From: a virus
Reading direction: 5' to 3' (one strand)
Virus record (IMG/VR): IMGVR_UViG_3300012270_000166
Span: 1-43,658 of that record
Length of the DNA stretch: 43,658 nucleotides
Numbering within the stretch: the stretch's first letter is position 1; each line of letters starts with the position of its first letter. The notes below the pieces were generated by a model. That model worked only from the letters and a program-made list of their open reading frames with translations. It had not been told where the DNA came from and did no database searches. The translations under genes and the position numbers were made by a program. Below, one piece after another: positions 1 through 43,658 of the stretch.

Positions 1-945
1 CTTGAGAAGTCCAAGACGGATATGTTCTGGATAATCTGGCCGGGAATTAAAGTTAACGATGACTTCGACTTTAACTGGTATTTTTCGCATCACAATAGTT
101 ACGACAGAAAACAAAATCATGCATTTAAGAACGGCAAGTACTTCGACGGTATAGTACTTGCTAGCAAGCATGCACCAATAACCCGCCGAGAAGTTGAATT
201 TCGTTTTGTAATAAACAGAAAAGAAGTTGACTACTGTGCAAGCATGCCGAAGCCGTATGATATTGTGTTCATAAGCTATAAGGAACCAAACGCAGAAAAG
301 AATTACCATGCGTTGTTAGAAAGGTTTCCTCGAACAAAACGTGTACACAACGTTAAAGGCATACACAATGCCCATATCAAAGCAGCAGGGATTGTCGATA
401 CTGATATGTTCTGGGTAGTAGACGGCGACGCCGAGATTGAAAAAGATTTCAATTTTGATTACCAAGTAGCTCATTGGGATAAAGACTGTGTACACGTATG
501 GCGCAGCAAAAATCCTGTAAATGACTTGACTTACGGCTACGGAGGTGTTAAACTATTACCCACAGAGCTGACAAAGAATGTTGATATTAATTCAACAGAC
601 ATGACAACCAGCATAAGTTACAAGTTTAAAGCAGTACCGGAGGTGTCAAATGTAACCGCGTTCGATACAGACCCGTTTTCAACATGGCGCAGTGCTTTTA
701 GAGAGTGTGCCAAACTAGCAAGCAGCGTAATACGAGGACAGATAGATGACGAAACAAAAGAAAGGCTTGACAAATGGTGTAACACCGATGAACGCCGTTC
801 GAGTCAAGGGGCCTATGCAAGACGAGGCGCTATACACGGTCGTGAATTTGGGCTTTCTATTGAGTCTAGCGTTCAGTTGGGCAAGATAAACGACTTCGAG
901 TGGCTGTACGAAAGATTTTTAGAGGAGAACAAAACTAGCGAATGA
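1..945 (+). CDS. Glycosyltransferase-like protein with two similar half-domains (5' partial)
   Basis: The frame is open to base 1, so the gene starts before the window; the first Met in view is at 22. A stretch after base 16 (TDMFWIIWPG, then DDFDF) is echoed about 125 residues later by TDMFWVVDGDAEIEKDFNF, so the protein seems built from two related half-domains. The second copy carries DGDAE (residues 134-138 from the Met at 22), a DxD-like motif typical of the metal/sugar-nucleotide site of GT-A glycosyltransferases. The first copy has WPG there and probably lacks the site. The gene overlaps the next radical SAM gene by 4 nt (ATGA), so they are co-transcribed. A role in glycan or nucleotide-sugar chemistry is inferred from the motif alone. 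Confidence 0.75.
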   Translation, partial: LEKSKTDMFWIIWPGIKVNDDFDFNWYFSHHNSYDRKQNHAFKNGKYFDGIVLASKHAPITRREVEFRFVINRKEVDYCASMPKPYDIVFISYKEPNAEKNYHALLERFPRTKRVHNVKGIHNAHIKAAGIVDTDMFWVVDGDAEIEKDFNFDYQVAHWDKDCVHVWRSKNPVNDLTYGYGGVKLLPTELTKNVDINSTDMTTSISYKFKAVPEVSNVTAFDTDPFSTWRSAFRECAKLASSVIRGQIDDETKERLDKWCNTDERRSSQGAYARRGAIHGREFGLSIESSVQLGKINDFEWLYERFLEENKTSE

Positions 946-1991
946 GCTATCAAGACATTCCATTTGAGGATATTACGAGCTTAGGTCAGCAAACACTATT
1001 AGATACAAACCTTTTTACAGTGTCGTGGATATTAGCCCGATTCTGTAATTATGCTTGTTCCTACTGCTGGCCTTATGCTCGTACAAGCATTCCGGATCAC
1101 CGTCCTTTAGAAGTCTACAAACAAACTATAGACGAAATCAAAAGTCAAGCAAGAGCCAACGGTTTTACAGATTTTCACTTCTCTTTCTCAGGCGGCGAGC
1201 CCACAGCATACAAACACTTCGGCGAACTCGTAGAACACTATGCAGATGATAACAATCCGGGTTATCAAAGTATTCACATGACTACAAACATGTCGCCGGG
1301 CAGCAAATGGTGGAAGAAATGGCTGGCCGTTACTGATACGTTAGACAGGCGCAGTATCACAGCCAGCTTTCACGGAGAGTTTGCCAACGAGCAAGAGTTT
1401 GGTGACAAGTGTTTGCAGCTACAGCGAGCAGGTGTGTACGTCACAATTAATCAGGTAATGGTTCCGGATTTATTTGACGAATACTACTCGAGGTGCAAAC
1501 GTTTTGCAGATAGAGGCATAAACGTCACGTTAAAGCCTCAGAGCGACCCTACAGCAAGTTTTGTTGTGTCGGGCTACTCAGAGTCCCAGCGAGAGTTACT
1601 TCAAATTGGATTTCCACAAAAATACGAAGGCGAGGCTCTGCCGCAAGTTAGACTAGAAGACAGCCAGGGCAATAAATATTACATTGACCAAGCAGAGCGG
1701 TTTAACGCATTTGGGTTTAACAAGTTCCAGGGTTGGGATTGTAACGCAGGATACCAGAGCTGTATAATCAGAGAGCCCGGCGGCGAAGTCAAGCGTTCGT
1801 ATAGCTGTCACGATCAACCACTAGGAACTATTGACAACGGCTTTACGCTGTTTCCTAGTGCACAGCCTTGTATAACACCGACGTGTGTAAGTTCAGCAGA
1901 TTCAAAAATACCCAAGGTAAAGAATGAAAGTAGAAATAGCAGACGTATTGTTCTGGATGGACGCGATCAGGAACTCAGAGGACCGATATAG
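942..1991 (+). CDS. Radical SAM protein with C-terminal cysteine-rich region
   Basis: A 349-aa protein. The 4Fe-4S/SAM motif CNYACSYC (Cys35, 39, 42) and the GGEP motif (84-87) mark a radical SAM core. Cys267, 274, 289, 310 and 315 near the C terminus could bind an auxiliary cluster, as in SPASM/twitch enzymes. The substrate is unknown. The start overlaps the preceding gene by 4 nt. The last 22 codons overlap the methyltransferase gene at 1924 by 68 nt, far more than other junctions here. After the KIPKVK segment the reading is basic and featureless, so the natural stop may have been lost. It resembles the radical SAM proteins at 10118 and 11169 around the CxxxCxxC motif. Confidence 0.9.
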   Translation: MSYQDIPFEDITSLGQQTLLDTNLFTVSWILARFCNYACSYCWPYARTSIPDHRPLEVYKQTIDEIKSQARANGFTDFHFSFSGGEPTAYKHFGELVEHYADDNNPGYQSIHMTTNMSPGSKWWKKWLAVTDTLDRRSITASFHGEFANEQEFGDKCLQLQRAGVYVTINQVMVPDLFDEYYSRCKRFADRGINVTLKPQSDPTASFVVSGYSESQRELLQIGFPQKYEGEALPQVRLEDSQGNKYYIDQAERFNAFGFNKFQGWDCNAGYQSCIIREPGGEVKRSYSCHDQPLGTIDNGFTLFPSAQPCITPTCVSSADSKIPKVKNESRNSRRIVLDGRDQELRGPI

Positions 1992-2523
1992 GACTCTTGA
2001 AAGTTTTTGGAAGGGACAAGTAAGATCTAAGGTCTGGTTAGTAGAACATCTCGAAAAGATGCTATGGCCGCCTGCTGATATTGTTATACACGGAGGATGG
2101 AACGGGGTATTAGCTAGCCTGCTATTTAATAGTGAAATAGACATCAAGCGTATTAAATCGTTTGACATAGATCCTGAGTGCGAGGAAATAGCCCGCACAG
2201 TAAATATGCGGCAACACATACAAGGAAAGTTTGAAGCAGTCACATGTGATTCATTGATAGAACGGTATAACGCTAACCTTGTTATCAATACAATCTGCGA
2301 ACATTTGACACAAGAAGAATACGAACGATGGCTAACGTTAACACCGCGCGGTGCACTTATAGTATTACAGAGCAATGACTTCTTCGACTGTGGCGAACAT
2401 GTTCGTTGCGCAAAAGATTTGAAAGAATTCGAAAAACAGTCAGGACTGAAGATAGTCTACAGTGACGAGTTAGAAACTCAAAAGTACACAAGATTTATGA
2501 TAATTGGATTTAGAGATGTTTAA
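1924..2523 (+). CDS. Class I SAM-dependent methyltransferase-like protein
   Basis: A 199-aa protein with a Rossmann-type methyltransferase outline: a glycine-rich motif I (HGGWNG, 56-61) after a hydrophobic strand, an acidic motif II (FDIDP, 80-84) and an NTICEHL segment (122-128) in the motif IV position. The acceptor substrate cannot be told. The ATG at 1924 is preceded by AAGGTAAAG, a usable ribosome-binding site, and lies inside the 3' end of the preceding radical SAM gene. Its own end overlaps the next gene by 8 nt (ATGTTTAA). It belongs to the plus-strand operon 1-4679. Confidence 0.85.
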   Translation: MKVEIADVLFWMDAIRNSEDRYRTLESFWKGQVRSKVWLVEHLEKMLWPPADIVIHGGWNGVLASLLFNSEIDIKRIKSFDIDPECEEIARTVNMRQHIQGKFEAVTCDSLIERYNANLVINTICEHLTQEEYERWLTLTPRGALIVLQSNDFFDCGEHVRCAKDLKEFEKQSGLKIVYSDELETQKYTRFMIIGFRDV

Positions 2524-3589
2524 ATTTACAGAGCTTGAAGATATACATTTTGAGATAACAAACAAATGCCAAGCAGCGTGCCCTATGTGTTCGCGCAATC
2601 ATCACGGTGGCCAGATTAATCCGCTCATAAAGAACCAAGCCTGGACAATAGAAGATTTTAAAACAATAGCAACTCCAGAGGTATTAACCCAAATCAAAGG
2701 GTTTTATATGTGCGGCAATTTTGGCGATCCTATTATTAACACAGATCTTGTTGATATGATTGAATATGCAGCTCGTATTAATCCTGATCTAAACATTCGT
2801 ATTCATACAAACGGTAGTGCAAGGACAATAGCTTGGTGGGAGCGTTTAGCGAAGGCAATGCCCAAACAGCATAATGTAATCTTTGCATTAGATGGCTTAG
2901 AGGACACGCACCACCTTTATCGCATAGGTACAGATTTTAATCGCATAATTAAAAACGCTCGCGCATTTATGAAAGCTGGCGGCAGAGCCGAATGGTGTTT
3001 TATAAAGTTCAAGCACAACGAGCATCAAGTGGACCTAGCAAGGGAAAGAGCTGAAAAAGAAGGCTTTGCTATGTTTACAGAAAAGAATAGTTCACGTTTC
3101 ATCGGAAGCCCAAAGTTTCCAGTATTCAACACCCAAGGTAACACTGAGTATTATTTAGAACCGCCTAGTATGTCTGAATTGTCGTACATTACCAATGACA
3201 TGGTTAGGAACTATAAAGATGTTCTTGCTGATGTTAAGATCGATTGTTACGTGAAACATACCAAAGAAATCTATATAGATGCTTATTGTAACGTGTTTCC
3301 CTGCTGTTTCCTTGCAAGTACGCCTTATAATTATGCTCCGGATACAGATATTACTAAAGAAATAAGAACTCGCATGTTAGAGCAATATCGAGAACTAAAG
3401 CAAACATTGGGTAACACAAGTGCACTAGAGCATTCGGTTAAAGATATTGTTAGTACTGAAAGTTGGCAAACAGCGTGGGACTACTATTGGACGCAGAACA
3501 AGTTGATAACCTGTGCACGAACATGCGGGCAAGTACCAAATGTACCTAAACCCAAAGACCAGTTTATCAAAGTAGTAAATTTTGAATGA
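2516..3589 (+). CDS. Radical SAM/SPASM-type protein
   Basis: A 357-aa protein. CQAACPMC (Cys18, 22, 25) is the radical SAM cluster motif. GNFGDP (68-73) takes the place of the GGE motif, as in many SPASM enzymes. Cys244, Cys258 and the pair Cys263-264 in the last third look like auxiliary-cluster ligands. The ATG at 2516 was chosen over an in-frame TTG at 2504 because it gives the 8-nt overlap ATGTTTAA with the methyltransferase. The gene ends 10 nt before the TauD-like oxygenase. SPASM proteins often modify peptides or proteins, but this family assignment does not fix the substrate. Confidence 0.9.
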   Translation: MFKFTELEDIHFEITNKCQAACPMCSRNHHGGQINPLIKNQAWTIEDFKTIATPEVLTQIKGFYMCGNFGDPIINTDLVDMIEYAARINPDLNIRIHTNGSARTIAWWERLAKAMPKQHNVIFALDGLEDTHHLYRIGTDFNRIIKNARAFMKAGGRAEWCFIKFKHNEHQVDLARERAEKEGFAMFTEKNSSRFIGSPKFPVFNTQGNTEYYLEPPSMSELSYITNDMVRNYKDVLADVKIDCYVKHTKEIYIDAYCNVFPCCFLASTPYNYAPDTDITKEIRTRMLEQYRELKQTLGNTSALEHSVKDIVSTESWQTAWDYYWTQNKLITCARTCGQVPNVPKPKDQFIKVVNFE

Positions 3590-3599
3590 GGAAAAATAA

Positions 3600-4679
3600 A
3601 TGAAAGTATCAAAGATACCAGGCCTAGGAAACTATGGCATATTCATCGACGGTGTAGATTTTGATCACCTAACAGATGATGAATGGATGGAAATTGGTAA
3701 CCTGCAAATGGACAATCTCGTTACAATTCTTAGAGATTGTAACCTAGGTTGGGAAAAGCAAACAGATCGAGTTTTGCGTTGGGGAGATACCCGCTACGGA
3801 ATACGCTACAATATCTTGAAAAAGTATCCTGGCATGACTTGGACACAGGTTGTTCAAGCATCAATAGCAGACAGTCCTGAAATAGAAGATGTGGATAAAC
3901 TGCGTCTTAAGAGTATTGCAAGAATGCAAGAGCATAGTCCAGAAGGCAAACACGTTATGCGTGTAAGCGGCCGGCGCGACGAGAATGGCAATGCTCTTGG
4001 TATGTTTGCAGAAGGCGAACTGCTGTGGCACTCAAACGAAAGCGGCAATTTAGCATTTACGCCAGGTGTTAGTCTACTAGGCGCCGAGAATATGATTGGT
4101 TCGTCGACTGGGTTCTTAACTACTCCTGATTACTATGAAAATGTCTCTGAAAGGTTTCGCTCTGAACTTGACGAAATGGTGTTGATTCACAAGTTTACAC
4201 CGGGAAAGATCAATCCCGGACTGCGTATGGAACAAGACGAAGTAATGCACAGTAATATGTGTCCTACGGACGGTGTTGAAATACCGATAGTAATTCAAAG
4301 TCCAGGCGGCATCAAAGGCTTGCATTACTCTGTAAACACAATTTACAGCATCAAAGGTATGTCAGAAGAAGACAGTCAGAAAGTGTTTGATGAGATTAAT
4401 AAGGAGTTGTTCGTTGATAAGTACATTTACGATCACGAATATAAGAGCAATAATGATTTGTTAATGTTCGATAATTCAATTACTTTGCACAGAAGGTTAG
4501 GCGATATCAAAGATCGGTTGTGTTACCGTATACAACATGACTACTCGAACCTGCAGGACGGTTTTTGGCAGCCTTACTTACAAGAGCCTTACAAGAGTAG
4601 ATACGAAGAGATCATAACTGATTTTGTTGATACAGCAAACATTCAGAACTTTAAATTACCATCTACCAGCAAAATCTAA
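3600..4679 (+). CDS. TauD/TfdA-type 2-oxoglutarate/Fe(II) dioxygenase
   Basis: A 359-aa protein with the layout of the TauD/TfdA family: a WH segment with the proximal iron His (His144 in LLWHSNESGN), a distal His297 in FDNSITLHRR, and Arg306/Arg310 in the place of the 2OG-binding arginine. The usual HxD/E is here His-Ser-Asn-Glu, so the carboxylate ligand is either missing or supplied by Glu147 at the next position. The start has a good SD (GAGGA). It is the last gene of the left plus-strand operon, and its 3' end overlaps the convergent gene at 4656 by 24 nt. The substrate is unknown. Confidence 0.88.
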   Translation: MKVSKIPGLGNYGIFIDGVDFDHLTDDEWMEIGNLQMDNLVTILRDCNLGWEKQTDRVLRWGDTRYGIRYNILKKYPGMTWTQVVQASIADSPEIEDVDKLRLKSIARMQEHSPEGKHVMRVSGRRDENGNALGMFAEGELLWHSNESGNLAFTPGVSLLGAENMIGSSTGFLTTPDYYENVSERFRSELDEMVLIHKFTPGKINPGLRMEQDEVMHSNMCPTDGVEIPIVIQSPGGIKGLHYSVNTIYSIKGMSEEDSQKVFDEINKELFVDKYIYDHEYKSNNDLLMFDNSITLHRRLGDIKDRLCYRIQHDYSNLQDGFWQPYLQEPYKSRYEEIITDFVDTANIQNFKLPSTSKI

Positions 4680-5228
4680 TTGCTCTAAAAACAGGTCCTG
4701 GTCAAACTGCCATACGGTTTGATCAGTGCCTCGGTAGTTCACTTCTTTTACAGGTTTCATAACGCCAGTCTTTTCCAAGGCAGGTCCGAATATTTTGTGC
4801 ACTCTTTGTTGAGTTCCGGCCTCTAACTCATTTGAAGTAATGTACAGTTTGGCATCAGGTGGACACCAGTCTATACATGCAGGAATAAGAAATTGTGCTG
4901 TTGGGTTTTGATGCTTAGTAATAACATAGATGCCCCTAAGGCCATTAGCGTAAGTCATTCCTTTTAATCTGTCTGTAAACACGCAAGTTCTTGCAGCTAT
5001 GCGGTAACTGTTCGATTCCATAACGTCGTCAAACGAATGTGCAACTACAGAGCCTATAGCTTCGCCTCTATAATACAAGAGCCAAGTTTGTTTCTCGCGT
5101 TCGTTTCTAAAACAATCCACTAACATTCTTTGTGAAGAATTGTTAGAGAATCCTCTGCGTCCTGCTTCTTTGTAAAAGTCAGATAAGTTAAGTTCTTGCG
5201 TCCAGGGTACTATCTCAAAATCACTCAT
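4656..5228 (-). CDS. GNAT-like hypothetical protein
   Basis: A 190-aa protein from ATG 5228. This start was chosen over an in-frame GTG at 5237 because it makes an 8-nt overlap (ATGAGTGA) with the upstream oxygenase gene. The segment WLLYYRGEAIGSVV resembles the strand-turn-strand at the core of GNAT acetyltransferases, but a clear acetyl-CoA loop (Q/RxxGxG/A) is not seen, so catalytic activity is uncertain. It is the last gene of the minus-strand operon 7589 to 4656 with three oxygenase-like genes and an SDR. Its 3' end overlaps the TauD-like gene, which runs the other way. Confidence 0.8.
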   Translation of the reverse strand: MSDFEIVPWTQELNLSDFYKEAGRRGFSNNSSQRMLVDCFRNEREKQTWLLYYRGEAIGSVVAHSFDDVMESNSYRIAARTCVFTDRLKGMTYANGLRGIYVITKHQNPTAQFLIPACIDWCPPDAKLYITSNELEAGTQQRVHKIFGPALEKTGVMKPVKEVNYRGTDQTVWQFDQDLFLEQLDFAGRW

Positions 5229-5775
5229 ATAAGTCACTCGCTAAAAATGAAAGTATTAGAACGCATCTATCCTTGCTAGAATTGTTGTATGCATAATGCG
5301 GCATACTTTCGTTGAATACATTTAATTTGCCTGTTTCGACCGTGCTTGCTTCGTTATTCACTACAAGACCAGCCGTTCCGGTTACGTCAATACCTAGATG
5401 ATACTTTATTACATAAGTGTCGTCTGCTCCTGCAATACAATCTTCGTCATGATCTTCGTGGTCGTCTATTTTGCTATAGGGCTTTAATACAGAAAACGTA
5501 GCAAGAATAGGCTGCACTTTTAATGACTGAATAATTTTTACAGTTTCAAGATTAGCAAACTCGTCGGGCAATCCGCTAAGCAATTCCTTGTTATAGATAA
5601 AAGGAGCAACCTGCCAAAAATGTCCCGTGTCTCGACGATTTTCAACAATGTCATCCATATTGTTGTAGTCATAGAACATACGGTTATCTCGCAGGAACTC
5701 GTAATCTTTCTGAAAGGTAATTAGGTTACTGAGTAATAGGTTGCTGTCCACCGCAGACTGCGGTGTCAAGAACAC
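5221..5775 (-). CDS. Aspartyl/asparaginyl beta-hydroxylase-like 2OG oxygenase
   Basis: A 184-aa protein. The C-terminal half has the AspH fold signature: a His/Asp-rich loop (DDHEDHDED; His106 or His109), the run KYHLGIDV, a GLVV strand, then ESMPH with distal His160 and Arg170 exactly ten residues later, which would bind 2-oxoglutarate. It starts with GTG at 5775, supported by a GAGGAG Shine-Dalgarno seven bases upstream, and overlaps the SDR gene by 10 nt. Substrate unknown; members of this family hydroxylate Asp/Asn residues or small molecules. Confidence 0.85.
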   Translation of the reverse strand: MFLTPQSAVDSNLLLSNLITFQKDYEFLRDNRMFYDYNNMDDIVENRRDTGHFWQVAPFIYNKELLSGLPDEFANLETVKIIQSLKVQPILATFSVLKPYSKIDDHEDHDEDCIAGADDTYVIKYHLGIDVTGTAGLVVNNEASTVETGKLNVFNESMPHYAYNNSSKDRCVLILSFLASDLYE

Positions 5776-6332
5776 TTTAGTCTCCTCACGTCAATGGTCG
5801 ATATATAGAAGTCTTTTTCTAATACAAGTTTTACAAGGTCTGCAATTTCTTCTTCTGTGTTAAATGGTTCGTCCGATCTCTCCTGGTCTTTTGTGCCGAT
5901 ATTTAACGGACGTATTAATACACTTTGCGGCTGGTTGTTATAGGGATGAATTACACTTAGATCCTGATGTGCTTTGAGTAAAGCGTGTTTCGCAGCAATG
6001 TAATCTGTTTGATGAATAGGAGCTTGCCTAATTAAGTTCCACGAAAATTCTGTGGTCAATCCGCCTATACTAACAATCTTACCGTTCTTGTTATTCTGCT
6101 CCCACATCTTGTGAATCTCTAACAGTAAGTCGACTTGTGCCGGAAAAATTTTGCACACATTCAACACGTGGTCATAGTCTAAAGACATTTCGACAATGTC
6201 TTTTACAGTTTTTCTGTCAGTCAAGTCGTATCCGGTTGAACGGGATACGCCTGTGCAGTCATGCTTGTCTTTTAGCGTGTTGTACAAGACTTGGCCTAAG
6301 CCACTTGTATGGCCTGTGATTAATAGCTTCAT
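5766..6332 (-). CDS. Short-chain dehydrogenase/reductase (SDR)
   Basis: A 188-aa protein, short for the family (about 250 aa). It has the dinucleotide-binding motif TGHTSGLG (6-13), a YDLTD segment in the usual Asp position, IVSIGG with candidate catalytic Ser88, and the active-site YIAAK (Tyr111, Lys115). The NNAG motif is replaced by NVCK (58-61). It likely reduces or oxidises a sugar or other alcohol/ketone with NAD(P)H. It overlaps the downstream oxygenase by 10 nt and the upstream oxygenase (6329) by 4 nt, so it is translated with them; joint action on one substrate is an inference from this packing. Confidence 0.9.
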   Translation of the reverse strand: MKLLITGHTSGLGQVLYNTLKDKHDCTGVSRSTGYDLTDRKTVKDIVEMSLDYDHVLNVCKIFPAQVDLLLEIHKMWEQNNKNGKIVSIGGLTTEFSWNLIRQAPIHQTDYIAAKHALLKAHQDLSVIHPYNNQPQSVLIRPLNIGTKDQERSDEPFNTEEEIADLVKLVLEKDFYISTIDVRRLKCS

Positions 6333-7018
6333 AAAAATGTTTCGCAGTTCTGTAGATCTAAGTTCAAAATGTCTTCGGTCATAACACCTCCGTATATATG
6401 TGATCTAGTGTTACAGCCATTATTTGTTGTGCTGTGTAAGTACGTGGTATTTACAAGGTATATCCATCCGTCTGCTGGGATATGAACTTTTTTGCCATCT
6501 ATAGTAAACGTTGCTTGCTCGTTTGTTTCTATAGGAATATGGAACCTAAGTTTTTCAGGACTGTCTTGATGTGGTGGCAAGTTAGTTCCCGGCGTGTGAA
6601 TAGACACTTGAATGTCTCTTGCTCTAGCAGGCAAGTTCTGTACTACTTCTAACGCATAACCTGTAAAACACTCTCTTGCGCCCAGACTATCATGCGGCAT
6701 TGTAGGGTTGAACTTGTCTTCGGCAATAGCACGCATCCACGGCACCGGCCCTTTGGTGTCGTTACCCCAAGTAAGCATTAGCCACGAAGCGTCGTCGGCC
6801 ATAAACTTTCCTAATTCTTCGTTAGGATCGTATTTCCACATATTTTTATGCTTGCTGTAAGTCCAGACCCAATCTCCGTAATTTTCAAGTAGATCACTGT
6901 ACCAAGATTCTATCTTTGCTTGATCTACAGGCAACCATCTTTTAATAAGCCACCCGGTGTCTAATTCGTTATAGTCCTTAATGCAATCGACTTGTTTAGA
7001 TAATTTATTTTGGGCCAT
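6329..7018 (-). CDS. 2OG/Fe(II) oxygenase (AspH-like), HxD-H-R complete
   Basis: A 229-aa protein from ATG 7018; an in-frame TTG at 7024 is less likely. Iron ligands His150-Gln-Asp152 (PPHQDSPEKLRFHIPIE) and distal His195 (TTYLHSTTNN) are followed ten residues later by Arg205 (RSHI), which would hold 2-oxoglutarate. The order and spacing fit the AspH/prolyl-hydroxylase-type double-stranded beta-helix. The N-terminal 100 residues, rich in Trp, may be substrate-specific. It overlaps the oxygenase gene at 7005 by 14 nt and the SDR gene by 4 nt. Substrate unknown. Confidence 0.9.
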   Translation of the reverse strand: MAQNKLSKQVDCIKDYNELDTGWLIKRWLPVDQAKIESWYSDLLENYGDWVWTYSKHKNMWKYDPNEELGKFMADDASWLMLTWGNDTKGPVPWMRAIAEDKFNPTMPHDSLGARECFTGYALEVVQNLPARARDIQVSIHTPGTNLPPHQDSPEKLRFHIPIETNEQATFTIDGKKVHIPADGWIYLVNTTYLHSTTNNGCNTRSHIYGGVMTEDILNLDLQNCETFL

Positions 7019-7589
7019 GTTCAAATCTCTTAACTAATTCATCAAATGGTATGTTTTCTTTTAGTTGCAGTGACACAGCAACTCTTGGAGTTTCTGCAAC
7101 AATCATATGAGGCAATGCAGGGTTGATTAAACAAGGCCCCTCGCTAGACCATGCAGTTATTGGATCTACGTCTTTAACGTTTATAGGAATGTAGGAACCT
7201 ACGTTTGATGTACTCCAATCAGGTAAGTCCTGATTACCGAACTTTACTTCAAGCTCTAAGTCTTGCGGTTCGTAGAAGTTTACTTTAGATCCTTTGGTAA
7301 GTGTCCAGTTTATCGCGGCAGTTATAGTATCGCCATCTGGACCAGAGTCTATATGAGCAATGTAAGGATTCTTTGCAAGCCAGTGCCAAACTACAACTTT
7401 GCGTAGTTCTATACCTCGTTCTACTAAAAACGCAACGAAGTCCTGATTTATAATATCGACACTGTAGTTATCTTTGCGTACAAAATTATCTGTATCAATA
7501 TTTTCAAGGATTTTTATTAGGCTAATATCTAACAGCTCGTCTTTCTTAAAAGGAATGTAGTTGTTGAGTTCAAAGTAGTAAGGAGTCAT
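7005..7589 (-). CDS. 2OG/Fe(II) oxygenase (AspH-like)
   Basis: A 194-aa protein. AHIDSG gives HxD (His79, Asp81). NPALPHMIVAETPR gives distal His161 and Arg169 at +8. This is a compact single-domain 2OG oxygenase, the first gene of the minus-strand operon down to 4656. No Shine-Dalgarno is seen before the ATG. An imperfect late octamer (GATAAGTA) ends five bases before it, so a late transcript starting about there would be nearly leaderless. The divergent gene at 7676 shares the 86-nt intergenic region. Confidence 0.85.
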   Translation of the reverse strand: MTPYYFELNNYIPFKKDELLDISLIKILENIDTDNFVRKDNYSVDIINQDFVAFLVERGIELRKVVVWHWLAKNPYIAHIDSGPDGDTITAAINWTLTKGSKVNFYEPQDLELEVKFGNQDLPDWSTSNVGSYIPINVKDVDPITAWSSEGPCLINPALPHMIVAETPRVAVSLQLKENIPFDELVKRFEHGPK

Positions 7590-7593
7590 AAAA

Positions 7594-7602
7594 CTACTTA
7601 TC
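7594..7602 (-). promoter_or_regulatory. Possible late promoter (GATAAGTAG, 7/8 match)
   Basis: This reads GATAAGTAG on the minus strand. It differs from the GATAAATA seen elsewhere in the window at one base. It ends 4-5 nt before the ATG of the oxygenase at 7589. In T4, transcription starts about six bases after the octamer, which would put the start at the ATG. Weak on its own; supported by two other genes with the same spacing. Confidence 0.35.
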
Positions 7603-7618
7603 TTCAGTCTGTTCAGAG

Positions 7619-7627
7619 TCTAAATAA
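7619..7627 (+). promoter_or_regulatory. Possible late promoter (TCTAAATAA, 7/8 match)
   Basis: TCTAAATA matches the T4-type octamer TATAAATA at seven of eight positions and lies about 49 nt before the ATG of the radical SAM gene at 7676, which has a normal GGAGA ribosome-binding site. It is the only candidate in the divergent intergenic region for rightward transcription. Confidence 0.4.
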
Positions 7628-7675
7628 ATTGTGTAAATTATGACTATATACTAGCAACAAATAATGGAGAAATAA

Positions 7676-9088
7676 ATGTCAGACGAGTCCTGGATGCAAC
7701 CCGAAGATACGTCCTTAGGCAAATACCAGCGTATTATAGAAACAGTATCAGAATCACCTACGTACTGCGTGCTCCCGTGGATACACTTTGCTACCCGTCC
7801 TAACGGCGATATGCGCTTGTGTTGCAGTGCAAACGCTAGCGGTGCGGGCACAGATCACGAAGTAGGACTGGTTAAAATGGAGGACGGCAAGCCTGCAAAC
7901 TTTGGCAAGGATACTCCTATGTCAGCATGGAACAATGATTACATGAAAAGTGTTCGCACTACTATGTTGAACGGAGAAGTGCCAGCGAGTTGTACCAAGT
8001 GTTTCAAAGAAGAGAAGCAAGGTGTTGTATCGAAGCGTATATGGGAAACAATGACGTGGGACCAAGACGGCGTTGATATTCCTCATCTTATTGAACAGAC
8101 ACAGGAAGACGGTACAGTACCAGAAGAGTTACAGTACCTTGATCTAAGACTAGGACACACCTGTAATATCAAATGTGTTATGTGTTCACCGCATGACAGT
8201 TCTAAATGGGTATCAGACCATAAGAAACTAATTCCTACACTTCAGATCGACGAGGTCAAAGATCAGATGCAATGGGATGCCAGCGAGTTTAATAACAAGT
8301 GGCACGAAAAAGATACCTTCTGGGAGGAAATGTACAAACAGATTCCTAATCTCAAACAGGTATATTTTGCTGGCGGCGAACCTTTAATGATCAAAGAACA
8401 TAAAATGTTTATCGAAGAGATCATACGCCAAGGGTACCAAGACAAGATTCTGTTGCGATATAACTCCAACGGACTGCTAGTTGACGACGAGTTGATAGAG
8501 CTTTGGAAGAAATTTAGAAAGGTCAAGTTTGCTATCAGCATGGATGCCAGCCATGAGCGTGATGAGTATATTCGTTTTCCAACAGATTTTGCTCAAGTTG
8601 AAAAAACACTGCACATGCTAGACAACACTCCTGATAACATTCAAACCAGCCTAGCAACAGCAATTCAAATTTTCAATATCAAACACCTGCCAGAGTTTAT
8701 GAAATGGAAGATTCGTTCGAACTTTAAGAAGCTGAACGCAGGCACTGTGCCCGGTGGAGTACAGATGGGCGGAGGGCTTGTAAACATGCACTTGTTATAT
8801 ATTCCAACGTTCCTGAGCATACAAATTCTACCTGAAGCAGACAAGCAAGAGGTACGTGCAATATTTGCAGAATTCAAAGAATGGTTGTGGGACAACTACA
8901 GACAAGACGACGACTTCTGGAAGATTAACCCTTACGGTTGGAAGCGTTGGGAGGCAGTGTTGAATCATATGGATGCACAAGACAACAGCTATCTACTGCC
9001 GGGCTTTAAAGAGTACGTAAACAAACTTGATGCAATTCGTGGGAATTCCGCTAAAGAAGTCTTTCCTGAGCTAGCACATTTATTATAG
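7676..9088 (+). CDS. Radical SAM protein with N-terminal SPASM/twitch-like cysteine domain
   Basis: A 470-aa protein. An N-terminal cysteine domain (Cys31; Cys49-50; CTKC at 106-109) precedes the radical SAM core with CNIKCVMC (Cys163, 167, 170) and AGGEP (GGEP at 233-236). A SPASM/twitch-like cluster domain placed before the core is unusual but recurs in the paralogue at 12053, with the same order CVLPW/CMHPF, RLCC/KVCC, CTKC/CKPC. Start ATG with GGAGA upstream. It probably makes a radical-based change in an unknown substrate. The next gene (9128) has its own perfect late octamer 39 nt later. Confidence 0.9.
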   Translation: MSDESWMQPEDTSLGKYQRIIETVSESPTYCVLPWIHFATRPNGDMRLCCSANASGAGTDHEVGLVKMEDGKPANFGKDTPMSAWNNDYMKSVRTTMLNGEVPASCTKCFKEEKQGVVSKRIWETMTWDQDGVDIPHLIEQTQEDGTVPEELQYLDLRLGHTCNIKCVMCSPHDSSKWVSDHKKLIPTLQIDEVKDQMQWDASEFNNKWHEKDTFWEEMYKQIPNLKQVYFAGGEPLMIKEHKMFIEEIIRQGYQDKILLRYNSNGLLVDDELIELWKKFRKVKFAISMDASHERDEYIRFPTDFAQVEKTLHMLDNTPDNIQTSLATAIQIFNIKHLPEFMKWKIRSNFKKLNAGTVPGGVQMGGGLVNMHLLYIPTFLSIQILPEADKQEVRAIFAEFKEWLWDNYRQDDDFWKINPYGWKRWEAVLNHMDAQDNSYLLPGFKEYVNKLDAIRGNSAKEVFPELAHLL

Positions 9089-9093
9089 AAGAA

Positions 9094-9102
9094 GATAAAT
9101 AC
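9094..9102 (+). promoter_or_regulatory. T4-type late promoter (GATAAATAC)
   Basis: GATAAATAC lies 6 bases after the stop of the radical SAM gene and 26 bases before the ATG at 9128, which has an AAAGGA ribosome-binding site. It matches the form found before the virion genes at 27539, 30559 and 33477. Confidence 0.7.
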
Positions 9103-9127
9103 AAAAACGTTAAAGGATTTATTTAAA

Positions 9128-9886
9128 ATGACCGACACAACAAGTGCACCATGGACTATTCCAGTCTTAAAAGGCTACATTGATAGCTGGAGCAAAGAAG
9201 CTGCGTTGTCCTTTCATGGCGCCGAAAGCCAAAGACAAGGACACGAAGGCAAAGAAGATTATATTTGGGAAGAAGCTAATTTCGGAGAGTACACAGGATT
9301 TGTACACTACGGCCCAGGAGTTGCTGCTTATTATCGCAACGACGGCGCTGAGTATTTGTTGACATCAGAAAAATTGATCGTTGAAGATATGGATGTGCAT
9401 CGGCATGCAAATGCCGAATTGTACAATCTGGCTGCAAGCGAAGGCGCAATCAATGTTTCTAAATTAAGTAACATTGGTCTTAGCAGGTATAAAAGTTTGA
9501 CATTAGACGGCACAGATTACGTGTATTGTCTAATCAACCATTTAGGTGGTGAACTAGGTGTTCCTTTAGCTTTGTATTGTACTGCTGATTTGTTAGATAC
9601 GTTTGTTGATCAGATTGCAACTATGATGAAGTATCTTAAGAATCTTAACGATTCTGAAACAATTACATCGTATCCTTCGTCTAAATTTGCTTTGCTAACA
9701 AGAAATAGCAATGGACTGTATTGGAGATATTTACATAACTGGAATCGTTCGAAAGAAGATTTCTATCATCAGCAAGTTGGTGAGTTACAAAAGTATATAC
9801 AACACCTTGAAAAGAACAATATCACAGTTCCACAGGACACAGTAACTAAAGCGAGAGAAAAATGGGCAACAATATTAAGTATCTAA
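9128..9886 (+). CDS. Conserved phage protein of unknown function, paralogue of 13375
   Basis: A 252-aa protein with no recognised catalytic motif. It aligns along its length with the product of 13375: YYRNDG vs FYRHDG in the first third, a YPSK segment, and the C-terminal run W(R/K)..(H/K).W...F..FY...VGE(L/V)QK, ending in a Lys/Trp-rich helix. No signal peptide or membrane segment. In both loci the gene lies next to an N-terminal-SPASM-like radical SAM gene and upstream of a small YTV/GxWL protein, which points to one conserved module. Its 3' end overlaps the next start by 25 nt. Confidence 0.85.
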   Translation: MTDTTSAPWTIPVLKGYIDSWSKEAALSFHGAESQRQGHEGKEDYIWEEANFGEYTGFVHYGPGVAAYYRNDGAEYLLTSEKLIVEDMDVHRHANAELYNLAASEGAINVSKLSNIGLSRYKSLTLDGTDYVYCLINHLGGELGVPLALYCTADLLDTFVDQIATMMKYLKNLNDSETITSYPSSKFALLTRNSNGLYWRYLHNWNRSKEDFYHQQVGELQKYIQHLEKNNITVPQDTVTKAREKWATILSI

Positions 9887-10110
9887 ATTATACAGTTAGT
9901 AAAGACGGCAATAAGCTAGCAAGCGGGTCTGTCCCGGCGTTGCTAGCAGTTGGTGGAACAAACAAGAACTACGACCTAGCAGGCGTTTGGTTGACTTACA
10001 AGTCTGAAGTTATGACTAAGATAGACCTTTCTGACAATGATGCTATTGATATGTCTTTGTGCTCAGACTGCACAAAAGACGACTGGTTAGCATACAAAGA
10101 AGGTAAATAA
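9862..10110 (+). CDS. Small hypothetical protein, paralogue of 14613
   Basis: An 82-aa protein. It shares with the product of 14613 the pattern Y-T-V, G..L.SG..P..L...G, then L.G.WL, so the two are related. It has a C-terminal CSDC pair (Cys67, Cys70) that the other lacks. The start lies inside the end of the preceding gene (25-nt overlap). The function is unknown; being small, conserved and beside radical SAM genes, it could be a partner or a substrate of them, but nothing in the sequence proves this. It ends 7 nt before the convergent radical SAM gene. Confidence 0.75.
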   Translation: MGNNIKYLNYTVSKDGNKLASGSVPALLAVGGTNKNYDLAGVWLTYKSEVMTKIDLSDNDAIDMSLCSDCTKDDWLAYKEGK

Positions 10111-10117
10111 CACCGTC

Positions 10118-11176
10118 TTAGAGCAAGTTGTACACTTCTATCTTCTTAGCCTTAGGCACACACATACCGCAACCGCATCTATCGTTTGGACACACAATTG
10201 GGTCACTGTTTACAGCGTTAGATGCGTAATCAAAAATAGCATCAATATTATCTAACGAACCTAAAGGACCGCGTTTGCCACCGTGTAATGCTTGGCAGGT
10301 CTGATGATGGTACACTAGTTTCTCGTGCTGATCAATGTGCAAGAAGTAGTGGTTTACACTACAATGCCAACCTTTAAAGTTATTATCAACATGAGTGACG
10401 TCTTGCCATTCGCCGTCCACTTTGCCTTTTAAGCATCTTCCGCCACAACAACTACGTCCGACTTCAGACCCTTCCTTCTTTTCTTTAGCCGGTTTAGGTT
10501 GCCCGATATAATCAAAGAACCATTCCTGTTGTTCCTCGGTGTAGGTATGACTGGTCCTTCGCATTGTACCATCGGTGTCTTCGAACCATCCACTGCGTTC
10601 TACAGTACCGTCGCCGATGGGCCTTGGCGAATGTGTAATGCCTAATTCTTTGAGCATATAGCACACGTTCTGCACTTCTTCGAAATAGTCAACATGCATC
10701 ATTACGTTAATCTGCAACCAAATACCCGATTCATGCAGTCTTTTTATATTCTCTAAGACGTGTGCTTTTGCTTTTTCGCTGCCTTCAGGATGGTAACTTA
10801 CAGTTAGTCCTTGAAATAGTTCTATAATTTCATCTGTCTTTCTAGGATGCCACACTCCGTTAGTGGTAAGACCGCATGTAATGTTAGGTTCGTTTTTCTT
10901 GATATGCCTTGCTAAGTGCCAGAAGTCTGGATTTATTGTTGGCTCGCCGCCTGTGAAGCTAATATTAATCTCAGCATCTTCGCCTTTGTATATTCCGGTG
11001 TACGCTTTGACAAACTCCAGTGTTTCAAGGAGTTCGTTGTAGGAATGCACAGGGCTATATGTGTCGTGTCTAGTAGCCTCGCAGTATGTACAGTCGTAAT
11101 TACAGCGTCTACCAGTGTCCCAGGTAACCATCATCTTTTCTGGTTTTGCTAGTGTTATTGCTTCGGTTTTAATCAT
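10118..11176 (-). CDS. Radical SAM protein with Cys-rich C terminus
   Basis: A 352-aa protein from ATG 11176; longer starts are possible, but this one gives the 8-nt overlap ATGATTAA with the upstream radical SAM gene. CNYDCTYC (Cys25, 29, 32) and GGEP (76-79) define the core. The C-terminal third is rich in Cys (SCCGGRC; GWHCSVN; CGCGMC), enough for one or two auxiliary clusters. It is a close paralogue of 11169: both have CN.DC.YC followed by a HD(T/N)(Y/F)SP segment. Third gene of the minus-strand operon starting at 13324. Confidence 0.9.
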   Translation of the reverse strand: MIKTEAITLAKPEKMMVTWDTGRRCNYDCTYCEATRHDTYSPVHSYNELLETLEFVKAYTGIYKGEDAEINISFTGGEPTINPDFWHLARHIKKNEPNITCGLTTNGVWHPRKTDEIIELFQGLTVSYHPEGSEKAKAHVLENIKRLHESGIWLQINVMMHVDYFEEVQNVCYMLKELGITHSPRPIGDGTVERSGWFEDTDGTMRRTSHTYTEEQQEWFFDYIGQPKPAKEKKEGSEVGRSCCGGRCLKGKVDGEWQDVTHVDNNFKGWHCSVNHYFLHIDQHEKLVYHHQTCQALHGGKRGPLGSLDNIDAIFDYASNAVNSDPIVCPNDRCGCGMCVPKAKKIEVYNLL

Positions 11177-12056
11177 TCTTTGTCTTAGTAAGTGGGATAT
11201 CTGCCGCACAAGTGCACCACTTTCTTGTGCAGGTTACGTTTTCTTTGGGCTGTTCAAATGTACCAGTATAGAGGTTGCCTAGACTTCCGCCTACTCTGCA
11301 GGTAGCACGATGTACTTCACCGTCCCAGTTTATCATTAGGCTTTCTACACCAGCAGCACAACTCCACCCTTCGAACTGATTCAGGTGTTCCTTAATTACA
11401 TCGTTGGCGTGCATTTCTTTTTCGCCGTCGATAAGGACGTTAGCCGAAGCGGTAGCTTCACTGGCCATAATCCATTTCAGGTCTTCGTGGTTATATTTTA
11501 AGTCGTCAAACCAATCATGCTTTTCTGTCCATCGTATTCTGCGTACAACGTAAGGGATGCCGCCAACGTCAAGTTGTTTAGTGGCTTCTTTAACCTCGGC
11601 CATGTGTTCATGGTGTGCCATAACGTTGACATGGAAAGGAGTATGGTTTAACAAGCTGTACACGATAATGTTATCAAGCATTCTGTCCACAGTTTTGTTA
11701 TCAAAGTGTAGGCTGAATACAATGTGATTAATAGGCTGAAGTGCGTACCACTCTGCTTTTCTTGAAGCATTTGTTGTAACGTTAATCCAGCTAACTCTTT
11801 CACTTGCGTATTGTAAGAATTCTTCTATCTTAGGATGCACACATGGTTCGCCACCGGTCAAACTGATGCGTACAGGCTTTTCTAGCATAGCAAGCTGATC
11901 TACAGTGTTCTTTAACACATTGATATCTGTATGCGGGCTGAAGTTGTCGTGAATCTCAGCAGGGCAATATGCACAATCGAGGTTACAGCGTTTGCCAAGA
12001 TTCCATTCTATTTTAATACTATCTTGATGCGGCCATTTACTGGTTACATGTTTCAT
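11169..12056 (-). CDS. Radical SAM protein
   Basis: A 295-aa protein. CNLDCAYC (Cys24, 28, 31), GGEP (68-71), and C-terminal cysteines (GWSCAAG; ATCRVGG; CTRKWCTC) fit a radical SAM core plus a cluster-binding tail. Second gene of the three-gene radical SAM operon 13324-10118; it overlaps the first by 4 nt and the third by 8 nt. With 10118 and 942 it forms a related group of enzymes that start close to the CxxxCxxC motif. Substrate unknown. Confidence 0.9.
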   Translation of the reverse strand: MKHVTSKWPHQDSIKIEWNLGKRCNLDCAYCPAEIHDNFSPHTDINVLKNTVDQLAMLEKPVRISLTGGEPCVHPKIEEFLQYASERVSWINVTTNASRKAEWYALQPINHIVFSLHFDNKTVDRMLDNIIVYSLLNHTPFHVNVMAHHEHMAEVKEATKQLDVGGIPYVVRRIRWTEKHDWFDDLKYNHEDLKWIMASEATASANVLIDGEKEMHANDVIKEHLNQFEGWSCAAGVESLMINWDGEVHRATCRVGGSLGNLYTGTFEQPKENVTCTRKWCTCAADIPLTKTKND

Positions 12057-13324
12057 ACGTATGGTTTAAACTCAGGGTTGACTTCTTCAAAGGGACCCTG
12101 GTTTCTACTGGCATCTAGGTTGTGGTTAAAGTCTACGCAGTCTTGCCAATACTCACTTAGGTCTGTCGATTTGAGAAAGTTTATGTTATCTTGTATTTGC
12201 TGTAGTGTTACTTTTTGCAATAGCTCTGAGCTCTGTACAAACGGATATGTTAACACTTCGGTTTTCATTTCTTCTAGACGTACTATTGTACGCTCTTTTA
12301 GCTCGTTGGGCAAGACTTGTGCAGACAATGCTCTAGGATAATTTACTCTGTGACTGTAAAATACAATACCCATCTCGTTGAGGAAATAGTCAATAACCTT
12401 GTCTATTTGCAGAATGTTGTTAGCTTGCACAGTAAATGCACCAACAATTCTGCTCACTGTTGGTATTGTCTTCATAATTTTTATGTTATCTTCGACTTCC
12501 TTAAACTTGCCATTGCCGCGTATATATTCGTAAACGTCGTGTATACCGTCTATGCTCACGTTTACAGCTACGCTTCTAAACTTGGGCCAGTACTCGTGTA
12601 TGGTACGGCCTTTTCCTATGCCCGTCTTGGTGCCGTTAGTCGCGTACTTTAGCTCTATATTGTGTCCCCATGGCGCTAGCATGTCTAAGATCTTATAGTG
12701 ATTTGGATCCATCAGCGGTTCGCCACCTGCGAACTCCACTCTGCGGAAGTAGGGAAGCAGTTTTTCAAAGCTAGTCCACCAATTATCCGTGTCGTCGAAG
12801 GGTCCTATGTACTGCCCGGGCTTGTCTACTAGTGCATCTACAGTGGGGATGAGGTAGTTATTTTCTTTTTTGTAAAACTTGGTTACCTGGTCCCAGTCCT
12901 TCCAGCTGGTACTGTCCAAAGGATTGCACATTCTGCACTTGAGGTTACAGAGATTGTTGATTTTAATTTCCATAGTAGGAAACTCAAAGGGCATTGTGTA
13001 GTCGTCTTCCAGTGCGTCTAGTGCATCAGGGTACAAGTTAGCCCGTGCTTCTGGTATAACACCTGCTATGTGACGCTGTCGTAAGCTCTCGACGCCTTGA
13101 TCTTCGAGATCGAAACACGGTTTGCACACATCTGGCCGTTCGTTGTTCAGTACTTGCCGACGAACTTCCTGCATGCTTTTGTTGTTCCACGCTTCTTCTA
13201 ACGATTCTTCTTGTATCCAGCCTATGGGTTGACTACGACAGCATACTTTGATCGCTCCGTCTTCGCGTGTGGCTAATCCTGTAAAAGGGTGCATGCAGAA
13301 TGTGCATGAGTTAGGTTTGTTCAT
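12053..13324 (-). CDS. Radical SAM protein with N-terminal SPASM/twitch-like domain, paralogue of 7676
   Basis: A 423-aa protein from ATG 13324. An upstream in-frame start at 13402 would run through the divergent promoters and is unlikely. N-terminal CTFC (Cys7, 10), Cys28-29 and CKPC (Cys67, 70) form a cluster domain. The core has CNLKCRMC (Cys126, 130, 133) and GGEP (200-203). The architecture equals that of 7676. A perfect late octamer on this strand ends five bases before the ATG and there is no Shine-Dalgarno, so the late transcript is predicted to be leaderless. First gene of the radical SAM trio. Confidence 0.9.
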   Translation of the reverse strand: MNKPNSCTFCMHPFTGLATREDGAIKVCCRSQPIGWIQEESLEEAWNNKSMQEVRRQVLNNERPDVCKPCFDLEDQGVESLRQRHIAGVIPEARANLYPDALDALEDDYTMPFEFPTMEIKINNLCNLKCRMCNPLDSTSWKDWDQVTKFYKKENNYLIPTVDALVDKPGQYIGPFDDTDNWWTSFEKLLPYFRRVEFAGGEPLMDPNHYKILDMLAPWGHNIELKYATNGTKTGIGKGRTIHEYWPKFRSVAVNVSIDGIHDVYEYIRGNGKFKEVEDNIKIMKTIPTVSRIVGAFTVQANNILQIDKVIDYFLNEMGIVFYSHRVNYPRALSAQVLPNELKERTIVRLEEMKTEVLTYPFVQSSELLQKVTLQQIQDNINFLKSTDLSEYWQDCVDFNHNLDASRNQGPFEEVNPEFKPYV

Positions 13325-13328
13325 GAAA

Positions 13329-13337
13329 TTATTTATA
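13329..13337 (-). promoter_or_regulatory. T4-type late promoter (TATAAATAA) abutting the start codon
   Basis: This is a perfect TATAAATA on the minus strand, five bases from the ATG at 13324. By the T4 rule (octamer at about -13 to -6), transcription would begin at or next to the A of the ATG. It is divergent from the plus-strand octamer at 13351. Confidence 0.65.
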
Positions 13338-13350
13338 CGCCGGCACTGCT

Positions 13351-13359
13351 TATAAATAG
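13351..13359 (+). promoter_or_regulatory. T4-type late promoter (TATAAATAG)
   Basis: A perfect TATAAATA 17 bases before the ATG at 13375. The transcript would carry the GAGG ribosome-binding site (13365-13368). It forms a divergent pair with the minus-strand octamer 14 nt away and drives the plus-strand operon 13375-17023. Confidence 0.75.
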
Positions 13360-13374
13360 AAAAAGAGGATGCAT

Positions 13375-14058
13375 ATGAAACAAGACTTAGTAAACAAAGC
13401 AAAAAACTGGAGTGCCGAGCGTGCAGACCAGTTTCACAACAATATTCCTAGGGTAAACCCAGTTAAAGGCAGCTATATCTGGCTGCCGCAGAACAATGGG
13501 TTTTATTATTGGGGCAAAGATGCTGTTGATTTTTATCGTCACGACGGCCTGGTGTTTTCTGTACAGAAAAAATGGTATGAGTCTGATTGGAAGTGTCACA
13601 AAAGGCTCTACGAGTACAGTATCGAATCTGGAGAATTTAGGATTTCAGAGCCGATGTACTGCGAACCAGTGACTATTAACGGCGAAGAATGGACCTACAC
13701 AGTAATCCGTCATCCAGGAGACGACATAGGATACTCTTCTCATTACAAGGGACTAGTGAAAGACACTTATACATACACTAAACATTGGATTGATGACATA
13801 ACTGTGCTGATAAAGTACTTTGATAAGCTAGACGAAGAATTCGGATGTCAGTACCCTTCAAAAGTTAAGATGACAAACCGTCTCAAAGATGATCAAGGAT
13901 TCTTTTGGAAAGATATCAAGTTTTGGGACAACAGCTTCGAGAGTTTTTATAACAAGCATGTGGGTGAAGTGCAGAAGGCAATTAATCGAGCGGAACACAA
14001 CGGTCAAGATATAGGATGGGAACTAGCAGACTATGCAAAAGATCAATGGGCTAAGTGA
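13375..14058 (+). CDS. Conserved phage protein of unknown function, paralogue of 9128
   Basis: A 227-aa protein from ATG 13375. The upstream ATG at 13369 directly abuts the GAGG ribosome-binding site, so the inner one fits better. It shares with 9128 the FYRHDG segment, the YPSK segment and the C-terminal FY..(H/Q)VGE(V/L)QK run. No catalytic motif or membrane segment was recognised. It is the first gene of a plus-strand operon with four oxygenase-like genes, a small protein and a kinase-like protein. Cytoplasmic; function unknown. Confidence 0.85.
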   Translation: MKQDLVNKAKNWSAERADQFHNNIPRVNPVKGSYIWLPQNNGFYYWGKDAVDFYRHDGLVFSVQKKWYESDWKCHKRLYEYSIESGEFRISEPMYCEPVTINGEEWTYTVIRHPGDDIGYSSHYKGLVKDTYTYTKHWIDDITVLIKYFDKLDEEFGCQYPSKVKMTNRLKDDQGFFWKDIKFWDNSFESFYNKHVGEVQKAINRAEHNGQDIGWELADYAKDQWAK

Positions 14059-14620
14059 TTATGTTGTAGCATTGTCTCAAGAAGTGCCCGAGGTAGTGCA
14101 AAGCAAGTCAGTCCTAGATGTTGAATGTACAGAGAACAGTTTTGTGCAAAAAGAAATAGACAAAGACGCAGTTAACCCTGAGCTGATTACTTGGCTTAAC
14201 AGCTTAGGCTTAGAGATTAAACTAGCAGAGATGTTTTATTGCATGCCTGGATCAAAGGTGCCTGATCATTTTGATGACATAGAACCAGAAGGCTGCTGCA
14301 AGCTAATTTGGACATATGGCAGTAGCAGTGTTCCTTTGGTTTGGTACAGCGTATATGATCAAGATAAGGTTGTTTATGAGAATAATTCTATAGGCGGGTA
14401 TTACCTTACCTGTGAGTCGGACAACTATCAATTCGCTGAGTCTTCAATAATTAAAAACCCTAGTCTAATTAGAGTAGATAAACTGCACGGAGTAGAAAAT
14501 AATACTGACGAACCCTGGTGTGCAGTTACACTGGTGTTGAAAGAAACAGATAGAAACGAGCACAGGGCCAACTGGAAACAGCTAATAGAAAAACTACCAA
14601 TTGAGAGTGATAATGGATAA
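14033..14620 (+). CDS. 2OG oxygenase-like protein with incomplete 2OG site
   Basis: A 195-aa protein. Iron ligands His79-Phe-Asp81 (VPDHFDD) and distal His152 (KLHGVENN) are in place for an AspH-like fold. The basic residue expected ten residues after the distal His is Trp162 (EPWCAV), so the usual 2OG salt bridge is missing and the protein may be inactive or bind another cosubstrate. The start at 14033 overlaps the previous gene by 26 nt; no strong ribosome-binding site was seen, so translation is probably coupled. The next start lies inside its end (ATGGATAA). Confidence 0.8.
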   Translation: MQKINGLSDYVVALSQEVPEVVQSKSVLDVECTENSFVQKEIDKDAVNPELITWLNSLGLEIKLAEMFYCMPGSKVPDHFDDIEPEGCCKLIWTYGSSSVPLVWYSVYDQDKVVYENNSIGGYYLTCESDNYQFAESSIIKNPSLIRVDKLHGVENNTDEPWCAVTLVLKETDRNEHRANWKQLIEKLPIESDNG

Positions 14621-14870
14621 AAATTGTATTGTAAAGTATACTGTATTTGAAGCAGGCGAGCCGTTAATCAGTGGTGAAATCCCTTTACACCTAGTACAAG
14701 CGGGTAGAGGCGGCGACAGCTCTTTAGAAGGCATGTGGTTAGCCGAATGGGGGCTGGACGTCAAAGGCTATCCGGGAAAGTATCGCAGGATCGAGGTATA
14801 CTTTGACGATTTTACGTTTGTGATAAGAGACGATGCCCCGTTCCATAGACAAGAAGAGGATTATAAATGA
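14613..14870 (+). CDS. Small hypothetical protein, paralogue of 9862
   Basis: An 85-aa protein from ATG 14613, which overlaps the previous stop by 8 nt; an in-frame TTG at 14601 is less likely. It shares YTV, G..L.SG..P..L and L.G.WL with 9862. Its tail is acidic and lacks the CSDC pair. The ATGA overlap with 14867 ties it to the kinase-like gene. Its function is unknown; a role as accessory subunit or substrate of the neighbouring enzymes is a guess from the conserved linkage. Confidence 0.75.
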   Translation: MDKNCIVKYTVFEAGEPLISGEIPLHLVQAGRGGDSSLEGMWLAEWGLDVKGYPGKYRRIEVYFDDFTFVIRDDAPFHRQEEDYK

Positions 14871-15559
14871 AGTACGAATATTATTACAACAATACTCCTG
14901 AACACGGCTTAGTAAGAAATAATCTGGTTTACACTAGTCTTATATCCGAAGACAAGAAACGTTTTGTGCAGTGGTTTTATAATGATAAGATATATCATAA
15001 AGACCAGAACCAAGTAATAGATTCTGAGTTAATGGAAGAAAAATGGAATAGAGAAATTTACTTCTTGAAATTGATGCAAAAGAACTATCCTAATCTAGTT
15101 CCGGAGACAGATTTTATTGATCACGAACGAAAGGAACTGTACTTAAAAATAGATGGCGTTGATTTTTGGCAACAGTGCTTAGATGCTGAAAAGAGCTTTG
15201 AAGAGGTGTTGCCAGACTGGGAAGGTCAAATGTTAGAGATACTACAGGCGCACAAAGATTTAGGCTTTTATAAGTATAGCCTGCACCCAAGTAGTTATTT
15301 CTTAATAGACGGCCAGCTAAAGAGTATTAATTACTTTTTCTGTCATGACAATAGTGAAGCAGTACACCCTATGCAAATATTCCAAAGCCATATCAGTCAC
15401 GACAGACAAGCCAAACTTCTAGAATATTTTGAAAAAGAAGGATTATCCTGGGAGAGCACACTAACGTGGACTGCTTATCAGCTCATTGCGTTAGAAAGTT
15501 TTCGGTTTAACTATCCAGACAGTTTTATTGACAGAGCAAGACAGATTTATGTTTCTTAA
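14867..15559 (+). CDS. Kinase-fold-like hypothetical protein
   Basis: A 230-aa protein. Its middle has features that recall the aminoglycoside-phosphotransferase/protein-kinase fold: EREIYFLKLM-like helix (NREIYFLKLM), a strand after LVPE, then HKDLGFYKYSLHPSSYF and SINYFF in the places of the catalytic and metal-binding loops. The catalytic Asp and DFG-type Asp are not clearly present, so it may be a pseudokinase or an unrelated fold. SD AAGAGGA before the ATG, which overlaps the previous stop (ATGA). It ends 11 nt into the next oxygenase gene. Confidence 0.75.
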   Translation: MKYEYYYNNTPEHGLVRNNLVYTSLISEDKKRFVQWFYNDKIYHKDQNQVIDSELMEEKWNREIYFLKLMQKNYPNLVPETDFIDHERKELYLKIDGVDFWQQCLDAEKSFEEVLPDWEGQMLEILQAHKDLGFYKYSLHPSSYFLIDGQLKSINYFFCHDNSEAVHPMQIFQSHISHDRQAKLLEYFEKEGLSWESTLTWTAYQLIALESFRFNYPDSFIDRARQIYVS

Positions 15560-16244
15560 AGATTTGAATCACACTATAAGTACAGAGTCGTTAGCAGACT
15601 ACTTAGAGGATGTTAATTGGGACGATACAAATAGAGCTAACCTTAATCACCCAACAGGGCATCGGCTATACGACCCTTACGAAGTTAATCAAGAGTGGAA
15701 GGGTACTCCGTTTGAAGATTTATTGATAGAGTTAGAACAGTATTCTATTGGCGAAGCAAGACTAATTAAGCTAGGTCCTGGCACCTGCTATAGGTCGCAC
15801 GCAGATATTGATGATCGTATACATTTGAACCTCCTGTCAAACGACCAATGTTATCTGATTAACCTCATAACAAACGAAATGCATAAGACCAGCGCTGATA
15901 ATAAGATCTATTATATGGACGGAAGCTATGTTCACACTGCTGCAAATTTTGGATCAAGCCCAAGAGTACAGTTAGTTGCAAGAGTTAGATTATCTAATTA
16001 CGACGACACTGGTCTTGAACGAATCGAACTTGTGTTTTCGAACAGACCTTATAATCTGCGTTATAACATTGATAATTCTGTGTCTGTGTTAATGTCACAA
16101 TTGATCAAAGAGAAGAACATGAAGTTTATCGAGTTTGCTGATGACCGCATTGTAGTAGAAGTAAACGACGAGTCATTAGATAGACTGAATAAAGAATTAA
16201 ACAAGTTAGAAGTACAATACAAAGTAAAAAGGGGTAATAAATGA
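15549..16244 (+). CDS. 2OG/Fe(II) oxygenase (AspH-like) with C-terminal extension
   Basis: A 231-aa protein from ATG 15549 (an in-frame TTG at 15528 is less likely). CYRSHADIDDRIHLNLL gives His84-Ala-Asp86. GSYVHTAANF gives distal His129, with Arg139 at +10 for 2-oxoglutarate. About 85 residues follow the oxygenase core and are rich in charged residues, forming a separate small domain of unknown role. It overlaps the next oxygenase gene by 4 nt. Confidence 0.88.
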   Translation: MFLKDLNHTISTESLADYLEDVNWDDTNRANLNHPTGHRLYDPYEVNQEWKGTPFEDLLIELEQYSIGEARLIKLGPGTCYRSHADIDDRIHLNLLSNDQCYLINLITNEMHKTSADNKIYYMDGSYVHTAANFGSSPRVQLVARVRLSNYDDTGLERIELVFSNRPYNLRYNIDNSVSVLMSQLIKEKNMKFIEFADDRIVVEVNDESLDRLNKELNKLEVQYKVKRGNK

Positions 16245-17023
16245 TACGAGGCGTTAACAAAAAACCGTATATTAATCTAGACGAGCATATCGACGTTGAA
16301 GGGTTTTCAAAACTGCACTATAAGATTTGTCGAGGAATTGTGCAATCTGAATATAAGAAAGAAGGAAACATGGTAAAGCCGGGCGGATGTGATGGCGCTT
16401 TTGAATTACCTATTAAGCCTCTATACCTTGCACTAGAAGAATATCACGCATTGCCTTACGATCACGAAATAAGAGTAGAAGGTCGTGCTATTGGGGAATA
16501 CGACAATCGAGATCAGTTCATGCTGTTTTTGAAGTTAGCACTAGGAGCATTTGATCCATATCAGTTTGTGTTTCTTAAGACAGAAGCAGGCGGATGGGAT
16601 TCACGATTCGAAGAAAAGACGTGGACACCAGATGCACAATATTTTCCAGAATTAAAACAATGGTTGGAAAACTTAGTCGAACAGAATATATTAACGCACT
16701 TGGGCAGAGTTATCTTTTTTAAAGCAGAACATAATTGTTGGATGCCGCTGCACAGGGACCTAATATTGCCAGACGAGCATGACTACTTTGATCACAGACA
16801 CGAGTTTATTCATATGCGTACTTGTTTGGATAAGCCGTTTTATATATGGGATCCTGAAACAGACGAAAAGGTATTAACCGAAAGTCGAGCAACGTTCTTT
16901 AACGATCAGGACTGGCACGCCGGTGGTACTTCTCCTGTTCAGACTTTTAGCTTGCGCATAGATGGTAAGTTTACAGATGAGTTTCGTGAAAAGATCGGAC
17001 TAGGAAACGTTGATAGTTATTAA
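16241..17023 (+). CDS. 2OG/Fe(II) oxygenase-like protein, paralogue of 18216
   Basis: A 260-aa protein. PLHRDL gives His171-Arg-Asp173, NDQDWHAGG gives distal His226, and SLRIDGKF gives Arg239 at +13. The last 25 residues (GKFTDEFR, then IGLGNVDSY) match those of the product of 18216, so the two are paralogues despite lying on either side of two minus-strand genes. It ends the plus operon, and its stop overlaps the stop of the convergent gene at 17020 by 4 nt. Substrate unknown. Confidence 0.85.
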   Translation: MIRGVNKKPYINLDEHIDVEGFSKLHYKICRGIVQSEYKKEGNMVKPGGCDGAFELPIKPLYLALEEYHALPYDHEIRVEGRAIGEYDNRDQFMLFLKLALGAFDPYQFVFLKTEAGGWDSRFEEKTWTPDAQYFPELKQWLENLVEQNILTHLGRVIFFKAEHNCWMPLHRDLILPDEHDYFDHRHEFIHMRTCLDKPFYIWDPETDEKVLTESRATFFNDQDWHAGGTSPVQTFSLRIDGKFTDEFREKIGLGNVDSY

Positions 17024-17646
17024 ATTGCAATCACTTGTATCGTATACTTAGGATCTGGTCCTAAGTTACTTCCGCCGTGTGGAGTCCAGAAATTAAAAGA
17101 CCACACGTCGCCTTGTTTTCCTTCAGAAATGATTTTATTTCCATACCATAAATGATGCCATGGTTTTATATCTTCGGGAAGTATTGCTAGGCGTTTAATG
17201 TTCTTTATTTTTTCTTCGGGAATTTCAAAGTCGTCTACGAATGCATCTACTGTGTCAACGTGTTGAGGTATACAGCATCCGGGATCTATTCTAGTCACCC
17301 AAATCTTGTACTGAGTAAACATCGATGATAGTTTGCTGTATAGATAGCTCAGATCAGCACCTAATTGATTAGCGTTAATGATTTGCCATTTCACGTTACT
17401 TTTGTCAGCAAACGATGTTGTATGAGTTATTCCTTCGATCTCGTTGTACATAGGATTTTCTCTAGCCATTTTGGACATTGTTTCGAAGTCTCTAATAGTA
17501 ATAGAACTCCAGTCAAACTGTTTAATTGATTCTAGCAGTTCGTTATTAATAACGCTGTTCCATAATCCGATATACACTGGATTGTGTACACCTTTTTCTT
17601 TTAAAAAAACGAATGTTCTGTCGTCTGCCGAGCTTATAATTTTCAT
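17020..17646 (-). CDS. 2OG/Fe(II) oxygenase (AspH-like), Lys variant
   Basis: A 208-aa protein. CIPQHVDTVD gives His129-Val-Asp131. FWTPHGGSN gives distal His190, followed ten residues later by Lys200 (PKYTIQV) where other copies here have Arg. Lys at this place binds 2-oxoglutarate in collagen prolyl hydroxylases, so activity is plausible. A perfect late octamer lies 24 nt before the ATG, inside the end of the upstream oxygenase gene, so the gene can be expressed alone or with it. Confidence 0.85.
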   Translation of the reverse strand: MKIISSADDRTFVFLKEKGVHNPVYIGLWNSVINNELLESIKQFDWSSITIRDFETMSKMARENPMYNEIEGITHTTSFADKSNVKWQIINANQLGADLSYLYSKLSSMFTQYKIWVTRIDPGCCIPQHVDTVDAFVDDFEIPEEKIKNIKRLAILPEDIKPWHHLWYGNKIISEGKQGDVWSFNFWTPHGGSNLGPDPKYTIQVIAI

Positions 17647-18206
17647 TCTATACCTACAATATGCATAACGTATTTATCGGCGAATCCACAGTTAAACCCT
17701 AGGTGATACTCGTCCCATTTATCCCAGCGGTATATTGTGCCTTGAGAGATCATATGGAAGCATTTATTGCCTACTATAAACACTTGCCCTACTTTGCCAG
17801 TTTCTAAGAAGATTGTATATCTAACGAGATTGCCTTCAGCTGCCCATTTGTCTGCTTCGGTTTCTATGTCCCAGTGATAAGGTACACACTTGCCTGGCCG
17901 TATAGCACTGACCCACACGTTCTTTGGTGTTACGTTTAACTGCTCTGCAACCTTTGTTACATGCGAATCGTTAAAATGTTCGCCTGGATAAAAGTTAATC
18001 CATTCCACAGAATCATTAGTAAAGTAGCCGCCGTGTTGCCACTGTTGCATCATTTGATCAACTGACTGTTGTATATTGTCGCTAAGAGTAACATCTGTGC
18101 CATACGGCTTTTCCGCAGTTTTGTAGTGGCCGTGGTCAATGTTTAACTCACTTACCAGAGCTTCGCAATCGAACCTTTCTTTACTTGTGTGATTATTTTC
18201 GTTCAT
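17643..18206 (-). CDS. 2OG/Fe(II) oxygenase (AspH-like), Lys variant
   Basis: A 187-aa protein from ATG 18206. GTG at 18236 would add ten residues and cannot be excluded; neither start has a good ribosome-binding site. VPYHWDIET gives His111-Trp-Asp113. DEYHLGFN gives distal His168, with Lys178 at +10 (DKYVMHIVG). It overlaps 17646 by 4 nt and looks like a diverged tandem copy of 17020 (same H.D, H, K layout and size). The divergent oxygenase gene at 18216 starts 10 nt away, or would overlap if GTG is used. Confidence 0.82.
   Translation of the reverse strand: MNENNHTSKERFDCEALVSELNIDHGHYKTAEKPYGTDVTLSDNIQQSVDQMMQQWQHGGYFTNDSVEWINFYPGEHFNDSHVTKVAEQLNVTPKNVWVSAIRPGKCVPYHWDIETEADKWAAEGNLVRYTIFLETGKVGQVFIVGNKCFHMISQGTIYRWDKWDEYHLGFNCGFADKYVMHIVGIE
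17670..17678 (-). promoter_or_regulatory. T4-type late promoter (GATAAATAC)
   Basis: GATAAATAC on the minus strand, 23 bases before the ATG at 17646, inside the 3' end of the upstream oxygenase gene. It is identical to the octamer form before 9128 and 33477. Confidence 0.72.
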
Positions 18207-18212
18207 AAATAT
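18204..18212 (+). promoter_or_regulatory. Late promoter (CATAAATAT) abutting the start codon
   Basis: CATAAATA on the plus strand, four bases before the ATG at 18216. No Shine-Dalgarno is present, so a late transcript from here would be leaderless or nearly so. The octamer also covers the ATG (minus strand) of the divergent gene at 18206. CATAAATA also precedes the gene at 42466. Confidence 0.5.
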
Positions 18213-18215
18213 TGT

Positions 18216-19082
18216 ATGCTCACTATTAACGGACACCCTTATATTACATTAGACAAGTATTTAAACATTCCAAAATTCCTAGATTTGAGAAATGACTTTG
18301 AGTTTCTAGTATCTAACAGTTGGGAACACATCAGAACGGGTGTATGGAACGCAGGCGGACATTCCCCGCACGACTATTATAACGCACCTGAGATCTTTAG
18401 AGAAAAGGGATTGCTGTATTACGTGTATCGTCAAGCAAACGAAGACCGTAAAATAGACGAAAAACTTAATCAGCATCTAAAACATTTTGAAGACAAAGAT
18501 GATTTACACGGGTTGTCAAGATACTTGAAGCTTCGTTACGATGCATACGATCCGTATAACATTCTTAATATACGTAAAACGTTCGGTCCTTATTATGCTG
18601 CTGACTCTTACATATTTACCGAGGAAGACTGGGCAAAGTATTATTGGGAAGAATATATGGAAGAGTATCCGGCGATAAAAGATTTTATTATAAACGATCT
18701 GCCATTTGACGAAATCGGAGTGGTTACTTTGTTTTACAATGAGCATTTTGTAGTGCAAAACTTTCATCGAGACTTTAACTACTTTCCTTATGAAAAAGGC
18801 GATAAGCCAGAAACATTTCCGCACAGGCAAGAATTGATTTGGTTACGTTTTGATTTAGACAGACCTTTTTGTTTGTTTGAATTAGATATAGAGAATGGGG
18901 ATGTAATAAAAGAATATCCTGTTGAAGGATATTCGGCGTTTTTTAATCATCATAACTGGCACGGTTGTTTTGAAAGCAATCCTTATACGTCTATTACTTT
19001 AAAAGTAGAAGGCAAGTTCACCGATGAATTTAGAAAACTCATCGGTGTTGATAATCTAGAATACTATTATTACGAGGATTAA
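18216..19082 (+). CDS. 2OG/Fe(II) oxygenase-like protein, paralogue of 16241, Lys variant
   Basis: A 288-aa protein from ATG 18216; an in-frame GTG at 18189 would read through the promoter. NFHRDFN gives His184-Arg-Asp186. NHHNWHGCFES gives distal His249. LKVEGKFTDEFR has Lys263 where 16241 has Arg239. The C-terminal 25 residues match 16241 closely. The N-terminal 160 residues are rich in Tyr and Asp and probably specific for the substrate. The stop codon lies in a perfect inverted repeat shared with the convergent fibre gene. Confidence 0.85.
   Translation: MLTINGHPYITLDKYLNIPKFLDLRNDFEFLVSNSWEHIRTGVWNAGGHSPHDYYNAPEIFREKGLLYYVYRQANEDRKIDEKLNQHLKHFEDKDDLHGLSRYLKLRYDAYDPYNILNIRKTFGPYYAADSYIFTEEDWAKYYWEEYMEEYPAIKDFIINDLPFDEIGVVTLFYNEHFVVQNFHRDFNYFPYEKGDKPETFPHRQELIWLRFDLDRPFCLFELDIENGDVIKEYPVEGYSAFFNHHNWHGCFESNPYTSITLKVEGKFTDEFRKLIGVDNLEYYYYED
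18257..18265 (-). promoter_or_regulatory. Weak late promoter candidate (TTTAAATAC)
   Basis: TTTAAATA on the minus strand matches the octamer at seven of eight positions and would begin a transcript about 15 nt before the GTG at 18236 or 45 nt before the ATG at 18206. It lies inside the coding region of 18216. Kept because no better promoter is seen for the minus-strand oxygenase pair. Confidence 0.3.
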
Positions 19083-19098
19083 GGAGTTAATCCTCGTA
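19071..19098. terminator. Perfect 12-bp inverted repeat over two convergent stop codons
   Basis: TACGAGGATTAA (19071-19082) and its exact complement (19087-19098) enclose a 4-base loop, GGAG. The left arm encodes Y-E-D-stop of the oxygenase at 18216. The right arm encodes the last residues of the giant fibre protein, and its stop codon (19079-19081) falls in the left arm. Either transcript can fold it. There is no T-tract on either side, so it may protect 3' ends or block converging polymerases, not act as a classic intrinsic terminator. Confidence 0.6.
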
Positions 19099-22000
19099 TG
19101 TCTCTAATACCAGGTGCAGTCTTAGTTAGATCATATCTTGCTTCGTTTACAACTTGTCCAACGTCTGCTATGAACTTATATTTTATACCTCTAGCATCAC
19201 CTGTTATTTGAGGATATGATACTTGAACGTATTCTCCGTCCCACTGTCTTCCGGTAGGGCCTGTGTGTTCAATTGAACGATCTGGTATTGCCGTAAGTAA
19301 TGGCTCGAACCCTACGTCGGCAAACTCTAATACGTAAACATCGTTTTGTGTCAAAGAATACTGATAAGCGTAACTAGTAGCTGCACCTACTACAAACAGC
19401 TTAGATTGGTTATTGTTAAACGTGAATCCAAACGCAGCTTGATCCTGCGGTCGGGTATCGTAGAAATCGTCTGAATAACTTGCTGATGTTATGGCGTATG
19501 GCTGTGTCAATGTATATTTGTATACTCCAGTTTCGGTGTTAGCACCGAGCGTATATAAAACTGTTCCGTCCAGGCTAAATGCTAAGCCAACCATTAAGCT
19601 ATTTTGACTACCTACAAACAGGTTTATATTGTCATACTGAGTATTCAACGCAAATGAATTATACGCTGCTGTTGTAAGGTCGTACGGCGTTGACAGTTCG
19701 CATTGGTAAATTAAGCCAGCCAGAGTCCCAATAATGAACATTTTAGTTCCGTTGTTGTTAAACACAAGCCCTCCGAGACGATCATCCACTTGCATGCTAA
19801 ACACTACATTGTCGTATGACACAGTTGTTATATCAAACGGAGTTGTTAACGTATATTGATATACTTCGGCATTAGTTTTAACTCTACTACCAGTAATAAA
19901 CATTTTAGACCCATCGTCATTAAATGCAATACCGTTTGGGTTCGTTTCTGTGTCGGATGTTAGAGTAAAGGTTCCTCCGTTGTACACTGCTGATCCTGTT
20001 TCGTACGGTGTTGATAAATCATATTCATATAACTTGCCAAGGCCTGCTGAAACGTATAACTTTGTTCCGTTGTTATTAAAAGTCATAGAATTTGGCCCAC
20101 TTACTTCAGAGAACGTATTGAGTTTAATCACTGCTGAATCTGGTTCGTAAGGTACATTTAGAAGGTATTGGTTTATACCGGTCCCAGAAGACCCTAGTAC
20201 TCTAGCGCCGCCTAAGGTGTACAGCCTTGTGCCGTCGTTACTAAATGTAAAGTCACGATAATTAGGACCGAACGAGTCTCCACCTGGTCTCACTAATCTG
20301 TCAACTGTTGCTGTTGATATATCGTACGGTGTGCTTAATGTATAACGTATGAATTGGAGGGCGTCTTCGTCTAGGAACATTACACTTCCGTCGTTGTTAA
20401 ATGTAAAGACATTAGGAAAGTCTTGCTCAACTGCTGTATTAAGAAACACGCTGTTATATGTCACAGACGAGATACTGTAAGGAGTATTTAATGTGTATTG
20501 ATATATGGTATCACTGTTGTAGCCTACCATATATAACCTAGTTCCGTCGTCGTTAAAGTTTATGTCTCGTAGCGAAGAGTCCTGCGGGTCTGTGTCAAGG
20601 GTTATACTATCATAAGACATTGTTGAGATGTCAAATGCTGTTGTAAGTGAATACTGATGGATAACAGAGTCATTACCGTCAGTTAAGAGCATAATCGTGC
20701 CGTCTGCACTAAAGAGTATATGTCTTGGTGCTGCTGTTTGTACAGATAAATCATAAGATATGCTGTCGTAACTTGCAGTTGAAACATCGTTTGCAGTCGA
20801 TAACGTATATTGGAAAAGAAAAGCTGATGTACCGTCGAGTACAAACATCTTTGTACCGTTGTTACTAAATGCAAACGATCGAGGATTGGTGCCTTGAGCA
20901 TCTACGCTAAAGAACTTAACCGCGTAAACTGCCGTAGAGATATCATACGGGGTACTTAATAAGAATGGTTTTACCCTGTTTCGGTATGTGTCAATTACGT
21001 ACATTTTTGTACCGTCGTTATTAAAAGTAATGCTCCAAGCTGTATCAACAACTGGGCCAACAAAGAAACTCACTCCGTCGTAGCTTGCTGTTGATAAATC
21101 AAACGCAGGCGACAAAGAGTACTGGTAGACAGTATTGGTTGTATCGCCTATCACATACATTTTTGTACCAGTGTTATTAAACGCAAGACTTCGTGCAGTA
21201 ATGTCCTGTGGACTAACGTCGAGGTTAGTAGGGGATATCCCTGTGCTGCCTACTACGTCATAAGGTACTGCTACAGAAAGTTCGTAGATTCGATTCGAGT
21301 TAGTTGTAAAGAGTTTTGTACCGTTGTTATTAAATGCTAGCCCGAACATACCTTCTATCGCCCCTGTCGTGGCGCCGATATCGTATGAGCCATCAAGGGT
21401 TATTGTAGTAATATCATATGCAGTCGACAATGAGAACTGATGTATATTTGCTGGCACGCCCTTCAGTACATATAGTTTTGTGCCGTCATTATTAAAAATA
21501 GCATCAACTAGGTCAGTGGCGGTTGACGTAAAATCAAAGTTTACTCCGGTATACGTCACAGAGTCACTTAGCTCAAACGGGACAGCCAGAGCGTATTCAT
21601 ATATACTACTGTTATATGCTCCTAATGCAAACATCTTTAGTCCTGTATCATCAAACAATATAGCTACTGGACTATCTTGGCCGCCAACGACTTTTTTTAC
21701 AGAGTCGTATGATGAAGTTGAGATGTTGTACGATGTTGCTAGCGAATATTGATACACTGCCTCGCCGGCTGGATTCGATGATGCCTCCAGCAAGTTATTC
21801 GATAATGTGTCTAGGACGTACATAAATTGCCCACCAGCAGATAGAGCCATGCTAGTTGAACTCGGAGCTTCGTTAGCTACACTAAAGCTGGCCGCAGGCG
21901 TAGAGTTTGCAGTCGACACGTCAAACGGTGTAACTACACTGTACTGATAAACAGTCGGAGTATTTTGAATACCAAATACGTACAATCTTGTTCCGGCATC

Positions 22001-25000
22001 GTTGAATTCTACACTAAATGGAAATGCATTTTGTGTGTTTACATTAAAACTTTTTCCGTCATAACTTGCCGTTGACACATCGTATACTGTCGACAGAGAG
22101 AACTGATAAACAGAGTCGGTGCTATCGCCTACTACATACATTTTTGAACCAGTGTTATTGAAAGTTAAATCTCTTGGAGATCCTTCTTGGCCGCCGACAC
22201 TAAAATTTAAAGTGTCGTACGTAGCTGTTGACAAGTCAAATGGAGTAGACATAGTGTACTGGTATATATCAGCATTATTGTTTCCGACTACATATAGTTT
22301 AGTGCCTGCTGGGTTTAATGCAATTCCTGTTGGGGTCACATCTTGAGATCTTACGGTTATGTGTTTTCTGTCGTAGTCTGCTGTCGATAAGTCAAAAGGA
22401 GTTGACATAGTATATTGGTATACGGTGTCAGTCGAACCGCCTAGCATATACATTTTTGTACCGTCAACACTGATTTCTATAGCCTCCGGAGTAGCATCTT
22501 CGCCTTCGATGCCGTAACGGAACCCGTCATATGTTATTGATGCTACGTCCGGACCTACAGCTGACAGAACAGGGTCAGCTGTAAGAGGTGTTTCTGGTCC
22601 GGCAACTAAGGCAGTGCCGTTAATTGAGTTGTTGATTGAATATTGATAAACTGAACCAGTAAACGAGCCACTGTAGTAAAGTTTAGTTCCGTCTGGACTG
22701 AAAATAATATCGCGTGCATCCGGATCTTGTGGACCTGTGTCGAATGTTTTATTGATATAACTAGCACTTGATACGTCAAACGGTGTTGTTAACTCGTATT
22801 CGTAGATTGTAGCAGTAATCGAGACCATATACATTCTTGAACCTCGACTGTTAAATGCAATTGCTCGCGATCCGCTATCCTGCGGGCTGAAGCCAAACGA
22901 TACATTGTTATACGTGATCGTAGTAATGTCGTAAGGTGTTCCTAGAGTATATTGGTAAACCGTGTCGCTATTAATGCCAAGCACAAACATTTTTGTGCCG
23001 TCGTTGTTAAATGCAAAATCGTAAGGAGAAAAGTCTTGATTGCTAACATCAAAACCTACATCGTCAAATGTTACAGTTTTGTTAGGACGGTATTCTGCTG
23101 TTGTTATATCAAACGGCGTTGTTAACAGAAGCACATGAATTGCAACAGGATCTTGATCATCGACTAGAAAAACTCTTGTCCCGGCACTGTTGAATCTAAC
23201 GCTGTATATCTGAGCACCTCGGTTATTGTCCAACCCGATTTCGTTTAGGTCAATGTTTTCGATAGGAACACTTAAAGTTGCAACATCATACGGCGTCGAT
23301 AGGTTATATTGAGACAGCCGGCCGGTGCTATTCATAGCAAATAACTGCGTGCCGTCGTTGTTGAAAACAAAATCGTACGCTCCAACTCTGTTATTGTCTC
23401 CGTTACTGAGGTTAAATGATACATTATTAAATACTGCGGTTGAGATATCAAATGCTGTTGATAAGTCGTATTCGTTAATATTGTCTTGGGTTATTCCGCC
23501 GATGTACATTTTAGTACCAGTTGGGTTAAAAGTAATTGCCCACGGTACAGTTTCTTGTGCTCCAACACTAAACGTAACTCCTGTATACGTTGCAGTTGTA
23601 ACATCAAATGCTGTTGATAAATTATGTTCGTACACATTGTCATTGTCAGAACCAGTCATAAACAGTTTGGTACCGTCTGTACTAAATGTCATGCCGAGCA
23701 TAGAGTTGTCAGTAGCAGTTGACTGGTAACTTGTAGCGCCCGCTAAATTTGCTGTAGTTGGGTCAAAAGGCGTTGACACATCAAACTGATAAACAGTACC
23801 GTTGGAGTCTAGAATATAAAAAACAGTTCCGTCTGATTTTGTTATAAGTGCAGAGGTATCAGGTGTTAAACTAGTAATATCAACACTTGTACCAGGATCC
23901 CCGTCGCCGTTGCTTATATCAAAAGGCACAGACAGCGAATATTGATAAACAGTATCTGATGATGAATCTAGTATATACATTTTTGTGCCAGCATCATTAA
24001 ATTTTACACTTAACGGAAATCCTGATTCAGAAATAAGATCTACACCACCACTTACAGATGACGAAGAGAGTTCAAAAGGCGTTGACAGATTATATTGTGT
24101 AATAAACCTATCATTGGCGTCAACGATATAAACTTTAGTACCGTCAGGGCTTATCCCGATTCCATCAGGAGTTGTTGAGTTTTCATCACCGTCGATTAAC
24201 GATCCGTCGTAGGTTGCCCATGAAATTGATTCTGATAAAGTTCCAGAGTAAGGAATAATATTATCGCCGGATTGTAAAGCACCTGCATCAGTTGAATTTA
24301 CAGTTACGTAGTCTGAAGACGTTGATCTTATGTATGGCAGTGGTAAATCTCTTGCTAGACATCTTGCGGGATCAAGTTCGTACGAAGTAAACATTCTTGG
24401 CAAACTATCACGACAGACTACTGTTGGCGCATTAGTTAAGCCTAAAGACGAAATATCGGCTGAATACGAAATATTGCCGATTGTATATTGATATACGCCA
24501 TCATTTCTAGTTCCAGATATGTACATTTTTGTACCAGCATTATTAAAAGCAATGCCCTTTCCGTAGTCGTCTTCTGAAGCTGTATTGTAAATTATATTAT
24601 CATAAGAAGTGGTTGCCAGGTCAAATGCTGTTGTAAGTGAATATTGATGTACATCTTCAACGAAAATATCAAATATAAACATTTTAGTACCGTCAACACT
24701 GAATGCAAAGCTGCCCGCATTAAAGGTTTGACCTGTTATATCGAAACTTACTCCGTTATAGGTTACGTTAGACAGATCGTATGCTACTGCTACTTCGTAT
24801 TGGTACACAGTAGCATACGAAATTCCACACATAAACAGCTTTGTTCCGTCATTATTAAATGCAACCGATTTAGGATTCGAATTCTGAAAACTAAAGCTGA
24901 AACTTACGTTGTCGTACGATAGCGTCGAAAGGTCGTACGCTGTTGATAACGAATATTGATAGACCACATTAGAGTTTCCACCACATACGTAGAACTTACT

Positions 25001-25561
25001 TCCGTCGTTGTTAAACATTATGTCTTCTGGTCGATTGTCTTGCGTGGCTATTCCGAAAGTTGTGCCGTCGTATGTTGCTGTTGATAAATCAAACTCAGTC
25101 GACAGTGTATACGGTATTACTACGGCTGCGTCAGTGTCTAGAACAAATAATTTTGACCCCGTATCATTGAAGGTAAACTGACCAGGAATGTAAGCCCCAG
25201 TTCCTTCAGAGGGTCGAAGAACGACATTATCATACGTGGCGTTTTCGATTTCGTAAGCAGTAACAGTTTCTGTAACAGGACCTAAGTTGCCTGTTACTAG
25301 TTGCGTCTCGGTGCCGTCTTTAGCAAGAACTGGGTCTCCTTCGACTGGAAGTGGTCCGTCGACTATGATCACCTCAACGTTAGTCGAGGCACCGTCAATA
25401 GTGTAAGCAGGCCCTAAACCGTTATAACTTGGCGCATAACTGGTCCAATCAGAATCTGCGAATTCTTGCTCAAGTGTGTCCGATACGTAAACTGAACCGT
25501 TTTTTGTTGGAACTATTCCGGTTGCGTCTGTTGCTGGTTGTGGGTCTATTAAAACTGGCAT
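19079..25561 (-). CDS. Giant virion adhesin/fibre protein with about 35 propeller-type repeats
   Basis: A 2160-aa protein from ATG 25561; a longer in-frame start at 25600 would overlap the upstream gene more. By eye, about 35 copies of a roughly 52-residue repeat run through it, each with F(N/S)xDGTK(M/L)(Y/F)(V/I).G, then VYQYSLSTP(F/Y)D(L/I)STA. Such repeats form blades of NHL/YncE-like beta-propellers. Short repeat-free linkers follow about the 5th and the 15th copies. The N-terminal 120 residues and the C-terminal 80 lack the repeat and may attach to the virion. The neighbours are structural genes, so it is probably a host-binding fibre or tip. No signal peptide. Confidence 0.88.
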   Translation of the reverse strand: MPVLIDPQPATDATGIVPTKNGSVYVSDTLEQEFADSDWTSYAPSYNGLGPAYTIDGASTNVEVIIVDGPLPVEGDPVLAKDGTETQLVTGNLGPVTETVTAYEIENATYDNVVLRPSEGTGAYIPGQFTFNDTGSKLFVLDTDAAVVIPYTLSTEFDLSTATYDGTTFGIATQDNRPEDIMFNNDGSKFYVCGGNSNVVYQYSLSTAYDLSTLSYDNVSFSFSFQNSNPKSVAFNNDGTKLFMCGISYATVYQYEVAVAYDLSNVTYNGVSFDITGQTFNAGSFAFSVDGTKMFIFDIFVEDVHQYSLTTAFDLATTSYDNIIYNTASEDDYGKGIAFNNAGTKMYISGTRNDGVYQYTIGNISYSADISSLGLTNAPTVVCRDSLPRMFTSYELDPARCLARDLPLPYIRSTSSDYVTVNSTDAGALQSGDNIIPYSGTLSESISWATYDGSLIDGDENSTTPDGIGISPDGTKVYIVDANDRFITQYNLSTPFELSSSSVSGGVDLISESGFPLSVKFNDAGTKMYILDSSSDTVYQYSLSVPFDISNGDGDPGTSVDITSLTPDTSALITKSDGTVFYILDSNGTVYQFDVSTPFDPTTANLAGATSYQSTATDNSMLGMTFSTDGTKLFMTGSDNDNVYEHNLSTAFDVTTATYTGVTFSVGAQETVPWAITFNPTGTKMYIGGITQDNINEYDLSTAFDISTAVFNNVSFNLSNGDNNRVGAYDFVFNNDGTQLFAMNSTGRLSQYNLSTPYDVATLSVPIENIDLNEIGLDNNRGAQIYSVRFNSAGTRVFLVDDQDPVAIHVLLLTTPFDITTAEYRPNKTVTFDDVGFDVSNQDFSPYDFAFNNDGTKMFVLGINSDTVYQYTLGTPYDITTITYNNVSFGFSPQDSGSRAIAFNSRGSRMYMVSITATIYEYELTTPFDVSSASYINKTFDTGPQDPDARDIIFSPDGTKLYYSGSFTGSVYQYSINNSINGTALVAGPETPLTADPVLSAVGPDVASITYDGFRYGIEGEDATPEAIEISVDGTKMYMLGGSTDTVYQYTMSTPFDLSTADYDRKHITVRSQDVTPTGIALNPAGTKLYVVGNNNADIYQYTMSTPFDLSTATYDTLNFSVGGQEGSPRDLTFNNTGSKMYVVGDSTDSVYQFSLSTVYDVSTASYDGKSFNVNTQNAFPFSVEFNDAGTRLYVFGIQNTPTVYQYSVVTPFDVSTANSTPAASFSVANEAPSSTSMALSAGGQFMYVLDTLSNNLLEASSNPAGEAVYQYSLATSYNISTSSYDSVKKVVGGQDSPVAILFDDTGLKMFALGAYNSSIYEYALAVPFELSDSVTYTGVNFDFTSTATDLVDAIFNNDGTKLYVLKGVPANIHQFSLSTAYDITTITLDGSYDIGATTGAIEGMFGLAFNNNGTKLFTTNSNRIYELSVAVPYDVVGSTGISPTNLDVSPQDITARSLAFNNTGTKMYVIGDTTNTVYQYSLSPAFDLSTASYDGVSFFVGPVVDTAWSITFNNDGTKMYVIDTYRNRVKPFLLSTPYDISTAVYAVKFFSVDAQGTNPRSFAFSNNGTKMFVLDGTSAFLFQYTLSTANDVSTASYDSISYDLSVQTAAPRHILFSADGTIMLLTDGNDSVIHQYSLTTAFDISTMSYDSITLDTDPQDSSLRDINFNDDGTRLYMVGYNSDTIYQYTLNTPYSISSVTYNSVFLNTAVEQDFPNVFTFNNDGSVMFLDEDALQFIRYTLSTPYDISTATVDRLVRPGGDSFGPNYRDFTFSNDGTRLYTLGGARVLGSSGTGINQYLLNVPYEPDSAVIKLNTFSEVSGPNSMTFNNNGTKLYVSAGLGKLYEYDLSTPYETGSAVYNGGTFTLTSDTETNPNGIAFNDDGSKMFITGSRVKTNAEVYQYTLTTPFDITTVSYDNVVFSMQVDDRLGGLVFNNNGTKMFIIGTLAGLIYQCELSTPYDLTTAAYNSFALNTQYDNINLFVGSQNSLMVGLAFSLDGTVLYTLGANTETGVYKYTLTQPYAITSASYSDDFYDTRPQDQAAFGFTFNNNQSKLFVVGAATSYAYQYSLTQNDVYVLEFADVGFEPLLTAIPDRSIEHTGPTGRQWDGEYVQVSYPQITGDARGIKYKFIADVGQVVNEARYDLTKTAPGIRDIRGLTP
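19120..25250 (-). repeat. Tandem imperfect repeats of about 156 bp inside the giant fibre gene
   Basis: The protein repeat of about 52 residues is also visible in DNA as recurring runs on the plus strand such as CCGTCGTTGTTAAA, GTATATTGATA and ATCAAACGGTGT, spaced about 156 bases apart. Copies differ at many synonymous positions, so they are old, but shared runs of 15-20 bases remain that could recombine. Two interruptions, near 24,200-24,450 and 22,540-22,640, divide the array. The end points given are approximate. Confidence 0.75.
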
Positions 25562-25562
25562 A

Positions 25563-27539
25563 TTACTGTGGCACTCCGCCTTGGTCTGGATCATCGACAA
25601 TTATGTCTGGTGCATTGACCGGTGTATTGTCTAAATCAGTTTCTGTTTCGATGATAGGATCGTCTGGTATAGTTCCTATAGGTATTTGTGTATTAAACGG
25701 CCACTTTTGCTGTGCAAAATCTTTACAAAGTCTGAAATCAAGAATGGCTCCGCCTAGGTTACCAGCAGCCACCGAAATACCGTTGAACGCTCCGGGACTC
25801 GGGAATGGTATAGCGTAAACCTTGTCCGGGTTAGCGTCGTAATCTTCTGCTGTTACTGTTAACGATACTGACGATGCTGTTGGTTTCGGTCCAAATGAAG
25901 CATAAGCGTTAGGATCTCTGTAGACTAAGTTAAAGGTATAAACAGCTTCGGGAATGGTTGAAGAATCAAAGTTAGGTCTAAAATAGATAACTGCTTCGTC
26001 AGATTCAAAGTCGGTTCCTGTAGTAAAGTAATTCAGCGGGTCAGAGCCGTCTGCAACCCAAAATAGCAAGTCGTGGACCGGATCAGCGGGTCCAAATGAT
26101 GCTTCGAGTTCGCCGTCACTGTTAGTAATAAACACAAAACTACCGTCTACAGGATTGTCATACGGGTCTACTAAATGTAACATCTGACTTCCGTCAAGTG
26201 CAAATAAAGTACGGACGTCGTCAGTTGGTGCTTGTTCGCCTATTGAAATAGCCTTATCTGCGTACTGATCCTCGTTCAGTGCTAACCAACTTATTCCGCA
26301 CACAAATACAAACGCAGCAATATCGCCGATCAAGTCCCACTCGTTTTCACCGATTTTAGTCAGTGTCATGGCACTATATTGATCCCTTGTTGTTAGAAAG
26401 CCCGATGAACTGTTTACAGTGACAGCGGGATCTGGCACAATCTGAACTGTGCCAACGCCGTTTTGGAAAAACGAGACGCTTGACCCAACGGGTATATTCT
26501 CTAGTGTAGTAGTTGGCACGTTTACGTCTACAGTACCAAAACTTGTTACTCGTATGTATGTGTTGATGTCATCTGTGTCAACAGTAAAGTCTGCGCTTGC
26601 TGATGCGATAGTAATTTCTTCTGCACCGCCCCCGCCACTAGCTTCTCCGGGAATCCATCGTCCTACAGGTTGACCTGTATCGTCGTCTAACGGTCCTGCG
26701 GTAGGATCCCAAACTATTGTTTGACCATCTTGCACGGATCCGTACGGAGCGTCTACATCATCTAGGTCATTAAGGAATTGTACATCGCTAGTGCCAGCGC
26801 CTGATGTAGCTTCAGAAGTATTATTGAAGCCGCCTAGGTATTTGACGTATACAGTTCCTGGGTCGTCTTCTGCCCAGTTATATGTCCAAAATTCAAAAAC
26901 TTGTGATAGCAAGTCAGTGGTGCTATCATCGATAAGAACATATTCTTCAGACGGTAGCCCTATCTCGGCCTTTAGACGTGTTGCTGAATATTCTTCGCCT
27001 TGGTTTAAAGCATCGTCCCAGAGAACGTTAGGATCCTTTTTAATAAGGCCTCCGCCGTCACTTGAGAATGTTACAGTATAAGGTCCGTTGGTGTCTGCTG
27101 TTAGTTCTACAATTATGCTACCGTAGTTTTCTTCTGGCCAGTTAATAAAAGAAAAGTCTACATCGCCTGTAACTGTAAAAGACTGGTATTGCCCTGCATC
27201 AAAATCGATAAGATCAATGCCTTCTGGTGCAGAACCTGGTTCACCTTCTTGTGGGCTAGATTGACTTGGTACCGTTTGCCTTGCAGAACCATCTTCGCCT
27301 GTTGCTACCTGTTGAGTAAAGGATTTAAGGTTAAGCCTTTCAAGGGTGTTATTTTCGAGACTTGAACTAATAGTATCTTTGCGAACAGCATTGTTTTGCA
27401 AGTCTGTCATTTCTTGATTTGCAGTTCCAAGGCTCTTTTTAATTGCGGCAAAGTTATCTCGGAAGCCTTGACTGTCGTTATCTTGCCCAGGCTCGGGATA
27501 TCGTTCGTTAATTGTTATAAATTCTATTTTACTAGCCAT
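25563..27539 (-). CDS. Virion structural protein (cyanophage/pelagiphage type)
   Basis: A 658-aa protein. The N terminus (ITINERYPEPGQDNDSQGFR, then DNFAAIKK) resembles a conserved N-terminal module of structural proteins in marine T4-like phages, which probably docks the protein to the particle. The rest is Gly/Ser/Asp/Thr-rich beta-type sequence with a proline-rich acidic tail. No enzyme motif was seen. ATG 27539 has SD AAAGGA and a perfect late octamer 20 nt upstream. Its stop is 2 nt from the start of the giant fibre gene (TAATATG), so both are made together. Confidence 0.85.
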   Translation of the reverse strand: MASKIEFITINERYPEPGQDNDSQGFRDNFAAIKKSLGTANQEMTDLQNNAVRKDTISSSLENNTLERLNLKSFTQQVATGEDGSARQTVPSQSSPQEGEPGSAPEGIDLIDFDAGQYQSFTVTGDVDFSFINWPEENYGSIIVELTADTNGPYTVTFSSDGGGLIKKDPNVLWDDALNQGEEYSATRLKAEIGLPSEEYVLIDDSTTDLLSQVFEFWTYNWAEDDPGTVYVKYLGGFNNTSEATSGAGTSDVQFLNDLDDVDAPYGSVQDGQTIVWDPTAGPLDDDTGQPVGRWIPGEASGGGGAEEITIASASADFTVDTDDINTYIRVTSFGTVDVNVPTTTLENIPVGSSVSFFQNGVGTVQIVPDPAVTVNSSSGFLTTRDQYSAMTLTKIGENEWDLIGDIAAFVFVCGISWLALNEDQYADKAISIGEQAPTDDVRTLFALDGSQMLHLVDPYDNPVDGSFVFITNSDGELEASFGPADPVHDLLFWVADGSDPLNYFTTGTDFESDEAVIYFRPNFDSSTIPEAVYTFNLVYRDPNAYASFGPKPTASSVSLTVTAEDYDANPDKVYAIPFPSPGAFNGISVAAGNLGGAILDFRLCKDFAQQKWPFNTQIPIGTIPDDPIIETETDLDNTPVNAPDIIVDDPDQGGVPQ

Positions 27540-27559
27540 TTCTTTTCCTTTAGTTAAAC

Positions 27560-27568
27560 ATATTTATC
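27560..27568 (-). promoter_or_regulatory. T4-type late promoter (GATAAATAT)
   Basis: GATAAATA in the 41-nt gap between the glycosyltransferase (27581) and the structural gene, 20 bases before ATG 27539. It would drive the structural gene and the giant fibre gene. Confidence 0.8.
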
Positions 27569-27580
27569 GTTAGTAGGCTT

Positions 27581-28141
27581 CTAGTAATTCTTGTCGTTGT
27601 AACGTCTGCGCCAGTACGATGTTGGTGACTCAACGTATCCAAAAGTGTGCTTGTCGTGCATCATTTTTCTTATTAAACTTCTGTGAATGTCATATCCTTC
27701 CTCAGTACGCCATTGATCTACGATAGGATAAACTCTATCAGTTCGATGTAGTGTTACACCGTGAAACAAATGATTACGTTTGTCATAGCTTACACGAGGA
27801 TTTTGTGGCAGCGTATAAACCGGTGGGTTACCGTAAAATTGCACTTGCTCACCACCACATCCTGATAGTGAAGGATTTTCATCTAAGATGCTCATAAACA
27901 GAGTTAGTGCTCCGGGTACAATCAAATCGTCATCGTCGATCCTTGTTACAAACTCGTAGCCGTTGTCTCGGGCATAATCGTACCCGGCAGCGTTGTCTGG
28001 AGCCATAAATCTTCTTTGTTGAGCCATCGGTAGTTTTAATAAGTCAAAATTTACTAAGTCGCTGTCTATACTTTTTTCTAGCTCTTTATGCAGTTTATCT
28101 CGCTTAGGCGAGTACAGAGAAAAAATTAATCCTCGTTTCAC
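27581..28141 (-). CDS. Glycosyltransferase-like protein (GT-A fold, family 2 type)
   Basis: A 186-aa protein with TRIDDDDLIVPGAL (Asp69-72), the DxD-type motif that binds metal and nucleotide-sugar in GT-A enzymes, and FHGVTLHRTDRV further on, where family-2 enzymes have a catalytic loop. It is short for the family (over 220 aa), so it may be a minimal domain. It starts with GTG at 28141, supported by AAGGAA five bases upstream. It sits between two virion genes, so the likely target is a virion protein or a host surface glycan, but this is inferred. Confidence 0.82.
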   Translation of the reverse strand: MKRGLIFSLYSPKRDKLHKELEKSIDSDLVNFDLLKLPMAQQRRFMAPDNAAGYDYARDNGYEFVTRIDDDDLIVPGALTLFMSILDENPSLSGCGGEQVQFYGNPPVYTLPQNPRVSYDKRNHLFHGVTLHRTDRVYPIVDQWRTEEGYDIHRSLIRKMMHDKHTFGYVESPTSYWRRRYNDKNY

Positions 28142-28150
28142 TAACTTTCC

Positions 28151-30559
28151 TTATTCGTTGTATTGATAATTGGCAAATATTATGTATTGATCTTCTTCGT
28201 TGTTTATACTACCGTCGAGCACGTATCGGTCTAGATCCAGGTCTAAGATATTAAAATCAAACTCACTGTTCTCTAATGCGTTCTGTGCATTTAACAGTAA
28301 GTCTTCGCCTCTTCCGGACTTGCAATATACTAATGGGATGGCCATAACATAACCGAGTTCCTTCAACGACCCGCCTTGACCAGTACGCATCCACAGTGGC
28401 ATATAGTCTCTTTCTATTTTAGCAGAGACTTGTTCTGTGTTACCGTTAACAGTCTCTGGTACAGTAATCTTTTCAATCTCTTTGCGCATGTTAGTAATAT
28501 TTGAGATATATCTTAAAGAGTCGTTATTCTGATTAATCACAACAGCATCGTTGTCTGCTTTGATAGTATTGTTAGATAACTTATTACGCAGTCTACGAGG
28601 TTCGCTGTTAGCAAAGTCCGAATTGTAAGGAACGTCCATCGAATCGTATGCGCTGCTGTCTGCTGTTATCCCTTGTTTGTTTTTAATGCCAAATCTTTGC
28701 TGGGTTTCATCTGATTCAGGATTTGCTGGGTCAATAACTTCGACGTAGATCAATTCGTATACAATTTCGTTAGTGCCAGGGCGTTTTGCAACAGCACGTT
28801 TAACATCGCCCAGATTGTAGCGTTTCCTCTTGTGATTTTTTGCTGCGGCAGCAACGTACTTGTCGACGTTTGCGCGTTCTATTCCAGCGTAGGCTAGAAT
28901 CTTAATACTTGTCTGGGTACCAAAGTTTGGGTCATTTAGCCTATAAATATCTTTTGGAGGAAAAACTTGTGGGTTCCCGACAAAATTTCTATACGCACTT
29001 CTTTTTTCAGGACGCTGATACGGTTGCAAATACAGATTACTATATACAGCACCTTCGGGTTTAACTACCGTTACTGTAAATTCTCTTCGTGATGCACTGA
29101 ATCTAAACCTGTCCGCTGCTTCTACAGTAAATGTAAAGTCTCCTGTTATATCAGGACTTGCTTTACCGATAAGTTCCCCTCTATAAGAAAGATGTAACCC
29201 CTCAGGTAAAGATCCGCTGATTAAGGTATACAGCATTCTTGAGTCAGGAACTGTTGTATTTGCTTTTACCTGCAACGTTGAAATAAGTCCCGCACTCAAC
29301 GTGCCTAAATCCTTTGGAGTAACCCAAGTAATGATGCTATCTATTTCACCTAGTGTCTTAATGGTAAACGTTCTAGTAGTACTAGGAAACTCACCAAATT
29401 CAAGTCCGCCAGATTGCCTAGTAGCAAGAACCGTAAACTTGTATTCTCTGGTTACCGCAGGTTGCCCAGGAACATAACCTACTACTTCTCCAGAGACTGA
29501 ATCTAGTTCAGTTCCAGGTGGCAACTCACTTAGACTACCGTCTGGATTAAAGTCTTCTAGACTATATGAAACTACGCCAGATAAGGTATTAGTTCTTAGA
29601 GTGTCTAAATAGATTGTTGTGTAATTGTCTGCACGAATAAAACCTAGATTAGGCGGAGTAATCCATATAGGCTTTCTAATAAAAGTAAAGTCAGCAGTAA
29701 AAACCCCACTAAGTTGTTCTGCGAGTTCATCAGGATCAATTTCGGCTGTACTATCTTCTTCGAAAGCAGCATCTTCTATATCTTCTTTTAAGTCCTTAAT
29801 GAAATCGTCACCTACTACGTAGATTTGAAACGTTCTACGCACAGGGTCTGAAACTTTGTCTGCTACGGTTACTGCGAATTCGTAATAACGATTTAGCTTC
29901 TTTGGAAGATTATTAGGTAACGCAAAGCCAAACGGTTGACTATCATAAAAGAAACTGCCAAAGCCACTAGTAGTTGGAATCACAAAATCCATTGGATACG
30001 TGTCGTAGTCAACAGTGTCATAACCTCCTCTACTAGCAATTTTATCTAGAGCAAGTAACGGTTCAACTACACCTTGTAATCTGCCGTCTTCAGTAAGTGT
30101 AATACCAGGCGGCAGAACTCCTCTACCAGGCTCGATATAAAAGATAAGTTCGTCGCCTGCAAGTAGATCAGAATCTTCTACTACAAGTTGATAGTCTATT
30201 ACTTCGTTGTCGAGTATAAAGAGTTGGTCTCTTGGGCCTACAGGGAGTAGACCTGGATCAGTAATCCATTCTGGTTCGTCGGGTCCTGTTACTCTTAATC
30301 TAAGCGTTCTGTCTTGTAGTTCACCATTTTTTACAGCTCGCAGTACAAATATGTATTCTTCTTCTTGTAGCACTTCGGCAGGTGTGCCGACTAAATTAGT
30401 ACCATCTATACTTACACCTTCTGGCAAACGTCCGCTAATTAGTGTTACAGTTACATCCTGTGTAGTTTTTAATGGCAGAGGGAGACCTCCGCTGATTTCT
30501 TCTTGTTCAGCAAGAATGTCTATTAGATAATTGTTAGGTTGATTCCAAAGATTCGCCAT
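28151..30559 (-). CDS. Virion structural protein with Ig-like (He_PIG) repeats
   Basis: An 802-aa protein. Four segments of the form LP.G(V/I/L).(L/I)...G.(L/V).G lie near residues 43-60, 147-163, 346-362 and 449-465, each followed by beta-rich sequence ending in a FTV or LRV strand, the pattern of He_PIG Ig-like domains in phage fibres and bacterial adhesins. The C-terminal 300 residues lack the repeat. Probably a fibre or baseplate-associated protein. It is driven by a perfect late octamer, with SD AAGGAA, and is co-transcribed with the glycosyltransferase. Confidence 0.83.
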   Translation of the reverse strand: MANLWNQPNNYLIDILAEQEEISGGLPLPLKTTQDVTVTLISGRLPEGVSIDGTNLVGTPAEVLQEEEYIFVLRAVKNGELQDRTLRLRVTGPDEPEWITDPGLLPVGPRDQLFILDNEVIDYQLVVEDSDLLAGDELIFYIEPGRGVLPPGITLTEDGRLQGVVEPLLALDKIASRGGYDTVDYDTYPMDFVIPTTSGFGSFFYDSQPFGFALPNNLPKKLNRYYEFAVTVADKVSDPVRRTFQIYVVGDDFIKDLKEDIEDAAFEEDSTAEIDPDELAEQLSGVFTADFTFIRKPIWITPPNLGFIRADNYTTIYLDTLRTNTLSGVVSYSLEDFNPDGSLSELPPGTELDSVSGEVVGYVPGQPAVTREYKFTVLATRQSGGLEFGEFPSTTRTFTIKTLGEIDSIITWVTPKDLGTLSAGLISTLQVKANTTVPDSRMLYTLISGSLPEGLHLSYRGELIGKASPDITGDFTFTVEAADRFRFSASRREFTVTVVKPEGAVYSNLYLQPYQRPEKRSAYRNFVGNPQVFPPKDIYRLNDPNFGTQTSIKILAYAGIERANVDKYVAAAAKNHKRKRYNLGDVKRAVAKRPGTNEIVYELIYVEVIDPANPESDETQQRFGIKNKQGITADSSAYDSMDVPYNSDFANSEPRRLRNKLSNNTIKADNDAVVINQNNDSLRYISNITNMRKEIEKITVPETVNGNTEQVSAKIERDYMPLWMRTGQGGSLKELGYVMAIPLVYCKSGRGEDLLLNAQNALENSEFDFNILDLDLDRYVLDGSINNEEDQYIIFANYQYNE

Positions 30560-30576
30560 ATAGTTTCCTTATACAG

Positions 30577-30585
30577 CTATTTATC
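30577..30585 (-). promoter_or_regulatory. T4-type late promoter (GATAAATAG)
   Basis: GATAAATA in the 34-nt gap after the fibre gene at 30594, 17 bases before ATG 30559, which has SD AAGGAA. Confidence 0.8.
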
Positions 30586-30593
30586 GGATTTTG

Positions 30594-31331
30594 TTAAACC
30601 AAGCCTTGGTCTAAATTTATATTGATAGGGCTACTGATAGTGCCGAGGTCGACCCCAACCGCTTCTATAAGGTATTCGTAAAAACTAGTAACGTTTTGGT
30701 TAAAATCACCAAAGTCAAGATCTGTAAAGAAGTTGTTTATATCAGTAGTGCTAGCGTTCTCAACAGTGCCGATTAACTTGCCTCGGAAAGTGCCACCGAT
30801 AAAATCAGTTGCAGTTACAGAATTTACTCCGATGATACTATTACCGTCAGCATCTAATTGACCGCCTAGTGTCGGCGAAGTGTCTTCAACTAATTCAGAA
30901 ACAAAATCGTTAGTTAGAACAATGTCGTTGCCGACAACACTAGTAGTAATGCCATCGCCGCCGAGTAGCCTAACGTTGTTGCCTGTAGTTAATGTGTAAG
31001 TGCCTGAGTCGGTTACAAAGTCAGTTGTTGTAAGTGCAGTAGGTGCGCTTATTCTTATTTCGTTATTGCCTGTGGCTATAAGAGTAACGTTATCGCCTGC
31101 AAGTAAACTTTTAAACAATACATCGTTGTTACTTGAGTCACTGTCGCCGTCTTCTATGCGTTCTACAAATAAACCTTCACCCGATCCACCGTTGACAACA
31201 TCAAAGGTGTCGCCGATACGAAAATCAACATCGTTAAACTTTTGGTTTATTTTTCTAAATGCAACACGGAGCTCATCGCCTGTTCCGTCGTTTGCAATGT
31301 TGCCAATGTTAATAAGATCATGTGAAGACAT
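30594..31331 (-). CDS. Virion structural/fibre protein
   Basis: A 245-aa protein. The N terminus (INIGNIANDGTGDELRVAFR, then KINQKFND) resembles a conserved N-terminal module of tail fibre and structural proteins in marine T4-like phages. The rest is beta-rich with two short repeats, LTTTDFV and LVEDTSPTLGG, the latter also found as DTDPTLGGDL in the upstream fibre gene. It begins 1 nt after the stop of 31333 (TAATATG) and so uses that gene's promoter. Probably a fibre subunit or an attachment partner. Confidence 0.82.
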   Translation of the reverse strand: MSSHDLINIGNIANDGTGDELRVAFRKINQKFNDVDFRIGDTFDVVNGGSGEGLFVERIEDGDSDSSNNDVLFKSLLAGDNVTLIATGNNEIRISAPTALTTTDFVTDSGTYTLTTGNNVRLLGGDGITTSVVGNDIVLTNDFVSELVEDTSPTLGGQLDADGNSIIGVNSVTATDFIGGTFRGKLIGTVENASTTDINNFFTDLDFGDFNQNVTSFYEYLIEAVGVDLGTISSPININLDQGLV

Positions 31332-31332
31332 A

Positions 31333-33477
31333 TTATGCAGTATCTCCAGTTACTAACCATTCTGAAGTAGATAGTTTAACAGCTCTTACGCTACCAAATC
31401 CTGGTATTGACGGTGCGCCAGCCGCTTTGCTTACTACCTGGCTAGCTGTTCCGTCAATTGTTATAGGATTAGTTCCGTCCATGTTTGCAATTTCAACATA
31501 TCCGCCTACTGGAATTGCTGTACCAGCAGCGTCTGGCAATGTAACTGTGACAACACCTGCGTCTCTAAAGGTTAGTACTTTACCTAGGTCAGTTGCAGCA
31601 ACGGTGTACGTAGTACCTGCAACATCATCAACTGTTTTAGTAGTACCACTAACGTTAGTCCAGAACGTACCGTTGTATACTTGGAATTCGTCTGCATCAG
31701 CTACAAATACAACTTGTCCTGCTGTAGGAGTAGTAATCGCTGCATCTCTTGCTGCATCGTCTGCGTAAGGCTTTAGGTTAAGCTGACTTGTGCTGACAAT
31801 ATCGTTATCAACTTCGCCGACAATAAGCCCGTTTACACCATCTACTAACAATGCGCTATCGTCGCCGAACACTGAACCAGTAAGATCTCCGTCGACTGTG
31901 TTATCTGAACTGAACTCCTTCCATACACCATCAAGATAGATAACAACTTGCTGGACTCCTGTTCCTAATGGATTCCATCCCGTTCCGTCGGCAATTGCAA
32001 TGGAACCGTTTTGGGGAGAAGTCGGAGCAGTGTCAAGTACTGCTAGCTTAGCATAACCGTTAACGTCAAGCGTTGCAGACGCGTTCTCTTGGTTAACTGC
32101 AAGGCGTCCTAAGCTGTCAAATGACATAGAAACAGGATTGTTGCCTTCTTCAGCCGCTTGGTTCAAGAAAACGTACTTTGTCGGAATGTGCGTACTTGTT
32201 AAGGTGCCCGCAGGGTCGGCTTGTACGCCCATTGCGTTAGCCACTTCGGTTTGCGTACTAGTCTGTAACCCGCCCCAGCTAATAACACCAAGTACGTCTC
32301 CGCTAGCAATATCTCCTCCGTCTCTAATCGATTCAAATACTAGACTTTGCCAGTTGTCTGCTGCCGACAGGAATTCGCCTGCTGTTGTGCTAGCCGGTTT
32401 CATCTCGACGACCATTTGAGACTGACTGTTAGCAAGGAACGAGCGTATGCGTAAAGCGTTAAGTTCGCTTTCAATAACTTCGGTAGTTACTAATGGCGCA
32501 GATAGTTCGTTTGCAGATACTGATTTCAATATCGGATCAATGATTACAGTTGAATCGTCAGCAAGCACCTCTCCCTGGAATGTACCTTCAATGCTTGCTG
32601 CAATAACACTCCCAACTGTCAAAGTGCTTGTGAATGAGTCGTAAAATACCGAACTATCACCGCCGTATATAATATCGGCATACAAGTCTGGAATTACAGC
32701 GGATCCAGCCAGCATATCAATATCTATAGAGCCGCCGGAGATTGAGTCAGTAAATAGGTTGGTAACAAGGGCGTTATCAAAGTACCCAGCTATCCATTTA
32801 AAGTCCTCGGTACCGAGTGTATAAGTGCCGTCTTGACCCGGAGACAGGTTGCTGTTTATTGAGCCTGAAACAGTTAAGTCGTCGATGCTTAGGTTGGCAG
32901 AGGAAATTGTTTCAACGTCGATGTCCTGAAAATAACCAGTAGCCCATCTAAAAGACGGCGAACCGATGTTATAAAGAGCATCTGACTGAGGCGTTAGATT
33001 ACTGTTTATTGCACCTTCTAAACTAACGTTATCTTCTGTGCTATCACCTAGGCTTATATTTCCAGTCGCGGTTATAGTACCGTCGATGTTAATATTACCA
33101 ATGCCGACTATGTTATTGTTGTTTAAGTTTAAATTATTGTCAAGGGATATAGCTGATACGGTGCTAGATCTTATTGTATCTGTGCTTACAATCGATGATG
33201 TAAGTGTACCGCTAGTGTCAATGTCACCGGTAATATCTATATTACCAGTGCCAATTACGTTGTAAGTGTTTAGGTCAAGGTCGCCGCCTAGTGTTGGGTC
33301 TGTATCTGTTACGATAGACGTGCCGCCACCAACGCCTCCACCAATAAGAGTGCCGCCAGCACTTACACCGTCGCCGACGTATACTAATTTAGTATCTGTA
33401 GTGTATATTAGTTCGCCGACTGCTGGTATAATGTTCTGGCGATCTGGATCTGATCCGCGTCTTAACTGTAAGGCCAT
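31333..33477 (-). CDS. Tail fibre-like protein
   Basis: A 714-aa protein. The start MALQLRRGSDPDRQNIIPAV, then GELIYTTDTKLVYVGDG, is the N-terminal module seen in many phage fibres and in the Bordetella phage tropism protein. Two tandem units of about 50 residues follow, with SPSFRWATGYF and TEDFKWIAGYF. The remainder is beta-rich with Asp/Thr/Ser, ending with WLVTGDTA. It is expected to be a virion fibre in receptor binding. The ATG has TAGGAG upstream and a perfect late octamer 30 nt away. Confidence 0.85.
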   Translation of the reverse strand: MALQLRRGSDPDRQNIIPAVGELIYTTDTKLVYVGDGVSAGGTLIGGGVGGGTSIVTDTDPTLGGDLDLNTYNVIGTGNIDITGDIDTSGTLTSSIVSTDTIRSSTVSAISLDNNLNLNNNNIVGIGNINIDGTITATGNISLGDSTEDNVSLEGAINSNLTPQSDALYNIGSPSFRWATGYFQDIDVETISSANLSIDDLTVSGSINSNLSPGQDGTYTLGTEDFKWIAGYFDNALVTNLFTDSISGGSIDIDMLAGSAVIPDLYADIIYGGDSSVFYDSFTSTLTVGSVIAASIEGTFQGEVLADDSTVIIDPILKSVSANELSAPLVTTEVIESELNALRIRSFLANSQSQMVVEMKPASTTAGEFLSAADNWQSLVFESIRDGGDIASGDVLGVISWGGLQTSTQTEVANAMGVQADPAGTLTSTHIPTKYVFLNQAAEEGNNPVSMSFDSLGRLAVNQENASATLDVNGYAKLAVLDTAPTSPQNGSIAIADGTGWNPLGTGVQQVVIYLDGVWKEFSSDNTVDGDLTGSVFGDDSALLVDGVNGLIVGEVDNDIVSTSQLNLKPYADDAARDAAITTPTAGQVVFVADADEFQVYNGTFWTNVSGTTKTVDDVAGTTYTVAATDLGKVLTFRDAGVVTVTLPDAAGTAIPVGGYVEIANMDGTNPITIDGTASQVVSKAAGAPSIPGFGSVRAVKLSTSEWLVTGDTA

Positions 33478-33507
33478 TACTTGTAACTCCTAATATGAAT
33501 GTTACAA

Positions 33508-33516
33508 GTATTTATC
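33508..33516 (-). promoter_or_regulatory. T4-type late promoter (GATAAATAC)
   Basis: GATAAATAC in the 59-nt gap after 33537, 30 bases before ATG 33477, whose leader carries the TAGGAG ribosome-binding site. It drives the two fibre genes 33477-30594. Confidence 0.8.
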
Positions 33517-33536
33517 CAAGTTTTAGAATTAGCAGA

Positions 33537-33854
33537 CTACTTCTTACGCTTCATGAAGGTCTTTGTTTTTGAAGTAATGTCCTCTTTTACTTTTTCGACG
33601 TCAAGTATAAAGTTAACACCTTCAATAACATCCTCGTACTCTTCAAACAAGTTTTCGAGGCTGTCCTCTAATTCTTGTGCTTCTGCGTCGCTGGTTTCTT
33701 CACCAGCTTTTTCGATTTCAATAGACCACGTATTTCCATCGGTAAAAGTTACTTCAACAGAGCTGATATACTCGACGGGAACATATTTGATTTCAATCTC
33801 GTCAAGTATACCTGGCCAGGTGTCTTCGCCCTTAGGAGTTTCAGACTCAGCCAT
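33537..33854 (-). CDS. Small acidic hypothetical phage protein
   Basis: A 105-aa acidic protein. It resembles small conserved proteins beside fibre genes in marine T4-like phages, with a segment WPGILDEIEIKYVPVEYI near residues 13-30 and a long acidic helical segment in the middle. Its basic tail (KTKTFMKRKK) contrasts with the acidic body. Function unknown. It overlaps the upstream gene by 8 nt (ATGGCTGA). Confidence 0.75.
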   Translation of the reverse strand: MAESETPKGEDTWPGILDEIEIKYVPVEYISSVEVTFTDGNTWSIEIEKAGEETSDAEAQELEDSLENLFEEYEDVIEGVNFILDVEKVKEDITSKTKTFMKRKK

Positions 33855-34554
33855 TCGTAGTAGCTTTCTTTGATCCCGAAGTAGTTGGTTTCGTGGTCTT
33901 AGAAGTCGCTTTTGGTTTCGCAGTTGTAGTCTTTGCCGCTGGTTTTGCCTTAGGCGTTGGTGATAGCTGCTCGGCTTGGTCTCTTAAGGATTTAGCTTCA
34001 GCCTCCATTGCGTCCGCTTGTGTACGATAGTCGTTAGCTAATTTTTCGTCAGTTAACAATCCGGCGTCTTCTGCGTATGCTGCTGCTGGGTCTGTTTGCG
34101 GCGGAACCATTTCTGTTGCCGCATCTGGATTTTCGGATAGATGCCTTGCCTTCTCTTCTTGGCTATTAATGCCTAGCGAGAGATCGTGCACAGTAATACC
34201 ACGCTGTTCAGCAATCATCTCATTAAGTTTGGCCAGGTTAATGCTAGTTTGTTGATTTGGAATCATCTCAATGTCTTTGGTTGCAGTTTTTACTAGCTTG
34301 CCTTGTGTGTGGAATGCTTGAAGCATGTTCCGGCCGTCCGGCAACGTAGTGCGCTGCATTGCTTCTGCTAGTTCGTGTGCTGTTTGTCCAGCATTGCTTT
34401 CAACAAGGCGCATTAGTGTGTCGTGTTGATCAGCATCTAGTGACTCGCTGTTTACAACCAAGCAATATTCAGGTGCTTGTGGAACTATTCGATATGCAAC
34501 TACGCATCTTTTTCTGCTGGTTACGTGTCTGCCCACGTGTTTTAGATCTGGCAT
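33847..34554 (-). CDS. Hypothetical phage protein with Lys/Thr/Ala-rich tail
   Basis: A 235-aa protein. The N-terminal 110 residues look globular (GRHVTSRKRCVVAYRIVPQA at the start). Then comes a helical segment rich in Ala/Glu, and the last 40 residues are a low-complexity Lys/Thr/Ala/Pro tail, typical of proteins that bind DNA or a charged surface. No known domain was recognised. It starts one base after the stop of 34556 (TAATATG) with SD AAGGGG. The downstream gene overlaps its end by 8 nt. Confidence 0.75.
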   Translation of the reverse strand: MPDLKHVGRHVTSRKRCVVAYRIVPQAPEYCLVVNSESLDADQHDTLMRLVESNAGQTAHELAEAMQRTTLPDGRNMLQAFHTQGKLVKTATKDIEMIPNQQTSINLAKLNEMIAEQRGITVHDLSLGINSQEEKARHLSENPDAATEMVPPQTDPAAAYAEDAGLLTDEKLANDYRTQADAMEAEAKSLRDQAEQLSPTPKAKPAAKTTTAKPKATSKTTKPTTSGSKKATTNG

Positions 34555-34555
34555 A

Positions 34556-34804
34556 TTATTCCCCTTTTGGAGTTTCTACTGCGGGCGCATCTGTATTGCC
34601 TGCACCGGCTTCTTTCTGCGCTTCTTGCTGACGAGTAATCTCGTTTAAGAAAGCGTCGAGTTTGTTGTATGTCTGCCCAACTGTAGCCATCTCGCCTGGC
34701 TTAAAGGCTCCACGCTGACACGCAACGTCAATAATTGACTTTAACGAAGCAAGGTCTTGTACTGAAAGGTCAGGTGCTTGTTCTTGTGTTTGTTCTTCGG
34801 CCAT
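34556..34804 (-). CDS. Small conserved phage protein
   Basis: An 82-aa protein with ASLKSIIDVACQRGAFK and VGQTYNKLDAFL, a pattern I associate with a short conserved protein of T4-like cyanophages and pelagiphages. No enzyme motif; mostly helical and acidic. SD AAGGAG nine bases before the ATG. It opens a run of three small genes to 33537. A virion or assembly role is only suggested by position. Confidence 0.75.
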   Translation of the reverse strand: MAEEQTQEQAPDLSVQDLASLKSIIDVACQRGAFKPGEMATVGQTYNKLDAFLNEITRQQEAQKEAGAGNTDAPAVETPKGE

Positions 34805-34843
34805 TAAATGTGTCTCCTTGTATAATTATATATGCCGTTGTAC

Positions 34844-35119
34844 TTAGCGGTATTTCAAATATGGACAGGCCAAAACGAAATAGCTGGCTTCTTTGGGATC
34901 CTCGAAGCCAACCTTAACGACACTGTTAACGGAGTTGTGTTGCAGATCAATGCCTATGCCTACGTAAAACTTGCCTTTGCAGTTTTCGTAGATCCACCTG
35001 ACAATACTGTCGTGAGTATTGTAGACAACGGGCATCGAAACACATTCGAAGCTGGGAGGCAGCAAGTCCACTTGCCGCGTTCCCAGTAAGTTGAGGTAAT
35101 TTGGTGCTTTCTTTATCAT
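34844..35119 (-). CDS. Small hypothetical phage protein
   Basis: A 91-aa protein; central FYVGIGIDLQ and a C-terminal GFEDPKEASYFVLACP segment. No known domain. It overlaps the stop of the VWA-peptidase gene by 4 nt (ATGA), so it is translated together with it and may work with it. Function unknown. Confidence 0.75.
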   Translation of the reverse strand: MIKKAPNYLNLLGTRQVDLLPPSFECVSMPVVYNTHDSIVRWIYENCKGKFYVGIGIDLQHNSVNSVVKVGFEDPKEASYFVLACPYLKYR

Positions 35120-36414
35120 TCTGATAGTTCGTAGTGTGCTGTTTGGCCAAACGGCGCTTCCAGGTTCTTGTCACGGTTCGAGTGAATAACAAACACTGTG
35201 TCGCAGTAGTCTTCGTCGCCCCAGCTATTCCATGCGTAACCATCGGTAAACATGATGAATTTCTTGGGCTGTATATCATTTTCTTTCATGTAATCCCAGT
35301 TGGCCATAAACTCAGTACCGCCACCACCTTTGATTTCGTAGTCGGTAAGCTCTTCGCCACCGTCTGCACTAAAGTCTTGTTCGCCGTAAACGGCAGTGTC
35401 AAAGCACCATACCTTGATACGATAGTCTTTGTACTCGTCCATGATACCTTTAATTTCACTTAAGAAGTCACGTGCTTGACTTTCGCCAATTGACCCAGAC
35501 ATATCAAGTGCAACACAGATATCAATTGTTTCGTCAAAGTCCATGCCTGGCAGTATAGCACCAGTCATCTGGCCTTTTCTGCTTGGTCGAGCAAACGTAA
35601 AGTCGCTGCGTATAGTGCTCTGGATCTGCTGACGTAGAAGTTCGCGCCAGTTCATCTTAGGCTCAGTAAGCTCTTTGATCATACGAGCTACGCCCGCCGG
35701 CACATTACCAGCGCCTGCGCTCTGTGCAGCACTCAGCATGCTCTCTTTGACTTCGTCTTTAATCTGACGCTGCTCTTCTTCGCTGAGCTTGCCCGGCTTG
35801 TTACTAACACGATTACCGTTCTTGTCAGTAGATTCCTCTCCTTCTTCTCCGTTGCCGTCGTCAGAGTCCCAGTCAACGTGTTCGTCTAGCATCTCACCCA
35901 TCTCTTCAAGCTCGTCTTCGGCTTTCTTGAGCAAGTCGTCGTAAACGTCTTCTGAAGTCCAACCTTCGTATTTGAAGTCCTGGTAGCAGTCAACAATCTT
36001 AGGCTTCTCGCCGATGCGATCACGTACCAACGTGTTATTTACAATATAGTCTGCCGCGATGTTGTACAGCATCGGATGACGTTCACCGCGCCGACCCAAG
36101 TGATCAAATACGCAGTGCAGAATCTCGTGAGCAATAACAAACTCAATTTCTTTGTTTGACATTGCGTTAAAGAACTGCGAGTTGAAGTATAGATTACGCC
36201 CGTCAACAGCCGCAGTCGGCAGCCAGTCGTCCGCAGCCAAGATTCGTAAACGCGTCGCCATGTTGCCGAAGAACGGGTGACGAAGCAACAGACCTACTCG
36301 CGCGATAATAATGCGATCGAATACTTCGTGACGCATAGCAGTCAGCGCATCTTCAGTAATGTCCGGATTCGGCTGCCATTTTGACTTGCCCATGCTGCTG
36401 TCATTCTTGCTCAT
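35116..36414 (-). CDS. VWA-like metallopeptidase (DUF2201-type)
   Basis: A 432-aa protein. The N-terminal domain has HEILH (96-100), a zinc-metallopeptidase-like motif, in the run FVIAHEILHCVFDHLG. An acidic linker follows (about 160-200). The C-terminal part is a von Willebrand A-like domain with the metal-binding DMSGSIG (304-310) and a later FTDGYAW. Proteins with these two domains commonly accompany MoxR-type AAA+ ATPases such as that at 37456, and such pairs act as chaperones that put metal into enzymes or remodel complexes. An early sigma70-type promoter lies just upstream, and SD AGAGG precedes the ATG. Confidence 0.9.
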   Translation of the reverse strand: MSKNDSSMGKSKWQPNPDITEDALTAMRHEVFDRIIIARVGLLLRHPFFGNMATRLRILAADDWLPTAAVDGRNLYFNSQFFNAMSNKEIEFVIAHEILHCVFDHLGRRGERHPMLYNIAADYIVNNTLVRDRIGEKPKIVDCYQDFKYEGWTSEDVYDDLLKKAEDELEEMGEMLDEHVDWDSDDGNGEEGEESTDKNGNRVSNKPGKLSEEEQRQIKDEVKESMLSAAQSAGAGNVPAGVARMIKELTEPKMNWRELLRQQIQSTIRSDFTFARPSRKGQMTGAILPGMDFDETIDICVALDMSGSIGESQARDFLSEIKGIMDEYKDYRIKVWCFDTAVYGEQDFSADGGEELTDYEIKGGGGTEFMANWDYMKENDIQPKKFIMFTDGYAWNSWGDEDYCDTVFVIHSNRDKNLEAPFGQTAHYELSE

Positions 36415-36444
36415 AATAAACCTCTTTATCTAATTTATCTATAC

Positions 36445-36473
36445 AGTATAGCACCTGACTGCTACTCTGTCAA
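36445..36473 (-). promoter_or_regulatory. Sigma70-type promoter for the VWA gene
   Basis: On the minus strand: -35 TTGACA (36473-36468), 17-bp spacer, -10 TATACT (36450-36445) preceded by TGC (extended -10). The -35 overlaps the stop codon of the gene at 36470. The start of transcription would be about 25 nt before the ATG at 36414. Confidence 0.75.
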
Positions 36474-37405
36474 CGATTAAACCAACCGCAATGCCCTGTA
36501 TATGCCGGCTTCGGTTGCTCAACGTATTTAACAGTGCTGTTGTTGATGTCAACAGTACAATGGATGTGGGGACTAAAACCATACGCACCCTTGCTGCCAC
36601 ATTCAGTAGTTACAACACCACTTTCGGGCGTGTCGTACAGTTTAGTGTCGGCCGGAAGTTCAAGACTCTTGACGTTCATCTTCGACTTCATAACCTCGAT
36701 GCTAAGGTCGTTGTCGCGCCATTGAAACCCGTAGTCTTCGCATGAATGATAAACATGAACAGTCTTGTCGGTGTAGTTAACAGCTTGTCCGTTACATCCT
36801 TCTGGATCGTAGTCGTCGTCTTGAGTACATTTAAACGCGCCTAGGTATCTGTAGATGCGGTCAAAAGAACCAACGAATGGAACACCGACTTCGATCTGTG
36901 TTGACTGCTTGGTCTTGGGCTTTTGTGCTTGATTGAATGCTTTTTCAAATTCAGCAAACGATTTGCCCTCGCGCGGAACAAAGTAGTAGTTCGCTCCTGC
37001 AAACCTAAACGCCATAGGTGTTTCGATAACACCGTTAGCAATCTTACCTTCGATTAGGGTTCCGATCAACCCGTCTGTGCGAAAGTCAAACAGTAGGTAA
37101 CAGTCTCTTTCTGCGTTGTACACAAGCGCCTGCGGAATCTTGGCACTCTGTCCACGACTGTCGACTGAGTTGTGCACCAGGCTGAAGGGGAAATAGTTCT
37201 TCATAGTCACTTCGAACCCTACTACTTCTATCACGTCACGCCGGCCTCCTGGCCCTGCTTTGTAAGCAGTTGCCCAACGTCTTGGATTGTCTGCGTCATA
37301 GTGAGTAAGTCTAGGCCAGCTTGCATAAACGTTCTTGCCTTTGACTTGATCTGCTTCAGGCTCGCCGCTACAGTAAAAGATGATTTCGTTACAAGATTTA
37401 GTCAT
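36470..37405 (-). CDS. Hypothetical phage protein between MoxR and VWA genes
   Basis: A 311-aa protein from ATG 37405, with SD AGAGG five bases before; an in-frame TTG at 37420 lies upstream of the SD. It is rich in Tyr, Asp, Asn and Gly with nine or so cysteines, including CGSKG and HCGWF near the C terminus, and EGCNGQ near residue 200. No known domain was recognised. Its place between an AAA+ ATPase and a VWA protein suggests a client or third subunit of that machine. An intrinsic terminator lies between it and the ATPase gene. Confidence 0.78.
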   Translation of the reverse strand: MTKSCNEIIFYCSGEPEADQVKGKNVYASWPRLTHYDADNPRRWATAYKAGPGGRRDVIEVVGFEVTMKNYFPFSLVHNSVDSRGQSAKIPQALVYNAERDCYLLFDFRTDGLIGTLIEGKIANGVIETPMAFRFAGANYYFVPREGKSFAEFEKAFNQAQKPKTKQSTQIEVGVPFVGSFDRIYRYLGAFKCTQDDDYDPEGCNGQAVNYTDKTVHVYHSCEDYGFQWRDNDLSIEVMKSKMNVKSLELPADTKLYDTPESGVVTTECGSKGAYGFSPHIHCTVDINNSTVKYVEQPKPAYTGHCGWFNR

Positions 37406-37418
37406 ATTGACCTCTTTC

Positions 37419-37447
37419 AAAAAAATAGCGCAGTTTTTACGCTGCGC
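37419..37447 (-). terminator. Rho-independent terminator after the MoxR gene
   Basis: On the minus strand: GCGCAG (37447-37442), loop CGTAAAAA, CTGCGC (37433-37428), then TA and seven T's. It lies just past the MoxR stop (37456-37458). Downstream genes from 37405 would depend on read-through. Confidence 0.75.
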
Positions 37448-37455
37448 CGTTTACA

Positions 37456-38544
37456 TCATACGCCTTGTGCAGCTTTGATGTACTTACCGTACTTGTCGTG
37501 GAACTCGTCGAAGCACTCAATTGCGTCTGGATCAATTGGCAGATTGTACTGTGTTAGTGCCAACTTGATGCCCATTACTACCAGCTCAGTTTCGAAGTTG
37601 TCCATTGAGAATCGCAAGAAGTTGTTGGCCTTGTCGTCGAACTTCTTATCGTTCTTGTCACTGGCTTCTTTTAGCTCGTAACACAATGCAACAGTCAGCG
37701 AGTACATTGCGCTGATTTCTTTTGACTCCATATTCTTAACCTTGCCTTCAAGAATGTCAGCAGGGTTAGGCATGCTTGCAGCAACTCGACGGTGTGCCAT
37801 AAACTTAACAGCCAGGCCTTCGCCGATTGAACCACTAACCAGGTCGGTAGTAGTAGCGTCGTCAATGTCGTCTTCGATCAGTTCTGACACAAACGTCCAT
37901 GAACGCGGGGTAGCGAAAGAGCGGCTTGAGCTCTTAGGATCGAAGTCGTACAGGTCTTTCTTCGCGAAGGTCAAGTAACCGACAACGTCTTGGTGGATGC
38001 TGTTGTCAACAGCCCACTGGAACCAGTCGTCAAAGCTGACCTGCATTTCCAAGTGAACGAAACGGTTTGCCAACGGCGCCGGCATACGATAAGTTACACC
38101 CTTGTCGCTTTCGCGGTTACCAGCAGCAACAATCATCACGTTGTCTGGTAGCTTGTACTCGCCTACGCGGCGATTAAGAATAAGCTGATAAGCAGCCGCT
38201 TGCACCGCTGGTGCTGCGCTGTTCATCTCATCCAAGAACAGGATGATGTGTTCGTGTTGATCTGCCATTTCTTGGTCCGGCAGTTCGCTCGGCGCGCCCC
38301 ACACCATCTTGCCCACGGTTGGGTCAAAGTAAGGAATACCTTTGATGTCGGTTGGGTCCCAAAGGCTTAGACGAATGTCAATTACCTTGGCTCGCATTTT
38401 GCCAGCAATCTGCTCAACAATTTCACTCTTGCCAATGCCCGGCGGCCCCCATAGGAAGATAGGACGCTGCTTCTTGATAGCATGAGTAATACTGCGTTTT
38501 GCACTGTTCGGGCTGACTGTACGTGCTTGAGTTTCTGTTGCCAC
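37456..38544 (-). CDS. MoxR-type AAA+ ATPase
   Basis: A 362-aa protein. Walker A GPPGIGKS (33-40) and Walker B ILFLDEMN (101-108), a VAAGN sensor-1-like segment, and the C-terminal helical lid are all present. MoxR ATPases work with VWA-domain proteins to remodel or activate target complexes; here the VWA-peptidase at 35116 is the obvious partner. It sits behind a strong sigma70 promoter, and its transcript ends at the terminator at 37428-37447. Present in many marine T4-like phages; the target is unknown. Confidence 0.92.
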   Translation of the reverse strand: MATETQARTVSPNSAKRSITHAIKKQRPIFLWGPPGIGKSEIVEQIAGKMRAKVIDIRLSLWDPTDIKGIPYFDPTVGKMVWGAPSELPDQEMADQHEHIILFLDEMNSAAPAVQAAAYQLILNRRVGEYKLPDNVMIVAAGNRESDKGVTYRMPAPLANRFVHLEMQVSFDDWFQWAVDNSIHQDVVGYLTFAKKDLYDFDPKSSSRSFATPRSWTFVSELIEDDIDDATTTDLVSGSIGEGLAVKFMAHRRVAASMPNPADILEGKVKNMESKEISAMYSLTVALCYELKEASDKNDKKFDDKANNFLRFSMDNFETELVVMGIKLALTQYNLPIDPDAIECFDEFHDKYGKYIKAAQGV

Positions 38545-38612
38545 TTTGTGTTACCTCTGTCTTGTCGGAATGCTTGTTAGTTTCGTCTACGTTTTATCTA
38601 ACGTGTCTATAT

Positions 38613-38640
38613 ATAATAGCATCATTACAGATTCTGTCAA
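38613..38640 (-). promoter_or_regulatory. Sigma70-type promoter for the MoxR gene
   Basis: On the minus strand: -35 TTGACA (38640-38635), 16-bp spacer, -10 TATTAT (38618-38613) preceded by TGC. It lies in the 113-nt gap before ATG 38544, which otherwise holds only the long leader. Confidence 0.75.
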
Positions 38641-38657
38641 CACTTTTTTTTAGAAAA

Positions 38658-39044
38658 TTAATCTTTTTGTGTAGGACGTTTCATCGCCTTGATATAACCA
38701 TACTTGCGAACGTCACCTGAGAACAACGTGAGCTCGATTGCCTTCCGTTCGTTTAGCACAAGGATGGACTTTTTTGTTAGGTAGTAAGGACAGTCTATGA
38801 ATTTGTCTAGATAAACAATGACTTGTGCGGTAATTGGCATTTCTTCAGGGTATGGAATTTCGTATGTCTTGAGATCCAGTTCTTGGACAACTTCTAGACC
38901 GCGGTCAGTAAGCCTCATTCCGCACTTGTCTTTGTTCCGAATGTTCATCCACCACGAGTGCATATACTGTTTAACTGTGCTCGGATCTGTGCTCTTACCG
39001 AGTTCGTTTAGGAAAACTCTAGTATAGGTTTCTTTCCAGTTCAT
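38658..39044 (-). CDS. Small conserved phage protein
   Basis: A 128-aa protein. Segments such as GLEVVQELDLKTYEIPYPEE, DCPYYLTKKSILVL and LFSGDVRKYG look like a conserved protein of T4-like cyanophages; no known fold or enzyme motif. It overlaps the next upstream gene (39041) by 4 nt. Downstream lies the MoxR promoter. Function unknown. Confidence 0.8.
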   Translation of the reverse strand: MNWKETYTRVFLNELGKSTDPSTVKQYMHSWWMNIRNKDKCGMRLTDRGLEVVQELDLKTYEIPYPEEMPITAQVIVYLDKFIDCPYYLTKKSILVLNERKAIELTLFSGDVRKYGYIKAMKRPTQKD

Positions 39045-39331
39045 TCTTTCGTAACCACTTCGCCGTCCGTGAGCTTGCGCACATCAAATTCAGTCGTGTT
39101 GAACATCTGGTTTAGTTTTTTAGCGAGGTTGTGTGCATGGCCTTCATTTGAGAAGCTGGTTTTCTTATACTTAGGGCCGGGAAAGTTAGTAAGTGCGTTA
39201 GAGCTTTTTAAATTAAAAGGCTGCCCTTGGTAAAAGACAGCCCATATTGCGTTTGCAGCTAGGACCTGTTCGCTTCTATAAGTCTTTTTGTCTATGTTTT
39301 CTAATAATATAGTGGGTGCTGGTCTGCTCAT
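39041..39331 (-). CDS. Small conserved phage protein
   Basis: A 96-aa protein with basic N terminus (MSRPAPTILLENIDKKT) and a conserved-looking FPGPKYKKTSFSNEGHAHNL segment. It matches in style a short conserved protein of marine T4-like phages. It has its own late octamer 28 nt before the ATG, and SD AAGGATTA. Function unknown. Confidence 0.8.
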   Translation of the reverse strand: MSRPAPTILLENIDKKTYRSEQVLAANAIWAVFYQGQPFNLKSSNALTNFPGPKYKKTSFSNEGHAHNLAKKLNQMFNTTEFDVRKLTDGEVVTKE

Positions 39332-39358
39332 TTGCGTAATCCTTAGTTAACTACGCAT

Positions 39359-39367
39359 ATATTTATC
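39359..39367 (-). promoter_or_regulatory. T4-type late promoter (GATAAATAT)
   Basis: GATAAATA in the gap after 39380, 27 bases before ATG 39331. It lies in a block that also has sigma70 promoters, so genes 39331 to 38658 can be read both early, by read-through from 41352, and late. Confidence 0.75.
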
Positions 39368-39379
39368 TCTTTTGCACCG

Positions 39380-39622
39380 TTACCAGTTGTTGCCGCCGTC
39401 TAATCTTACTTCGATCTGTTCTTCACCTGAACTAGCGTTGTCTGTAATCAGCTTTTCAAGGTCGCCTTCGAGTCTGCTCATTACAATCCCTAGGGTAAAT
39501 GCCAAGTTCTTGGCCTGTTCTACTGTAAGACGGACTTCGCGTTGCTTGCTAGCATCTGCTGTTTTTACCTGCTGTAGAAACTGCTGAATAGGAATTGTGT
39601 TTAGTGGTTCATTTTTCGGCAC
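39380..39622 (-). CDS. Small conserved phage protein (GTG start)
   Basis: An 80-aa protein. The run EQAKNLAFTLGIVMSRLEGD, then LEKL, is helical and resembles a conserved protein of T4-like phages. The start is GTG at 39622 with AGGAGCT seven bases before it. It overlaps the upstream gene by 14 nt. Function unknown. Confidence 0.78.
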   Translation of the reverse strand: MPKNEPLNTIPIQQFLQQVKTADASKQREVRLTVEQAKNLAFTLGIVMSRLEGDLEKLITDNASSGEEQIEVRLDGGNNW

Positions 39623-40073
39623 TTGACAGCTCCTGTCTCATAGTTACCGCATCTTTAAACGGGCCTTTGAAGTTGTAACGTTCGAGTGTGCTTAGCTTTG
39701 GACAAAACGATTTAACCCAACCTTTGTCAAATCGGATGATATAGTACCCGGCGCAGTATAGACTACTGCTCTTTACGCTTTTAGTAAACAAAGGTAATCC
39801 TTGTTTTACATTAAGCATTGCATTGTAAGGAGTGGTTGACACAGGGTACCCATGCACAATCTTTTCAACTTCGATTCCGGCATCTTCGTTTCTTTCGAAT
39901 ACGGTCTTGCCCAACTTGCGTTCAAGCTGCTTTTTGTTGTCAAAGTACTTTACGCCGTTTTTGTCGCTGAACATAAATCGATCGTCGTCTACTCTTATTG
40001 TTCCGATGTTGTTGCCATCACGCTCGACGATCCAAAACTTGTCTTTAATAATTGGTTTTGCTTTTGTTATCAT
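39609..40073 (-). CDS. Conserved phage protein
   Basis: A 154-aa protein. It begins with a compact beta-type segment (KFWIVERDGNNIGTIRVDDD) and has a conserved-looking Cys/Tyr-rich part (SLYCAGYYIIRF) later. No enzyme motif. TAATG overlap with the upstream gene (40073) and 14 nt with the one downstream, so it is part of the early operon from 41352. Function unknown. Confidence 0.8.
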   Translation of the reverse strand: MITKAKPIIKDKFWIVERDGNNIGTIRVDDDRFMFSDKNGVKYFDNKKQLERKLGKTVFERNEDAGIEVEKIVHGYPVSTTPYNAMLNVKQGLPLFTKSVKSSSLYCAGYYIIRFDKGWVKSFCPKLSTLERYNFKGPFKDAVTMRQELSSAEK

Positions 40074-40369
40074 TAATCTACATACTCCTCGTCTTCTTCT
40101 TCATCTTCTATATAGAAGATATCACCATGTAGTCCACTGACTATTTGGTTATTCTTGCCTATTACTACGTAGTGTCCGGGCATGTTGTGGATTTCAGATA
40201 AGATCGTACAAATCTTGTACTTCTCGCGCCCGTTAAACCCCAACATTGCTAGGTAGTTCTTCTGGTACTGTGCTTCAAAGTCTTCAACGTTGAGGATCAC
40301 TGACACAGCAATGCCCTTGCTAGCAGCATCGACTAGTTCTTGTTGGGTCTCAAATGCTAGTAGCTTCAT
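40073..40369 (-). CDS. Small conserved phage protein
   Basis: A 98-aa protein from ATG 40369, which overlaps the stop of the exonuclease gene (ATGA); the longer in-frame reading lies entirely inside that gene and was rejected. It has a hydrophobic VSVILNVEDFEAQYQ stretch and an extremely acidic tail (IEDEEEDEEYVD). Function unknown. Confidence 0.78.
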   Translation of the reverse strand: MKLLAFETQQELVDAASKGIAVSVILNVEDFEAQYQKNYLAMLGFNGREKYKICTILSEIHNMPGHYVVIGKNNQIVSGLHGDIFYIEDEEEDEEYVD

Positions 40370-41352
40370 TGTGTGTACCTTGCGTTGAGTGGTTCTGCGT
40401 ACTGCTGTGCCTGATCTGCAATTCTCTGCATATCCCACTTGGCACAGAACTTCATTAGTCGTAGTCCGACCTGACTTACGGTTTTTGTTTCGATGTTATT
40501 TACCGTCTCGTCGATAATTGCACGAATGTCTGCAGGCTGTGCACTCAGGTCGCACAATGTGACGTTACGATTGTAGTCGTCTACTACACGATGTTCTTTG
40601 CCTTCGTGATCAGTCCAGCGTTGCAGCATCATATTATTCCAGTTGAAGCCTTTGTTGTTCTTATCGTCAAACGCCTCTGCTAGACCAACCTTGTTTTTAG
40701 TGCCTTTCTTGCGCACGCCTGGGTATGCAGAGAATACGTTATCGCTTGTGTCACCGCGCATACACTTTTCAAACAGTTGCCATTCAGGATGCGGAGCAGG
40801 CTTTGGAGCCTGTGTCTTCTTTTCGATAACTTCCTTGCCTTTGTCGTCAAAGTAGCCGTCGATAGTGATGGTCATATTAGCAACACCGTTGTATTGCTTG
40901 ACGTTAGGTGCAATAAGCTGAGCAAAATCGCCGTCTGTTGAGATAATAATGTGATTGTCGTCCGGATGATTTTGAATAAAGCCAGCGATCAGGTCGTCGG
41001 CCTCTAACTGCGGGTCGCGTAATACGGTACAGTTGGTCTTTTCTTTGATGAAGTTAGTAAATTCTTCGTAGATTTCCCAAAACGCTTGGTCTTCCTCTTG
41101 CTCGCGCTCGGTCATTGCCGCTTTTACTTCTTTGCGATTGCGTTTGTAGGGTGCGTAGAAGTCTTTGCGCCAGCTACGGCCTTCTAGGTTGAAGACAACA
41201 TGGTCTGCGTTGAAGTCAGTCCATGCTTTCTTGATTGAGTTGAGGGTGATGTGTAGGGCCATGCCAACTTTTGTGTCAATGTCGCCGCGTACCACATGTC
41301 GTGCGCGGAAAAAAACATTTGCGGTGTCTGCTAGAATGTAAGTCTTGTTCAT
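40366..41352 (-). CDS. rnh: RNase H-like 5'-3' exonuclease (T4 Rnh/FEN family)
   Basis: A 328-aa protein. The N-terminal ILADTANVFFRAR gives the first catalytic Asp (Asp9). QLEADDLIAGF (ExxDD) and STDGDFAQL are the conserved acidic motifs of the 5'-nuclease/PIN superfamily. It should remove RNA primers and flaps in lagging-strand synthesis, and act on RNA-DNA hybrids. Length fits T4 Rnh (305 aa). It is first in an early operon with a strong sigma70 promoter. The symbol is given on family likeness. Confidence 0.88.
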   Translation of the reverse strand: MNKTYILADTANVFFRARHVVRGDIDTKVGMALHITLNSIKKAWTDFNADHVVFNLEGRSWRKDFYAPYKRNRKEVKAAMTEREQEEDQAFWEIYEEFTNFIKEKTNCTVLRDPQLEADDLIAGFIQNHPDDNHIIISTDGDFAQLIAPNVKQYNGVANMTITIDGYFDDKGKEVIEKKTQAPKPAPHPEWQLFEKCMRGDTSDNVFSAYPGVRKKGTKNKVGLAEAFDDKNNKGFNWNNMMLQRWTDHEGKEHRVVDDYNRNVTLCDLSAQPADIRAIIDETVNNIETKTVSQVGLRLMKFCAKWDMQRIADQAQQYAEPLNARYTQ

Positions 41353-41385
41353 GTATAGTCCTATTGATTTGTCAGGTTATACGTA

Positions 41386-41413
41386 ATTATAGCATCTTTT
41401 GCTGCAAAGTCAA
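41386..41413 (-). promoter_or_regulatory. Sigma70-type promoter for the exonuclease gene
   Basis: On the minus strand: -35 TTGACT (41413-41408), 16-bp spacer, perfect -10 TATAAT (41391-41386) preceded by TGC. It lies in the 66-nt gap before ATG 41352. Confidence 0.8.
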
Positions 41414-41418
41414 GAACT

Positions 41419-41721
41419 TTATACACTACTCCAGCGCATAAGCATTAGAGTGCGGTACTTTTCTTCATCGAAAATGATATAATCTTCGTCTATACGATAT
41501 CCTGTATTAAATGTTGCTATAAGCCATTTGACGATTTCGATCTGTCGAGCTTGTGTACAATCGTTACAGACAACAAGATACTTAGTGCCTGTAGAAAGCT
41601 CAACATCTTCGGCTACAAGTTTATTGTTCAGCAACGGCATCCAGTCATCGTATGATTCTACGGTCCATGTTGCTTTTAGCTTACGGGTTGGGGTGTTAAC
41701 TGTTGTCTTTTTTATTTTCAT
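41419..41721 (-). CDS. Small hypothetical phage protein
   Basis: A 100-aa protein with a basic N terminus (MKIKKTTVNTPTRKLKATWT) and a TKYLVVCNDCTQARQIEIVK middle with two cysteines (CNDC). No known domain. TAATG overlap with the membrane-protein gene upstream. It ends just before the sigma70 promoter of the exonuclease gene. Function unknown. Confidence 0.75.
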   Translation of the reverse strand: MKIKKTTVNTPTRKLKATWTVESYDDWMPLLNNKLVAEDVELSTGTKYLVVCNDCTQARQIEIVKWLIATFNTGYRIDEDYIIFDEEKYRTLMLMRWSSV

Positions 41722-41966
41722 TAGTCTTGCATATTGTCAAGTTCATCTTTCTTCATCCACGGAAACGTTTCTGTAAACAACTCCGGGCGCGTTAGTGCGA
41801 ACCACCACAGTCGAATGTGATTGATTCTATTACTTGAGTCAGCAGGTGCATTTTTTGTCCTCGCAAATTGAACCAAGGTAATTAGGCCAATTGCTGTTGC
41901 AAATATTCCTGCTATTACTAGTAATGCAATTAATACCTTTACTAAAAACAAAATTATCGCTGTCAT
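41721..41966 (-). CDS. Small membrane protein
   Basis: An 81-aa protein with one long hydrophobic segment at residues 3-32 (AIILFLVKVLIALLVIAGIF at its start), then a charged, Trp-rich C terminus, expected in the cytoplasm or the periplasm. It could sit in the host inner membrane, but it is not recognised as a holin or spanin. ATGA overlap with 41963 and TAATG overlap with 41721, so it is co-translated. Confidence 0.75.
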   Translation of the reverse strand: MTAIILFLVKVLIALLVIAGIFATAIGLITLVQFARTKNAPADSSNRINHIRLWWFALTRPELFTETFPWMKKDELDNMQD

Positions 41967-42466
41967 GATACCTCCGAACGGCTGTTGCCCAGTGATTCGA
42001 CGTTGATATAGCCTGCTGCTCTGCTCTGCGGATCAACACCTTCTTCTGAAAGCATTTGGCTCACAATATCACGGAACCAACGGTCTACTACTTCTTCTTC
42101 GGGGTCGGCTTCCTCGCCGTATCCTGCTTGTTTTAATGATACAATAAACTCGTTGTTCCAGTCAAGCTCAAAAAACCCGTTACGGATATTATCTTCGTTA
42201 ACGTGGGTTTCGATAACATCTACCCAAGGCTCGCCTTTCTTTGTTGCTCGGTCCTTGGGCGACATTTTAGCAAGCTCGCGGTCTTCTTTAACACGGGCTG
42301 CTTCTGCTGCTTCTTTAGCTTCTAGCTCGGCAACTTCCTTGCGTTTCTTTGCTGCTGCTTTTTCATACTCTAGGTGTTCTTTTCTAGCTAGCTCAAGACG
42401 AGCCTCTTCTTCTGCTCTTGCTCGTTCGATTTTTTCAATGCCTGTGATCTTTTTCCAAATTCCCAT
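41963..42466 (-). CDS. Coiled-coil conserved phage protein
   Basis: A 167-aa protein. The first half is a long charged helix (Glu/Lys/Ala/Arg), typical of a coiled coil. The second half contains GEPWVDVIETHVNEDNIRNG, FFELDWNNEF and EEEVVDRWFRD, which I associate with a conserved protein of T4-like cyanophages. ATG 42466 has SD AAGGAG and a late octamer 19 nt upstream. Function unknown. Confidence 0.8.
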   Translation of the reverse strand: MGIWKKITGIEKIERARAEEEARLELARKEHLEYEKAAAKKRKEVAELEAKEAAEAARVKEDRELAKMSPKDRATKKGEPWVDVIETHVNEDNIRNGFFELDWNNEFIVSLKQAGYGEEADPEEEVVDRWFRDIVSQMLSEEGVDPQSRAAGYINVESLGNSRSEVS

Positions 42467-42484
42467 AATAGCTCCTTAATGTGC

Positions 42485-42493
42485 GTATTTATG
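42485..42493 (-). promoter_or_regulatory. T4-type late promoter (CATAAATAC)
   Basis: CATAAATA overlaps the TAA stop of the endonuclease gene (42489-42491) and lies 18 bases before ATG 42466. It would let 42466-41419 be read late, independently of the endonuclease. Confidence 0.72.
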
Positions 42494-43259
42494 TGCCCCA
42501 ATGTACTATTAAACCGTATCCTGCGTCTTTAATTTTGTTTTCGTAGTAAATCGTTTTTTCGTATAGTTCTTTCATTTTAACTTTTAGTATTGGGTGTTGC
42601 TCTTCTGGATCATACGTGTTAGGACATCCGTGCCAGAATCTTCCGTGATATAGGTAAACAGTGTTGGTGTCGTAATCATATCCGTCTACAGTATAGTATA
42701 CGTCCTCTAAAAATACTTGTCTACCTATGACGTTTAAACTATCTAGCCATTTAGTTTCTGCTTTGCTCACGCTTGCTTGATTGCCCCAGCACGGCTTGAA
42801 ATTTATATGCGCTGCAATTCTTGATCTTTCTCTGTTGTTTTCTTTTGAACAAGTAGGACACGCTTCGTTCACTACACTATTGCCTACTAGACTTCTTGTC
42901 CATTGACTAAATTCGCCGTGTACTTTACATTCTACAATAATCTTTCGTCTTTCTGTTGGGTCAAATCTAGCATTCGATAATATATAGTGATCGTACCATC
43001 TTTTCTTTATTTCTTGTACTCGATCATTGATAGTCTTTTTTTGTGCTGGTATTCTATTTTCGTGGTATCCTGTTTGACAGCAATATTTGCGAGATATTAG
43101 TTGCCATCCAAATAATTCATAAGTTCCATGCTTGCACTTGTACTTATATTTTGCGTCGACGCCTTTGTATTCGTTTATAAAAACTTTTATATTTGTATTG
43201 GTGTCATTTACTTTGTGTAAAAACTCTTCCTTACTATATTTGTTAATTGGATTAGTCAT
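42489..43259 (-). CDS. Free-standing homing endonuclease-like protein
   Basis: A 256-aa protein. Two Cys/His repeats (CKHGTYELF near 42-50, CC at 60-61; CKVHGEF at 111-117, CPTC at 134-137) look like zinc ribbons for DNA binding. Then AETKWLD (167-173), VDGYDYD (191-197) and YLYHGRFWHG (202-211) recall the Vsr/EDxHD-type nuclease core of phage homing endonucleases. Its target is unknown. It is inserted between the queE-like gene and the coiled-coil gene. Its start lies right beside a 17-bp inverted repeat with a late promoter in the loop, probably controlling its timing. Confidence 0.82.
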   Translation of the reverse strand: MTNPINKYSKEEFLHKVNDTNTNIKVFINEYKGVDAKYKYKCKHGTYELFGWQLISRKYCCQTGYHENRIPAQKKTINDRVQEIKKRWYDHYILSNARFDPTERRKIIVECKVHGEFSQWTRSLVGNSVVNEACPTCSKENNRERSRIAAHINFKPCWGNQASVSKAETKWLDSLNVIGRQVFLEDVYYTVDGYDYDTNTVYLYHGRFWHGCPNTYDPEEQHPILKVKMKELYEKTIYYENKIKDAGYGLIVHWGT

Positions 43260-43260
43260 A

Positions 43261-43315
43261 AGTGTCCCATTTATTACTTAAAATTATTTATCTTTTTTGT
43301 AATAAATGGGACACT
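43261..43315 (-). promoter_or_regulatory. 17-bp inverted repeat enclosing a late promoter, with SD in the stem
   Basis: Arms AGTGTCCCATTTATTAC (both on the minus strand 43315-43299 and, inverted, 43277-43261) are perfect complements with a 21-nt loop. The proximal arm includes GGGA, the likely ribosome-binding site six bases before ATG 43259. A read-through transcript from upstream would fold and hide the site. A transcript from the octamer in the loop lacks the distal arm and exposes it. T4 I-TevI and mobE use this kind of control. Confidence 0.75.
43284..43292 (-). promoter_or_regulatory. T4-type late promoter (GATAAATAA) in the hairpin loop
   Basis: GATAAATA in the loop of the inverted repeat, 24 bases before ATG 43259. 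The start of transcription falls about six bases downstream, within the loop, past the distal arm. Confidence 0.75.
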
Positions 43316-43322
43316 TTTTAGG

Positions 43323-43658
43323 TTACGTAGACCATGCATTGCCGAACAATTGAATATGAAGTCTTGGAGAGAATCTCCAGCCCTGCTTCATTGCAATTTC
43401 TGCAACCTTAGGTTCGTTCATTTCATATTCTTCGCTGCGACCGCCTAGTGGCATCAAGTACACCGGACATTCCACGCCTGCTAATCTGTATTCCGCCACA
43501 GCTTTATGTACTTCTTCAACGTCGATCTGGTCTGCTACAACAAACTTTAGATACATATCGCTGTTAGGTAGACTGTACTTGTATGTTGCAACTACTTCTG
43601 GCTTGATCGCTTGTGCCCACTCTTCGCCGCTTACTGTTAGTTTAGGCGAACAACTCCA
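43323..43658 (-). CDS. queE: QueE-like radical SAM protein, C-terminal part only
   Basis: The 5' part lies beyond the window, so the CxxxCxxC core is not visible. The 111 residues present match the C-terminal half of 7-carboxy-7-deazaguanine synthase: CSPKLTVSGEEW, YLKFVV, VYLMPLGG and RLHIQLFGNAWST at the end. QueE makes the carbon skeleton of deazaguanines (queuosine or archaeosine path), and in phages it may feed 7-deazaguanine DNA modification. The stop is 8 nt before the inverted repeat of the endonuclease gene. Confidence 0.85.
   Translation of the reverse strand, partial: WSCSPKLTVSGEEWAQAIKPEVVATYKYSLPNSDMYLKFVVADQIDVEEVHKAVAEYRLAGVECPVYLMPLGGRSEEYEMNEPKVAEIAMKQGWRFSPRLHIQLFGNAWST

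Follow-up and report, generated by a model that had tools for sequence, protein, structure and literature searches.

A homing-endonuclease-like gene lies directly after queE in a phage genome, behind a hairpin whose loop carries a T4-type late promoter motif. This arrangement raises the question of what the hairpin does for the endonuclease and how it is maintained. The locus was analysed in the window, namely the whole stretch of 43,658 nucleotides of the viral IMG/VR record IMGVR_UViG_3300012270_000166 (positions 1 to 43,658), which is a fragment of a phage genome. Elsewhere, the window holds a 2173-aa ORF with ~52-aa (156-nt) repeats near the tail genes (19079-25600), and a group of non-structural ORFs, some of them radical-SAM-like (942-19082), that is unusual for a tailed phage fragment.

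The queE stop codon and the endonuclease start codon are separated by 63 nt of the minus strand, which contain a perfect inverted repeat (Table 1). No second inverted repeat of equal quality was found anywhere in the window, and the pairing of the arms extends to 24 nt if two mismatches are allowed. The RNA hairpin has a predicted folding energy of -27.8 kcal/mol (z = -6.3), which none of 200 dinucleotide shuffles equalled. The first-pass annotation was confirmed in its observation of a hairpin before the endonuclease, and had slightly understated it. The repeat is perfect as described, with arms of 18 bp instead of 17. The proximal arm abuts the start codon with no base between them, whereas a one-base gap had been reported. 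The 21-nt loop enclosing the promoter motif and the GGGA covered by the proximal arm are both as first described.

Table 1. Features of the queE-endonuclease junction and its surroundings in the window
Feature	Position	Strand	Remarks
queE 3' part (QueE-like radical SAM protein)	43323..43658	-	upstream neighbour; phrog_2076, E 4.9e-17
Hairpin distal (5') arm	43299..43316	-	18 nt, AAGTGTCCCATTTATTAC
Hairpin loop	43278..43298	-	21 nt, AAAAAAGATAAATAATTTTAA; reverse orientation in L002/L011
T4-type late promoter motif GATAAATA	43285..43292	-	inside the hairpin loop
Hairpin proximal (3') arm	43260..43277	-	18 nt, GTAATAAATGGGACACTT; abuts ATG 43259
GGGA, Shine-Dalgarno-like	43265..43268	-	buried in the proximal arm
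Homing-endonuclease-like gene, free-standing, 256 aa	42489..43259	-	phrog_559, phrog_681, Vsr fold match
Late promoter ATAAATAC for the downstream structural gene 41963-42466	42485..42492	-	overlaps the endonuclease stop codon

The N-terminal half of the endonuclease consists of zinc-finger-like repeats with conserved Cys and His residues and matches the phrog_559 and phrog_681 endonucleases. Sequence searches of Pfam, NCBIfam and PDB gave no match. In the AlphaFold2 model (pLDDT 80.6), the best solved match of the C-terminal half is E. coli Vsr (1vsr, the top hit, with a probability of 1.00, E 9e-3 and a modest TM-score over 98 columns), and E168, D192, H205 and H210 are invariant across 17 relatives of the protein. 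The C-terminal domain is thus modelled as having a Vsr-like nuclease fold, the type that had been proposed from the sequence at first. The gene is named a homing endonuclease by its family and distribution, and its product would be expected to act as a nuclease.

The loop motif GATAAATA occurs seven times in the window, mostly preceding tail and structural genes. Six of the seven copies precede a gene start on the same strand by 4-50 nt, against 0.15 expected (p about 8e-10). The leaders of the six other late promoters fold no better than their shuffles (z from -1.4 to +1.7, compared with -7.8 for the hairpin leader), indicating that such a structure is peculiar to the endonuclease leader. Ten related contigs contain genes for gp55-type late sigma factors (phrog_234, phrog_12791), and five of these contigs also bear the endonuclease (G007, G009, G010, G019 and G021). 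Such genes were not found in the remaining related contigs searched, all of them partial, nor was a late sigma gene identified within the 43.7 kb of the window, itself a genome fragment.

Folding predictions suggest how these elements would act together. Comparison of the long RNA with the RNA started in the loop, as the first-pass annotation had proposed, showed a start site that is closed in the former and open in the latter. The opening energy of the start site (computed for -14 to +5 around the ATG, with the late start assumed ~6 nt after the promoter) is 22.7 kcal/mol in the long RNA versus 2.8 kcal/mol in the predicted late RNA, and 16 family members have 11.0-23.3 kcal/mol in the read-through RNA versus 2.4-6.1 kcal/mol in the late RNA. 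Transcripts entering from queE or from further upstream would carry both arms and fold. The stem would then hide the ribosome-binding site as far as the start codon, and the endonuclease is accordingly proposed not to be made early. After takeover by a gp55-type late sigma factor, transcription would initiate from GATAAATA in the loop at ~20 nt before the ATG. The resulting RNA would lack the distal arm and leave the ribosome-binding site open for translation of the endonuclease. The predicted folding, the statistics of the late promoter and the family comparison below all support the first-pass reading of the hairpin as a timing switch like those of T4 I-TevI and of mobE, by which the endonuclease is probably kept silent until late infection. 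From the sequences, we assign this reading a probability of about 0.86.

The hairpin is a constant feature of the endonuclease family. Scans of IMG/VR gave 68 family loci, with queE directly upstream in 65 and the remaining three cut by contig ends. No family member was found in bacterial and archaeal genome contigs. Among reference phages there were no DNA relatives, and a protein search there returned distant ones only. Nearly all of the ~40 distinct leaders fold into a hairpin and have a TAAATA-type promoter within its loop or next to it, and the Shine-Dalgarno sequence lies inside the 3' arm in all 32 non-redundant hairpins. This count leaves out the divergent loci L143 and L155, which have a different layout, with the hairpin further upstream or the promoter otherwise arranged and the ribosome-binding site free. 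The promoter lies within the 3' arm in L160, and L165 has a weak TGTAAATA. In eight contigs (L167-L173 and L184; for example, L168 near 1965-2005), the shared endonuclease has its frame broken 12-14 codons after the ATG at A AAA AAG, which is a classical slippery sequence for -1 frameshifting. Slippage in this direction would restore the family reading, and these genes may be pseudogenes or subject to programmed frameshifting.

The distal arms are highly diverged (AAGTGTCCCATTTATTAC in the window, CCAACTGTT in L125, GTCCTCCAAGCAT in L154 and ATATCCCCATCCTTT in L168), and all still pair with their proximal arms. The mean duplex energy is -19.5 kcal/mol for a leader's own arms versus -11.5 kcal/mol for swapped arms, and none of 20,000 permutations reached the observed sum. 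The own arm ranks first or close to first among the possible partners in just 16 of the 32 rows, because many arms have common C-rich or G-rich cores. An alignment of nine sequences showed double-sided changes in 10 of the 18 pairs, with 83% of the cells paired. Its covariation score was not matched by any of 500 shuffles, and sliding the partner destroys the covariation. The compensatory changes that were to be looked for in related phages are present, as seen in the arm swaps, in the nine-sequence alignment and in the 32-hairpin set. On the sense strand, G-U pairs outnumber A-C mismatches (37 versus 20, p 0.033), a modest sign of selection on the pairing of the sense RNA rather than of the DNA. 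Template switching during replication could by itself keep the arms paired at the DNA level without selection on the RNA.

The same data bear on the proposal that the inverted repeat serves as an operator at the DNA level, with its arms bound by a protein dimer, possibly of the endonuclease itself, that represses the enclosed late promoter. I-TevI does bind an operator over its own late promoter and thereby represses itself (PMC2988022). Between the window and L012, the arms also diverge in step with the N-terminal half of the endonuclease, the two genes agreeing at 55-72% in the first 300 nt and at 92-100% in the last 300. However, linkage alone predicts such joint divergence. The arm sequences of the family have almost nothing in common while their pairing persists, and the invariable placement of the Shine-Dalgarno sequence in the 3' arm and the excess of G-U over A-C on the sense strand likewise speak against an operator. 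Binding of a protein to the arms would be compatible with the timing switch, and we consider it unlikely.

The most surprising part of the analysis is a near-identical relative in which the loop is inverted. In IMGVR_UViG_3300028371_000016 (L002, L008, L011, L038 and L123), the 21-nt loop is the exact reverse complement of that in the window, with arms and near flanks identical to those of the window. The late promoter of this contig faces queE, so that the endonuclease loses its promoter, and the endonuclease frame is interrupted by a stop at codon 158. The loop is in the forward orientation in the window, L001/L007 and L009. A pattern scan of the viral contigs found this one contig only, and no further inverted loop was present in ~40 other distinct upstream regions. 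An assembly error is thought unlikely as the source, because the 18-bp arms are below the usual assembly word length and a single read would span the 57-bp element.

When a polymerase switches templates, it is known to leave an inverted spacer together with homogenised arms; this was proposed first from phage studies and has been reported for yeast genes and for RNA genes (PMC8604942, PMC8794818). The inverted loop is consistent with template switching from one perfect arm to the other, a process that can also explain why all 18 pairs are matched despite the turnover of the arm sequences. Selection and template switching during replication probably each contribute to keeping the arms matched. 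It would go further to regard the hairpin also as a recombinase-free promoter switch, in which template switching between the arms flips the loop at a useful rate. Phage populations would then hold "on" forms with the promoter towards the endonuclease and "off" forms with the promoter towards queE, a heritable switching of a selfish gene. We regard this extension as rather unlikely. That the repeat is simply a by-product of template switching with no regulatory role is highly improbable. The perfect arms and the exactly inverted loop are the footprints that such an origin would leave (PMC8604942, PMC8794818), but a neutral repeat would not keep the Shine-Dalgarno sequence within the 3' arm of every one of the 32 hairpins or the late promoter in or beside nearly every loop, nor would it produce the G-U bias, and a comparable hairpin is absent from the phage's remaining late promoters. 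A role as transcription terminator or attenuator for the queE RNA, for which a stable stem just past the queE stop and a TTTTT after the stem on the opposite strand could be cited, was rejected as scarcely credible, since the stem on the sense strand leads into the ATG with no T run, it encloses a promoter, and a terminator scan found no terminator-like site around the hairpin on either strand.

Comparisons of closely related phages delimit the unit to which the proposed timing switch belongs. In L039-L043, the next gene follows ~15-30 nt after queE with neither hairpin nor endonuclease, and L043 has 97.6-98% identity to the window downstream of the cassette. Conversely, the contig of L009/L033 has no mismatch to the window in 115 nt over the hairpin and the endonuclease start, versus 81 mismatches in 330 nt (~25%) of the adjoining queE. 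Similarly, L012 and L013 are identical over 320 nt in the 5' part of the endonuclease and have 53 differences in 600 nt of queE. The absence of the hairpin from the endonuclease-free alleles and the sharp 115-nt block of identity indicate that hairpin, promoter and endonuclease move as one cassette, which would spread between phages by homing downstream of queE. With alleles present and absent at one site, the cassette appears to be mobile as a unit. In L102, only the last endonuclease codons are left after queE (3795-3968), and this remainder is a scar. L187 and L188 likewise retain only the last part of the endonuclease after queE.

The 3' end of the endonuclease (TGGGGCACATAAATAC, window 42485-42520) resembles the 3' end of queE (TGGGGCACGTAAATAA) in endonuclease-free alleles such as L043. 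A late-promoter-like motif lies over the stop codon and before the next gene at both ends, and the copy at the queE stop of L043 (TGGGGCACGTAAATA) is similar to ATAAATAC. Judged from these ends, insertion of the cassette may re-create the end of queE.

The inverted-loop relative and the family-wide conservation of the hairpin go beyond the first-pass annotation. A large family of Vsr-like homing cassettes, carried by uncultured T4-like phages, appears to have the T4 hairpin and late-promoter device as a constant component that travels with the cassette, which places the device beyond T4 itself and beside another kind of nuclease. Arm turnover with retained pairing, together with a natural loop inversion, makes the origin and persistence of long perfect RNA stems, by template switching or by stepwise compensation, directly testable in a small and strong system. 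The inversion also raises the possibility of promoter flipping without a recombinase.

The device itself is known from I-TevI, I-TevII, I-TevIII, segB, Aeh1 mobE and T4 e and soc (PMC2988022, PMC3014915); as far as the literature showed, it had been described neither with this nuclease class nor in this phage family. In the late genes e and soc of T4, the start site is hidden by a helix in early RNAs, and the late promoters of e give RNA without the 5' part of the structure (PMC3014915). These are phage genes, whereas the gene studied here is a mobile endonuclease. With EDxHD homing endonucleases (I-Bth0305I) and E. coli Vsr, the comparison lies in a C-terminal domain whose model matches the Vsr fold and in conserved E, D and H residues, but here the N-terminal half belongs to the phage HNH/endonuclease families phrog_559/681 and the protein has no sequence match to any solved structure. 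Aeh1 mobE and T4 segB are free-standing homing endonucleases with a matching arrangement of hairpin and late promoter (PMC2988022), of the HNH and GIY-YIG types, respectively, and beside other genes, while the present gene is Vsr-like and follows queE; no report of a loop inversion in their hairpins was found in the literature. In T4 I-TevI of the td intron, a stable RNA structure hides the ribosome-binding site in early and middle read-through RNA, as proposed here, and the position of the late promoter likewise leaves the distal arm out of the late RNA (PMC2988022, PMC3014915). I-TevI is an intronic GIY-YIG enzyme, whereas the present endonuclease is encoded by a free-standing, Vsr-like gene after queE, with a perfect 18-bp repeat as its stem.
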